The notes under the pieces were generated by a model, which saw nothing but the letters and a program-made list of their open reading frames with translations, searched no databases and was not told the DNA's origin. From positions 1,811 to 65,810 of the forward strand of contig JAMWFC010000108.1 of NCBI GenBank assembly GCA_027475525.1: DNA of 64,000 bases, read 5' to 3'. Positions within the stretch are counted from its first letter, which is position 1. Each line of letters starts with the position of its first letter. The position numbers and the translations under genes are program-made. Source of the stretch: Macrolepiota albuminosa. Its lineage: Eukaryota; Basidiomycota; Agaricomycetes; Agaricales; Agaricaceae. Below, piece after piece: positions 1 to 64,000 of the stretch.

Positions 1-2640
1 GAGTTCTTCACAGATTATCTACATATTGTAAGTACAGAACTGCAAATACACACTATTTAAGTGATATCAAAGTTTGAGGGGCATTGTATGAGTATTGCAA
101 TGAATATGGATAAAGACGTACTGATTTCACTAAATTTGATATCAAATCAACTTTATTTTTTTCAACCTTGTACTTTTCTTAATCTAATTATCTTGATTCT
201 GTCATATAGCCTTGAAGGTGTATGCAAATATATACATTTGATGCATATACATAGACAATCAGAGCAAGATTTGAACCTCTATAATGATGACAGTGGTGAG
301 TACTTCTCAAGTGTGACACATCATTGACACAACTTAATACTACTTGTGACATTCATTTCAGACCCCCACCGTACACTGCTGATACTGGAAAGTGTTTCCA
401 GTGAAAAAAGTGTAAAAGAAAGCTGATATGCTATTTCTGATGTATTAATTTCCACAAAAAAAGTCATTCAACAAAGGAAAGTGCCTTTTTCTTTTGAAAA
501 TTGGCACATTGAAAATTGCATGACAGCTTTCTTTTCTAATTTTTCCAATGGAAACACAATCTGGTGCCAGCAGTGGTATTCACCTTTTTATAACTACTTA
601 ACATCCTTCAGATATTGATATAAATGCATAGATATCTTCCTAAGTAACCTACCCATATGTCTGCATAGTTCAAAGTTTATTTATATTCTTGAAAATTTAG
701 TTCTTAATTCACTTGTTATATGTTGGTGTCTCAAGAAAGGTTACTGCACTGTAATCCAATTGATTTCAAAATTTTATTTATATGTTTTTGTCAAAATAAT
801 AGAAAATTTGTAAAAACACAGTAAACATAATCCAATTAATTTCAGAATTTTGTTTGTTAAAATTATAGAAAAAAAATTTTAACTGAACTTAAAAGAATAA
901 TCGAATAAATTGCCACAGGAGGCTTACTCTGGTTCTTAGACTCAGGAGTAACTATTTAACTGAACTTAAAAGAATAATCGAATAAATTGCCACAGGAGGC
1001 TTACTCTGGTTCTTAGACTCAGGAGTAACTAATACAGCCCTCTGCAATGCATTCAATAGCATCAAATCAAGTACCATTAAAAATTTGGTTACAATATTTT
1101 TTCTTGTAAATATTTAAATAAATATTTGAAATCAGTTGGATTATTTTTACTGTTTTTTTTTTTGGTTACAATATTTTTTCTTGTAAATATTTAAATAAAT
1201 ATTTGAAATCAGTTGGATTATTTTTACTGTTTTTTTTTTTTTGCCAAAGAATATTGTTCCTGCACTCAGTGTTTATTCTCACCAATGTTGAACTGTACTT
1301 TTCTTGCTGATTGAGTTTTTGCTGTCAGCTGAGTAAGTTCAATTACAATATGTTTTCTATGGTTTTGACACACCTGCACTGAGTTAGGGAGTGGTGGATG
1401 TGTTGTTATGTTGAGCATGTCTCAAAAGTTGTAAGTTTCAAAAATTCTATCACATATCATAACACTGACCAAGCAGCCAATTTCATCTCCGCTCTAGCAT
1501 GGTAAAATAGATTAAACATTTTAACATAACAAACACCTCACACCTCAAAATTCTGGATACACTATCTCTTATACTTATACTAGCACGATTAAACATTTTA
1601 ACATAACAAACACCTCACACCTCAAAATTCTGGATACACTATCTCTTATACTTATACTAGCACAACTCTCAGAAAGTTTAGTTAGTATCTCTAGTAATAA
1701 TAAATCTAGAACAAGTTGATTGAATCTGTTTTTCATTTTCCTGGTATTGTTGGCAACATCGCATGCAAAGTTCAACTAAATTCCTTCTTTCCTTTTGTGA
1801 AACTATTGGACTATATTACAGTAGTATAGACCTTGATATATTGTGTAAAAGATCAATGGCTTTGTGTCTGGAATCTTCTTACAAAACTCTATTTGAAAAT
1901 CACACCCTGAAGATAACAGAACTAGTTGGAAGTTAACATTGTTCATGATGAGGAATCCATAGAGTGCTACCATGCACAGCAAGTGGGTTTTTCTGGTAGT
2001 ATATGACACAAAGAACAGGGAAATGACCGAAATATATTAGCCATACATGGTACATGTAGTAATGGAACCAAGTCGTAGGACAAAAGCGGCAGTCTACAAA
2101 AAAATAGAGAAAAATGCCGTGCAGCAGTCCTGCTTGAGCAAAGAGTCAAAAGCAGCTAATCCCGCAAGACTATCATAACCTCAACGCAAAGTCCCCCCTG
2201 AAGGTTTGGGAAATGCTTTCACTTCGAGATAGCACGGTTGACTACTTCGTAAGTCTTATCAACTACATCAACAACAATATATACACAACAAGGTAAGATT
2301 ATCTGCAATGGCTCGCACCTCCCTGTTTCTGAAGGGCTAAGAGAGTTTGCCACCACTCCAGCCCTAGTCACCGGAAATGAGAAATACGGAGGTGGATCCC
2401 CAACTGAACCAAATGAACAACACAACGTCCTGCACACACCCTCGTCTCCTTATCTTCTATACAAAGACTCAAACGCTCCCAAGACCTGGAGTTCGGAGGA
2501 CTAATCACTATCTGTGTAACTAACAGCATCAGTGGTGGTGCAGAAGATGATAACACCCAGCAGCGCACAATACAAGGCCAAGGCTCAATCAGAAATGAAG
2601 TAAATATCACAACCTGCTCCCTGTAGAACTATTTTAGACA
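1..2640. other. AT-rich region without a recognisable gene
   Basis: No open frame here is long or looks protein-like, and no RNA gene is visible. The stretch is rich in A/T runs and contains three exact 77-bp direct duplications (first copies near 878, 1087 and 1511), judged below to be assembly artefacts. It may be intergenic DNA or very old repeat DNA. Confidence 0.5.
878..1031. repeat. Exact 77-bp tandem duplication
   Basis: Bases 878-954 are repeated without change at 955-1031 and the copies abut perfectly. This is the cleanest example of the 77-bp duplications found throughout the window. The constant length regardless of sequence context points to an unmerged assembly overlap and not to a biological repeat. 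Confidence 0.9.
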
Positions 2641-2669
2641 AGAAATCATCAGTAGAGGATAATAACTAA

Positions 2670-5600
2670 GAGAGCTCCTCACCATTGATAGCAGCCCCTG
2701 AACCAGAAGGCCAAATAGAACGGCCAGTTATCTGCTCTAGCCGAGTTTTATGGAAGTCAACAGATACCCACACCATGAGATTGCCATCTCGCAAGCATAA
2801 CAATGTAGCTTTGCGTATAGGCTCTTTTGAAGAAGGGACTTTGGAACAACCGGAGCACCTAGATATGAAAACAAATGGAACCATGTAAATCAAGTACCGA
2901 AAGACAAAGAAGGGACTTTGGAACAACCGGAGCACCTAGATATGAAAACAAATGGAACCATGTAAATCAAGTACCGAAAGACAAAAAGAAAATTGGAATT
3001 CTATCGGTCGAGGAGACCCACCTGTCAGATGACAGAAGGAAGAGGTGAAGCAGCTCTTTGGTAAGAGATTGAAAATTTTCCACTCCCCTGACCCAGAGAA
3101 CCCATCTGGAAAACGAGGAGTAGTAGTAGTGTTGAAAAAAAATCTATTGAAAGTCCGAGGTGTGGGATTGAAGGTGATTGTCCCGAGACAAAGGAATCAA
3201 TCAATTTTGTTGCAGTGTACGCACCGAACATCACTGAAAGTGACGGCCAGAGTTAAGGTAGATGTCATGGCCGGAGACCTCAACATGATGGAGAACGCCC
3301 AGGATAGATCTCCTACAAGAGAGGCAACTGAAGCTCTAGACCACTTCAAGTAAATCCTATACCTGAGGGATGCATGGAGAGACGCTTTCCCAACCAAGAG
3401 AGCCTTCTTCTTCATCAAAGATGCTACATCGTCCATGTTAAGAATAGACAAAATCTACATGACAAACCCTCTCAACTTATCATCGTGTGACTGGTCGATC
3501 TCGCCCACTGGTATCCCAGGAACTGACCATCCACTCATCACGATAATCTCAACTTATCATCGTGTGACTGGTCGATCTCGCCCACTGGTATCCCAGGAAC
3601 TGACCATCCACTCATCACGATAATGCACACAGAGGCCCAATTGTGGGAAAAGTGAGATGGGTTATAAAAAACCACATAATACATAATGATGGAAAATTCA
3701 GGAAATATGTAGTAGAGTCCGAATGGAATAGCACTAGATAAAATTAGAACTCTAGGCAACAACAGATTGTCAGGAGCAAATCTCCAGACTGTATATATGA
3801 AATGGAAAAGAAACCTATTAACCTATGCAAAAGAAAGGAATAAGATCCTAGTACCAAATTATATCATGAAGAAAAAGAAAATCAAGTTGCGAAGAACCAG
3901 AAGCTAGATGACCCAGACCTTGATGATGTAGAGAAAACAGAGACAGTTAAGGAAATAACAAAGAAACTGGAATCTCTTGAGAGGAAATATCACATGGCTA
4001 AAAGAAAGGAAATTGCGATTAAGAACAGGTTAGAAGGAGAAACAATGTGCAAGTATTGCACAACATCCAACAAACAAGCGGTCAATCAATTGCGATTAAG
4101 AACAGGTTAGAAGGAGAAACAATGTGCAAGTATTGCACAACATCCAACAAACAAGCGGTCAATCTAGAGATGTAATATATGCCTTCATCATTCAAGAAAG
4201 AAAGCCCCAACATATCTTTGCCGGCATACAAGAGCAACTCAATTAAGATGGCCGAGATAGCCAGAAATTACCATAACGAACTCCAAAGTAAGCGCAAAGA
4301 CATCACAGACCAAGAATATGAGGAGAAGACCCTAAAAGTTCTGGGCACAATCAAGGCTTGCACATCGGAACAATGAAAAGAAGACTTGAGCAGTACAAGG
4401 AGAAGACCCTAAAAGTTCTGGGCACAATCAAGGCTTGCACATCGGAACAATGAAAAGAAGACTTGAGCAGTACAATTGAAATGAAGGAACTGCTGACGGC
4501 ACTACAGCTCTCAAATAATAGCTCAGCACCAGAACCAGATGGGATTCCATACCAATTCTAGAAGTCCTTCAATAACAAGTTTATAAATGACTCAACGCAG
4601 AACCTAAGGATTGTAAATCGTTAGCAGCCTCCCTCAAGGAATCCCACCTAAAAGGTTATGATATCCCAGGCCATGCCAAAAAGTTAATTGTGAACCTTTT
4701 TGCTGATGATGCGACTACGTTCCTATTGATGGAAGACAACAAGCAAGAAGAGCAGTAAAGTTTATGTGGGCTGGGAGGAGCTCCTTAGCTAATGAGAAAA
4801 CAATGTACGAGCCCTTCGATAGTCGACATCAGAACAAGAAATAAAGCAATGTAGCTGAAATCTTACTTGAAATTCGAAACAAACAGACCACTATGGGCCT
4901 TGGTGGCTGATGCAATCACAGCTGACAACGCCCTGAAGTCGGAAGAAATAGTGGACAAGCAGATTAAGGTATCACTGTTCCTGCAATCATTGGAAGACAA
5001 AGGTGACTGTGCACGAGGGGACGCGAGCCCAAATATAGCTTGCTTATTTATAGTGACAGCAGAGTTTAATGTAAGATTGATGACTTGCCTTCATCAACAG
5101 GGAAATTGAGGAAAATGCCGATATGGTTACAGTATCATGTAGCCGCTGATGACCCAAGCAAGCGTCAGAAAAATAAACTGTGTGAAGGCAGTGGAGTGCC
5201 TCAAAAGCAAACACAAATTGGGGATACAGAAATATTAGATATTAGAGGGAAAGATAAAATGCGATATACTTACTTAGATTCCAACTGCGAGTGTAGTAAC
5301 TGCATGAAGTTAGAAAACTCAGTTGGGTGCATACATCCAGCCTCGTATGTTAACCAAGCAAAAGACATGCTCACATTATAGTCTCGACAAAAGCAAATGC
5401 CAGGAAGTGGTTTTTAAATGCAACACTCTACCAAGGCCTAGATAAAACAATAAAAGCGATTGAAGGAATAAAGGAGGCAGTGATGATGGTAAATAAGAAA
5501 ACCCCAGCCTACGTGACGAAGATCTTTCCAGAACAATGAGGGTCTTCCTGTGGAAATGTCAACACGATGCGTACAAGGTGGGATCATACTGGGACAAACA

Positions 5601-5950
5601 AACAATGAAGCTTGACCTGAAGAGCCGGAGGATATGCAGCCATGATGGTAAAGTAAAGTAGACTTTCTGGATCACATTATCACCAAATGCTCCCATGTTA
5701 GTCAGGAGATTGTATGGGAAAAAGCGAGAAATGTATGGAGAAGAAGAACAAGGGAAACGTGGCCAGAGCGGAATTTATCCACCATACTAGGCAGCCCTCC
5801 GATGAAGATTACGGACGCTGAGAGAAGACTCTCCCTAGGTCTGACCCGGGTACACAAAATACTGAACCTAGAAGCGACCTATTTTATATGGACACTATAA
5901 TTAACAGAGTAATAAGAAAAGATGAAGATGATAGTCCACATTCACCACTA
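2670..5950 (+). mobile_element. Decayed non-LTR retrotransposon (LINE)
   Basis: A degenerate LINE can be followed through several frames. An apurinic-type endonuclease region at about 3045-3620 keeps a GDLNM motif, an RIDKIY stretch and a PTGIPGTDH stretch, all typical of fungal LINE endonucleases. At about 4500-4560 a PDGIPYQF stretch marks the start of the reverse transcriptase, and at 4699-4710 the catalytic FADD box is still readable. At 5660-5740 a DHIITKCSH stretch matches the C-terminal zinc-binding/RNase H-end region of these elements. Many stops, frame changes and missing segments make it non-functional. Exact 77-bp duplications at 2831, 3471, 4011 and 4321 add artificial breaks. The outer ends are approximate; no target-site duplication was found. 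The family assignment rests on motif recognition by eye. Confidence 0.65.
4699..4710 (+). pseudogene. FADD box of LINE reverse transcriptase
   Basis: The codons read Phe-Ala-Asp-Asp in a context of Asn-Leu before and Ala-Thr-Thr-Phe-Leu after, which is the palm-domain catalytic motif of LINE reverse transcriptases. Surrounding frames are broken, so only the motif survives. Confidence 0.65.
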
Positions 5951-6004
5951 GAAATAATTAACAAATAGAATAAGACTCTTCAAAATCACCTCCCTTCTCT
6001 AGTA

Positions 6005-6083
6005 GAAAAACCTGATTTGAACCCCAGGTGAGCAGCACAGCAGGCAAGAGGGCCTTGCCAAGGACATAGGCCATTAAGCTACT
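6005..6083 (-). repeat. tRNA-like remnant (possible SINE piece)
   Basis: Read on the minus strand, there is an A-box-like stretch TAGCTTAATGG followed after a plausible spacing by a B-box-like GGTTCAAATC. The acceptor arms do not pair, so this is not a working tRNA gene. It is immediately followed on the plus strand by a CTACTCC plus A-run sequence that recurs near 34440-34530. A tRNA-derived SINE remnant is the best guess, with modest support. Confidence 0.3.
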
Positions 6084-6199
6084 TGAAACGCTACTCCAAA
6101 AAAAAAACTCACCCCATTTTTAAAATGGAAATTGAATTTCCAACTAAACCCCACACAACTTGAAACGCTACTCCAAAAAAAAAACTCACCCCATTTTTA

Positions 6200-6420
6200 A
6201 AATGGAAATTGAATTTCCAACTAAACCCCACACACATGATTATATAAGTGTTTGTCTGGACAAAGGATTATATAAGCAGCCATCCAGATGAACACTTATA
6301 TAATCATGTGTGAGGTTTAGTTGGGAATTTAGTTTTTGTTTCTATTTCAAAAATGGACAAAGAATTATATAAGCAGTCATCCAGACAAACACTTATATAA
6401 TCATGTGTTGGGGTTTAGTT
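6200..6420. repeat. Palindromic MITE-like repeat
   Basis: A 21-bp arm at 6232-6252 is the perfect reverse complement of 6291-6311, and the same arm recurs near 6386-6408. Pairing extends outward with a few mismatches to roughly 40 bp on each side (the GAATTTCCAACTAAACC and GGTTTAGTTGGGAATTT flanks). Short terminal inverted repeats around a small AT-rich core are typical of MITEs. No target-site duplication was established. A related arm appears near 35580-35640. Confidence 0.5.
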
Positions 6421-7104
6421 GGGAATTTATTTAATTTTTATTTCTATTTCAAAAATGGAGTGTTCGTCTAGACGAAGGATTATATAATTGGTTGTCAAAC
6501 TTAATCGGTGTATAGATGACTGAGATGATTGAGGTATTCCTAATCTTCAGAATCTGATTCTAACAACATGTTCCTCAATTGTATAGTTTATTCTAATCTG
6601 TCCATCCATCCACTCCGTCCCCCCCTTGCGACAACTACTCAACCTGGTTGCCTACGTGACATACATGTACCGCAATCTATTCTGATTTCTGATTCTTTGA
6701 CAACTCCACACTTATATTATTTCGTATGTGAATCCTACTTGTGATATACTATTCCACCCCTTTAGCTAGGAGAGTCCTCTCTGAGTCGGATGTCACTAAG
6801 ACATCATAAGGCGTTCACACTTAGGAAGATGAATTCACACTCCGCTACTCTGTAAAGAACTAGTCAATGAGACTGAGATGCGAAAGCCTTTGCTTTGAAT
6901 TGACAGGCATGACAACTGGCTTGACTTTTTGCCATAAGGGACTCAGCAATAAGACTTTGTCTCACTCTAGACTAAGTCAAAAATACATTAGGTAACATTT
7001 GTTCTATGTCTTATTTGAAGTATTAGGATAGCTGGTTGCGGTAAAAAATCGTATTGTCCAACTAAAAAAGGACTCTATGCTAAAGAGTGGAATACATTTG
7101 ACAA
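6421..7104. other. Intergenic DNA, no gene seen
   Basis: AT-rich sequence between the palindromic repeat and the 3' end of the minus-strand gene at 7105. Nothing gene-like was seen on either strand. Confidence 0.5.
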
Positions 7105-8426
7105 TTATACAAAGTCTGCTTTGTCTTCTACTTCTTCAATTTCAACGTATTCATCATCTATTGGCAGATCAACCACGTCTTTAATCCACATTGGCAGCAA
7201 ACGTACTGTAGCAGCATGACAACTGGCTTCTTCAGGGTCAGCAAGCAAAATAACGTCTTGGATGTTGAATGAAGTCATGTCTCCAAAGCGGCCCTTGTAG
7301 ACGCTGACTGTGAATGTAGCAATAACAGTGAACCAGTTTGCCACATCAACGTATGCATGAGGCAATGACTGATATTTTTCAAGGTTGAATTTTTGGTGTC
7401 GCCCATCATAAACTGATACTAGAATCGTTATTCATGAGGCAATGACTGATATTTTTCAAGGTTGAATTTTTGGTGTCGCCCATCATAAACTGATACTAGA
7501 ATCGTTATTCAATTATAATAAGCCATAATAGAAAAAAGTGGGTGAATTTTATGGCTTATCTGAATCTCCGTATGGTCTTACTGCATCAGACCAAGATAAC
7601 TTGGTGTGGCTGTGATTACCCTTCTTTGTTGGAGAAGCAGGAGCTAGTCTTGTGGATGAACCCGGTTTGTCTAAAGAGTCGTTAGCTTTCTATATTAAGT
7701 GATGGTCGTTAATTATACAGCTAGTCTTGTGGATGAACCCGGTTTGTCTAAAGAGTCGTTAGCTTTCTATATTAAGTGATGGTCGTTAATTATACTGTAT
7801 ACCTAAACGACTCGTGCTCTTTCTCGTAAGCATTGTTGTAAGGGAGACGCCATCCTGTTGCGTGATTACTGACAAATTCTCCTTGTTGGAAACCGCTCCA
7901 ATGAAGGCCATTGCACGAGGAAACGTGCGATCTGAAAAAGCAACTGATATATAATGTGGGTCTCCTTCGTCAACCAGATGGCTAAACATGACCATTCCAA
8001 CAAGATAAAAGACGGAAAAGTTTTGCTTGGCTGTAGAAGATCTTTTTTGCTGGAAGACAAATCCTTGTTGGAAGTCTTGAGGGTTAGCAGCTGCGAGATT
8101 GATGACTTGAACGCTACTTGATTTAGGTACACGAACGTCCAATTCTATAAGACAACTTGCTACACTAGGAAAGGAGTATTTGAGATTGACAACAGCCTCT
8201 TTGGATACTTGGGAAGTTTTGGTGTCATAGCATGTATAATTGATTGCTTCTAGAATGATAGGTTGTGTGTCGTCGGACTTGGCATCTTGCCTAGAGTAAT
8301 ATATAAAAAAAGTCAGCTGATAAAGTGAAGTGATCCAAATATTTTGACTTACATATTTTGTGAAGTCGAATTGTTTATGAATTCAGCGTAAGGTAGTTCA
8401 GATACAACATCTTTAGCATGTAGCAT
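7105..8426 (-). CDS. Unrecognised multi-exon host protein (minus strand)
   Basis: Three exons can be proposed. Exon 1 (8426 to about 8353) starts MLHAKDVV and ends at a GTAAGT donor. The next exon runs from 8290 to about 7803, with an acceptor ending TTACTCTAG and a GTATAC donor. The last exon runs from 7495 to the stop at 7105, with an acceptor ending GATTCTAG. The protein has no motif I recognise; it contains a hydrophobic FYLVGMVMF stretch and ends in an acidic tail rich in Glu, Asp and Val. A 77-bp exact duplication (7356-7509) lies across the last exon and its acceptor, and another lies at 7643, so the region is longer here than in the real gene. Further coding-looking minus-strand exons lie upstream at 8459-8833 and near 10010-10090, so the true 5' end may have been split by the LTR at 8883-9718. 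Intron calls are by eye. Confidence 0.45.
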
Positions 8427-8882
8427 TCTATCGATTATAGTTTAATTAATTGCAGTAGTTGCAAAATATTCAACACGTACTGATTGCTGGCACTGGCAAT
8501 ATTTTTTCCTTTATCAAGAATATAACTCAAACCGCTTTCGTCTGTCTCTTCCCTACAATGTCAATAAGCCTTATCATATCAAGAAAAGGGGTACGATTGA
8601 AAACAAACTTTGAGTCTGACTTATTAATATCTTCTTGCATGTTAGCTTTATTGGAAGTCATTCGCTTGTACTTCTTCTTTGTTTTCTGCTCTAACATGGT
8701 AGCTTCAGTGTCTGATTCAGATCTTATTTGTTGTTTCCTGTACCGTTACTCATTAGAATCAAACACTAATATTGACAATGAAAGTAAAGTAACGTACTTG
8801 GCTGAAAGTTGGGCCATTTGGTTGACGCTATGAGAAAAGCTGAAGACAAAGGTATAAAGGGAGGTTTTTTTCAACCTGATTG

Positions 8883-9718
8883 TGTCACGACCCCTCCCCT
8901 CTGGACCCACCCTGGGACACCCCCGGAACACCATCCAGGACCCTCCCTCTGACCCCACAGGACACGCCCCGCCATCACGACCGCCGACACCGCCATCACG
9001 TGCATCAAGGACCGCCATCAGCCACCACCAGCCCCGATCAACGATTGGATCATGCGACTCGTTCCTGGCCATCACGCATCATGCATCACAACTTCCTCCG
9101 TGCCAATTGATCACGCGCCCCACATGCACGATCCAGGTATACAGTCCCTGCCTGCTACTCAATGACTCCCAGAACCCATCCCAGACACCCCGGAACTCCG
9201 AGACCCGGTCCCGTAGTACTTATAGCGTAGTTCCCTGTTGTATTCGTTAGTCTTGATATTACACTGCTTACACTCCGAGACCCGGTCCCGTAGTACTTAT
9301 AGCGTAGTTCCCTGTTGTATTCGTTAGTCTTGATATTACACTGCTTACACTGCTTTAACTTGGTTACTTGAATTGTTGCGTGCCCTCTGCTTGACTGGTA
9401 CGCATTGACTGGCATGCTTGACTGGCACGCTTGAATATCCACGTGCTCTAAGTTTGGTACGCACTTCGCGACTTTTAATTTGCTAACCCGGTCTTGTCTT
9501 AGAACCCCCGGTTCACGACTCAACCCCCTCCCTATCCTCAGCCACCCAAAACCCAAAACTCCCGGACCAAGTCTCCTCTCCCAGGATTACCCCTGTCCGC
9601 GTCTTGAACCCCGGAGTCCTAATCCCGGAGTTCCAGACACCCAAGTATCCGTAGGTCAAGTCCGCATCGTAAGGGCAATTGCTTTCCTGGAAAGCCCCCG
9701 ACTCAGCAGAACCTGACA
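8883..9718 (+). mobile_element. Solo LTR, gypsy family I
   Basis: Starts TGTCACGACC and ends CCTGACA, with the 5-bp target duplication GATTG on both sides (8878-8882 and 9719-9723). It matches the LTRs at 17084-17807 and of the element at 50402-62017. It keeps a TATA-like ACTTATAG followed about 28 nt later by AGTCTTGATATTA (9249-9261), the predicted transcript start. A 77-bp exact duplication starts at 9198, which explains the extra length. A perfect target duplication with no internal region means a solo LTR left by LTR-LTR recombination. Confidence 0.92.
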
Positions 9719-9723
9719 GATTG

Positions 9724-10091
9724 TTTTAAAGCATATTCGTTATCCTCAAAAAGCGTTTTCACACTTACCATATTTAGAGCAATAACAAAAACAGTAGGAG
9801 TCGCCGATCATTTTTAAGCACGTTAATTTAACTAGAATTAGAAATTATTTTCACACTTGTGTTGATTAGAAGTCATTTATTTTGCTTTCAACATTGGTTT
9901 GCTAAGATCAGGTAATTTTTAGTAAGTTTCAACGTGTTAACAAGCAATGTGGCCTATTTCTATCAAAAGCAGTCTGGTAATTTTTAGCAAGTTTCAAGTT
10001 TTATGTTAGCAAGCAATGAGACCTATTTCTGTCAGAAGCAGCATCAGAAGATCATCAAAAGTATCTTCGGTGGTGTTTGCAACGTCATTTT
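9724..10091 (-). pseudogene. Host flank with a likely displaced exon
   Basis: Between the family I solo LTR and the family III LTR lies AT-rich host DNA. On the minus strand around 10090-10010 an open stretch reads VANTTEDTFDDLLMLLLTEIG, protein-like and in the direction of the gene at 7105-8426. An imperfect tandem duplication of about 65 bp (about 9910-10040) is also present. It is probably an upstream exon of that gene, cut from its promoter by the LTR at 10092. Confidence 0.35.
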
Positions 10092-10590
10092 TGTCAGGGG
10101 ACTCCTCATTTCTTCCTTTTCTCACTCCTTATCTCTTCACTCTCCTTCCATTCATTCTCTTACTTCTTCTGACATTATTTCATTTTACTGTTTCTATTCT
10201 TTCAACACTATCTGTTAGTACCACTCTTAGCCCTTGAGATGTTCTGGTTCTTTAGCCACCATTCAGACAAGTATGGGCCCACTCAGCACCGCTTCCAGAC
10301 TGCTTATATAAGCCAGAGTTTGCCAGAGTTTGCCCCTTATTTGTACAAGTGTTTGTGTAGGCAATTTTCGAGTTTTTAAGGTTTTGTTGTACTGTACAGT
10401 TGTTTCCCACACTTCAGAGGCCCCAGAAGCGTCCAACCTGGCATAGGGAATCCCTAGACTTGTTCTCTTTGGATCTCCCTCTGCCAGGTGAGTAGCTACC
10501 TTGATATTGTCAGTATGTATTCTAATACACTTTGGATCTCCCTCTGCCAGCTGTGTGACTGAGCCACAGCCTCTAGAGGTTGCCCTTGCA
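10092..10590 (+). mobile_element. Family III LTR joined to element A
   Basis: The LTR begins TGTCAGGGGAC and ends GCCCTTGCA. It contains a TATATAAG box near 10303, and matches reverse-oriented copies at 41923-42439, 45363-45880 and 46252-46827. Unlike those copies it has no matching target duplication: the left flank is host DNA and the right flank is the protease of element A. The LTR therefore sits at a recombination or deletion junction. Confidence 0.8.
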
Positions 10591-13500
10591 CAGACAACTT
10601 CATGGACGAGGCATTGTCTACCCTAGCCCTGGAGCCTGCTCAACAACTCCTGGTCCCGGTACGACTCTGCCTCTTTGATGGGGACACCTCTACGGCAAGA
10701 GACATCACTCACTTCGTGTGTATGCCCGTTACTTTCGCCAACAGACAGACTCACACCCTCTGGATGTTGATAACCAAACTCCACCCTTCCACACCCCTGG
10801 TTCTAGGGCTCCCATGGCTCCGAGACACCAACCCCTGCATTGATTGGCGACATCTTACCCTCCACCTGACCCGGGACCTGACGCCCAACGACCAGCAGCT
10901 CCCCTTTGACATCCCCCACTCTCTGAATCCTACCCCAAAGGACGGGCCCCCACCACCCCCCGGACTCCAGTCCCGCTTGTCCCAGTCCTTTGTCATCAAT
11001 GCCAGGCTGGATAGCACCCTGGGACCGATATCGGCCCTCATCGACAGCGGAGCCACCGGAGTTTTCATCAGCGACGCCCTCGACCTCCCCCACGACCCCC
11101 TCCCCTTGACCAGCCCCTCCACCTGCAATGCCTCTACGGCACCCTCTCCTCCTCCGGCCCCATCCAGAGGTCTCACTCGGGACACGTGACCTTGGACAAC
11201 GGCTACGAGTTCACCTTCAGCTTCCTGGTCACGCAACTTTATGAATCAACCCCGATGGTGCTGGGGCTACCTTGGCTACGTGACACAAACCCTGATATCG
11301 ATTGGAGAACGCTCACCATGACCTTCCCAGGACCCAAAGACCACCCCTCGACCACCATGCACCTCCGGGCCCTAGGGAGCAACCCAATGCCTGACACCTC
11401 CAGGACAACAGCCCCACCCCCCACGCATGCCCCACGCATGCCCGTCCAAGCCTACAAGGCCCCTGATCTGCCCCCAAACATTCCTCAGAACAAGTACAAA
11501 GGGCCGAACTACCCAAGTCGGTCTCAGACACACGTCACACCCGCTCTGGCCGATGCATCTGTGACTCCGATTGACCTGAATGCACTCGACATTAGGATCA
11601 TTGGAGCCGCCCCCTTCGCCCGCCTCATGAAGGACGGAACCCCTATGTTTCAGCTACACACCTCGCCATCTCTCCTGGAAGAACACCTACGAGGGGATGC
11701 TATCCCCCCGGAAAAGAAAACTGAGGAGCAGATCCTCCAAGAAGTAGTCCCCCTGGAGTATCACGAGTTCGCTGACGTATTCTCCGAAGGAGACGCCAAA
11801 GAGATTCCTCCTCACTGCCCTTATGACCATACTATCGACCTCAAGGAAGGAGCTGCCCCCCCTTTCAGCAAGGTGTACAACATGTCAGAAGTCAAACTCC
11901 GGGCCCTGAAGGACTACCTCGACCAAATGCTCGGTAAGGGATTTATCTGACCCTCCGCCTCCACCGCCAGAGCCCTGGTTCTATTCGCCAAGAAGAAGGA
12001 CGGTTCGCTCCAACTCTGCATCGACTACTGGGGACTCAATAAGATCACCAAGAAGAACTGCTACCCGCTCCCACTCATCGGCGACCTGGTCAATTGACTC
12101 CGCAGTGTCAAGGTTTACACAAAAATCGACCTCCGCTCTGGCTACAACAACGTCTGCATCGCCCCAGGACATGAGTGGAAAACCGCGTTTCGCACACAGT
12201 ATGGTCTGTTTGAGTACCTTGTGATGCCTTTTGAAATGACTAACTCCCCTGCCACGTTCCAATACTTCATGAACAACATCTTCCACAATATGAGTGACAT
12301 CTTTGTGATCGTCTACCTGGATGACATCCTCATCTATTCTGACTCAAAGGGGGACCACCAGAAGCATGTCTGGCAAGTCCTCGAACGCCTCCAGGAGCAT
12401 AACCTCCACACCAAGCCCAAGAAGTGTTCATTCCACACGGAAGAGGTTGAGTATCTCGGCATCATCATATCCCCGAATGGTGTTCGCATGGACCCCCACA
12501 AGGTCGAGGCCATCATCAACTGGCTGCAGCCCTGGAACGTGAAGGAAGTACAATCCTTCTTGGGTTTCGCTAACTTCTACCGGAGGTTTATAGACAACTA
12601 CTGCGGTATCACGAAACCCCTCAACTGGCTCACACACAAGGATGTCGCCTGGAACTGGGACAGTAAGTGCCAGAGCGTCTTTAACCTGCTCAAGGAGGCT
12701 TTCACAGCCGCCCCCGTCCTCCGGCACTATGACCCAGCCCTCCCAATTATCCTGGAATGCAACGCCTCCGACTATGCCATCGCCGGGATTCTCTCACAGA
12801 TGGGATCTGATGGTGGGGAGCCCCAGCCAGTCACCTTCTACACCCGGTCCATGATCGACGCTGAGCTCAACTACGACATCTACAACAAGGAGCTCCTCAC
12901 CATTGTCAAAGCCTTCAAACAATGGCGAGCCTACCTCGAAGGAGCCCGGCACCAGATTCAGGTCTACTCGGATCACAACAACCTGCAGTACTTCACCACG
13001 ATCAAACAACTTAGTTGATGGCAGGCCCGATGGTCCGAGATCCTCTTGGAGTATGACTTCACAATCCAGTACCGCCCAGGACGACTTGGAGCTAAACCTG
13101 ATGCCCTCACCTGTTGACTGGATGTCTACCCCAAGAAGTCATTTGAGGCGGAACACAATGCATTCAATCATTGCATGGTGATCCCTCCCAAAGATCTGAA
13201 TGCCGTACTGATTTTAAATGACAAAGGGACCCTGAGCCAGATCTGCCACGCCCCCTGAGACAAGTACTTCACCGACCACGACCCCCGCAACCCCCCCGAT
13301 GGAACTGACCGGGAACCTGCCTTCTCCTTGTTCCCTGACAAAAAACTCCTCCTCTAGGACGGCCGCATCTACATCCCAGATCACCCCCAACTCCGCTATG
13401 ATGTCCTCTGTCAATACCACGACCACAAACTCTGGGGACACCCTGGAATACGTAAGACCCTCCAGCTTATCTCCCAGACTTACTTTTGGCCAGGGTTGAA

Positions 13501-14703
13501 GAAGGATGTGACCCGTTACATTCGATCATGCGAACCCTGCCTCCGGGCTAAGGTCCCCCGACACCAACCATATGGACTCCTGAAACCCCTGCCGGTTGGA
13601 CGACGCCCCTGGTCCTCCATATCCCTGGACCACATTGTCAAACTCCCGGAATCTGAAGGGTTCAATGCCATTCTCATCGTTGTGTGCAGGCTAATCAAAC
13701 AGGGCATCTTCCTACTCTGCCACACCATGGACACCGCCCCAGACTTCGCCCGGCTGTTCCTCGAGCACGTCTTCACCAAATATGGACTCCCGGACGACAT
13801 CGTCTCTGACCATGGCCCACTCTTCGTGTCCAAGTTCTGGACTTCCCTGTGTAAGGCCCTTGAAGTAAAGACTAACCTCTCTACTGCCTACCACCCCGAA
13901 ATCAATGGTCAAACCGAAAGGGTCAACCAGTCTCTCAAGCAGTACCTCTGACTGTATGTCAACTACTTGCAGGATGACTGGCGTGCTGACCTCCCCCTGG
14001 CTAAGTTCACCTACAACAACACACCGCACTCTGCCACTGGGGTATCACCCTTCTTTGCCAACAAGGGATACCACCTCCAACTGACACTCTCGCTCTGGGA
14101 CATCCCGTTGCACGCCACCCACGAGGTCGCCTGGGATCTCCAGTCCCTCCATGAGTTTCTCTGGGAAGAGATCGACACCATGAACCAGGCCTATGCGAAA
14201 CACACTGACCGGAAATGGGAAGACACCCCTGACTGGACCCCCAGGACAAAGGTAAGGTTAGATCAACGCCACCTCCACACCCGCCAGCCCTCCCCAAAAC
14301 TCGATCACAAGCGCCTCGGCCCATTCAAGATTTTGAAGAAAGTTTCATCCCATGCCTACAAGATCGAGCTCCTCCTGGGACTTAAAGGTCTGCACCCAGT
14401 ATTCCACATCCGCCTCCTGGAACGACACCCCCCGGATCCCTTCCCCAAATGACGCCCCGAGCCCCCTCCCCCGGTCGAGGTCGAGGACGAGTACCACTAC
14501 GAGGTTGAAGACATCTTCGACTCCCAGAATATCTGTGGACAACCCCACTTCCTCATATGATGGAAGAGATATGGCCTGGAGGACGACACTTGGGAACCAC
14601 ACCAAAACCTCAAAGGCGCCCTCGACAAACTCTGGGACTTCCAGCAGCGGCACACAGGAAACAACCCCCCCCCCGGGCGCAGGACCCACAGATGGCAGTA
14701 GTG
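10591..14703 (+). pseudogene. Decayed Pol polyprotein of element A
   Basis: In order: the distal part of a first retropepsin-like domain (VLGLPWLRDTNP); a second one with an intact DSGAT at about 11043 and again VLGLPWLRDTNP; reverse transcriptase with YLDD at 12314-12325; RNase H; integrase with an HHCC zinc region, DD35E catalytic residues and the GQTERVNQ signature; and a C-terminal chromodomain at about 14488-14680. Premature stops occur at several places (for example 11948, 12096, 13016, 13949 and in the chromodomain). Most of them correspond to CGA arginine codons in the better copy, consistent with CpG deamination. The protein would process, copy and integrate the element; this copy cannot be functional. 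The two protease units differ clearly from each other, so the duplication is old. Confidence 0.88.
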
Positions 14704-15040
14704 GGCATAACCTCCACCTCTGGGCTCAGTAGGGATTCAACTCCCATGTATATTTTCCGCCCTTCCTCTTTAGATCTTACTCCCTTTTAGTACCTTTTTT
14801 CACAGCAGTGCCCAAAATCAGGGGAAGGTCTCTTTCCAACCTTCCCGCCAAATCACTTACACTTACTCTGGTAGAACAAGTATATACATTTAAATCAGGG
14901 GAAGGTCTCTTTCCAACCTTCCCGCCAAATCACTTACACTTACTCTGGTAGAACAAGTATATACATTTTTTTTACGAGACTCGCTACCTTATAATATAGG
15001 ACACATAACATAGCTACCAAGAAAGAAGGACCTGTTAGTG
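14704..15040. other. Element A spacer between pol and antisense gene
   Basis: Non-coding spacer with an exact 77-bp duplication starting at 14821. It corresponds to the spacer around 53105-53390 of element C. No gene is seen. Confidence 0.6.
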
Positions 15041-16954
15041 AGGGGTCTCTGGGCCCCCCTCCCCATCCTCCCCCCCACTGGACCTCAACGGCCAACCCTG
15101 GGGCTCCTCCCCCTCCCACTCCCCCAAAACGTACTGTTGTGACGCCTCCTCCATCAGCTGGTCCCAGGTCAGGAGCGGCTTGTCCTTGTCCAGGACCCTC
15201 TCAAACTAGGTCCCTGGTGCTGGGACGTTCCTCCGCCAGTGCGCCAAGACTAATCTCCCCAACAGGTCCAGCCCACACTCCACCCTGGGGGTTGCCAGTT
15301 CAGGCTGCTGACCCTCCTGCAGGGAGGCTAACGCCACAGCTGCCCCATCCAGGAGCAGGCGGTGCTCCCGGGCCCAACCTGGAAAATCAGTGCAGGACAC
15401 AGGAAAGCAGCTCGAACTACTAACTCAAAGCTGCCATCCAGGCGACGACCAAGTCCTGCAAGCTCTGAGGGGCCGGCTCCGGATGGCCCGCAGCACGTCC
15501 CGCTCAGCCTCCAATGCCCCCCATGTGACCCAAACCTCCTGCAGCTTCCAGACTACCACCCCCCGGTCCTCCTCCACCCACCGACGAGCCGCCACCTCCT
15601 GCCTCACCGCCTCCTCGCTCCGAGCCAGGGTCGTCCGAACCCCCCGCAATTGCTCGGCCATGACCTGGTGGTGGTCAGCCAGCTCCCCCCTCTCCCGCTC
15701 AGCCCAGTCCACATGCTCCTGCAGCGCCGCCATGTCAATGCTCAGCGGCCACCCCAACAAGGGGAGAACGCCATCGGGGACAGACGCAGGGGAGGGGTCG
15801 GGGAGGAGGCCTCCCGAGAAAGTTGCGGCTGCTTGGAAGGCCCAGGAGAAGGACTGAGCAACGCTTGCAGCCGCTTGGAAGGCCCGGGGAAAGGACTGGG
15901 CGACGCCCGCCGCTTTCCCTTGTCGACACGACCCCCTCCCCCCCGCTCGCCCCAGCCCGGGTTTCCCGGCGCGTGATCAAGACCATGGGCCGGCCCTGAC
16001 TACCCACCCCCGCCACCCCCTTGTTGGGGCCCCGTCCCCCCCAGAACCCCCTGGCCCTGACTACCCACCCCCGCTACCCCCCTCACCCAAGACCCCCTCG
16101 TTGGGGCCCCGTCCCCCCCAGAACCCCTGGCGCTCCCATCGGCAGCTCAACTACCCAGTCCCTCTCCTCCACCTCCATCCTGCGTGTCACCCCCCCCCAA
16201 CGGCCACCCCTGCTCCCGTGCCATACAGCGCACCCTCTATAACACTGAAATGGAACAGTGCTCGTGGTTAAGGTGACATGCCTTGCATACTGACGAGTCC
16301 CTCCAGGACGACGGGCTGGGGGCCTCAAAAAGACATGGCACCAGCCAACGAGCACAGTGCACACACTGGGTCGGCATTAGCGGCGACCACAAGGTACAAC
16401 GTCACTTACCGGCCCATTGCTGACGCACCACGCATGGGTGGGCAACCCCCAGGGCCTCTCAAGGGCCTGCTCAAACAACGATTGCGACACGACTGCCCAT
16501 GGGATACGCAGGTCCTCCAGAACTGTCAATATAGTACTGGGGGCTATCCCGAACCGACGAAAACGTGGGCAACCAGACGAGGGCGAGGTGAGGAAGGAGG
16601 GCGGGGGGGCCAGACAGTCATCCACACGACAGTGGGCGTGGGATGACTAGAACCCACCTAAGGAACCGACCCAGGAACCAATGCCAGGAGACTGGCCAGG
16701 TCTGCCTCAGGCACAGTCTCTGGCAGGCAACTGGGTCCCGCCTCCGGGGCAGGTGCGTTTTGTTGTTCTAAAACAGAGGGGTTGATTGTGCCAAGCAAGA
16801 ACACATGAATGCACCTACGTTGCTGGAAGAGCGCCGCGATGCGCTCCTGATCCAGGCGGCGCCGATACTGGGCATCCCGGGCCTCCCACATGACAAGAGG
16901 TGCGACTTTGTCAGTAGGCGGGGGTGTCGGGGAATGCGTCAGCGTATGCGACAT
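15040..16954 (-). pseudogene. Antisense Zn2Cys6-like accessory gene, decayed copy
   Basis: Read right to left, the gene starts at ATG 16954 (MSHTLTHSPTPPP), about 130 bp inside the 3' LTR. The first exon ends in a Gln-rich stretch. After introns, the zinc region at 16365-16255 keeps all six cysteines in the spacing CX2CX6CX15CX2CX6C although other codons are damaged. The acceptor CCAG lies directly before the first cysteine. Downstream are a charged coiled-coil region (ALQEHVDWAERERGEL, about 15750-15430) and a Trp/Leu-rich end. It is homologous to the intact-looking gene at 51328-53104 and lies in the same place and orientation relative to pol. Stops and frame breaks make this copy a pseudogene. 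The 3' end is approximate. The likely role, inferred only, is DNA binding. Confidence 0.7.
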
Positions 16955-17070
16955 GGTTGAGTTTGATGGTAAAATTTTTTTTTTGATACGGGGCAGGTCA
17001 GGTGCCAGATCCCATGATTGGACCCCAGTCTGAACCACCGGCTGTGCGCGCCTCGGAGGGTCTCGGCGCT

Positions 17071-17083
17071 GAGGGGGGGGTGA
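17071..17083 (+). promoter_or_regulatory. Polypurine tract of element A
   Basis: A GA-and-G run (GAGGGGGGGGTGA) directly precedes the 3' LTR, where plus-strand DNA synthesis is primed in LTR elements. The same tract is present in reverse complement at 51123-51135 of element C. Confidence 0.8.
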
Positions 17084-17807
17084 TGTCACGACCCCTCCCC
17101 TCTGGACCCACCCTGGAACACCATCCAGGACTCTCTCTCTGACCCCACAGGACACGCCCCGCCATCACGACCACTGACACCGCCATCACGCGCATCAAGG
17201 ACTGCCATCAGCTGCCACCAACCCCAATCAATGATCGGATCACGTGACTCACCTCCAGCCATCACGCATCATGCATCACAGTGCCAATTGATCGCACACC
17301 CCACACACACAATCCAAGTATACAGTCCCTGCCCGCTACTCAATGACTCCCGGAACCCATCCCAGACACCCTGGAACCCAAGACCCAGTCCCGTAGTACT
17401 TATAGTGTAGTTCCCTGTTGTATTCGCTAGTCTTGATATTACCCTAACTTGGATTACTTGAATTGTTGCGTGTCCTCTGCTTGACTGGTACGCACTGACT
17501 GGCACGCTTTAACTGGCATGCTTGGATAATTGCATGCTCTAAGACTGGTACGCACTTCACGACTTCTAATTTGTTAACCCGATCTCGTCTTAGAACCCCC
17601 GGTTCACGACTCAACCCCTACCCAACTCTCAGCTACTCAAAACCAAAACCCCTGGATCAAGTTCCCTCTTTTGGGATCACCCCTGTCCGCGTCTTGAACC
17701 CCGGAGTCCTAGCCCCAGAGTTCCAGACACCCGAGTATCCGTAGATCAAGTCCGCATTGTAAGAGTGTTGCTTTCCCAGAAAGCCCCCGACTCAGCAGAG
17801 CCTGACA
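17084..17807 (+). mobile_element. 3' LTR of element A (family I)
   Basis: Begins TGTCACGACC and ends CCTGACA, followed by CTCTA. It retains the TATA-like box and, about 28 nt downstream, the transcript-start sequence AGTCTTGATATTA at 17429-17441. Confidence 0.9.
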
Positions 17808-17821
17808 CTCTATAATAGTGT

Positions 17822-19445
17822 AATCAATGCAAGAGGCAACTTCACCGTGGTGTATCAGTTTTTAAATGGTAAGACACTTCTTCTTATATAATCATCATAG
17901 AGGACAACACGCTTTACTGCAAGTTTGCCGATGCCATATTTATATAGTTTCATTCAGTTCTTATATAATCATCATAGAGGACAACACGCTTTACTGCAAG
18001 TTTGCCGATGCCATATTTATATAGTTTCATTCAGATGTTCGAAATGGACAACCATCAATTGCAATCACTGTCGCAACTTTCCATGGATAAGAGGATTGAA
18101 ATTTGGAATTGCAAAGATGCAGGAAAGTCAAAATACACATGTGATTTCTCATTATTCTGATGATGTTTTGTATTCATTATAGTCAATCAAGCAACTTCTT
18201 TTGCGAACTTGCGACTCGCAGGTGCCTCCCTTTGTCGCCAACTTGCATACTATGATACAATGGAGAAAATTAAAAAGGCATTTGAAGTCAAGTCTGTCAC
18301 CGGTGGCTTTAAATGTCTTGTTTATCGTGGAACAGATTCAGAAGTTTTGCTTGATTTCTCTGGCTTTATTCTAGAGTTCAGGCTTCCTCCTCTTCCAAAC
18401 AATTATCGGTCTGTTGCCATATTTGCTGTTATTATTCAATTTTAACTTATTCAAGCTATTATTTAGTGTTCGCCGAAACGACTCCAATTCATTAAATTAC
18501 TTCGTTACCATTATCGCACCAAACAATTGCGATTACTTTGATGACGATTTAGCAGCACTAGATCTTATTTTCTCTTATTTCGATGGAACGTTTGCCGAAG
18601 GTGATATGAATGCGTATAAACCTTATCAAGTTCTTCCAGGGACACATGCTATTTGCCCAAAGACAAGGATTTGTACACCAAAAGGGCAGAGTCATTTGCT
18701 CACTGAAATAGCACTTCCTGAGGCGGTAGACAATCACAGCGTTCTTACTGGTCTACTTCAGACTGGTAGATATGTACATACTGATGACAATATTATTGTC
18801 TTTCACGAACTAGTTCCTAACCATGGAAGCAGGTAAGTTTGCTTTTATTGATCAATTAATTGAAAAATAAAGCAGTCTTTATAGGCAGACATACAAGCAG
18901 ATTGCTTATCCTGGAGTTTTTCGCATCGGGCAACTTGTTGAAGCAAGTATCAGTTTTTGCACCGTCAAGATTGGGCAAAAGAATGCACCATTAATTCATC
19001 TAGATAAGTTACTTCTTGTCGCTAAACATGGAACTATGGTGAGACCCTATCGAGTAGAGTTTAAGTGCTATAAACTAAAACTTTTACTATCAGTTATTGG
19101 AAAATGAGCTAGCTAATCAGTCTCGATCGAGTAGAGTTTAAGTGCTATAAACTAAAACTTTTACTATCAGTTATTGGAAAATGAGCTAGCTAATCAGTCT
19201 TGCAATCTTGAATCTGCAGTATCTCGAGGAGTTCGGAAGCGTCATATTGATATTGATGAAGATTTTCCACTTCGACCTACAAAGCGTACAAAATTGACTA
19301 GTGAGGCAGATTTCGATGAGGATAAAGACTTTCTGAAGATTTTCCACTTCGACCTACAAAGCGTACAAAATTGACTAGTGAGGCAGATTTCGATGAGGAT
19401 AAAGACTTTCCAAGGGAGGTGCAGTACCAAGATGAATTGAATTAG
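17822..19445 (+). CDS. Unrecognised multi-exon host protein, 5' part missing
   Basis: Several protein-like exons follow one another on the plus strand: about 17830-17869 (NARGNFTVVYQFLN, then a GTAAGA donor); about 18183-18420 (contains MEKIKKAFEVKSVTGGF); about 18470-18832 (a long stretch with THAICPKTRICTPKGQ and TGRYVHTDDNIIV); about 18886-19039; and a last exon ending at the stop 19443-19445 with a basic RPTKRTKL stretch that could be a nuclear localisation signal. Introns have GTAAGT/GTGAG donors and AG acceptors. Three 77-bp exact duplications (19051, 19261, 19424) interrupt the 3' part artificially. The first visible exon starts right after element A, so the 5' end is probably lost or lies elsewhere. 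I do not recognise the family; the style is that of basidiomycete-specific hypothetical proteins. Confidence 0.5.
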
Positions 19446-20052
19446 TATGCTACTATAAGTTGCTTTTTAAAGTACATGCTGAGAACTCTATATATTCTTC
19501 GTACCAAGATGAATTGAATTAGTATGCTACTATAAGTTGCTTTTTAAAGTACATGCTGAGAACTCTATATATTCCTCAAATTTCGGTCTGAATAAAGTGT
19601 ATGTAATTGTTGAATGCAATTGAATATATTCACTTTGAATGAAATAAAAGAAAAACACAGTTACATGCAAAAACAGGATTGAAAACTTCGCACAGAAGAC
19701 CCTCACAACATTGTCTAATCTTTCAAATGAGAAAAAAAATCAAGTATTATAATTTTAGGAGTAAGACTTGTTTCTTCTCACTCAGCTGTTTGCCCATACA
19801 CAAAGTCTTACATTCCATTTGACAATCTTCAAACACATTGCAACGATTTATCGTCGAAAAAGCTGAGATCCATTACTTTGGCTACTCTTATCCACATAGG
19901 ATGCTTGTGCCCAAGAGCTTGGAAATATTGAGCTAAACATAAAATTATTCATTGATATGTTGGGTCATGGTTCCGAGATATAGCATAGATAGATTGTAGA
20001 TCGAGGCTATTCCTTGCATGTCAGAAAATGTCTTCAATTTTTGAAGCCACGT
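19446..20052. other. Intergenic DNA before element B
   Basis: AT-rich host sequence with no gene seen. It ends with ACGT (20049-20052), which is repeated after the 3' LTR of element B. Confidence 0.5.
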
Positions 20053-21001
20053 TGATAGGACCCTATACAGGTTAGGCGCATCAACGGCAGGCTCGGCACC
20101 GGTTCCGGAAACCTTGCCGCACTCGTTCCGAACTTGGCGCATGCGTTTTACCTATTTTAAGCCATTCCCAATGGCCGGACACGGCAAGAAGCAGATCCAA
20201 TCAGTGATAGCGCCGATCAGCAGACAGAATGACAACTGACAGATGGCATCAGTCACTGACGACAGCGCTTAGCGAGAAGCCTGATGATCTATCAAAAACT
20301 GACGGACAGCTTGGCGTTTGACCTTGGCGTCTGACACCGCTTACCGTCTCGATTTGGCGCCCAACGTCGCTTAGGTGTTCTGACAGGCAGGAGGGTGATG
20401 GATTGATGGTTTAGCACCGCGATCTGGGCCGGGTGGCGCCAAGGGTCCTCAAAGGACGGTAGGGATCTGAAACCATTGGAGCTACCCCTATGAAATTTTC
20501 CAGTTTACCGCACTTTGGCGATGGTTGGTCACTGGCGACGGTGAACTCCTTGTAGTATATATATTACTTACCGACTTGTACATAGAGAATCAGACGAATA
20601 GACCAGAGTTTCCCCCTTTACTTCAGTCTCCCTTACGCTCAAGAGCTCATTTACGCTACGGTCGGCAACGTCAAACTCATCGGCAGTTGCAGACGTTCGC
20701 CAATACTCGACACACTCGCGCCTTGCAACTACGGCAGGCATTATCGACGCTTAGACTTCGCTAAGCTTATCTTGCTCTTGCCGCTTACCTTTGCCGTGTT
20801 CACTTACCGCATTTCCTTAGGCGCTTTACCTTAGCGCTTGACACTTGCCGACCCCGTTACCGACTTTTCCCCTTTTCAACAGACGCGTTCTCTGGGACCT
20901 GCCCGGGACTCCTCATATCACTTTTAGCGCGCCCAACGCACACTCTTGGTACGGTAACACTTTTGTTACATTTGTTACTGACCAAACTTTGGGCGTCATC
21001 A
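20053..21001 (+). mobile_element. 5' LTR of element B
   Basis: Begins TGATAGGACCC and ends GGGCGTCATCA. It matches the 3' LTR at 31365-32314 almost base for base. A TATATATA stretch near 20558 may be its promoter. Confidence 0.9.
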
Positions 21002-21004
21002 AAT

Positions 21005-21023
21005 TGGAGCCCACCGCGAGGGA
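21005..21023 (+). promoter_or_regulatory. Primer-binding site of element B (tRNA-type)
   Basis: TGGAGCCCACCGCGAGGGA starts three bases after the 5' LTR. It begins with TGG, as expected for pairing with the CCA end of a tRNA. The same site follows the LTR of element D at 44934. I could not name the tRNA. No matching self-complement is seen in the LTR. Confidence 0.6.
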
Positions 21024-21262
21024 TCTCTAGGGCAGAATTCCGCCAGAAACCCGTCTCCAGCATAGGTGCCGCCTGCTAGACCAGTCGGCAGAAGGCATAG
21101 CTCCTTCCCACCCATCAACCCCACAACCACCTGGTGCCTTACCGGGTCTCTCTCTTGCCCAGGAACTACAGAACGCCACTGTAGACGCATTTCCTGATCT
21201 CTTCCCGCATTCCCTCGATTATAGCGCCGACGACCCCTTAGCGTCGCCATTTACCGTACCGC

Positions 21263-21416
21263 AACCAATCACTCCCATTACTCCGCTAACGCCTCTTTCA
21301 CAACTCATCTCTCTTACCCCGTCGCCAATCTCTAGAACCAACCAATCACTTCCATTACTCCGCTAACGCCTCTTTCACAACTCATCTCTCTTACCCCGTC
21401 GCCAATCTCTAGAACC
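21263..21416. repeat. 77-bp tandem duplication with one mismatch
   Basis: Second copy begins at 21340. It lies in the leader between the primer-binding site and gag and is absent at the matching place in element D, in line with an assembly artefact. Confidence 0.8.
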
Positions 21417-21457
21417 CTTCCCCACTACCGCTAACCGAACTCGCCAACACAGTCGCT

Positions 21458-23077
21458 ATGGAACAACAAGTTCAGCGCATGCCGCCACGCAACCACTTCT
21501 CGGCACCGAAATGGGACGAGTCCAAGCCACGGGAGCTCTCTCAGTATTTCAAGGAATTAGAGTATTTATTCAGGGACTGTAACATTACCGACCACACGCA
21601 GATGAAGGAGTATGCGGCAAGATACGTATCATATGACACGGCAGAGACGTGGACAGGTCTTACCGAGTTTGCCGCCTTTGTTCCTGCCGCCCCGCCAGCT
21701 CCAGCTCAAGGCGCTTCGTATGAGGACTGGAAGACGGCAGTGATCCAGTTGTACCCTGGCGCAGAAGAGGCTACCCGATACACGGTAAACGAGCTCCAGA
21801 AACTAGTTCAGGAATCATTCGACAGTGGCACCTCCTCTCTTGGCGCATTCTCCACGTATTACCGCGAGTTCCAGAAAATCGCTAGGTGGCTTCTGCAGAA
21901 CGGCAAGCTCTACATTAACGAGGAACGTCGCCTGTTCCAACAAGGCATCCCGACTTCGCTTTGGACTCGTATTGCTCGTCGCCTAGAGATAGTTCATCAG
22001 GCTCATCACCCAGACGAGCCCTATAACGTTGCCGACGTCTTTGAAGCCGGTAAATGGGTTCTCAAGGGAACGGACACTGGCGTTGGACTGCAGCGCGCTA
22101 GGACGAGCCCACCACCTGAGCGAACTAACGGTATCATTCCCATCCCGCCTCCTGTTGCCGACTTCGTTAAGAAAGAGGAGCTCAATGCTGCTATTACCGC
22201 CGCTGTCGCTTCTGCTATGACACGTATCGAAACCATGATAACCACCAACCTCACTGCTAACCGACCCGCTAACGTACCCGCGCCTGGCCCTTGCCACTTC
22301 TGTGGGGAAATTGGCCATACTATGACTAGAGGACGCTGCGCTACCCTCGAGAATTACGTTCGCCAAGGTAGAATTCGAAGGGCTATCGACGGCAAGATAG
22401 TTCTTACCACTGGCGCCACCATCCCCAACTACCCAGACAAGAAGTCCTTCCAGGAGCGAGTTGATGAGTGGCATAGGCGCAATCCAGGACAAATCGTTAC
22501 CGGCACGCTATCTGGCAACGCCAACCCCGACCCGGAACAGGCGACCCAACAGCAGATGATTCACGAGGTCCTACATTTCGACAGCGTTGGCGACCGCCCT
22601 ACTTTCTCGCGGGAAGAGCGTATCGCCAAGCTGCAGCAGGAATTAGATTCGCTAAAGAACCAGGTCTTTGATGGGGTTGAAGTTAAGCAGCCTAAACAGC
22701 CTCTTAAAGGATATAAGCCAATGCCTCCCGCTAGCAAGTTACCGACACCTGCTCCTACCGCACCTCCTGCCGCTCCGCCAGCCACTAATCCAGAACCATC
22801 GTTGTCCGCTACCGTTCCTGAACCACCTTTGCCGCCTCTCCATCCCTACTCAGGGATTCCCGACCGTTATCACGCTCCCGCACAACGAAACTTTGCCGCT
22901 CCCAAGAAACGTCCTGAGGGTGGCTACCGACCTACCGCGCCAATCTTCGACATCGAAAAATCAAATCACGTCTTTAACCGCATCATGAAAACCAATGTTA
23001 CCTTATCAGTTGAAGAGCTTTGTAGTATTGCCCCGGACGTCCGCAACCAGGTCAAGACAGCAGTCACTCCTCGATGA
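21458..23077 (+). CDS. gag: Gag polyprotein of element B
   Basis: 539 codons from ATG 21458, the first in-frame Met (MEQQVQRMPPRNHF), to TGA 23075-23077. The N-terminal two thirds have the helical pattern of a retrotransposon capsid. A zinc knuckle CHFCGEIGHTMTRGRC lies around residue 280, with spacing CX2CX4HX6C and not the usual CX2CX4HX4C. A Pro-rich linker precedes the C-terminal segment. Gag forms the particle and packages RNA. The frame is the same as the following protease. In element D the stop sits one codon earlier, and the two copies together suggest an ancestral CGA-CGA pair that decayed differently, so Gag and protease were probably once one uninterrupted frame. Confidence 0.9.
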   Translation: MEQQVQRMPPRNHFSAPKWDESKPRELSQYFKELEYLFRDCNITDHTQMKEYAARYVSYDTAETWTGLTEFAAFVPAAPPAPAQGASYEDWKTAVIQLYPGAEEATRYTVNELQKLVQESFDSGTSSLGAFSTYYREFQKIARWLLQNGKLYINEERRLFQQGIPTSLWTRIARRLEIVHQAHHPDEPYNVADVFEAGKWVLKGTDTGVGLQRARTSPPPERTNGIIPIPPPVADFVKKEELNAAITAAVASAMTRIETMITTNLTANRPANVPAPGPCHFCGEIGHTMTRGRCATLENYVRQGRIRRAIDGKIVLTTGATIPNYPDKKSFQERVDEWHRRNPGQIVTGTLSGNANPDPEQATQQQMIHEVLHFDSVGDRPTFSREERIAKLQQELDSLKNQVFDGVEVKQPKQPLKGYKPMPPASKLPTPAPTAPPAAPPATNPEPSLSATVPEPPLPPLHPYSGIPDRYHAPAQRNFAAPKKRPEGGYRPTAPIFDIEKSNHVFNRIMKTNVTLSVEELCSIAPDVRNQVKTAVTPR

Positions 23078-23847
23078 CCCTTGGCGACAGCCGTTGCCGA
23101 GGTTGATGAACTCGACGATGCGCTTCCTGGTTTCTCTGTTACCATTGACTCTCCCGACACCGATGAACCTCTTGCTGACCCCATCGCTAACGCCACCTCT
23201 GTGGACCCAGTAGAGACCTATCTTAGGTCGGTAGACCATGGAGAGGACCCCGCCATCCTTACCGTCGCTCAAGAATCGCACGCTATCCGCTCGGTAGCGC
23301 TAACCGTAGACAACAAGCACGAAGTAGAGGCAATCGTGGATAGCGGGTCTCAGATTATTTCTATGGCAGCAGAAGTCGCTAACGATCTAGGCCTCATTTA
23401 CGACCCTACGGTTATACTAAAGGGTCTCAGATTATTTCTATGGCAGCAGAAGTCGCTAACGATCTAGGCCTCATTTACGACCCTACGGTTATACTAAACA
23501 TGCAGAGTGCTAACGGCACAGTAGACCGATCTCTAGGACTCGCCAAGAATGTGCCGTGCACCCTTGGCGACATCACGTTCTATCTTCAAATACACATCTT
23601 ACGATCACCGGCATACGACTTACTACTCGGCAGACCCTTCGACGTCTTGGCGCGATCAGTCGTCAAGACAGTTACCGACGAGGAAACGACCCTCACAATT
23701 AGCGACCCAAATTCCGGAATCCGACGAACGGTGCCAACGTTCCCTAGGGGACAACGAAAAGGCGCCCGCGCTAAGCCCCCGGAGTTTACCGACCAACACG
23801 CCAACGAGCCTCCACACCGGTGTTTTCACAGACCATCGAGGAGGTGA
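23078..23847 (+). CDS. Retropepsin region of element B
   Basis: The frame continues from Gag after its TGA and carries an aspartic protease with the catalytic triplet in VDSGSQIIS and the downstream DLLLGRPF box typical of retropepsins. It is artificially interrupted by a 77-bp exact duplication (23345-23498); without the second copy the reading frame is continuous from 23078 to 23847. Pol begins in the -1 frame; the two frames overlap between 23775 and 23847. I see no canonical slippery heptamer there, so a -1 frameshift, an intron or independent initiation are all possible. The protein would cut Gag and Pol. Confidence 0.8.
23345..23498. repeat. 77-bp duplication breaking the protease frame
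   Basis: Exact copies at 23345-23421 and 23422-23498. Removing one copy restores the same open frame that element D has at this place, which is strong evidence that the duplication is not biological. Confidence 0.88.
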
Positions 23848-26800
23848 TTGGCGACGATCACGGAGATGTAGCGCTAACGCTGGAATATGACCATTCAACT
23901 GGTCTTGTAAATATTATATCTACCGCTTGTCTTGACAATGAAGTTTTGCTTTCCTCTACCGTTACCGACGCTGAGCTTTCTCAGAAAAACCCAGATATTA
24001 CCGACTCAGCTCTAGCGTACTTATACCTTACCGCCTCTGAATCGTTTCAAAATATTGCGTCTACCGATACGTATCTCACTACCCTTCCCGGAGCCTCGTC
24101 TCCTGCCGTTCTTGGACTTGCCGCACCCCAGGCTACAGTTCCCCTTTCCACATCTGTGTATAACCAAGCTAACGCTCCCAAAAGGAAAGGGGTACAAGTT
24201 AAAAAGAAATATAAGCCAGTTGCGCTTAAAACAAAGCCCATCGCTACGCACTCTCCCGAGACTTTTAGAATCGAGCGCCAGATCATTGGCGACCCTCTTG
24301 CCGACATGCCGGCCTTATCACCGAATCCGCCACCCTTTCAGCCCACAGGACGTTTTACCGAGGAACGCCAGCAGCAGTTCGCCAAGGAGCACGACACAGG
24401 ATTTTTGACCAAAGATGAGTTAAACGTCCTTACCGATCTTGTCGCTAAGCAAGACAAAGCCTTCGCCTGGGAGGACTCAGAACGCGGCAGCCTCCGCACA
24501 GATTTCTTCCCGCCTGTCGTAATCCCGACCATCCCTCACGTACCGTGGACTGAGCACAACCGACCGTTACCGCCTGGGATCGAAGCCGAGGTCTGCCAAA
24601 TCATTAGGACCAAGATTAAGGCTGGCGTCTACGAACCCTCCAATAGTTCTTACCGCTCCCGCTGGTTCTGTGTCCTCAAAAAGAACGGCAATCTACGCAT
24701 AGTTCACAGTCTTGAGCCGCTGAATAGAGTAACCATACGACACTCTGGCGTACCGCCTTTCCCTGACCACTTTGCCGAGTCCTTTGCCGGGCGCATTTGT
24801 GGCGCCACCCTTGATCTCTACGTTGGCTACGATGAACGCTTAATCCACCCTTCTTCCCGCGACCTCACTACGTTTCAAACTCCGTTTGGCGCACTGCGCC
24901 TAGTCACCTTACCGATGGGCTGGACAAACTCAGTCCCCATATTCCATGACAACATCACTTTCATCCTCCAACCCGAGATACCGCATAACGTCCTTAGCTT
25001 CATCGACGACGTTGGCGTCAAAGGCCCCAAAGACTGGCGACTCGTAAACGGCTTACCGGCGACCCATCCCGACAACTCCAACATTCGCTTAGCGCTATGG
25101 GAGTTCTTCCAGCTGCTCAATCGAGTCCTCCAACGAATGAAGTATAGCGGTGGTACGTTTAGCGGTCACAAACTCCTCCTTTGCGCGCCAAGGTTCAAAA
25201 TACTCGGTCACATCTGCACTCCCGACGGTTGCGTTCCCGACGAGTCTCGCTTAGCACTCCTAGAGCGATGGGGTCCTTGCCGCGACTTATCTGAAGTTCG
25301 CGCCTTTCTCGGTACCGTTGGCGTTCTTAGGATATTCGTCAAAAACTTTGCCCATCGCGCACACGCCCTTAACCGACTCACCCGCGCCAACGAGCCCTTT
25401 GAATTTGGGCCAGACCAGGTTACTGCACAACGAGACTTAGTAAAAGCTCTACAAGACGCCAAACCCCTAGTCCCCATCGATTATACCTCTGCCGACCCTG
25501 TGATCTTGGCGGTGGACACCTCGTACATTGCCGTTGGCTACTTCCTGTGCCAATGCCTTAGCGACAATCGGAAACAGCGACGCTACAACCGCTTTGGGTC
25601 TATCACGCTAAACGACAGAGAGTCTCGCTACAGCCAGCCCAAGCTAGAGCTCTATGGACTCTTCAAAGCCTTCCGGTCACTAAAGATGTATTTGATTGGC
25701 GTGCGCAACCTTATTGTTGAAGTCGACGCTAGGTACATCAAAGGCATGCTGCAGAATCCCGATATCCAGCCATCCGCTAGCATGAACCGGTGGGTAGTCG
25801 CCATCCTCATGTTTCACTTTGAGTTGGTACACGTCAAGAGCTCTTTCCACGGACCAGATGGACTCTCTAGGCGACCACGACAGCCTGGCGACCCGGCAGT
25901 GGACCCACAGGCTGATAGCGATTTCGAGGACTGGATCAACCGACTACATGGTTTCGTGCACCTCATTCAACAGCCAATCCCCCTACTACGACGGCAACAG
26001 CCTACCAGCATCCTTCTACATCCCATTGTCCCTTACCGCCCCGAGACCTTTAGCGCACCCCTCACATTCTACACGGCAAGCATTTTCAGTCAAAATTCGC
26101 CTCCAGTAAAAGTCGTACAGGAACCCCAGTCGCTAAGAGAAGACAGCAGAAACCTGACCTATGATGCCGTTCCCCGATCCGCCAAGGCAAAGGCGGAAGA
26201 CAGTCGCCTGTTAGTAGTCGAGCAATGGATACAAGACCTTAAGCGACCCCCAGACCTTACCGACGAACAATACGCTACTTTTATCCGATATGCTACCCAT
26301 TTCTTCTTTACCGACAACAGACTTTGGCGACGAAATCGAGATGGCGCTCACAAGCTGATCATCAAGCCAGAAGGTCGCTTACGAGTCTTGCGCGCTATGC
26401 ATGACGAGCTAGGACATAGAGGTCTGTACGCTACCCGAGCTTCTCTGTTAGAACGATTCTGGTGGCCACACGCTAGTGCCGACATCGCCTGGTACATCAG
26501 GACTTGCCACCTCTGCCAAATCCAACAGACACGCCAAGTGCTCATACCGCCAACCGTTGCAACGCCAGCTCCCCTCTTCAGCAAAATCTACGTCGATACC
26601 ATGCACATGCCCAAATCTGGTTGCTATAAGTACATCATTCAAGGTCGTTGTTCGCTAATCCACTGGCCTGAGTTTCGCATGCTTCAAAGAGAAAATACCG
26701 AGGCAGTCGCCAAGTGGCTATTTGAAGACGTCATCTGCCGGTGGGGAGCGCTAAGAGAAATCGTCACAGATAACGGTGCGCCCATTATCAAAGCGCTAAC

Positions 26801-27569
26801 ATACCTCGCCAAGAAATACAACATTCACCACATTCGAGTATCTGGCTACAACAAGCGCGCCAATGGCCTGGTAGAGAGACCCCACTTTGACGTTCGGCAA
26901 GCACTCTTCAAGGCAGTCGATGGCAACGAGTCTCGTTGGAGCGAAGCGACCTATTCAGTGTTCTGGTCGGAAAGAGTTACTATTCGTAAGCGCATGGGTT
27001 GTTCTCCCTATTACGCGGCTACTGGCACCCATCCGTTACTCCCTGCCGACATTATAGAAGCGACCTATCTTCAGCCAGCACCCAACAGCATCTTAGCGAC
27101 TACCGACCTTATCGCCAGACGAGCTATTGATCTCCAGCGAAGGAAAGAAGATTTAGAGCGACTCCACGAGGTAGTCTTTAGCGCACGTCGCCAAGCAGCA
27201 TTACGATTCGAGACCGAGCATAGCGCTACCATCAAAGATTACAACTTCCCGAGGGGCGCGCTAGTGCTTATGCGCAACTCCAAAATCGAAACTTCATACA
27301 ACAAGAAAATGCGCCCTCGCTATCTAGGACCTTTGGTAGTTATCTCTCGTAACCGTGGTGGCGCTTACGTGCTCTGTGAATTAGATGGTTCAGTACTGCA
27401 TCGACCGGTTGCCGCTTTTCCCCTATTGCCATACCTCGCCAGAGAACACATTGACTTGCCGCTTGAAGCGCTAGATATCGACACCGCCAAGCTTAGGGAA
27501 CTTGAAGAAACAGAATTACTGGACGATGATGACTTACCGACTCTAGTTGAAGAAGAAGAACCAGATTAG
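23820..27569 (+). CDS. pol: Pol polyprotein of element B (RT, RNase H, integrase)
   Basis: Open for 1249 codons. After an N-terminal linker comes a gypsy-type reverse transcriptase with the catalytic box FIDD at about residue 394 (24999-25010), in place of the commoner YLDD. RNase H follows, with acidic residues in AVDTS, LELYGLF and VEVDARY. The integrase has an HDELGH plus CHLC zinc region. Its catalytic acids are at about residues 926, 984 and 1019, giving an exact D-D35-E spacing. The C-terminus has a GPLVVI stretch but no chromodomain. It copies the RNA and inserts the DNA. The start given is the beginning of the open frame (GTG) and the real junction with the protease is unknown. This copy looks capable of function. 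Confidence 0.92.
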   Translation: MFSQTIEEVIGDDHGDVALTLEYDHSTGLVNIISTACLDNEVLLSSTVTDAELSQKNPDITDSALAYLYLTASESFQNIASTDTYLTTLPGASSPAVLGLAAPQATVPLSTSVYNQANAPKRKGVQVKKKYKPVALKTKPIATHSPETFRIERQIIGDPLADMPALSPNPPPFQPTGRFTEERQQQFAKEHDTGFLTKDELNVLTDLVAKQDKAFAWEDSERGSLRTDFFPPVVIPTIPHVPWTEHNRPLPPGIEAEVCQIIRTKIKAGVYEPSNSSYRSRWFCVLKKNGNLRIVHSLEPLNRVTIRHSGVPPFPDHFAESFAGRICGATLDLYVGYDERLIHPSSRDLTTFQTPFGALRLVTLPMGWTNSVPIFHDNITFILQPEIPHNVLSFIDDVGVKGPKDWRLVNGLPATHPDNSNIRLALWEFFQLLNRVLQRMKYSGGTFSGHKLLLCAPRFKILGHICTPDGCVPDESRLALLERWGPCRDLSEVRAFLGTVGVLRIFVKNFAHRAHALNRLTRANEPFEFGPDQVTAQRDLVKALQDAKPLVPIDYTSADPVILAVDTSYIAVGYFLCQCLSDNRKQRRYNRFGSITLNDRESRYSQPKLELYGLFKAFRSLKMYLIGVRNLIVEVDARYIKGMLQNPDIQPSASMNRWVVAILMFHFELVHVKSSFHGPDGLSRRPRQPGDPAVDPQADSDFEDWINRLHGFVHLIQQPIPLLRRQQPTSILLHPIVPYRPETFSAPLTFYTASIFSQNSPPVKVVQEPQSLREDSRNLTYDAVPRSAKAKAEDSRLLVVEQWIQDLKRPPDLTDEQYATFIRYATHFFFTDNRLWRRNRDGAHKLIIKPEGRLRVLRAMHDELGHRGLYATRASLLERFWWPHASADIAWYIRTCHLCQIQQTRQVLIPPTVATPAPLFSKIYVDTMHMPKSGCYKYIIQGRCSLIHWPEFRMLQRENTEAVAKWLFEDVICRWGALREIVTDNGAPIIKALTYLAKKYNIHHIRVSGYNKRANGLVERPHFDVRQALFKAVDGNESRWSEATYSVFWSERVTIRKRMGCSPYYAATGTHPLLPADIIEATYLQPAPNSILATTDLIARRAIDLQRRKEDLERLHEVVFSARRQAALRFETEHSATIKDYNFPRGALVLMRNSKIETSYNKKMRPRYLGPLVVISRNRGGAYVLCELDGSVLHRPVAAFPLLPYLAREHIDLPLEALDIDTAKLRELEETELLDDDDLPTLVEEEEPD

Positions 27570-28002
27570 AAAAGACTATATATTGATAAGCTCTTTCTTT
27601 CTATTACTTACCTTACTTATCTTTCTTGCCGATACTTACTGTACTATATTCCACAGACAATTCCTTACGTAGTTAAGCCGCAGCGCTAGCGTTTCGCCAA
27701 CGCTTAGCGCCCTGCGCAACTCTTGCCAAGGGTTTTTCGCTATGATGATTTACTGAGTGTTTCCCTTTTTCTTCAAAATTTGTCTAAGTCCCTCACCTAC
27801 TACTCCTCCTACTAAAACCTACCTTACAAGGCTTGCCGCTTACTTTCTTTTAACTTTATTTGCTTCGCTCTTTGTGGTTGCGCTAACTCAGACTACTAGG
27901 CTTACCCGTCCACTCTGCAAGGAGGCGGCAAAAACAGATATATATATCGATCACGGCAACAAGAAAATATAGACAAAGCGGCCTATCTACGCTAAGGTCC
28001 GC
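27570..28002. other. Element B spacer after pol
   Basis: Spacer between the convergent ends of pol and the antisense gene. No gene or clear hairpin is seen. Confidence 0.6.
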
Positions 28003-31000
28003 TCAATCACTGTCATCATCCATCGGCAAGGAATCGTCCGACACAGGCAGAGAGGAGTCGCAAAGGGGGAGGAGGTCGCCCGGCAAGATGTTATTGGCGG
28101 TTTGCCAATCCATAGCGGCTTGGCAATCGGCCTGGTAGTCGCGAAGAACGCGGAGGCTGCGGCCCAGGTTGGAGTAGCGCAGTTGTAGCACTATAAGCTG
28201 CCCCCGGACTCGTTCCCGTTCTCGCTCCATTACCGCCTCCATTGTTGCCGCCCTCCTCGAGAACCTCTCCAACATGTCCCGCGGGTTGAGCGCCACCACC
28301 GGGTATACGAGGTCTTGCCCCAGCCAGTTGAAAGCGTCGCCAGTGACCGTTGGCTGCGGCTGGGGGGTCCACGCGGGATTGACCCTGGCAATCACGGGGC
28401 GCCTAGCCTCCAGCCCGGCAACGTCCTCGGGGTCTGAAACCTCCCAAGGGGCAGCGTTGCCGTAGGGAGGCAGCCACCGCCACTCAGGCTCTTCCCGGGT
28501 AACTCCTGCCCCCTCCTCTCCTTCCACTACCTCCCTTACCAATGCCTCTTCTTCGCCCCCTTCCCGCTGAGTCGCCAACGTTTCGTCGGCCGCCAGATCC
28601 TCATCGCCTCCCGCTACCACTACCGCCTCTTCTGCACCCATGTCGTCCTCCCCGTCCGCGTCCTTGTCACCAGCTGTGGCCTCAGGCTCTTCCCTTGGTG
28701 GCAGATCCATTACCGCGTCATCCTCGTCGGGAAGCGGCAGAGAAGCCACTCGCAGGTGGATGGGGGAGAGCAATTTGCTAGGCCCGGCTTCGGTATCCCT
28801 TGGCGGGAGGCGGCTAGCGGCAAGCGCCTTTTCGAGATCCTCCATCTCAACGTCCTCGGGGGTGGGGGGAGGAGATTCCACTACCTGTGTGCGCTTAGCC
28901 TTGCCCTTCCCCTTTGCAGGTGAAGGGACTTGTCGTTTTGAAGGGACCACAGTCCCTTGGCGCTCCCCGGCGCCACGAGTGCCGACCGTTTCGTTATCGT
29001 CCCCTTGACGCGTCGGCAGCGCCAGGGAACTCTTGCTGATTGAAGCCGCGTCGCCAGCGGCCTGCCTCTTCTTCTCCCCCTCCACGAACTCCCGAGCCCT
29101 CTTGACAAGAACGGCACGCTTGAAGGTGCGCTCCACTACCGCGCTCGCGACTCTTAGCGCCGTCCAGAGTGCAAGCCCTCTTCAGCGTCCCGCACTGGTA
29201 GCAAGGCTGGCCACCAGTGGGGTACCAACACCCCTCTGGGTCGTTGTCGGCCCAGCACTTGTCACACTATAAGAATGTTAGCATGAGCGTTAAGGAAAGT
29301 CAAACTACTTACCGCTCCTTGGGAGTCCTTGAACTCCCGTCTTGCCGCTGGGCTTGCCGTCTTCTTATCCTTCATCTCCGGCAAGACCACTCCCGCTTCC
29401 ATTCCCTCATCCAAAACCGCCTCTTTGCGTCGCGCCACCAGCAAGCCCTTCAGCTCTGCGTCGCTAAATGAGGTTTGCGTTGGCGCCTGCCAACTAGGCG
29501 GTTAGCAGAGAAAGTACCTTGGCGCGATAAACTCACCGTGTAACGAGGGGCGGCAGCCTTACGAGACTGAGAGTGGGATAAGCAGAAGTCGCCAGCGGTA
29601 AGAACCCTCAAACTTACCTTCTTTTTCAAAGTCTTGCCAGGCTTGACCGGAGAGCCCGATTTGCTTGCCGGCAGTGCTGGGCTCTGGGCACTACCGGCGC
29701 GGGAATCCTTCACATCAGACATCTGCCTCCTGGCAACTGGCGACTTCTCGCTAGCAACCAGGGACTCGCCAACGACCTCTCGCTCCTCCAACGCCTTGGT
29801 CCTCTCCTTGGCGTCACGGGAGGCCTCTTCCAGCACACTCTCGCGAATTGCCGCCATCTCTGCATCGACCTGCAGGTTGGCGAGAGGCGCCAACACCTCT
29901 TGCTTGCTGTGAGGAGATAGATCAGACCACAGCTAAGTTAGAAAGTACAGTTAGAGATACTCACTCAGGCGCTGGCGCGCTTACCGTCATTGGCAAGGTG
30001 TCAGGTTCCGCTGAATCGGGGGCTTTCCGGGAAAGCGACGCCCTTACGATGCGGACTTGATCTACGGATACTCGGGGGTCTGGAACTCCGGGGCTAGGAC
30101 TCCGGGGTTCAAGACGAGGACAGGGTAATCCCGGGAAAGGGGACTAGAGTCCGGGGGTTTTGGATGAAAGTGGCTGGGAGTTAGAGGGGGTCGAGTCGTG
30201 AACCGGAGGTTCTAAGACGAGACCAAGTTAGTAACTTAAGAGTCGCGAAGTGCGTACCAAACTTATAGCACGCGAATACCAAGGCGTGCCAGTCGAAGCG
30301 TACCAAACGAGGCGTACCAGTCAAACAAGAGGGCACGCAATAACCAATGTAATATCAAGACTACCGAATACAACAAGGGACTACGCTATAAGTACTACGG
30401 GATCGGGTCTCGGGGTTCCGGGATGTCTGGGATGGGTTCCGGGGGTTATTGAGTAGCGGCAGGGGCTGTATACCGGGATCGCGCGTGTGGGGCGCGCGAT
30501 CAATTGGCGCGGATGGAGCCGTGATGCGTGATGCGTGATGGCCGGCACGAGTCGCGTGATCTGATCGTTGATCGGGGCTGGTGATGGCTGATGGCGGTCC
30601 TTGATGCGCGTGATGGCGGTGTCGGCGGTCGTGATGGCGGGGCGTGTCCTGGGGGTCGGAGGGAGGGTCCCGGAGGGTGTTCCGGGGGTGTCCCGGGGTG
30701 GGCCCGGAGGGGAGGGGTCGTGACACTGGGGGTCGGAGGGAGGGTCCCGGAGGGTGTTCCGGGGGTGTCCCGGGGTGGGCCCGGAGGGGAGGGGTCGTGA
30801 CACAAGGCGCCAGAGAGGATGTCCTCCAGTTCGTCCTCAATGGTTGGAACGGGAGGAGGCGCCTAGGGACCAATCAGTTGGCGACACGGCAAAGACTTGA
30901 AAGCACTTACAAAACGAGAAAATGGAGCTAACCACTCTGCGCCACGATTATCCACATAGCGGGCCCGGCACCACTCCCGCACCTCAATCTCACGATCCCA

Positions 31001-31195
31001 CCCAACGCCAAGTACTCGCACCTCATACCACCGCTCCAATAATTTCATCACGCCAACGATCAGATTTGCAGGCGCTTCCGCGCCAACACCCTCGATCCGC
31101 CGGATAAAGCGGTTCGCCTTGTCAATGTAGGCGGAGGCAGCGTCTTGAGCCTCGCGGGACGGGACTGGAGGCGGAGTTGGAATTCGGAAAGACAT
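28003..31195 (-). CDS. Antisense Zn2Cys6-like accessory gene of element B
   Basis: A spliced gene on the strand opposite pol, starting at ATG 31195 (MSFRIPTPPPVPSREA), 170 bp inside the 3' LTR, and ending at 28003. Exons by eye: 31195 to about 30915; a short exon near 30862-30803, now split by the family I LTR at 29999-30802 (its remainder ends near 29985); 29907 to about 29620 (Glu/Lys-rich coil); a small exon near 29570; about 29467-29310; and a last exon from 29266. The last exon opens with six cysteines, CX2CX8CX8CX2CX6C (29266-29171), and its intron ends directly before the first. Then come basic KGKGKAKR, a long acidic stretch and a C-terminal coil (MERERERVRGQ). One frame change lies near 29140. 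This resembles a Gal4-type zinc cluster regulator, but the function is inference. Confidence 0.68.
29171..29266 (-). other. Zn2Cys6-like cysteine cluster (element B)
   Basis: Six cysteines spaced CX2CX8CX8CX2CX6C, starting immediately after a TATAG intron acceptor. The last half (CX2CX6C) is identical in spacing to the fungal binuclear zinc cluster. The same intron position occurs in the family I antisense gene. Confidence 0.7.
29999..30802 (-). mobile_element. Family I solo LTR inside the antisense gene of B
   Basis: Plus-strand reading TGTCAGGTTCC to GTCGTGACA, flanked on both sides by CAAGG (29994-29998 and 30803-30807). The LTR is on the minus strand and splits an exon of the accessory gene. 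It contains a 77-bp exact duplication from 30649. Its promoter and predicted start sequence are conserved near 30350. Confidence 0.92.
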
Positions 31196-31351
31196 ATTTT
31201 TTTAATAGAGCGCCAGGTAAAGATGTGGAGGAGAGACGAAGTCCAAACTCATGCGCCAGGACTATAAACCAAATCTCAAGAACGCACGGGCCACTTGTCA
31301 CAAAAACGGTAACGGTAGCCTTATTTGGTGACTGAGGACAGTCAATTTTTC

Positions 31352-31364
31352 AGTTGGGGGGAGA
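31352..31364 (+). promoter_or_regulatory. Polypurine tract of element B
   Basis: A G-rich purine run ending GGGGGGAGA abuts the 3' LTR and is the expected primer for plus-strand synthesis. Confidence 0.75.
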
Positions 31365-32314
31365 TGATAGGACCCTATACAGGTTAGGCGCATCAACGGC
31401 AGGCTCGGCACCGGTTCCGGAAACCTTGCTGCACTCGTTCCGAACTTGGCGCACGCGTTTTACCTATTTTAAGCCATTCCCAATGGCCGGACACGGCAAG
31501 AAGCAGATCCAATCAGTGATAGCGCCGATCGGCAGACAGAATGACAACTGACAGATGGCATCAGTCACTGACGACAGCGCTTAGCGAGAAGCCTGATGAT
31601 CTATCAAAAACTGACGGACAGCTTGGCGTTTGACCTTGGCGTCTGACACCGCTTACCGTCTCGATTTGGCGCCCAACGTCGCTTAGGTGTTCTGACAGGC
31701 AGGAGGGTGATGGATTGATGGTTTAGCACCGCGATCTGCCGCCGGGTGGCGCCAAGGGTCCTCAAAGGACGGTAGGGATCTGAAACCGTTGGAGCTACCC
31801 CTATGAAATTTTCCAGTTTACCGCACTTTGGCGATGGTTGGTCACTGGCGACGGTGAACTCCTTGTAGTATATATATTACTTACCGACTTGTACATAGAG
31901 AATCAGACGAATAGACCAGAGTTTCCCCCTTTACTTCAGTCTCCCTTACGCTCAAGAGCTCATTTACGCTACGGTCGGCAACGTCAAACTCATCGGCAGT
32001 TGCAGACGTTCGCCAATACTCGACACACTCGCGCCTTGCAACTACGGCAGGCATTATCGACGCTTAGACTTCGCTAAGCTTATCTTGCTCTTGCCGCTTA
32101 CCTTTGCCATGTTCACTTACCGCATTTCCTTAGGCGCTTTACCTTAGCGCTTGACACTTGCCGACTCCGTTACCGACTTTTCCCCTTTTCAACAGACGCG
32201 TTCTCTGGGACCTGCCCGGGACTCCTCATATCACTTTTAGCGCGCCCAACGCACACTCTTGGTACGGTAACACTTTTGTTACATTTGTTACTGACCAAAC
32301 TTTGGGCGTCATCA
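31365..32314 (+). mobile_element. 3' LTR of element B
   Basis: Same ends as the 5' LTR. The last 73 bases plus ACGT are duplicated again (32242-32395) as one of the exact 77-bp repeats, so the sequence just downstream looks like a second LTR end. Confidence 0.9.
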
Positions 32315-32395
32315 ACGTGCGCCCAACGCACACTCTTGGTACGGTAACACTTTTGTTACATTTGTTACTGACCAAACTTTGGGCGTCATCAACGT

Positions 32396-34200
32396 GTTTA
32401 AATATTTAAGCTTAAGCTTTTTAAGCTTTAACTAAGATATGTGCTACGTTATCGCTTATTAGGAATAGGAATATATCAATTAACTTATCTTTCAGTAAGT
32501 ATATTCATCATTCAACGAGAAGGACTAGTAAAACATACCAAGTTCTGACAAAGATCATGACATTTTGTCGTCCTTATCAGAGCTGCCAGTCATGTCTACT
32601 CGTTGTAGTTTCAGAATAGAAGGTAAATTCACAACCACTGTACTGCCATATGCACACTGTACATGCATTCTTTAACAAATTACCTAACAAAAGATGAATT
32701 TTTGAAATCAATTTGACTCATTTACACTAGCAGCAAAGTATGACGCTTTCTTAACACTAGAGATCTTTATTTAATAATATTAATGAGAGTGCCGTGCCAA
32801 CAGCAAAATAAACATGGTTGAGTACTCATTCTCAACACAATTTTTGGATTCGAACCAAAAGTCATTATCTAATTCAATATTACCTGCACAGCCCATCTCA
32901 AGATTGACCAGGTGGTACATCTCAGATCACACACTCAGACTATTAGTATGTCCAATTACCTCTTCTGCGCAATGACTATTTTTTGATGATGTGCCTCCAA
33001 CAAACAACCACCAACTTGAATCCACAAATGCCTTCAACAAATCATGCAACAAAGACTCATCAATCCACTTTGTAAATCCAACGCCCTTCCATCCACCAAC
33101 GTCTTTTGCAGTACCACCTCTTTGAATAAACACACCAAGTGCTAAGCGCTTATTTCTCAACCTTTTCGAATTCAGACCAAAAAGTCATTGTCCGATCCGT
33201 CCGATTCTCAACATTACCTGCACAGCCCAACTCAAAGCTGACAAAGTGACATAACCTTCTCAAATTATTCAGTACGTCCATTACCTCTTCTATCTATATT
33301 CTAACTCAAGGCTAATCAAGTGATGTAAACTTCTCAGACTATTCAGTATGTCCATTACCTTCTTCTAACTCAGGACTGAACATATGGCATGAACTTCTCA
33401 GACTATTAAGTACGTCCATTACCTTTTCTGCAATTGCTATTTTTATAAATAAAGTTGAAAAATACCTCTTAGTATACTAGTAACCTAATTCAATTGACAT
33501 TATCACCATCGATCTCATGATTTCTGTAGAAGTCTTTTGCAACCATACAATATACCGGTACAATGTACAAACATATCTCAACACTCCATTTGCGACTCAC
33601 ATCTCCTCTCATAAATACAAATCAGAACCAACAATCTTCTACACCAGCCAACTCCTCATCTTCAATCGATGGAGATACGAAGATGGAGCTAAAGTCCATG
33701 ACAGAAAAGTATTGTGCCGCGATGAAAAATAACAAAAAATGTATGTGACAATCTTATTTATTGCTTCTTTTGGATATGACCTTGATTGATTATTTACACA
33801 GTGTACAGCCAAAAAATGTATGTGACAATCTTATTTATTGCTTCTTTTGGATATGACCTTGATTGATTATTTACACAGTGTACAGCCTTCTAGCTCGTGC
33901 AGAGAAAGCCGTCGATAATGCAGGCAAGCACCATTCTCAATATTAAATTTTCTACCGACATACTGACATTACAGCCTTACTTATCAGATGCAGCCATCAA
34001 CGAAGTGAAAATGAAGAATGAACAGTTGACGACTCTAGTACAAAATATAGGTAAGTAACATCACATTTAAACTAAGTGATAATAGCTAATGCCGATTGCA
34101 CTAGAGTCCCACCGCCAAGAGTTAATAAATGTCAACAAATATCTGATGGACGCATACTTGTCAGAAAGTGACGATTGAGATGACGATGACGGCACTACTA
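32396..34200 (+). repeat. Better-preserved copy of a ~1.5-1.8 kb paralogous segment
   Basis: The order of recognisable stretches here recurs at about 40290-41730: the TATCAATTAACTTATCT region, the block on AGTCATT and GATTCAATATTAC, the TCTGCAATTGCTATTTTTATAAATAAAG block, and the exon region of the small gene. This copy keeps C and G residues where the other has T and A. No ends or target duplications were determined. Confidence 0.6.
33563..34178 (+). CDS. Small multi-exon gene, coiled-coil protein of unknown function
   Basis: Four exons can be proposed: 33563-33740, 33879-33923, 33988-34050 and 34105-34178. Introns have GTATGT, GCAAGC (a GC-AG intron) and GTAAGT donors. The joined frame is continuous and ends with an acidic LSESDD before TGA 34176-34178. 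The middle and end are rich in Glu, Lys, Asn and Leu (KMKNEQLTTLVQNI), suggesting a short coiled coil. The first intron is lengthened by an exact 77-bp duplication (about 33735-33888). The ATG at 33563 is the first in frame; a later Met at about 33683 is also possible. A decayed paralogue lies at about 41120-41700, where stops have appeared. I do not recognise a family. Confidence 0.45.
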
Positions 34201-36434
34201 TACTGACATACACAAGAACCATCATGTTTGTTCTATGCATATACAGTTAGATTGAGATGACGATGACGGCACTACTATACTGACATACAAAAGAACCATC
34301 ATGTTTGTTTTATGCATATACAGTTGTACCTGGTATATGTAGTCTAAACTGTACATACAAAACGAAATTTCATCCACACTGTATATAAATAAACAGAGCC
34401 AAAAAAAAACATACCTATGGTGCAGACTACACCACCAAACCAAACGCCACTCCAAAAAAAAAAAACAAAAAAACAAAAAAAGACAATGTCAAGGTCTAAA
34501 CACCAAACGCTACTCCAAAAAAAAAAAAAAAAAAAAAAAACAATGACAAGGTCTAACATGCCTATACAAATACAAACTAATTATATCGGAAGCCGTACAG
34601 ACTAATTATGATGGAAGCCACTCTTTCCATAATATGGACTCCAACGTGAAAGAGTGCTATGGCGTTCCCAAATCTTGATATGATAACATTGAATTATACA
34701 TCTCAAATGACTGGATTAGCATAGCAGACTGGAATACAACAACAATTATCCTTATGACAAGAATATCTACAGTCGCTTACAAAAACATGCTGTATATGCT
34801 TTACCAAGAAATGATCAAGTATTTTGATCCATGTGATGAAGGAGTGGACGATCTATTGTCAATGATAATGGCCTATCTGTTTATTTGCGATCTTCACGTG
34901 ACGTGAACATGACTCTGAGTGTGAGCATCAGAGTGAGGCTTTGACTTTAGTTTTGACGACAGGAACAAGAAAACAGGCACAGACATGAGCACCTTTCTCC
35001 ACCTCTTTTGAGTCTTCTTCTCAGCGTCTATCCTGCTCATTGTACCAGAAACAGAGACAGAGACAGAGGCACCTACAGCTGGAGCCGGAGAAACGCCAGG
35101 AAACACACACACAAGTGCGTCAGCCAACGGTGAGGTCACAGACAGCAGCACAAGCCACTATGTACTTAAATGCAGGGTTGATGAGGGGTGGATGTTGAAC
35201 GTTGACCTGGGGATGGCTAGAACGCTCACAGGATGAAACGGGCAATATCTCTTGAACTCTAGGACGTCATCATGTTCGTCGTTGATGAAAACGGCACAGC
35301 TGATATACGTGCCTCGTGCTCACATGTGTACAATCGTAGCTACTGAGAATAAAGTCAACAAGGACCTTAGTGTTGTCCAGGAGTCTCGAGTATATATGAT
35401 GATGAAAGACAATATAACCATGTGATTGTGATTGAATGATATGAAATATAGATCACACATATAAAGTTTGAACATGTGATGTTGTCTTTTGACCAATCAT
35501 TATTGTGATTGAATGATATGAAATATAGATCACACATATAAAGTTTGAACATGTGATGTTGTCTTTTGACCAATCATTATGTAAGTGTTCATCCCCACAA
35601 ATAATTACATAAGTGTTTGTCCACATGAACGATTACATAATGATTTTATTATTATTATTGTATCGTATAGAATGATCATCATTATACGTAATACATACGT
35701 CTCTTTCTTTCCTCCCTGTCTTTTCTTAAAATTTTCAATTTCAAACAATCTCCATGTATAATAATAATGAAATAATAAATAAAGAAAATAAAAAACGAAT
35801 GAAGAGAAGAGTACATACATACAAGTAATAAAAGAAAAAGTAATAAAAGAAAAAGAAACATGTATGTAAGAGTCTGGGACTGGCGCACACGTGCGCCGCT
35901 ACGATGAAATTAAGTTGTCCCTTGCCGGACATACTCGATGCTTACGGTGTTCAGCAGCACTTAACATTATTGTATATTGAAGGAAAGCTGACCTCGAAGA
36001 CATCATGTAATGATATGTATAGTAGTTCAATACATATTTGGAATATATAGGTATCTTGTAAAAGTATGAAGACAATATTTGAAAATTTATTTCTAACTCC
36101 CACCTCACGGGTGTTTGACGAAGGATCTCGGCACTTTCCGACTTCGAACCTTGTCAACAGCATCCCACACTTGAAGCAAACGTTACAAGTTACAACCTGT
36201 ATCTTGAACTCCTACGTCGAGTCTCTGCTTGCGCATGGAAGATAACAACAGCTTAGATGCAGTAGAAACAGTGAGGCCGCATCTGCCATCTACCTATATT
36301 TTATCCTCTGAGTCTCCCACAGGACATACCCTCTGGTTTTCTTGGTAGTTGGCGCTTCGAAACTCGACTGTTAGGGATTGAGCAGTGGATTCCTTCCTCA
36401 CTGGCAAGAACTTGGTCGTGGATAAGAGTTCGTC
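34179..36434. other. Intergenic and repeat DNA with no confident gene
   Basis: Holds a 77-bp duplication with two mismatches (34174-34327), A-runs preceded by AACGCYACTCC (34440-34530) that match a sequence near 6085, an open plus-strand stretch 34679-34905 of about 75 codons without a convincing start, a 77-bp duplication at 35428-35581, and a MITE-like arm near 35580-35640. A decayed gene may lie in 34680-35200, but it cannot be reconstructed. Confidence 0.4.
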
Positions 36435-38128
36435 ATGCTTTTACTTGCTTGGAAGCTTTTTGTTGCTGATAAACCCAAGGAACCTCAGCATACAGTCAGA
36501 TTCAGCGACATACCTTCGGAAATTCTGACCGAAATTCTGAAGCATGTCCATTGGCGTGACTTGCTCATCATGAGGCAGGTGGGCTCATTGGATTTCATTG
36601 CGAAAGCAAAGAAATAGATCGATGTCTGTAGGTTTGCAAACAACTAAACGACGTTTCGCGAACACGGGAAGTGTGGACGAACCAGTATCGAAGCTATTTG
36701 GAAGAGAAAAGATTTAGGATGGCAGCGGAAGAAAGTCTCGACATGTATCCGCCTTTGGAAATGGAGTCCTGGGTGTTGCAACGAAGGAGTGCAGATTGGG
36801 AGTGGCAATCTAAAAGCCATCCGGTTTATGAGCGCATGATCTCTTTTGACGCTGGACTTACGTATACTTTGGTCCCAGGTGGACGCTGGCTTCTTACCAC
36901 TATGATGAGCGCATGATCTCTTTTGACGCTGGACTTACGTATACTTTGGTCCCAGGTGGACGCTGGCTTCTGACCACTATGGACAATGGTTCAGTGTTGT
37001 GCCATGACCTCGAAGATCCCCAAATGCGGAGCAATTTATTAATTCCACCGCGTGATGATCCCAATAGCCAATTTTTATATCGCGTAGCCGTTGACATTGA
37101 TCACACGCATCCAACATCAAAGTTCTTTATGGTCACGTATCCTTCAGAATACTATGGTCAGTCGCATTCCAGTCTGATGCGAAACACCAATGATCTTGAC
37201 TCGCATACGGACCAACGCTCTAGCACAGCCTCTAATCGGTTCTTCTGATCTTATGGTCTGGTCTGTCAACATGTGTGGACATGGATCCTCTGCATGCCTG
37301 GAAGCACATCTTTTACATTCTTTTCCAGCGACCGAGCCCCGTACCAGTGTATTCTCCGTCAGTCTTTCTGGTAATCTACTCGCAAGGCTTATGTATACAT
37401 ATTGGTTTCGGTCATACATTGAAATTTTTGACTGGAGGTCCTCTACGCCCTCTGTGCATCATAGAACGGTGATTTTTCCTAGTGATTCAGACTCTAAGTA
37501 CCCGGTACGTGAGGTTCCTTTCATACAGTGTACACAAGTTTTCACATAGGCGATTTAGAAACATGTATTGCTCCTTCCAGGAAGCCGGTTAGCCTTTGTC
37601 TCCGCCTACAATCTCTTCATATACGATACAGGCACAATGACGGAAGATCAACCAATAGCCCCCGTAATTCCCCAGATTCCGTCAGAACCACGATGGGTAT
37701 CATTCGATGGCTTTGGGGACCATGTATTTCGACATCTTCAATCGATTCGGGACAATGACGCCTTTATTCTTGTTTTGGCTTCCAAACAGATAATTTACCA
37801 TCTAGTGATTCCTCACAACGTCGAGAATCCACCGCATCTTGCACAATATATGAATGTGCCTCACGAATATCGTCTGTATTCGGCTGGAACACACAAGGCG
37901 CTTGTGAAGAAACAAAATGCGACCCTAGTCAAAATCGGCACCACAAATCATCCACATTCAGACGTTGTCACTGTGCATCAACTCAACATTTCTTCAGATC
38001 TTCAATGCTTCTTACGCATGGTATCCATCGATCCACCTCTTTTGATCGAGGACATTGGTCGCATCATAATCAAGGACAATCGTACAATTTACATTCTTGA
38101 AACCTCTAGATTTCCCAAATTTCTTTAA
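36435..38128 (+). CDS. F-box protein, basidiomycete type
   Basis: Exon 1 (36435-36578) encodes an N-terminal F-box around DIPSEILTEILKHVHWRDL, continued after an intron (GTGGGC donor, GTAG acceptor) as VCKQLNDVSRTREVW from 36632. Such proteins bind Skp1 in SCF ubiquitin ligases and recruit targets. The following about 450 residues resemble the beta-rich regions of fungal F-box proteins with LVPGGRWLL followed by SVLCHDL, and later FDW and LAFVSAYNLFIYD stretches; no classical WD40 repeats are obvious. A second intron runs 37505-37558. An exact-period 77-bp duplication with one mismatch lies at 36828-36981 and must be removed for a continuous frame. Between about 37190 and 37250 the frame also changes, by an unrecognised intron or an indel, so the gene may be damaged. 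Confidence 0.62.
36828..36981. repeat. 77-bp duplication inside the F-box gene
   Basis: Copies at 36828-36904 and 36905-36981 differ at one base. It inserts 77 bp into coding sequence and shifts the frame; the protein reads through smoothly if one copy is ignored. Confidence 0.85.
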
Positions 38129-40289
38129 TATGAAATATCATATATTCATTACAAAGCAGCTAATTTTGCTCTTCTGTGGGCTTCCCCGACTCTCTTATTT
38201 GCGTAAGAGAAAGGGTTCTTTTACAAGGTTGAACGTCTCGAGTTCTCCTCAGATTTGCCCCAGATCATACGATGTTCTAGAAGCTTCTAGAAGGTTTTCT
38301 TTTTGGTCTGCTTTTCAATAAATGTTGGTAGAAAATACTTAAAAAATTCAAAACAAAGCAAAGTTGAGGCTGAGACTAAGCACTGAGTTGTAAAAAACTG
38401 AGGCCTTAATCAAACAAAGTAAGGTTAGAGCAGAGGCTATACATGTGCTGAGAGGAGTTTGGAAGCAAAGCCTCCAAGAAATTATGAAATTCATGCTGAA
38501 GGCACAAATTGTAGCTTGTTGATACGACGCTGTACCAGCAGTCAGGGACACAACATGCACCAGAAGTCAAAATAAACATTTAATCATAAGGCTGAAAACT
38601 GTAAGCCTCCTGGTAGCAGTCTCAACAAATTATATCTCCAAAAACACCCCAATAAATACACAGACAGTACAGAACCAAGGGCAGGGACCAGCTCAAGCTA
38701 TCAACACAACAATAGTCCAACCACTGTAATGGGGAGGGGAAGCATGGGAGCTGGCAGAAGTGATGAAATGGGATCAATTTGTGATGATCTAGATCAAGAT
38801 CAGATCTGACAATGCCCAATTTGTCATGACTGAAAGGGGAAAGGAAAAGAAGCATGGAGGAATGTCAAAAGAAGCATGGAATGCAGGGAAGCGCTAAAAG
38901 GGGAAAGAAGGATCTATGAATGGGATCGTGCTAAATGGAGCTGAAGCAAATGGGGAAGTGTCAATCAGAGACATCCAGAGGAATGATGGAACAAGAAGTT
39001 GAATGGTGGAACTGGTGGCACCAAAACATGCCTCCCAAAAGGGAAATTGGACTATCAAATATGTTCTGGAGGCTGGGGAGTTGACAACAAAGAGTCAGGT
39101 GTAGATAGTGGTCTGTGCACCAGAAAAACAGTATAAATAGCCCAAGTTTAGTAGAAAATAGACAGGCAATTGATAGGCAAAGGCTCGGTGATTCTCAGAA
39201 AGTGAATTGCTTAGGCTGGAGTCTGTTGAGAACCCTCTGCATTCCAGAAGATTAGGATTTGCACTCAAAAACATTAATACATCAACTTCATCATCAAGTC
39301 AGTGTGAATTGAGAGTCATACTCTACACCAGCAAAGCCCCAGAACTAATAGTAATACTCACACCAAGTACTACATTGTCTATATAATATTGAACAACTGT
39401 TTTATGGAAATGATAGATTAGTTAGTTTTGACTAAGGCTGCCAAATATTTGTCTTTTTAGTCTATTTTTTTAGTAGATCTTAATATAAAATGGTTAAACA
39501 ATTTTAAAAAAAAATAACTGAAAAATCAGAAAAAATTCAAGAGCTACTGATACACTGATTTTGGTTAGTGTTGTTGAGATTTAGAAATGCTTAAAAATCT
39601 GAAAATTTCAATTTAGTAACACTTTGACAGCTGTGATTATATAACATAGTTTTGTTGAGTTTTTGAATTCTTACATATCCCAAGTGCACAAGATCCAGTT
39701 CTATGCAGAGAATGGTGACTACACAAGCATAGAAACAGTAGTAAAGGGAAAAAAATAGCTGTGCTGAGTGTGATCGCTGTAACAGCCTGTTCTATTATAG
39801 ATTGAGCACTGAGTTGTGAAAAACTGAGGCCTTAACTTAATAAGTGGAAATGAGGTGATTAGTAAGGCTAACCTAGAACCTTCTTTTTAGAGTGACAATT
39901 ATAAGAGTTAGCTCATTCAAGTATTAGAAATGCTTAGAAAATTTCAAAAAAAAAAAATCACTAAACAATCAGAAAAAATTAAAGAGCTACTGATATACTG
40001 ATTTTATTTTTTTTTCTGAGATTTATAAATGCTTAAAAAATCTGGAAAATTTGAGCAAAATTTAATTTAGCTTATAGTAATACTTTGGCCTTAATTGAAT
40101 GAAATAATATTGAGGCTAAAATTAAGCATTGAATTCTTTATACACACTTGGAGCTCTAACTAAACAAAGTGAGGTTGAAATAGAGGCTAAGTACCTTATA
40201 CATACTTGAAGCCTTGAGATTAAGGTAGAGGCTGGGTTGGGAGGGTTTGAGAGCAAAGCCCTCAATGAGCTACAACATTTGTGCTGAAG
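38129..40289. repeat. AT-rich repeats, possible solo LTR near 38880-39350
   Basis: Related blocks recur at about 38380-38530, 39800-39830 and 40090-40300 (CTGAGGCCTTAA and GCAAAGCCTC/GCCCTC motifs). Around 39131 a TATAAATAG box lies in a sequence that ends with short C-rich stretches, which resembles a Copia-type LTR, but I could not fix its ends or a target duplication. No gene is seen. Confidence 0.3.
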
Positions 40290-41730
40290 ACATAAATAGT
40301 AGCTTGTACAAATGTATCAATTAATTTATCTCTTAGTAACTATATTCAATAAAATAGACCAGTGAAACATACAAGCTTCTAAAAGGACTCGTGATATTTT
40401 TTTGTCCTTGCCAAAGCTGCCATTTATATCTTTTTTATTATAGATTCAGAATAAAATATATATTTCACAGCACTGCATTGCTATATTACTTAATAAAAGA
40501 CAAATTTTGAAATTGATTTAACTGATATTCATACTAGCAGCAAAGTATGATGCTACCTCAGCACTATATCTTTGATAACAGTGACAATACTGAATAAACA
40601 CATTGAGTACTCATTTTTGCATTCAGACCAAAAGTCATTGTCTGATTCAATATTACTTGCGCAGCTCCACTCAAAACTAGCTAGGTGGCATAAGCTTTAA
40701 AACTATTGATATGTCTAATTACTTTTTCTGCAATTACTATTTTTGATAAAATACCTTCAATCAACTTGAATTCACACACATTTAACAATTTATTTAACAA
40801 AAGCCTCAATTTACTTTGTAAATCCAATACTCTTCCAATGCAATCTGTACTACCAACACCTTTAAATAAAGATACCAAGTGCTTAGCATTTATTTTCCAA
40901 CATTTTTAAATTTAGACCAGAAGTTATTGTCCAATCTGATTCAATATTATTTGCACAGCCCAACTCACAGCTGACTAAGTAGCATAAGCTTCTCAAACTA
41001 TTTAGTATGTCTATTACTTTTTCTGCAATTACTATTTTTATAAATAAAGTTATAAAATACTTTTTAGTATATATTAGTAACCTAATTCAATTAACATCAA
41101 ATTACTCATAAATTCTATATGCAAATAAGCAGAAATTTTTTGTGACTATACACTGATACAATGTGCAAACATATCTCTATACCTGATATAAGAATTTATA
41201 TCTGATTCTCTAATGAATAATATAAGTCAGAACTAATATTGTGCAGCTGCTGACTCTTCCTCTTTTTAACTCAATAGAGATACAAGATAGATTTAAAACA
41301 CATAATAGCAAAATATCGTGCTACTAAAAAATAGTAAAAATGAATGTGACAATCTAATCTATTGCTTTTTTTTAGATGTGATCTTAATTGCTGGCAGTGT
41401 ACAAGCTTTTAGTCTGTGCAGAAAAAGCTGTCAAGCATGCAGACAAGCACCATTGCCAATATTAAATTTTCTACCAACATTCTAACATTACAGCTTTACT
41501 TATCAGAAATAGCTATAAACAAAGTAATAATTAAGAATGAATAGTTAACAACTATAGTACAACAAATAAGTAAGTAATATTATATTTAAAGTAAATAATA
41601 ATAGCTGATGATAATTGTGCTTGAGTTTTGCTGCAAAGAACTTTGAAATAATAACATATATCTGATAAATAAGTACTTTTCAAGAAGTAATGATTGAGAT
41701 GATGATAATACTATGCCAACAAACATATGA
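40290..41730 (+). repeat. Decayed paralogue of the 32.4-34.2 kb segment
   Basis: Collinear with 32440-34180 but with many C-to-T and G-to-A changes and small gaps. The part matching the small gene (about 41120-41700) contains stops and lost splice sites. It was probably duplicated, then degraded by cytosine deamination or drift. Confidence 0.6.
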
Positions 41731-41922
41731 AGGATCAAAGTCACTCTTTATCTCATTCTAAGTGCTAACACTTAGTGTTTGTTAGCACTTTTTTGCCTTT
41801 TAGTAAACTGAGACAAGCTGAAACTGCTACTCTATTCTAGTATCAAGCCTTGAGAACCAGAAGTCTCAAAGATGGAATAGTGAGAATAAGGAGTAAGCAA
41901 AGTAACATGAAAAAAGAGAAAG

Positions 41923-42439
41923 TGTAAGAACAACCTCTAGAGGCTGTGGCTCAGTCATACAGCTGGTAGAGAGAGATCCAAGTGTATTAGAATATATACT
42001 GACAATATTATGATTGCTACTCACCTGGCAAAGGGAGATCCAAAGAGAACAAGTTTAGGGATTCCCTATGCCAGGTTGGATGCTTCTGGAGCCTCTGAAG
42101 CATGGGAAACAACTGTACAGTACAACAAAACCTTAAAAACTCAAAAATTGCCTACACAAACAATTGCACAAATAAGGAGCAAACTCTGGCAAACTCTGGC
42201 TTATATAAGTGGTCTGGAAGCGATGCTGAGGGCCCACACTTGTCTGAATAGTAGCTAAAGAACCAGAGCACCTCAAGGGCTGGTAGTAGTACTAACAGAT
42301 AGTGTTGAAAGAATAGAAACAGTAAAATGAAATAATGTCAGAAGAAATAAGAGAATGAATGAAGGAAGAGTGAAGAGATAAGGAGTGAGAAAAGAAAGAT
42401 AAAGAGTGAGAAAAGGAAGAAATGAGGAGTCCCCTGATA
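41923..42439 (-). mobile_element. Family III solo LTR
   Basis: Plus-strand reading TGTAAGAAC to CCTGATA. Flanks GAAAG and GAAAT are a near-perfect 5-bp target duplication. Compared with the copies at 45363 and 46252, several C residues have become T, including in the terminal CA, so this is an older copy. Confidence 0.8.
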
Positions 42440-43993
42440 GAAATCATATATCTGAAACAGAATATCAGAAAACAATGCAATAAAAATAATATAAAAAGGG
42501 GATCTGAGAGGCAAAGACAATATAAATAAACAAAGAGATACATGTCAAAGAGTCCTGAGATACAAATACAAAAAAAAACAAAAAGGGAGACAATATAAAG
42601 AAACAAAGATAAGGAATGACAGAGTAGAAAGAAAACTCAAAAAACAAGAACCTTATAAAGAGAATCAAACAACAACAAAAGATATAAGAGAGAGAAGACT
42701 GACAAGAAATCTAAGCACAGAAGAGTCAGAAAGGAGGCCAAGGTAAAATGACTGAACCGAGCTTACTCAAACATAGAGCAAAGAGAGAGGCAGAAAGACA
42801 TCAGGATCCAAAAAGTCAGAAGAAAGGAGGAAAGGAGATGACCGACTACATATCAACACCAACACCACTAATCAAACACTGCAATATACTCTCAATGTGA
42901 CAAGCTTGAATTTAGAAAAAAAATGGGTTGGTCATCCCAGCTTCTTCTGATCAGAAAGATCAGACCAGGATGACTCACACCCTTGATGTACACTGTAATG
43001 ACTGTTGATCAACTATGCACCTGTGACAATGAGCACAGCTATATCATTAAATACCTCAAAAATATCCAGGAAAATTGCTAATCAGTGGAGGAACAAAGAT
43101 AAAGTTTTATTTCATGTGCTACTTGAGAATTAATATTTCAATCACAGCACTTGATCAATTGTCATTGCTCTCACTGCTGAAGTCAACAAGGTGTTTACTC
43201 TTAGACATATGTGGGATTTTGTTTTTTATTTTCTCTCTATTTCCACTTGACTTCCATACTTTCTTCTTTGGTTGACCATTTTGCTTGTCACTGTCATTCT
43301 CACAGGTGTTGGCTTCTTCAGCAAGTACAGTGTCTCTGGCATTTGGACTTCTCTCCACTGTTATTCCTCTGGCCTTGAGATTTTCCAGCATCTGACCTTT
43401 GTTTCCTCTTCTTCACTGTCAGCTCTCCACTTGCAATCTTTTCTTGTCTGCCTTTGGTATGTGCTTCTTTCTCTCTGCATGTTAGCTTTGTCCACATACA
43501 TTTACCAGAAACTAGGGCATCATGCAGAATACAAGCATCTTCCATTACTGTGATTTTTGCAGGACCAGGATAGAGCATCACAACGGTACATGTCATATGT
43601 TGTACAGGAGCTTGCTTTGTGCGATACTATATGTGTCCAGCAGAGTCCACTACACTGGAGTGGAGCAGTCCCCACAGTGTGTAGAATACAGAGCCGTGGA
43701 CGTGCCACAATGTGCTGTATGACACGGTCCAGAGGATTGATAAAAGGCAGGCACACACATGCACATGCAGGCCCAGCGGATGCCAGTAGACACTAGCAGA
43801 TGTCAATGTGCATCAGTAGCCGCCAGCAGGCATCAGCCCATGAGTAAAAACCTCCACCATTGGTGGACCTCATGGCATGAATAAACCCTCCTTGAAGTTT
43901 CCCACTTTCCTCCCTTGCCCTTCCTCCCCACAATAACTCGAAGCTGGGTGCCTGCCCTTTCCTCCTTTTCCCACCTCCGACACCAGCGTATGT
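42440..43993. other. Intergenic DNA before element D
   Basis: Begins purine-rich (about 42440-42860). On the minus strand, about 43600-43155, two overlapping frames give a Lys-rich stretch (VKKRKQRSDAGK, then GQPKKKVWKSSGNREK) that could be the broken end of a nuclear or transposon protein. Otherwise nothing gene-like is seen. Confidence 0.35.
43155..43600 (-). pseudogene. Basic protein remnant, unknown
   Basis: Two frames joined by one shift near 43390 give a continuous basic protein segment with Lys/Arg clusters and a Ser/Asn-rich end. No catalytic motif is visible. It may be the C-terminus of a degraded transposase or of a host gene; I cannot decide. Confidence 0.25.
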
Positions 43994-44930
43994 TGATAGG
44001 ACCCCATACAGGATCAGCGCATCGACGGCAGGCTACGGCAACACGGCACAGGCTTAGGATCCCTTAGCACATGCTAATTATCCAATTTTGGTGATATTTG
44101 ACGGCCAGGTACAGCAAGAAGCAGATCCGATCAATGATAGTGCTGACAGCAGACAGAATGACAACTGACAGATGGCATCAGTCACTGACGACAGTGCTTA
44201 AGGAGAAGCCTGATGATCTATCAAAAACTGATGGACAGCTTGGCGTTTGACTTTGGCGTCTGACACCGCTTAGCACCCCGATTTGGCACCTGACATCGCT
44301 TAGGTGTTCTGACAGACAGAAGAGTGATGGATTGATGGTTTAGTGTCGCAATCTTCCACCTGGCGTCGCTAAGGGTCTTGAATGGACGGTAGGGATCTGA
44401 AACCGTTGGAGCTACCCCTATAAAATTTTCTAGTTTACCGCACTTTGGTGTCATTGGCCACTGGCGATGGTGAACTCATTGTAGTATAAAAGTACTTACC
44501 GACTTGTACATACATCATAGAACCAGAGAGAACAGAGTTTCCTGCTCTCCTTACTTCAGTCTCCCTTACGCTCAAGACCTCATTTACGGTCGGCAACGTC
44601 GAACTCGTTGGCAGTTGCAGACTCTCGCTAACACTCGACACACTCATGCCTTGCAGCTACGGCAGGCATTAACGTTACTTAGACTTTGCTAAGCTTACGG
44701 TGTTCTTGCCGCTTACCTTTGCCGTGTTCACTTACCGCTTCTTCCCTAGGCGCTTTACCTTAGCGCTTAACACTTGCTGACCCCGTTACCGACTTCACTT
44801 TATTTTTGTAGGCACGTTCTCTGGGACCTGCCTGGGACTCCTCACATAACTTTTAGCGTGCCCAACGCAAGCTTTTGGTATGGTAACACTATTGTTATAT
44901 TTGTTTCTGACCAAACTTTGGGCATCATCA
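43994..44930 (+). mobile_element. 5' LTR of element D
   Basis: TGATAGGACCC to ATCATCA, diverged from the LTRs of B mostly at CG sites. Followed by the primer-binding site at 44934. Confidence 0.88.
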
Positions 44931-45362
44931 AATTGGAGCCCACCGTGAGGGACCTCTAGGGCAGAATTCCACCAGAAACCTGTCTCCAGTGTAGATGCCA
45001 TCTGCTAGAGCAGTCAGCAGAAGACATAGCTCCTTCCCATCCATCAACTCCACAACCACCTGGTGCCTTACCGGGTCTCTCTCTTGCACAGGAACTACAG
45101 AATGCCACTGTAGACGCATTTCCTGATCTCTTCCCACATTCCCTTGATTATAGCGCCGACGACTCCTTAGTGTCACCATTTGCCGTACCACAACCAGTTA
45201 CCCCCATTACTCCTCTAACACCGCTTTCTCAACTCGTTATTTCCCTTACCCTGTCGCAATTACCTAGAACTCCTTCACCACCTCCACTAACCGAACTCGC
45301 CAACACAGTCGCTATGGAACAACAAGTCCAGCGCATGCCACCACGTAACCACTTCTTGGCAC

Positions 45363-45880
45363 TGTAAGGGCGACCTCTAGAGGCTGTGGCTCAGTCACAC
45401 AGCTGGCAGAGGGAGATCCAAAGTGTATTAGAATATATACTGACAATATCAAGGTAGCTACTCACCTGGCAGAGGGAGATCCAAAGAGAACAAGTCTGGG
45501 GATTCCCTATGCCAGGTTGGACGCTTCTGGGGCCTCTGAAGCGTGGGAAACAACTGTACAGTACAACAAAACCTTAAAAACTCGAAAATTGACTAACCAA
45601 ACAAGTGTGCAAACAAGGGAGGAAAACTCCGGACTTTAGAAGTCAGAAAGGCAAACTCCGGCTTATCTAAGCAGCCTGGAGCGGTGCTGAAGGGCCCACA
45701 CTTGTCTGAGTGATAGCTAAAGAACCAGAGCACCTCAAAGGTTGAGAATAGTACCAACAGATAGTGTTGAAGAAGTAGTAACAGCCAAATGAGAGAATGG
45801 TAGAAGAAATAAGGAAGTGAATGAAAGGAGAGTGAAGAAATAAGGAGTGAAAGAAGAAAGGAATGAGGGGTCCCCTGACA
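45363..45880 (-). mobile_element. Family III solo LTR in gag of D
   Basis: TGTAAGGGC to CCCTGACA on the plus strand, with the 5-bp target duplication GGCAC at 45358-45362 and 45881-45885. The uninterrupted target is seen in element B as CTCGGCACCG. Confidence 0.95.
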
Positions 45881-46251
45881 GGCACCAAAATGAGACAAGT
45901 CCAAGCCACAGGAGCTCTCCCAGTATTTTAAGGAATTAGAGTATCTATTCAGGGATTGTGGAATTACCAACCACACGCAGATGAAGGAATACGCAGCAAG
46001 GTACATGTCTTATGACACAGCAGAGACATGGACAGGTCTTGCTGAGTTTGCCACCTTTGTTCCTGCTGCACCACCAGTTCCAGCCCAAGGTGCTTCGTAT
46101 GAGGACTGGAAGATGGCAGTAATCCAGTTGTACCCTGGCGCAGAGGAGGCTACCCGATACACAGTAAACAAGTTGCAGAAATTAGTTCAGGAATCATTCG
46201 ACAACGGTACTTCCTTGCTTGGCGTGTTCTCTGCGTATTACCGCGAGTTCC

Positions 46252-46827
46252 TGTAAGGGCGACCTCTAGAGGCTGTGGCTCAGTCACACAGCTGGCAGAG
46301 GGAGATCCAAAGTGTATTAGAATATATACTGACAATATCAAGGTAGCTACTCACCTGGCAGAGGGAGATCCAAAGAGAACAAGTCTAGGGATTCCCTATG
46401 CCAGGTTGGACGCTTCTGGGGCCTCTGAAGCGTGGGAAACAACTGTACAGTACAACAAAACCTTAAAAACTCGAAAATTGCCTACACAAACACTTGTACA
46501 AATAAGGGGCAAACTCTGACTGTACAGTACAACAAAACCTTAAAAACTCGAAAATTGCCTACACAAACACTTGCACAAATAAGGGGCAAACTCTGGCAAA
46601 CTCTGGCTTATATAAGTGGTCTGGAAGCGGTGCTGAGTGGGCCCATACTTGTCTGAATGGTGGCTAAAGAACCAGAACATCTCAAGGGCTGAGAGTGGTA
46701 CTAACAGATAGTGTTGAAAGAATAGAAACAGTAAAATGAAATAATGTCAGAAGAAGTAAAAGAATGAATGGAAGGAGAGTGAAGAGATAAGGAGTGAGAA
46801 AAGGAAGAAATGAGGAGTCCCCTGACA
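46252..46827 (-). mobile_element. Second family III solo LTR in gag of D
   Basis: Same ends as the copy at 45363, flanked by GTTCC at 46247-46251 and 46828-46832; element B has the empty site GAGTTCCAG. It is longer because of a 77-bp duplication starting at 46442. Confidence 0.95.
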
Positions 46828-48012
46828 GTTCCAGAAAATTGCTAGATGAAGCTCTATATTAACGAGGAATGTTGCCTATTCCAACAGGGAATCCTGACTT
46901 CATTGTGGACTCGTATTGCTCGTCGCCTAGAAATTGTCTAGCAGGCCCATCATCCAGAGAAGCCATATAAAGTTGCCGATGTCTTTGAAGCCGATAAATA
47001 GGTTCTCAAGGGAACGGACACTGGCGTTGGTATACAACGCACTAGGATGAGCCCACCCCCTGAGCGAACCATTGGTATCATTCCCATCCTGCCTCCTGCT
47101 ACCGACTTCATTAAGAAAGAGGAGCTCAATGCTGCTATTACCACCACTGTCGCTTCCGCCATGATGTGTATTGAAACCATGATCACCACCAACCTCACTG
47201 CTAGCCGACCCGCTAACGTACCCGCATCTGGCCCTTGCCACTTCTGTGGGGAAATTGGCCATACTATGACCAGAGGACGCTGCGTGACTTTAGAGAATTA
47301 TATTCGGCAAGGAAGAATTTGAAGGGCTATCAACGGCAAGATAGTCCTAACCACTGGCGCCACCATTCCCAACTACCCAGACAAGAAGTCTTTCCAGGAG
47401 TGAGTAGATGAATGGCATAGGCGCAACCCAGGACAAATCGTCACCAGCACGCTTTCCGGCAATGCCAACCCCGACCCTGATCAAGTGACTCAACAGCAAA
47501 TGATTCACGAGGTCTTACACTTTGACAGCGTTGGCAACCACCCTACTTTCTCGTGGGAAGAGCGAATCACTAAGCTACAGCAGGAATTGGATTCACTGAA
47601 GAATCAGGTTTTTGATGGGGTTGAAGTTAAGCAGCCTAAACAGCCCCTTAAAGGATATAAGCCAATGCCTCCCACTAGCAAGTTACCGACTTCTGCTCCT
47701 GCCGCACCACCTGCTACCACTCCAGAACCATTGTCATCTGCTACCACTCCTGAACCGCCTTTACCGCCTCTCCATCCCTACTCAGGGATTCCCGACCGAT
47801 ATCATGCTCCTGCACAACGAAACTTTGCCACTCCCAAGAAGCGTCCTGAAGGTGGTTACCAACCTACCACGCCAATTTTTGACATAGAGAAATCAAACCA
47901 CGTCTTTAACCGCATCATGAAAACCGCCGTCACTTTATTAGTTGAGGAACTATGTAGTATTGCCCCAGACATCCGCAACCAGGTCAAGACGGCAGTCACT
48001 CCCTGACAACCC

Positions 48013-48612
48013 TTGGCGACAGCCGTTGCTGAGGTTGATGAACTTGACAATGCGCTTCCTGGTTTTTCTGTTACAATCGACTCTCCCGACACCAAAGAGC
48101 CTCCTGCCAACACCATTGATAATGCCACCTCTGTGGACCCAGTGGAGACCTATCTTAGGTCAGTGGACCATGGAGAGGACCCCGCAATCCTTACTGTTGC
48201 CCAAGAATCACACGCTATTTGCTCAGTCACGCTAACCGTAGACAATAAGCATGAGGTAGAGGTGATCGTGGACAGCGGTTCTCAAATTATTTCCATGGCA
48301 GCGGAAGTCGCTAACAATTTGGGTCTCATTTATAACCCTACCGTTATACTAAACATGCAGAGCGCTAACGCTATGGTAGACAGATCCCTAGGCCTCGCCA
48401 AGAATGTGCCTTGCACCCTTGGCGACATCACTTTCTACTTGCAGATACACATTTTGCGCTCCCCGGCATACGACTTACTACTTGGCAGACCCTTCAACGT
48501 CTTGGCACGATCAGTCGTCAAGACAGTTACCAATGATGAAATGACCCTAACAATTAGTGACCCAAATTCCGGAATCCGACAAACGGTGCCAATGTTCCCT
48601 AGGGGACAATGA
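48013..48612 (+). pseudogene. Retropepsin region of element D
   Basis: Open over almost 200 codons with the protease motif VDSGSQIIS and the DLLLGRPF box, and without the 77-bp duplication found in B. It ends at a TGA that is CGA in B (about 48610). It lies in the same frame as gag apart from the gag stop at 48004-48006. Confidence 0.8.
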
Positions 48613-48674
48613 AAAGGCGCCCTTGCTAAGCCCCCGGAGTTTACTGACCAACACGCCAACGAACGACCCCACAG

Positions 48675-50401
48675 GTGTTTTCACAAACCATCGAGGAGGT
48701 GATTGGCGACGATCACGGAGATGTGGCGCTAACGATGGAATATGACCATTCTACTGGTCTTGTAAATGTTGTGTCCACTGCTTTTCTTGATGAAGAAGTT
48801 TTAACTACTTTATCCGCTACCAACGCTGAGCTTTCCCAGAAAAACCCAAACATTACCAACTCTGCTCTAACATACTTGTACCTTACCGCTTCTGAATCAT
48901 TTCAAAATATTGCATCTACTGATACATATCTCACTACCCTTCCCAGAGCCTCGTCTCCTGCCGTTCTTGGACTTGCCGCTCCTCAGGCTACAGTTCCCCT
49001 TTCCACATCTGTGTATAACCAAGCTAACGCTCCCAAAAGGAAAGGGGTACAAGTTAAAAAGAAATATAAGCCAGTTGCGCTTAAAACAAAACCCGTCGCT
49101 ACGCACTCTCCTGAGACGTTTAGAATCGAGCGCCAGATCATTGGCAACCCTCTTGCCGATATGCCAACCTTATCACCGAATCCGCCACCCTTTCAGCCCA
49201 CGGGACGTTTTACTGCGGAATGCCAACAACAATTCGCAAAGGAGCATGACACAGGATTTTTGACCAAAGATGAGTTGAATGTCCTTACCGATCTCGTTGC
49301 TAAGCAAGATAAAGCCTTTGCTTGGGAGGACTCGGAACGTGACAGTCTACGTACAGATTTCTTCCCACCTATTGTAATCCCAACCATTCCTCACGTGCCG
49401 TGGACTGAGCACAACCGACCATTACTGCCTGGAATAGAAGCTGAGGTCTGCCAAATTATTAGGACCAAGATACAGGCTGGCGTCTACGAACTCTCCAATA
49501 GTTCTTACCGCTTCCGTTGGTTTTGCGTCCTCAAAAAGAATGGTAATCTGCGCATAGTCCACAGCCTTGAACCGCTAAATAGAGTTACCATCCGACACTC
49601 TGGCATACCGCCTTTTCCTGACCATGTTGCCGAATCCTTTGCCAGGCGCATTTGTGGCGCCACCCTTGACCTTTACGTTGGCTATGATGAACACCTGATA
49701 CACCCATCTTCCCAAGACCTTACCACTTTTCAAACTCCGTTTAGCACGTTGCGCCTAGTTACTTTGCTGATGGGTTGGACAAACTCAGTCCCTATATTCC
49801 ATGATGACATTACTTTCATCCTCCAGCCCGAAATACCGCATAATGTCTTAAGCTTCATTGATGATGTTGGCGTCACAAAGACTGGCGACTCATAAACGGC
49901 TTACCGGTGATCCATCACAAGAACTCCAACATTCGCTTAGCGCTATGGGAGTTTTTCCTGCTGCTCAATCGAGTTCTCCAACGTATGAAGTATAGCGGTG
50001 GTACCTTTAGCGGCCATAAGCTCCTTCTTTGTGCGCCAAGGTTCAAAATACTTGGTCACATCTGCACTCCTGACGGATGAGTTCCTAACGAGTCTCACTT
50101 AGCACTCCTGGAGCGATGGGGTCCTTGCCGCGACTTATCTGAAGTTCGCGCCTTTCTTGGTACCATAGGCGTTCTTAGGATATTTGTCAAGAATTTTGCC
50201 CATCGCACACATGCCCTTAACTGACTCACCCACGCTAACGAGCCCTTTGAGTTTGGGCCAGACCAGGTCACTGCACAATGCGATTTGGTAAAAGCCCTAC
50301 AAGACGCTAAGCCCCTACTTCTCATCGACTATAGCTCTGCTGACCCTGTTATCCTGGTGGTGGATACCTTATACATTGCCGTTGGCTACTTCTTGTGTCA
50401 G
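48675..50401 (+). pseudogene. pol: Pol of element D, left part
   Basis: Matches residues 1 to about 575 of the Pol of element B. It is open to 49895, keeping FIDD, then a small deletion near 49875 shifts the frame. Stops such as the one at 50221 are CGA in B. RNase H is cut at TSD GTCAG (50397-50401) by element C. Confidence 0.88.
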
Positions 50402-51122
50402 TGTCAGGTTCCGCTGAGTCGGGGGCTTTCCGGGAAAGCAACGCCCTTACGATGCGGACTTGACCTACGAATACTCGGGTGTCTGGAACTCCGGGGCTAG
50501 GACTCCGGGATTCAAGACGAGGACAGGGGTAATCCCGGGAGAGGGGACTAGAGTCCGGGAGTTTTGGGTTGGGGGTGGCTGAGAGTTAGAGGGGGTCGAG
50601 TCGTGAACCAGAGGTTCTAAGACGAGACCAAGTTAGTAAATCAAGAGTCGCAAAGTGCGTACCAAAACTTAGAGCACGTGAATACTTAGGCGTGCCAGTC
50701 GAAGCGTACCAATCAAGGCGTACCAGTCAAGCAAAGGGCACGCAATATCCAAGTAAGCAAAGTATGTAATATCAAGACTACCGAATACAACAGGGAGCTA
50801 CACTATAAGTACTACGGGGCCAGGTCTCGGGGTTCCGGGATGTCTGGGATGGGTTCCGGGGGTCATTGAGTAGCGGCAGGGGCTGTATACCGGGATCGCG
50901 CGTGTGGGGCGCGCGATCAATTGGCGCGGATGGAGCCGTGATGCGTGATGCGTGATGGCCGGCACGAGTCGCGTGATCTGATTGTTGATCGGGGCTGGTG
51001 ACGGCTGATGGCGGTCCTTGATGCGCGTGATGGCGGGGCGTGTCCTGTGGGGTCGGAGGGAGGGTCCCGGAGGGTGTTCCGGGGGTGTCCCGGGGTGGGC
51101 CTGGATGGGAGGGGTCGTGACA
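50402..51122 (-). mobile_element. 3' LTR of element C
   Basis: Left LTR on the plus-strand map. It differs from the other LTR by a few CG/TG changes and two small indels in the repetitive GGGTGTCCCGG part. The predicted start sequence is at 50767-50779. Confidence 0.93.
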
Positions 51123-51135
51123 TCACCCCCCCCTC
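51123..51135 (-). promoter_or_regulatory. Polypurine tract of element C
   Basis: On the minus strand a GAGGGGGGGGTGA run directly precedes the 3' LTR, identical in layout to element A. Confidence 0.8.
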
Positions 51136-51140
51136 AGCAC

Positions 51141-51294
51141 CGAGACCCTCCGAGGCGCGCGTAGCCGGTGGTTCGGACCGGGGGTCAACTGTGGGATCCG
51201 GCACCTGACCTGCCACCCGAGACCCTCCGAGGCGCGCGTAGCCGGTGGTTCGGACCGGGGGTCAACTGTGGGATCCGGCACCTGACCTGCCACG
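51141..51294. repeat. 77-bp duplication beside the 3' LTR of C
   Basis: Exact copies start at 51141 and 51218, in the 5' leader of the antisense gene. Confidence 0.85.
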
Positions 51295-51327
51295 TATCGA
51301 AAAAAAATTTTACCGTCAAGTTCAACC

Positions 51328-53104
51328 ATGTTGCGTACGCCAACGCATTCCCCGACGCCCCCGCAAACAAACAAGGTCGTGCCCCTCATGGCATGGGAAG
51401 CCCGGGACGCACGTTACCGGGCTCAACTTGACCGGGAGCGCGTGGCGGCGCTCGCCGAGCAACGTGAGTACTCCCGCGCCGCCCCTTTACCTCACTGACC
51501 TTTCCTTTTCAGAACAACGCAACATTCCGGCCCCGGAGGCGGGTCCCAGCCGACTCCCGGAATCTGTTCCCGGGGCGGGTTCCAGTTGTCCTGCGCCGAC
51601 CTTCACGCGCATGACTGTTCGTCCTCCCCATTCGCAGCCCCCTCCCCATCCTAGATTGCCTGCCCCCCGCTTTCGTCGTTCCGGGATGGAGATAGAGACC
51701 GTGTCGGAGGTCCCGGAGAGTCGACGTGTCGCGTGGGCGGATGCGACACAGGATCTGTTTGTGGAGGCCCTGGAGAGGCTCCGGGGTCTGCCTACCCACG
51801 CCTGGTGCGTGAACAACGGACCGGTGAGTCGTTGCCCTACCTCTGATCTCTCTTGCTGACTCCGGTGTAGTGCTTGCACTGTGCTCGCCGAGGCGTACTT
51901 TGCGAGTTCGAAGTCCTGGGCCCCTCGTCCCGCCGGGACACGGCCGTGTGTGAGGCTTGCCGCCTCAACCACGAACGTTGTTCCGTGTCGGCGCTGTGGA
52001 GGGCGCGCGCCGGGACACGGCCGTGTGTGAGGCTTGCCGCCTCAACCACGAACGTTGTTCCGTGTCGGCGCTGTGGAGGGCGCGCTGTGTTGCCTGGGAG
52101 CAGGGATGGCCGCTGGGGGAGGTTACCTGGAGGATGGGGGTAGAGGAGCGGGACTGGGTGGCGGAGCCTGTGGGGGAGGTGGTGGAGCCGGTAGGGGGGG
52201 TGCCCGCAGCGCCCGCGGAGGCGTCCAGCGGGGGGTCGGGGGGTCGGGGGGTCGTCCGGGTGGGGGGCCGGGGCCGGCCTGTGGTGCTGATCACGTGCCA
52301 GGCTCCTCGGTCCGGTACCCGGGGGGAGGGGGGGCGCCTGGACAAGGGGAAGCGGCGGGCGTCGCCCAGTCCCTCCCCGGGCCCCTCCAAGAGGGCGCGC
52401 CTGCCCATGCAGACCCCGTCCCCGGCCTCCCCAGCGCGCGTTTCCCCAGCAGTATTCTCCCCGCTGTCCGGGCGTCCCTTGAGCGCCGAGGTGAGGAAGC
52501 TGCAGGCGCGTTTGGAGCAGGCAGGCCGGGAGAGGGAGGAACACGAGGAGGGGGCGAGGGAGGAGGCAGCGCTCCGGCGGAGGTTGGAGGAGGATCGCGA
52601 GGCGGCCCTCCGGGAGTTGGGGGAGGCGAGGGTGGCACGGGGGAAGGCCGAGGCCCGGCTGGACGCCATGGGGGCCAGGCTGGGGCAGGGGGTTGGGCTC
52701 CCTGGGGTTGGTCGAGGTTCTGCGCCGGGATGTGGTGATCGGGCGTATGGCCTCTCTTAGTGAGTGCTCCTTTTCTCGGGGTCGGGTCGGTACTGACATT
52801 CCCAGGTTGGGCTCGGGAGCATCGCCAGCTCCTGGACGGAGTGGCCGCGGCGCTCGCCTCCCTGCAAGAGGGGCTCCAATCGGAGGCGGGGAACCCCGGG
52901 GTGGAGCGGGGTCTGGATCTGTTGGGGAGGCTGGTGACCGCGCACCGCCGGAGGAACGTCCCGGCCCCGGGATCGTGGTTCGAGCGGGTTCTGGACGAGG
53001 GGGAGCCACTCCCGTCCTGGGACCAACTGGCCGAGGAGGTGTGGCGGGGACACGGTCCGGAGGGGGTGGGGGAAGAGTTCCGGGGCTGGCCGAGGGGAGG
53101 GTGA
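51328..53104 (+). CDS. Antisense Zn2Cys6-like accessory gene of element C
   Basis: A spliced gene opposite to pol. Exons: 51328-51463, 51513-51823, 51871-52759 and 52806-53104, with GTGAGT donors and AG acceptors. It starts MLRTPTHSPTPP 205 bp inside the 3' LTR. Exon 3 opens with the cysteine cluster CX2CX6CX15CX2CX6C, then a Gly/Pro-rich region, a basic KGKRRASPSPSPGPSKRAR stretch that looks like a nuclear localisation signal, and a charged coiled coil (EEDREAALRELGEARVARGK). Exon 4 gives WAREHRQLLDG and ends at TGA 53102-53104. The 77-bp duplication at 51931-52084 shifts the frame, and removing it makes exon 3 continuous. A further frame change near 52685 in a G run may be real or an error. 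Zn2Cys6 clusters bind DNA; a role in regulating the element or host is inference. Confidence 0.72.
51871..51981 (+). other. Zn2Cys6-like cysteine cluster (element C)
   Basis: Cysteines spaced CX2CX6CX15CX2CX6C. The two halves match the fungal binuclear zinc cluster exactly, with a longer middle loop than the classical 5-12 residues. The intron acceptor GGTGTAG abuts the first Cys codon. All six cysteines are also kept in the decayed copy in element A. Confidence 0.75.
51931..52084. repeat. 77-bp duplication in the antisense gene
   Basis: Exact copies at 51931-52007 and 52008-52084, partly duplicating the cysteine cluster. Frame bookkeeping shows that one copy must be dropped for a continuous exon. 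Confidence 0.88.
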
Positions 53105-55214
53105 GGGTAGTTCGGGGCCCCAGCTCTAGGGGCCCCCGTTTTCTTGTTGCTGTCCCGTAGCTGTAGGTATAGTGTACTATATATAGAAAATGTATATACT
53201 TGGCTGTCCTGGGTCAGTAGGAGTAAGGGGGCGAAAGAAACCGAAAGAAACTGGAAAGAACATCTTGCCCAGATGCCAGGACACTACTATGAAAAGGTAC
53301 TAAAAAGGAGTAAGGTCTAGAAAGGGAAAGGGTAGAAAGTATACATGGGAGTTGAATCCCTACTGGGCCCAGAGGCGGGGGTTACGCCCACTACTGCCGT
53401 CTGTGAGTCCTGCGCCCGGGAAGGTCGTTTCCCGGGTGCCGTTGTTGGAAGTCCCGGAGTTTGTCGAGGGCACCTTCGAAGTTTCGGCGTGGTTCCCAAG
53501 TATCGTCTTCCGGGCCATATCCCTTCCACCGTATGAGGAAGTGGGGTCGTCCCCGAATGTTCTGGGAGTCGAGGATGTCTTCAACTTCGTAGTGGTACTC
53601 GTCCTCGACCTCGACCAGGGGAGGGGGCTTGGGGCGCCGTTCGGGAAATGGGTCTGGGGGGTGTCGTTCCAGGAGGCGGACGTGGAATACTGGGTGCAGA
53701 CCTTTTAGTCCTGGGGGGAGCTCGATCTTGTAGGCGTGGGATGAGACCTTCTTCAATATTTTGAATGGGCCGAGACGCTTGTGATCGAGTTTTGGGGAGG
53801 GCCGGCGGGTGCGGAGGTGTCGTCGATCTAACCATACCTTTGTCCCGGGGGCCCAGTCGGGGGTGTCTTCCCGTTTCCGGTCGGCGTGTTTCACGTAGGC
53901 CCGGTTCGCGATGTTGATCTCTTCCCGGAGAAACTCGTGAAGGGATTGGAGATCCCGGGCGACCTCGTGGGCGGCGTGCGACGGGATGTCCCGGAGCGAG
54001 AGTGTCAGTCGAGGGTGGTATCCCTTGTTGGCAAAGAAGGGGGATACCCCGGTGGCAGAGTGCGGCGTGTTGTTGTAGGTGAACTCAGCCAGGGGGAGCT
54101 CAGTGCGCCAGTCGTCCTGCAAGTAGTTGACGTACAGTCGGAGGTACTGCTCGAGAGACTGGTTGACCCTTTCGGTTTGGCCGTCGGTTTCGGGGTGGTA
54201 GGCGGTAGAGAGGTTAGTCTTTACTTCAAGTGCCTTACACAGGGAAGTCCAAAACTTGGACACGAAGAGAGGGCCACGGTCGGAGACGATGTTGTCTGGG
54301 AGTCCATGTTTGGCGAAGACGTGCTCGAGGAACAGTCGGGCGAAGTCCGGGGCGGTGTCTGTGGTGTGACAGGGTAGGAAGATGCCCTGTTTGGTTAGCC
54401 TGCACACAATGACGAGAATGGCATCGAACCCTTCAGATTCCGGGAGTTCGACGATGTGGTCCAGGGATATGGAGGACCAGGGGCGTCGTCCGACTGGCAG
54501 GGGTTTCAGGAGTCCGTATGGTCGGTGTCGGGGGACCTTGGCCCGGAGGCAGGGTTCACATGATCGAATGTAGCGGGTCACGTCCTTCTTCAACCCTGGC
54601 CAAAAGTAAGTCCGGGAGATCAGCTGGAGGGTCTTACGTATCCCAGGGTGTCCCCGGAGTTTATGATTGTGGTGTTGACGGAGGACGTCGTAGCGGAGTT
54701 GGGCGTGATCCGGGACGTAGATGCGGCCGTCCCGGAGGAGGAGTTTTTCGTCGGGGGACAAGGAGAAGGCGGGGTCCCAGTTGGTTCCGTCGGAAGAGTT
54801 TCGGGGGTCGTGATTGGTGAAGTACTTGTCTCGGGGAGCACAGCGGATCTGGTTCAGGGTTTCTTCGTCGTTTAAGATCAGTACAGCATTCAGATGTTCG
54901 GGAGGGATCACCACACGATGATTGAATGCATTGCGTTCCGCCTCAAACGACTTCTTGGGATAGACGTCTGGACGATGGGTGAGGGCGTCGGGTTTGGCTC
55001 TGAGTCGTCTCGGGCGGTACTGGATCGTGAAGTCGTATTCCGAGAGGACCTTGGACCATCGGGCCTGCCGTCGACTAAGCTGTTTGGTCGTGGTGAAGTA
55101 CTGCAGGTTGTTGTGATCCGAGTAGACCTGAATCCGGTGTCGGGCTCCCTCGAGGTAGGCTCGCCATTGCTTGAAGGCTTCGACGATGGCGAGGAGCTCC
55201 TTGTCGTAGATGTC

Positions 55215-55368
55215 GTAGTTGAGCTCGGCGTTGATCATGGACCGGGTGTAGAAGGCAACTGGCCGGGGCTCCCCTCCATCAGGTTCCATCTGTAGTTGAG
55301 CTCGGCGTTGATCATGGACCGGGTGTAGAAGGCAACTGGCCGGGGCTCCCCTCCATCAGGTTCCATCT
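55215..55368. repeat. 77-bp duplication in RNase H of C
   Basis: Exact copies at 55215-55291 and 55292-55368 break the frame between two long open stretches of Pol. Confidence 0.88.
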
Positions 55369-55691
55369 GCGAGAGGATCCCGACGATGGCGTAGTCGGAG
55401 GCATCGCATTCCAGGATGATCGGGAGGGTCGGGTCGTAGTGCCGGAGTACGGGGGCGGTCGTGAAAGCCTCCTTGAGCAGGTTAAAGACACTCTGGCACT
55501 TACTGTCCCAGTTCCAGGCGACGTCCTTGCGTGTGAGCCGGTTGAGGGGTTTCGTGATACCGGAGTAGTTATCTATGAACCTCCGGTAAAAGTTAGCGAA
55601 ACCCAAGAAAGACTGTACTTCCTTGACGTTCCGGGGCTGCGGCCAGTTGACGATGGCCTCGACCTTGTGGGGGTCCATGCGAACGCCGTTC

Positions 55692-55845
55692 GGGGATACG
55701 ATGACGCCAAGATACTCAACCTCTTCCATATGGAATGAACACTTCTCGGGCTTGGCGTGGAGGTTGTGCGGGATACGATGACGCCAAGATACTCAACCTC
55801 TTCCATATGGAATGAACACTTCTCGGGCTTGGCGTGGAGGTTGTG
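55692..55845. repeat. 77-bp duplication in RT of C
   Basis: Exact copies start at 55692 and 55769. A second one starts at 55934 and 56011, so RT is broken twice by the same kind of artefact. Confidence 0.85.
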
Positions 55846-56530
55846 CTCCCGGAGGCGTTCAAGGACTTGCCGGACATGCTTCTGGTGATCCTCCGGTGAG
55901 TCGGAATAAATGAGGATGTCGTCCAGATAGACGATCACGAAGACGTCGCTCATGTCATGGAAGATGTCGTTCATGAAGTATTGGAACGTGGCAGGGGAGT
56001 TAGTCATTCCATCACGAAGACGTCGCTCATGTCATGGAAGATGTCGTTCATGAAGTATTGGAACGTGGCAGGGGAGTTAGTCATTCCGAAAGGCATTACA
56101 AGGTACTCAAACAGACCATACCGCGTGCGGAACGCGGTTTTCCACTCGTGTCCCGGGGCGATGCGGACGTTGTTGTAACCGGAGCGGAGGTTGATCTTTG
56201 TATAAACCTTGGCACTGCGGAGTTGATCGACCAGATCGCCAATGAGCGGGAGCGGGTAGCGGTTCTTCTTGGTGATCTTATTGAGTCCCCGGTAGTCGAC
56301 ACAGAGTCAGAGCGAGCCGTCCTTCTTCTTGGCGAATAGAACCGGGGCTCCGGCGGCGGAGGCGGAGGGTCGGATGAATCCCTTACCGAGCATTTCGTTG
56401 AGGTAGTCCTTGAGAGCCCGGAGTTCGACCTCCGACATGTTGTAGACCTTGCCGAAAGGGGGGGTGGCTCCTTCCTCAAGGTCGATGGTGTGATCATAGG
56501 GGCGGTGAGGGGGGATCTCCTTGGCGTCTC

Positions 56531-56884
56531 CTTCGGAGAATACGTCAGCGAACTCGTGATACTCCGGGGGAACTACTTCTCGGAGGATTTGCTCCTCGGT
56601 TTTCCTCCTTCGGAGAATACGTCAGCGAACTCGTGATACTCCGGGGGAACTACTTCTCGGAGGATTTGCTCCTCGGTTTTCCATTCCGGGGGAATAGCGT
56701 CTCCTCGTAGGTGTTCTTCCGGGAGAGAGGGCGAGGTGTGTAGCTGAAACGTGGGAGTTCCATCCCTCATGAGGTGGGCGAAGGGGGCGGCCCCAATGAT
56801 CCTGAGGGCGAGGTGTGTAGCTGAAACGTGGGAGTTCCATCCCTCATGAGGTGGGCGAAGGGGGCGGCCCCAATGATCCTAATG
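56531..56884. repeat. Two 77-bp duplications between protease and RT of C
   Basis: First copies start near 56531 and 56731. Both disturb the linker frame upstream of the RT. Confidence 0.8.
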
Positions 56885-57346
56885 TCAAGCGCGCTCGGGT
56901 CGATCAGGGTTGCGGAAGCATCGGCCGGGCGGGTGTGGCGCGTGTCTGAGACCGGCAGTGGTAGTTCGGCCCTTTGTACTTGTTCCGAGGAATGTTTGGG
57001 GGTCGATCGGGGGCCTTGCGGTCTCGGACGGGCAGGGATGATGCATGCGTGGGGGGCGTGGCAGTCGTCCCGGGGGTGTCGGGCGTCGGGTCGCTTCCTA
57101 GAGCCCGGAGGTGCACGGCGGTCGAGGGGTGGTCTTCGGGCCCCGGGAAGGTCATGGTGAGCGTCCTCCAATCGATGTCGGGGTTCGTGTCGCGCAGCCA
57201 GGGTAGCCCCAGCACCATCGGGGTCGATTCGTGAAGTCGCGTGACCAGGAAGTCGGAAGTGAACTCGTAGTTGTTGTCCAGGGTCACGCGTCCTGAGTGA
57301 GACCTTTGGATGGGGCCGGAGGAGGAGGGGGTGCCGTCGAGGCGTT

Positions 57347-57500
57347 GCAGGCGGAGGGGCTGGTCGAGGGAGTCGTGGGGGAGGTCGAGGGCGTCGCTGA
57401 TGAAAACCCTGGTGGCTCCGCTTGCAGGCGGAGGGGCTGGTCGAGGGAGTCGTGGGGGAGGTCGAGGGCGTCGCTGATGAAAACCCTGGTGGCTCCGCTG
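57347..57500. repeat. 77-bp duplication in protease 2 of C
   Basis: Exact copies start at 57347 and 57424, immediately beside the second DSG box. Confidence 0.85.
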
Positions 57501-58053
57501 TCGATAAGGGCCGATATCGGTCCTGGGGCGCCGTCCAGCCTGGCATTGACAACGAAGGATCAGGACGAACAAGACTGGAGTCCGGGGGGTGGTGGGGGCT
57601 TGTCCGGGGGGTCCTTCGGAGTTGGGTTCGAGGGGTGGGGGATGTCGAAGGGGAGTTGCTGGTCGTCGGGGGTCGGGTCCCGGGTCAGGCGAAGGGTGAG
57701 GTGCCGCCAATCGATGCGGGGGTTAGTGTCCCGGAGCCACGGGAGCCCTAAGACCAGGGGTGCGGAAGGGTGAAGTTTGGTCACCAACATCCGGAGGGTG
57801 TGAGTCTGTCCGTTGGCGAAAGTGACAGGCATACGCATGAAGTGAGTGATGTCCCCTGCTGTAGAGGCGTCTCCGTCGAAGAGGCAGAGCCGTACCGGGA
57901 CCGGGAGTCGCTGGGCGGGTTCCGGGGCAAGGGTAGAGTAGAGGCGTCTCCGTCGAAGAGGCAGAGCCGTACCGGGACCGGGAGTCGCTGGGCGGGTTCC
58001 GGGGCAAGGGTAGACCATGCTTTGTTGATGAAGTTGTCGGTGGCGCCGCTGTC
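57494..58053 (-). other. Tandem retropepsin-like domains of element C
   Basis: Two DSGAT active-site boxes, each followed by an (I/V)LGLPWLRDTNP-type box, in one reading frame. The copies differ in sequence, so they are not the 77-bp artefact, and element A has the same arrangement (its first active site is lost). One unit could pair with the other. Confidence 0.8.
57861..58014. repeat. 77-bp duplication in protease 1 of C
   Basis: Exact copies at 57861-57937 and 57938-58014. Element A lacks it at the matching place. Confidence 0.88.
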
Positions 58054-58250
58054 GACGAGGGTGTTGAGGGGAGTTCCAGAGGGGGTGAGGCGGGTTTTGA
58101 GGAGGAGGGAGTGCGAAGAGTGGGAGGGTAGATAAGCCGTGAGGGTGTCCTGTATGAGTGTCGTAGAGCGAAGATGTGAGACCGGGGCAGAGAAGACGTC
58201 GGGGTTGATTCTGCGATTTAGGGCGTCTTCCGGGTCTAAATCGCCGGGTC

Positions 58251-58260
58251 GTTTTTCAAA
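58251..58260 (-). promoter_or_regulatory. Possible -1 frameshift site between gag and pol
   Basis: On the minus strand TTTGAAAAAC lies in the gag/pol overlap, in the phase in which tRNAs on AAA-AAC could slip back to GAA-AAA. The -1 frame continues directly into the protease-containing open frame. A downstream RNA structure was not evaluated. Confidence 0.35.
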
Positions 58261-58543
58261 TACTCGTAGGTGGCGTCTTCCCCTTCGAAGGTCCCGGTGG
58301 CACGTCCCATGACCTGTTGTTTGGGGCACTCGGAGATGAAATGATCTTTCTCACCACAGAGTATGCAGACATCCTCCCTTCTCCGTCGTTCCTGCACATC
58401 CGTCGGGACTTTGATCCAGGGTCGTCCCTTCTTTTGAAGCCGGTTGGCTCGGAGGGCCTCCTCGTCCTGTTCGTCGTCAAAGTCGAGGTCTTCGGGGTCT
58501 TCCGGGGGTTCCTCGGGGCTTGGCACGTTGCCCGGGTCGTGGG

Positions 58544-58697
58544 CGGCCACGGCGGCGTTGAGTTGGGCCTGGGGGCGGGCGCCGCTGCTGGGGTTAGCAT
58601 TGGGCGGGCCGCGACTCACGCGGCCACGGCGGCGTTGAGTTGGGCCTGGGGGCGGGCGCCGCTGCTGGGGTTAGCATTGGGCGGGCCGCGACTCACC
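58544..58697. repeat. 77-bp duplication in gag of C (C-terminal part)
   Basis: Exact copies start at 58544 and 58621. It separates the capsid frame from the zinc-knuckle frame. Confidence 0.88.
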
Positions 58698-59760
58698 GGG
58701 GGTCGGCCACCAGGGAACGCGGGGGGACCGGGGTTTCGACCTTGGGGGTTGGGGGTTTCGCCGGAGGGCCAAGGGGGTCCTCCTCTAGGGTTCCAGGGGG
58801 GTTGGGAATTCGAATACTCGCTGCGGTCTTTCCAATAGCGTTGGTCGATCTGCATGACGAGGGCCTTGTACCCGTCGTAGGAGGGTTGTTTTGGGGCAAG
58901 TCGGAGGACGTCCTTGATACGTTGTGGGAGGGCGCGGCGGAGGGCGTACCGGAGGGCGCTGTAATTCCAACCTGTCTCGTAAGCTTCCTTTTCAAAACGT
59001 ACGATGAAGGTAGTGAAACGTTCTTCAGAGCGCATCCGGAGGTTGAAGAGGTTGTCCTCGGCCTCGGCCACGGTGTCGTATATCCCGAATTTCCCGGAGA
59101 ACTCGTCGACGAAGGCTTGCCAGCGAGCGAGTGCCGGGTTGTTGGGATCAAACTGGATGAGGGCCGTGTAGTGATCGAAGGCGATCCCCTGGAGGTACGA
59201 CGCGGCAAAGGCCACCCGGGAGCTGTCAACCTGAAACGTGAGCGGCTTTGCCTGAAACGTATTGAGACACTGAGTGAGGAAGGTACGCCATTTTTGGGGG
59301 TCCCGGCCCGTGAAAGCGTCGGGCTTTTGAATGTCCAGTCGTCCTTCGCGGGCGAGGGCGTCGCGAGCGTCGTCCGGTCCGGCAGCGTTGCGGGGAGGGG
59401 GGCCAGCATTGTAATAGTAGTAGTAGTGATTACCCCCCCCCTCCTTGAGGAGGAAAAGCACCAAGGGCGGGGCCCCACCCGCCGGGAGGTCCTCCTCCAG
59501 GTGGTTCACCTGGGGGTCCACGCCCGGGAGGCCCGTTGTCCCAAGGGGGTTCGTTCCTGCCAGGAGGGGGCCCGGGTCTCCACGCAGGGAGTGGCGGAGG
59601 TGGAGGGCCTGGGGGTCGTCCTCGAGGTTCAGCTGGGGGTGGCGGAGGTGGTCGGGGAGGGTTCGGCGGTGTCGGGTCGGGCGGAGGGGGGTTAGGTGCT
59701 GGGTCGGGTGCCGGGTTGCGCGGGGGACGTTCAATCCGGGAGGGTCGGGCTTGCATCAGG

Positions 59761-59914
59761 GGTCGCGGGGGGTTCCGTAGGTCGAAGTGGGGTGGCGGAT
59801 CGCGGCGGAAGTTGCGTTCCGGAGGGCTTGCATCGGGGGTCGCGGGGGGTTCCGTAGGTCGAAGTGGGGTGGCGGATCGCGGCGGAAGTTGCGTTCCGGA
59901 GGGGCCGGGGCTGA
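59761..59914. repeat. 77-bp duplication in the Pro-rich linker of gag
   Basis: Copies start at 59761 and 59838 and are identical over the part checked. Confidence 0.82.
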
Positions 59915-60590
59915 GGGAGGGGGCGGTACCGGGACGGGCGCGGGGGCAGGACGCGGTTCGTTGTTGCCATGCGTGAGCTCGTCGATGTAGCACAGCGTGT
60001 CGTCCGTGCTAGGGGTGTCTGCGCGGGGTCTACCAGGGTTTGCCGGGGCCGGGGGTCGGGCATTGTCTGTTCGTGGGAGGGGTTCCAGGGGTCTTTGAGG
60101 CTGTCCCCAGGTCTCGAAGGTACTAGGAACGGAGTTAGCCCTGCGGCGAGTTGACAAGCCTACTGTGTGGGCAGCGGGTTGATCGAAGAGGCCTCCCGTC
60201 GGGTTGAGGGACCGCAGTATGGCTGAGGCGTTCTGCTGTTCTTCCCGTTGTTGTTGCTCCGGAGTGGGGACCGTGGGGGCTGCTGGGACTGCTGGGGCCG
60301 GTTCCGGGGGTTCCCGTCGAATGTGAATCGAGCGACCTGGGTCCGCGGGGTCGTTGAGGGGCCGAGGGGAGGGGGACACGTGGACTTCGTCGAGCAGTTG
60401 CTGTAATTCTTCCCGGAGGATTGTATTGCGCCTATACTTTACCATGGTTTGCTCCGGGAGTTCTCCTCGCGTGAGGCGATCCCCGAATTCGACCAGGCAG
60501 TGAGCCCATTCCTCCGGAGTGCCTTCGAAGTCGTCGTGTCCGAATTCCACGAGCAGCGTCCTTGTCCGTTGCGCGAAGTTCTCTGGTGAG

Positions 60591-60744
60591 ATCCTGAGGG
60601 AGCGGAGTACCTCGTCCCGTTGCCGTTCATACTCCTTGAGGCGTCGTCATCCCATTGGCGAGGGGAGATCCTGAGGGAGCGGAGTACCTCGTCCCGTTGC
60701 CGTTCATACTCCTTGAGGCGTCGTCATCCCATTGGCGAGGGAGG
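60591..60744. repeat. 77-bp duplication in the N-terminal part of gag
   Basis: Exact copies start at 60591 and 60668. After removal, the frame runs from the Pro-rich N-terminus into the Arg/Glu-rich segment apart from one TGA. Confidence 0.85.
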
Positions 60745-61207
60745 GGTTTGAGCGGGTGGAGCGGCGGCCAGGTAATGACGAGGGGGGTAGTTGGGGTAGG
60801 GGGGTCCTCGGGGTTCTCGGGGTTGGGGGACGGGGCGCTGATAACCGTAGTAGGGGGTGGGTGCAAAGGGGCCCTCGCTGGGGGGAATCGGGCGAGGTCC
60901 ACTGGGTACAGGTGGGGTCTCTGGCAGGCCCCCGGGGATGCTCCGGTACGAGGGGACCTCCACGGGTCGTGCCATGGCTAAGTTGGGCGGAGGGGCCCAG
61001 CTGGCTGAGGGCCCCAGGTCGTAGAGGGACGGGTCGGGGGCCCAGTGGCGGTGGAGATATGGAGGTTCGTACGGGAGAGGTGGGTAGACGGGGCGGGGGG
61101 TCTGCGCGGAGTAGTGGTCGGGTACCGGGCGTCCGTAAGGGTCGGTCTGGTACCCCGTGGGGTAGTAAGTGTGAGTATACGTAGCCATCAAGAACGGCGT
61201 AAGGAGA

Positions 61208-61220
61208 GAGTCTTGATATT
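61208..61220 (-). promoter_or_regulatory. Self-primer binding site of element C
   Basis: The 13 bases directly after the 5' LTR read TAATATCAAGACT on the minus strand. They are the perfect complement of AGTCTTGATATTA inside the LTR (61676-61664), about 28 nt after the TATA-like box, where transcription should start. This is the arrangement of Tf1/sushi elements, in which the mRNA 5' end folds back to prime reverse transcription. Confidence 0.82.
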
Positions 61221-62017
61221 ATGTCAGGTTCCGCTGAGTCGGGGGCTTTCCGGGAAAGCAACGCCCTTACGATGCGGACTTGACCTATGAATACTCGGGT
61301 GTCTGGAACTCCGGGGCTAGGACTCCGGGGTTCAAGATGAGGACAGGGGTAATCCTGGGAGAGGGGACTAGAGTCCGGGAGTTTTGGGTTGGGGGTGGCT
61401 GAGAGTTAGAGGGGGTCGGACAGGGGTAATCCCGGGAGAGGGGACTAGAGTCCGGGAGTTTTGGGTTGGGGGTGGCTGAGAGTTAGAGGGGGTCGAGTCG
61501 TGAACCAGAGGTTCTAAGACGAGACCAAGTTAGTAAATCAAGAGTCGCAAAGTGCGTACCAAAACTTAGAGCACGCGAATACTTAGGCATGCCAGTCGAA
61601 GCGTACCAATCAAGGCGTACCAGTCAAGCAAAGGGCACGCAATATCCAAGTAAGCAAAGTATGTAATATCAAGACTACCGAATACAACAGGGAGCTACAC
61701 TATAAGTACTACGGGGCCAGGTCTCGGGGTTCCGGGATGTCTGGGATGGGTTCCGGGGGTCATTGAGTAGCGGCAGGGGCTGTATACCGGGATCGCGCGT
61801 GTGGGGCGCGCGATCAATTGGCGCGGATGGAGCCGTGATGCGTGATGCGTGATGGCCGGCACGAGTCGCGTGATCTGATCGTTGATCGGGGCTGGTGACG
61901 GCTGATGGCGGTCCTTGATGCGCGTGATGGCGGTGTCAGCGGTCGTGATGGTGGGGCGTGTCCTGTGGGGTCGGAGGGAGGGTCCCGGGGTGGGCCCGGA
62001 GGGGAGGGGTCGTGACA
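61221..62017 (-). mobile_element. 5' LTR of element C
   Basis: The right-hand LTR is the upstream LTR of this minus-strand element. It is longer than its partner because of a 77-bp duplication (one mismatch) from 61341. Confidence 0.93.
61664..61707 (-). promoter_or_regulatory. Predicted promoter and transcript start of element C
   Basis: On the minus strand ACTTATAGTGTAG is followed about 28 nt after TATA by AGTCTTGATATTA. The same pair occurs in the family I LTRs at 8883, 17084, 29999 and 50402, so both box and start sequence are conserved. Confidence 0.65.
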
Positions 62018-64000
62018 GTCAGTGCCTTAGCGACAATCGGAAACAGCAACGCTACAACCGCTTTGGGTCCATCACGCTAAACAACCGGGAATCTCGCTAC
62101 AGTCAGCCCAAGCTAGAGCTCTATGGACTCTTCAAAGCCTTCCGGTCGCTAAAGATGTATTTGATTGGCGTGCGAAATCTTATTGTTGAAGTCGACGCTA
62201 GGTACATCAAAGGCATGCTGCAGAATCCCGATATCCAGCCATCCGCTAGTATGAACTGGTGGGTAGTCACTATCCTCATGTTTCACTTTGAGTTGGTACA
62301 TGTCAAGAGCTCTTTCCATGGACCAGATGGACTCTCTAGGCAACCACGGCAGCCTGGCGACCCGGCAGTGGATCCACAGGCAGATAGCAATTTCGAGGAC
62401 TGGATCGACCAATTACATGGTTTTGTGCACCTCATACAACAGCCTATCCCCTTATTACGACGGCAACAGCCTACCAGTATCCTTTTACATCCCATTGTCC
62501 CTTACCGCCCTGAAACCTTTAGCGCACCTCTCACATTCTACATAGCAAGCATTCTTGAACAAGACTTGCCTCCAGTAAAAGTCGTACAAGAACCCCATCC
62601 GCTAAGAGAAGACAGCAGAAACCTGACCTACAACGCCGTTCCCCAATCTGCCAAGGCAAAGGCAGAAGACAGTCATCTATTAATAGTTGAACGATGGATA
62701 CAAGACCTTAAGCAACCCGCAGACCTTACCGACGAACAATACACGACCTTTATCCAATATGCCACCCACTTCTTCTTTACCGACAACCGCCTTTGGAGAC
62801 GAAATTGTGATGGCGCTCACAAGCTAATCATCAAGCCAGAAAGTCGCTTATGAGTCCTGCGCGCCATGCATGATGAACTAGGACATAGAGGTTTGTATGC
62901 TACCTGAGCCTCTTTGTTAGAACAATTCTGGTGGCCACACGTTAGTGCCGGCATCGCCTGGTACATTAGGACTTGCCACTTTTGTCAAGTTCAACAGACA
63001 CGCCAAGTGCTTATCCCGCCAACCGTTGCAACACCAGCTCCCCTCTTCAGCAAAATTTATGTTGATACCATGCATATGCCCAAATCTGGTCACTACAAGT
63101 ACATCATCATTCAAGGTCATTGCTTGCTAATCCACTGGCCTGAATTTCGAATGCTTCAGAGAGAAAATATGGAGGCGGTTGTCAAGTGGCTATTTGAGGA
63201 CGTCATTTGCTGTTGGGGAGCACTAAGAGAAATCGTCACGGATAACGGTGTGCCAATTATCAAAGCGCTAACATATCTCGCCAAGAAATACAACATTCAT
63301 CACATTCGAGTATCTGGCTACAACAAGCGTGCCAATGGCCTGGTAGAGAGACCCCACTTTGACGTTCGGCAAGCGCTCTTCAAGGCAGTCGATGGCGACG
63401 GGTCTCGTTGGAGTGAGGCAACATATTCAGTATTTTGGTCAGAAAGAGTTACCATTCATAAGTGCATGGGTTGTTCTCCCTATTACACGGCTACTGGCAC
63501 CCACCCTTTACTTCCTGCCGACATTACAGAAGCAACCTACCTTCAGCCAGCACCTAACAGTATCTTAGCAACTACTGATCTGATCACCAGACAAGCCATT
63601 GATCTACAGCGAAGGAAGGAAGATTTAGAGCGACTCCACGAGGTAGTCTTTAGCGCCCGTCGCCAAGCAGCCCTGCGATTCGAAACCGAGCATAGCGCTA
63701 CTATCAAGGATTACAACTTCCCGAGAGGAGCACTAGTACTTATGCGCAACTCCAAAATTGAAACCTCATACAATAAGAAAATGCGCCCACGCTATTTGGG
63801 ACCTTTGGTAGTTATCTCTCGTAACCGTGGAGGCGCTTACATGCTCTGTGAATTAGATGGTTCAGTACTGCATCGACCTGTTGCCACCTTTCGCTTAGTG
63901 CCATACCTCGCTAGAGAACACATTGACTTGCCGCTGGAAGTGCTAGATATCAACACCACTAAACTTAGGGAACTTGAAGAAACTGACTTATTGGATGATG
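62018..64000 (+). pseudogene. pol: Pol of element D, right part (RNase H end and integrase)
   Basis: Resumes at the duplicated GTCAG with the RNase H of element D and continues collinear with element B through the integrase (zinc region, VDTMHMP, TDNG, LVERPH) to near the C-terminus at the window edge. Stops at 62851 and near 62906 are CGA in B. The zinc region and catalytic acids are still readable. Confidence 0.88.

Follow-up and report, generated by a model that had tools for sequence, protein, structure and literature searches.

Why should Gypsy retrotransposons of two different lineages each carry a spliced six-cysteine gene on the strand opposite to their own genes, in the interval from pol to the 3' LTR, and what could the product of such a gene be doing? 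The window considered here, meaning the whole 64-kb stretch of DNA that was analysed, belongs to a genome of 100 Mb in 129 contigs and contains three elements of this kind. Elements A and C, with 89% identity between A and the pol fragment of C over 1.9 kb, represent family I, a chromovirus-type Gypsy, and element B represents family II, a different Gypsy lineage (Table 1). A sequence-only reading of the window had described the antisense gene as spliced, located between pol and the 3' LTR and starting about 130–205 bp inside the LTR, and the coordinates of all three elements bear out its antisense position and its introns. In C, the start codon lies about 202 bp from the LTR edge at 51125, and the stop codon is about 286 bp from the stop of the opposite-strand pol; in B, the gene runs from 31195 to 28003 on the minus strand, with about 433 bp between it and the pol end. 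The same reading had noted a six-cysteine cluster ending in CX2CX6C with an intron acceptor at the first Cys codon in all three elements, as well as a spacing common to A and C, and these observations also hold. The cluster of C reads CLHCARRGVLC-X15-CEACRLNHERC; that of A has the same spacing, CX2CX6CX15CX2CX6C, with all six cysteines present, the acceptor directly before them and a stop soon after. Element B has the spacing CX2CX8CX8CX2CX6C, and here too the acceptor directly precedes the first Cys codon.

Table 1. Coordinates of the antisense genes and accompanying features of elements A, B and C in the window.
Feature	Position	Strand	Remark
Element C antisense gene, exon 1	51328..51463	+	ATG at 51328; GT donor follows in 34/39 rows
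Element C intron 1 (GTGAGT...TTTTCAG)	51464..51512	+	Acceptor AG in 39/39 rows
Element C exon 2, proline-rich, then VAWADATQDLFVEALERL...	51513..51823	+	
Element C intron 2 (phase 0), acceptor immediately before the first Cys codon	51824..51870	+	
Element C exon 3, encoding the Cys cluster, a basic stretch resembling an NLS and a long-helix (coiled-coil-like) region	51871..52759	+	Long helix seen in relative P0027
Element C six-cysteine cluster CX2CX6CX15CX2CX6C	51871..51981	+	Cys retention 36-38 of 37-38 rows per site
Element C exon 3, exact 77-base tandem duplication, probable assembly artefact	51931..52084 (51931-52007 / 52008-52084)	+	
Element C intron 3 (GTGAGT...CCCAG)	52760..52805	+	GT 36/37, AG 37/37 rows keeping intron
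Element C exon 4, encoding the C-terminal region (WAREHRQLLDG...), with the stop codon at 53104	52806..53104	+	
Element C LTR, pol-distal (3') side	50402..51125	.	Partner LTR 61222-62021
Element C pol, C-terminal part (Pfam matches: RNase H, integrase, SH3_Tf2-1, Chromo)	53391..55355	-	Convergent with antisense gene
Element A six-cysteine cluster, decayed copy	16255..16365	-	Start codon 16954
First exon of the element B antisense gene	30911..31195	-	
Element B antisense gene, last exon, opens with Cys cluster (29266-29171); frame disrupted	28003..29266	-	
Solo family-I-type LTR within exon 2 of element B gene	29998..30802	.	
Element B pol, 1264-codon open frame, no Chromo match (Pfam), convergent with gene	23775..27569	+	

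None of the three copies in the window is intact. The gene of B is damaged by the solo LTR in exon 2, a case of one element family disrupting the accessory gene of the other, and by a short length difference in the last exon. The frame of C is broken by the 77-base duplication in exon 3 and is out of frame again further on. A repeat of about 500 bp with a SINE-like look occurs as several insertions in or near the Gypsy elements (10092–10597, 41921–42419, 45356–45881 and 46251–46828).

The duplication in C is one of many. All 30 exact tandem duplications with a period of 30–200 in the window have a period of 77 and two copies (for example, at 878, 14815, 30649, 51140, 51931 and 60588), and so do 47 of the 47 found at loci L017–L075, some of which overlap or are duplicates. 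They probably arose in assembly, from a k=77 graph whose overlaps were left untrimmed on joining, and the +77 frameshifts should not be taken for decay. The gene of C carries one of them in the leader (51140–51293) in addition to that in exon 3. The loci L061–L065, with 0–2 base differences over 2.9 kb and unrelated outer flanks beginning at different points, suggest recent insertions; repeat filling by the assembler could contribute, and near-identical or mosaic copies need caution.

The structure of the family I gene was derived from an alignment of C with 38 further copies (39 rows), at fixed splice sites. The gene has three introns with conserved splice sites and frames. For intron 1, the donor is GT in 34 of the 39 rows and AT in the other five, and the acceptor is AG in all of them; intron 2 has GT in 34 and GC in four of 38 rows, followed in every one of these by an AG lying directly before the first Cys codon; intron 3 has GT in 36 and GC in one of 37 rows, all 37 with AG. 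Intron lengths are 49–52, 45–47 and 44–46 nt, respectively, excluding rows with the 77-base repeat or another insertion (L029, L031; L022, L050) and rows without the intron (L036; L053, L054). Joined at the fixed sites, the reading meets an early stop in 35 of the 39 rows, in some of them through 77-base repeats. An intact reading is present in copy L075 (1591–3459, minus strand), with introns of 52, 45 and 48 nt and a 1366-codon open pol frame alongside. In this copy, introns 2 and 3 are stop-free multiples of three, leaving the unspliced reading open over 623 codons, and intron retention would yield a longer protein. Antisense genes similar to the predicted protein P0026 form a wide group with many genomic copies, mostly with open frames of 400–700 codons, and some of them fall into groups of seven or eight that score identically.

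The family II gene consists of six exons and five introns of 46–59 nt, all of them GT–AG in each of the 20 copies fetched, which are the top 20 of 40 scored among 574 candidates for one query, with the window copy excluded, and not a random sample. The full frame from ATG to stop, 713–726 codons long, is retained in 18 of the 20, and the two broken copies have one stop each, in exon 5 and in the last exon. Exon length varies in the last exon only, by multiples of three, and introns 1, 2 and 3 vary by 1–3 bases.

The antisense gene is tied to its element in place and orientation. A genome search with it gave at least 86 match rows (40 scored of 651 candidates), and a search for family II gave at least 41 (40 scored of 574). 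All 12 co-located pairs (less than 4 kb apart) of a family I-like gene and an SH3_Tf2-1 domain are convergent, with 550–825 bp between the matches; this comparison was made between 91 gene rows, one per place, of at least 138 (91 scored of 1503 candidates) and 150 SH3_Tf2-1 matches of 2208 candidates. In family II, the gene and pol are convergent in seven of seven co-located pairs, one of which is the window, with a gap of 437–461 bp, as judged from 40 of the 41 gene rows and 37 pol rows listed; beyond the window, all six pol frames are open over 1264 codons. The values of 12/12 and 7/7 are counts of coincidence among the matches listed, not rates.

Protein relatives of family II number 24, all from Termitomyces, and those of family I number 173 at E ≤ 0.001, the named ones among the 120 listed being likewise all from Termitomyces (J132, Mn162, T112). 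These searches scored the 7993–7995 candidates sharing most words, and other fungi may hold relatives; no relatives were found among viral contigs. The host is probably a Termitomyces or closely related to that genus (Agaricales, Lyophyllaceae). The family I-like relative P0027 keeps the spacing CX2CX6CX15CX2CX6C with many differing residues in between, and in several further predicted relatives the Cys cluster is incomplete. A BLASTP match between P0029 and the antisense pol of L075 (E 0.003) weakly hints that Termitomyces gene models may run on into the antisense pol.

The proposal of an element-encoded gene was upheld: its splice sites are preserved in 38 further copies of family I and in 20 of family II, and the dN/dS ratios between copies, with medians of 0.101 in family II and 0.233 in family I, show purifying selection. 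The family II value (NG86) is based on 78 pairs of 13 distinct intact copies and has a range of 0.066–0.50, the top value belonging to the near-identical pair L066/L067. The other five frames, calculated for 12 copies, have median ratios of 1.6–2.8, except for reverse frame -1 with 0.21, and each of them contains at least six stops in every one of these copies; reverse frame -1, with 9–13 stops in every copy, was set aside as a coding candidate. The family I value was obtained against the intact L075 for 39 rows, two of which are duplicates, and the shifted frames gave 1.13–2.09. Pairwise comparison in family I resulted in a median of 0.264 over 629 pairs, leaving out rows L036, L038, L042 and L054 and one pair with no more than 30 differences, and close pairs reached 0.69–0.89. 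Variants present in at least four copies are distributed over codon positions 1, 2 and 3 as 159, 164 and 353, and singletons as 202, 170 and 197. Such a pattern is expected if selection acts on the gene as long as its lineage transposes and is relaxed in dead copies, and selection is visible mainly in the older differences because close pairs behave as expected of dead copies. Each Cys site of the family I cluster is kept in 36–38 of 37–38 rows, two rows having lost one cysteine apiece, and the commonest residue has a mean share of 0.88 at the other 31 positions of the cluster. The survival of all six cysteines in the decayed copy A is explained by the same pattern of selection. Altogether, the dN/dS ratios, the frame-preserving indels and the conserved splice sites argue for a real, selected accessory gene, and, judging from these sequence comparisons, the antisense gene is almost certainly protein-coding.

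The identity of the encoded domain is another matter. The sequence-only reading had taken the cluster for Zn2Cys6-like, and comparison with the Pfam family Zn_clus (PF00172), which has a cut-off of 21 bits, did not sustain this. The likeness consists of the six cysteines and of the CX2CX6C halves of family I, which score weakly: natural segments of family I and family I-like genes reached 10.1–19.9 bits in four of five cases, with no match in the fifth, and short pieces of C and L020 reached 17.9 and 18.1 bits, both under the cut-off. At E ≤ 0.1, Zn_clus matched six of 31 family I-like proteins (best E 0.0026) and, in family II, none of 23 relatives; it was also absent from both family II segments. 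No Pfam family reached its cut-off for the antisense gene where bit scores were shown, the best E-values of relatives being the 0.0026 mentioned and 0.079. The latter is a weak match to DUF3716 in one of the 23 family II proteins, which did not recur with the cluster segments and was discarded.

Zn2Cys6 domains have the spacing CX2CX6CX5-12CX2CX6-8C and basic residues between the second and third cysteines. In family I, basic residues are present there (ARRGVL or TRRGEQ), and the loop of 15 residues is too long; in family II, CX2CX8CX8CX2CX6C differs in its CX8 first half, and the spacer WADNDPEG is acidic and contains no basic residues. Moreover, the cluster halves match Zn_clus in swapped order, the second half aligning with the start of the profile and the first half, as seen in one composite and one natural row, with its end. 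With scores under the cut-off and an aberrant spacing, Zn2Cys6 membership is not supported, and the cluster is treated here as a six-cysteine unit that probably binds metal.

AlphaFold2 models have a mean pLDDT of 49 for P0027 and 50 for the family II protein P0004, the Cys regions, where a two-zinc fold would lie, being under 50 in both. P0027 has a confident long helix at 271–369, after the cluster and the basic stretch. P0004 has three, the first (125–193) preceding the cluster, the second (393–420) following closely behind it and the third (599–661) at the C-terminal end. Basic stretches of the gene products are of the KGKRRASPSP...SKRPR or AKGKGKAKRAR type. If 'coiled coil' is understood as a confident long helix in a predicted model, the earlier statement that C and B have an NLS and coiled-coil segments in comparable order is only roughly correct as to the order: the number and placement of the helices differ. 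A sequence search of solved structures found no credible relative; PUT3 appeared with E 3.4–6 in one search using two composite rows, was absent from the repeat search and was rejected.

Taking these features into account, the explanation that we favour, and consider to be just on the likely side, is that each Gypsy family has its own accessory gene, convergent with pol, for a nuclear protein acting in trans, most likely as a tuner of element transcription. Purifying selection keeps the gene during the spread of the element, and dead copies then decay. It would be transcribed from the LTR side and spliced like a host gene. As follows from the retrotransposition cycle, the introns survive: the genomic RNA carries them in antisense orientation, in which they cannot be spliced out before reverse transcription. 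The product may be nuclear, probably zinc-binding, and self-associating through its long helices; with its Cys cluster and basic stretch it may bind nucleic acid, acting in trans on copies of the element. A nuclear, metal-binding product appears reasonably likely, with the nuclear location predicted from the basic stretches only. That it tunes the transcription of its own element would be the most likely role by analogy with Grande gene23, for which such a role was proposed, and with deltaretrovirus antisense proteins; as a claim in itself, regulation of the element's own expression is put forward tentatively.

Alternatively, instead of tuning transcription, the protein could bind element DNA or chromatin and counter host methylation or RNA interference. 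Anti-silencing proteins exist in DNA transposons, and a protein that combines a Cys cluster with basic stretches and long helices would fit such a role. In addition, the five family I rows without GT at intron 1 read AT after C, corresponding to a CG-to-CA change, which may hint at methylation-driven decay. However, no similarity to a known anti-silencing protein was detected in the Pfam scans, and we regard this function as unlikely. The same applies to a role in replication, such as packaging, nucleic-acid chaperoning, RNA export or integration targeting: proteins with Cys clusters or of the basic long-helix type are found in these roles as well, and the gene is selected together with the element, but a separate antisense gene that is not fused to gag-pol would leave its dosage uncoupled from the particles. 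A transcription-tuning nuclear protein remains our preferred reading for the genes of both families.

Whether these genes have one origin or two is a separate question. The suggestion that the gene was acquired once and is common to both families found no support in sequence homology: hhalign of whole family I and family II proteins gave 1.4%, and profile comparison of the cluster exons gave 0.4% with typed rows (two composites) and 0.3% with natural family I rows. The sole sequence-level trait common to both families is a phase-0 intron that immediately precedes the first Cys codon. For genes of 560–720 codons with few introns, a chance coincidence of this position is unlikely, at about 0.2% by a rough estimate and not a computed test, and therefore a very old shared exon is possible. 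Capture of one host regulator gene, a true Zn2Cys6 factor, and its exchange between Gypsy families would explain this intron, the same position and orientation, the CX2CX6C at the end of the cluster and the presence of basic and helical regions in both genes; yet, with no detectable homology and with half-spacings that differ between the families, such a history seems improbable. A bolder reading, which we consider less likely than not, is that within one mushroom genus two Gypsy lineages, unrelated to each other, each gained on their own the same kind of antisense regulator with several introns, six cysteines and long helices. In this reading, it is the antisense orientation that permits an intron-rich gene and opens the way to spliced, separately promoted regulation, e.g., self-limitation or anti-silencing, in elements that otherwise lose introns at each round of transposition.

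It is very improbable that the antisense frame is accidental, or that antisense RNA (as double-stranded RNA) is the product and the protein is irrelevant, since, although non-coding antisense transcripts are described in other elements (PMC7264820) and long ORFs arise on both strands of the window from its GC richness, dN/dS is about 0.10 and 0.23, indels preserve the frame, and splice sites and cysteines are kept.

Antisense accessory genes are already known in plant Gypsy elements and in the fungal element Boty. The plant aORFs between pol and the 3' LTR include gene23 of maize Grande and those of rice RIRE2 and of Silene Retand, with TRP28, and, as described in PMC7264820 and PMC11963269, they resemble the mushroom genes in place, orientation and conservation across copies and were proposed to be nuclear or DNA-binding regulators. 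Of the features defining aORF-3R, a position between pol and the 3' LTR, antisense orientation to gag-pol and conservation in many copies are found in both mushroom genes, and transcription from an antisense promoter of their own is predicted. Unlike the plant aORFs, the mushroom genes have three or five conserved introns and a six-cysteine cluster, belong to another host kingdom and show no TRP28 (PF04195) among the Pfam matches at E ≤ 0.1 for 31 family I-like and 23 family II proteins; the word 'intron' is absent from the main text of both papers. Boty/BcGypsy1 of Botrytis cinerea has an additional antisense gene, brtn (Zhao et al. 2011, cited in PMC7264820 and PMC8365987), and thus is likewise a fungal Gypsy element with an antisense gene, as far as the cited title tells. 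A search of titles and abstract beginnings found no report of this gene in Termitomyces and none of a Gypsy element with a spliced Cys-cluster gene in antisense orientation.

HBZ of HTLV-1, a deltaretrovirus, is spliced and offers an analogy of layout only, in a different host and with no bZIP among the Pfam matches listed for the 31 and 23 relatives. It lies antisense to gag-pol and has an antisense promoter in the 3' LTR, a nuclear product and a role in the virus cycle (PMC7264820 and PMC11963269). The antisense accessory genes of LTR retrotransposons are described there (PMC7264820) as having no known function. The two examples reported here, from relatives of cultivated mushrooms, have copies that are intact, are clearly under purifying selection and show a domain order that can be defined. 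Should a regulatory role of the protein be borne out, the purpose of antisense accessory genes becomes testable, and these genes would be a retrotransposon counterpart of the retroviral antisense regulators.
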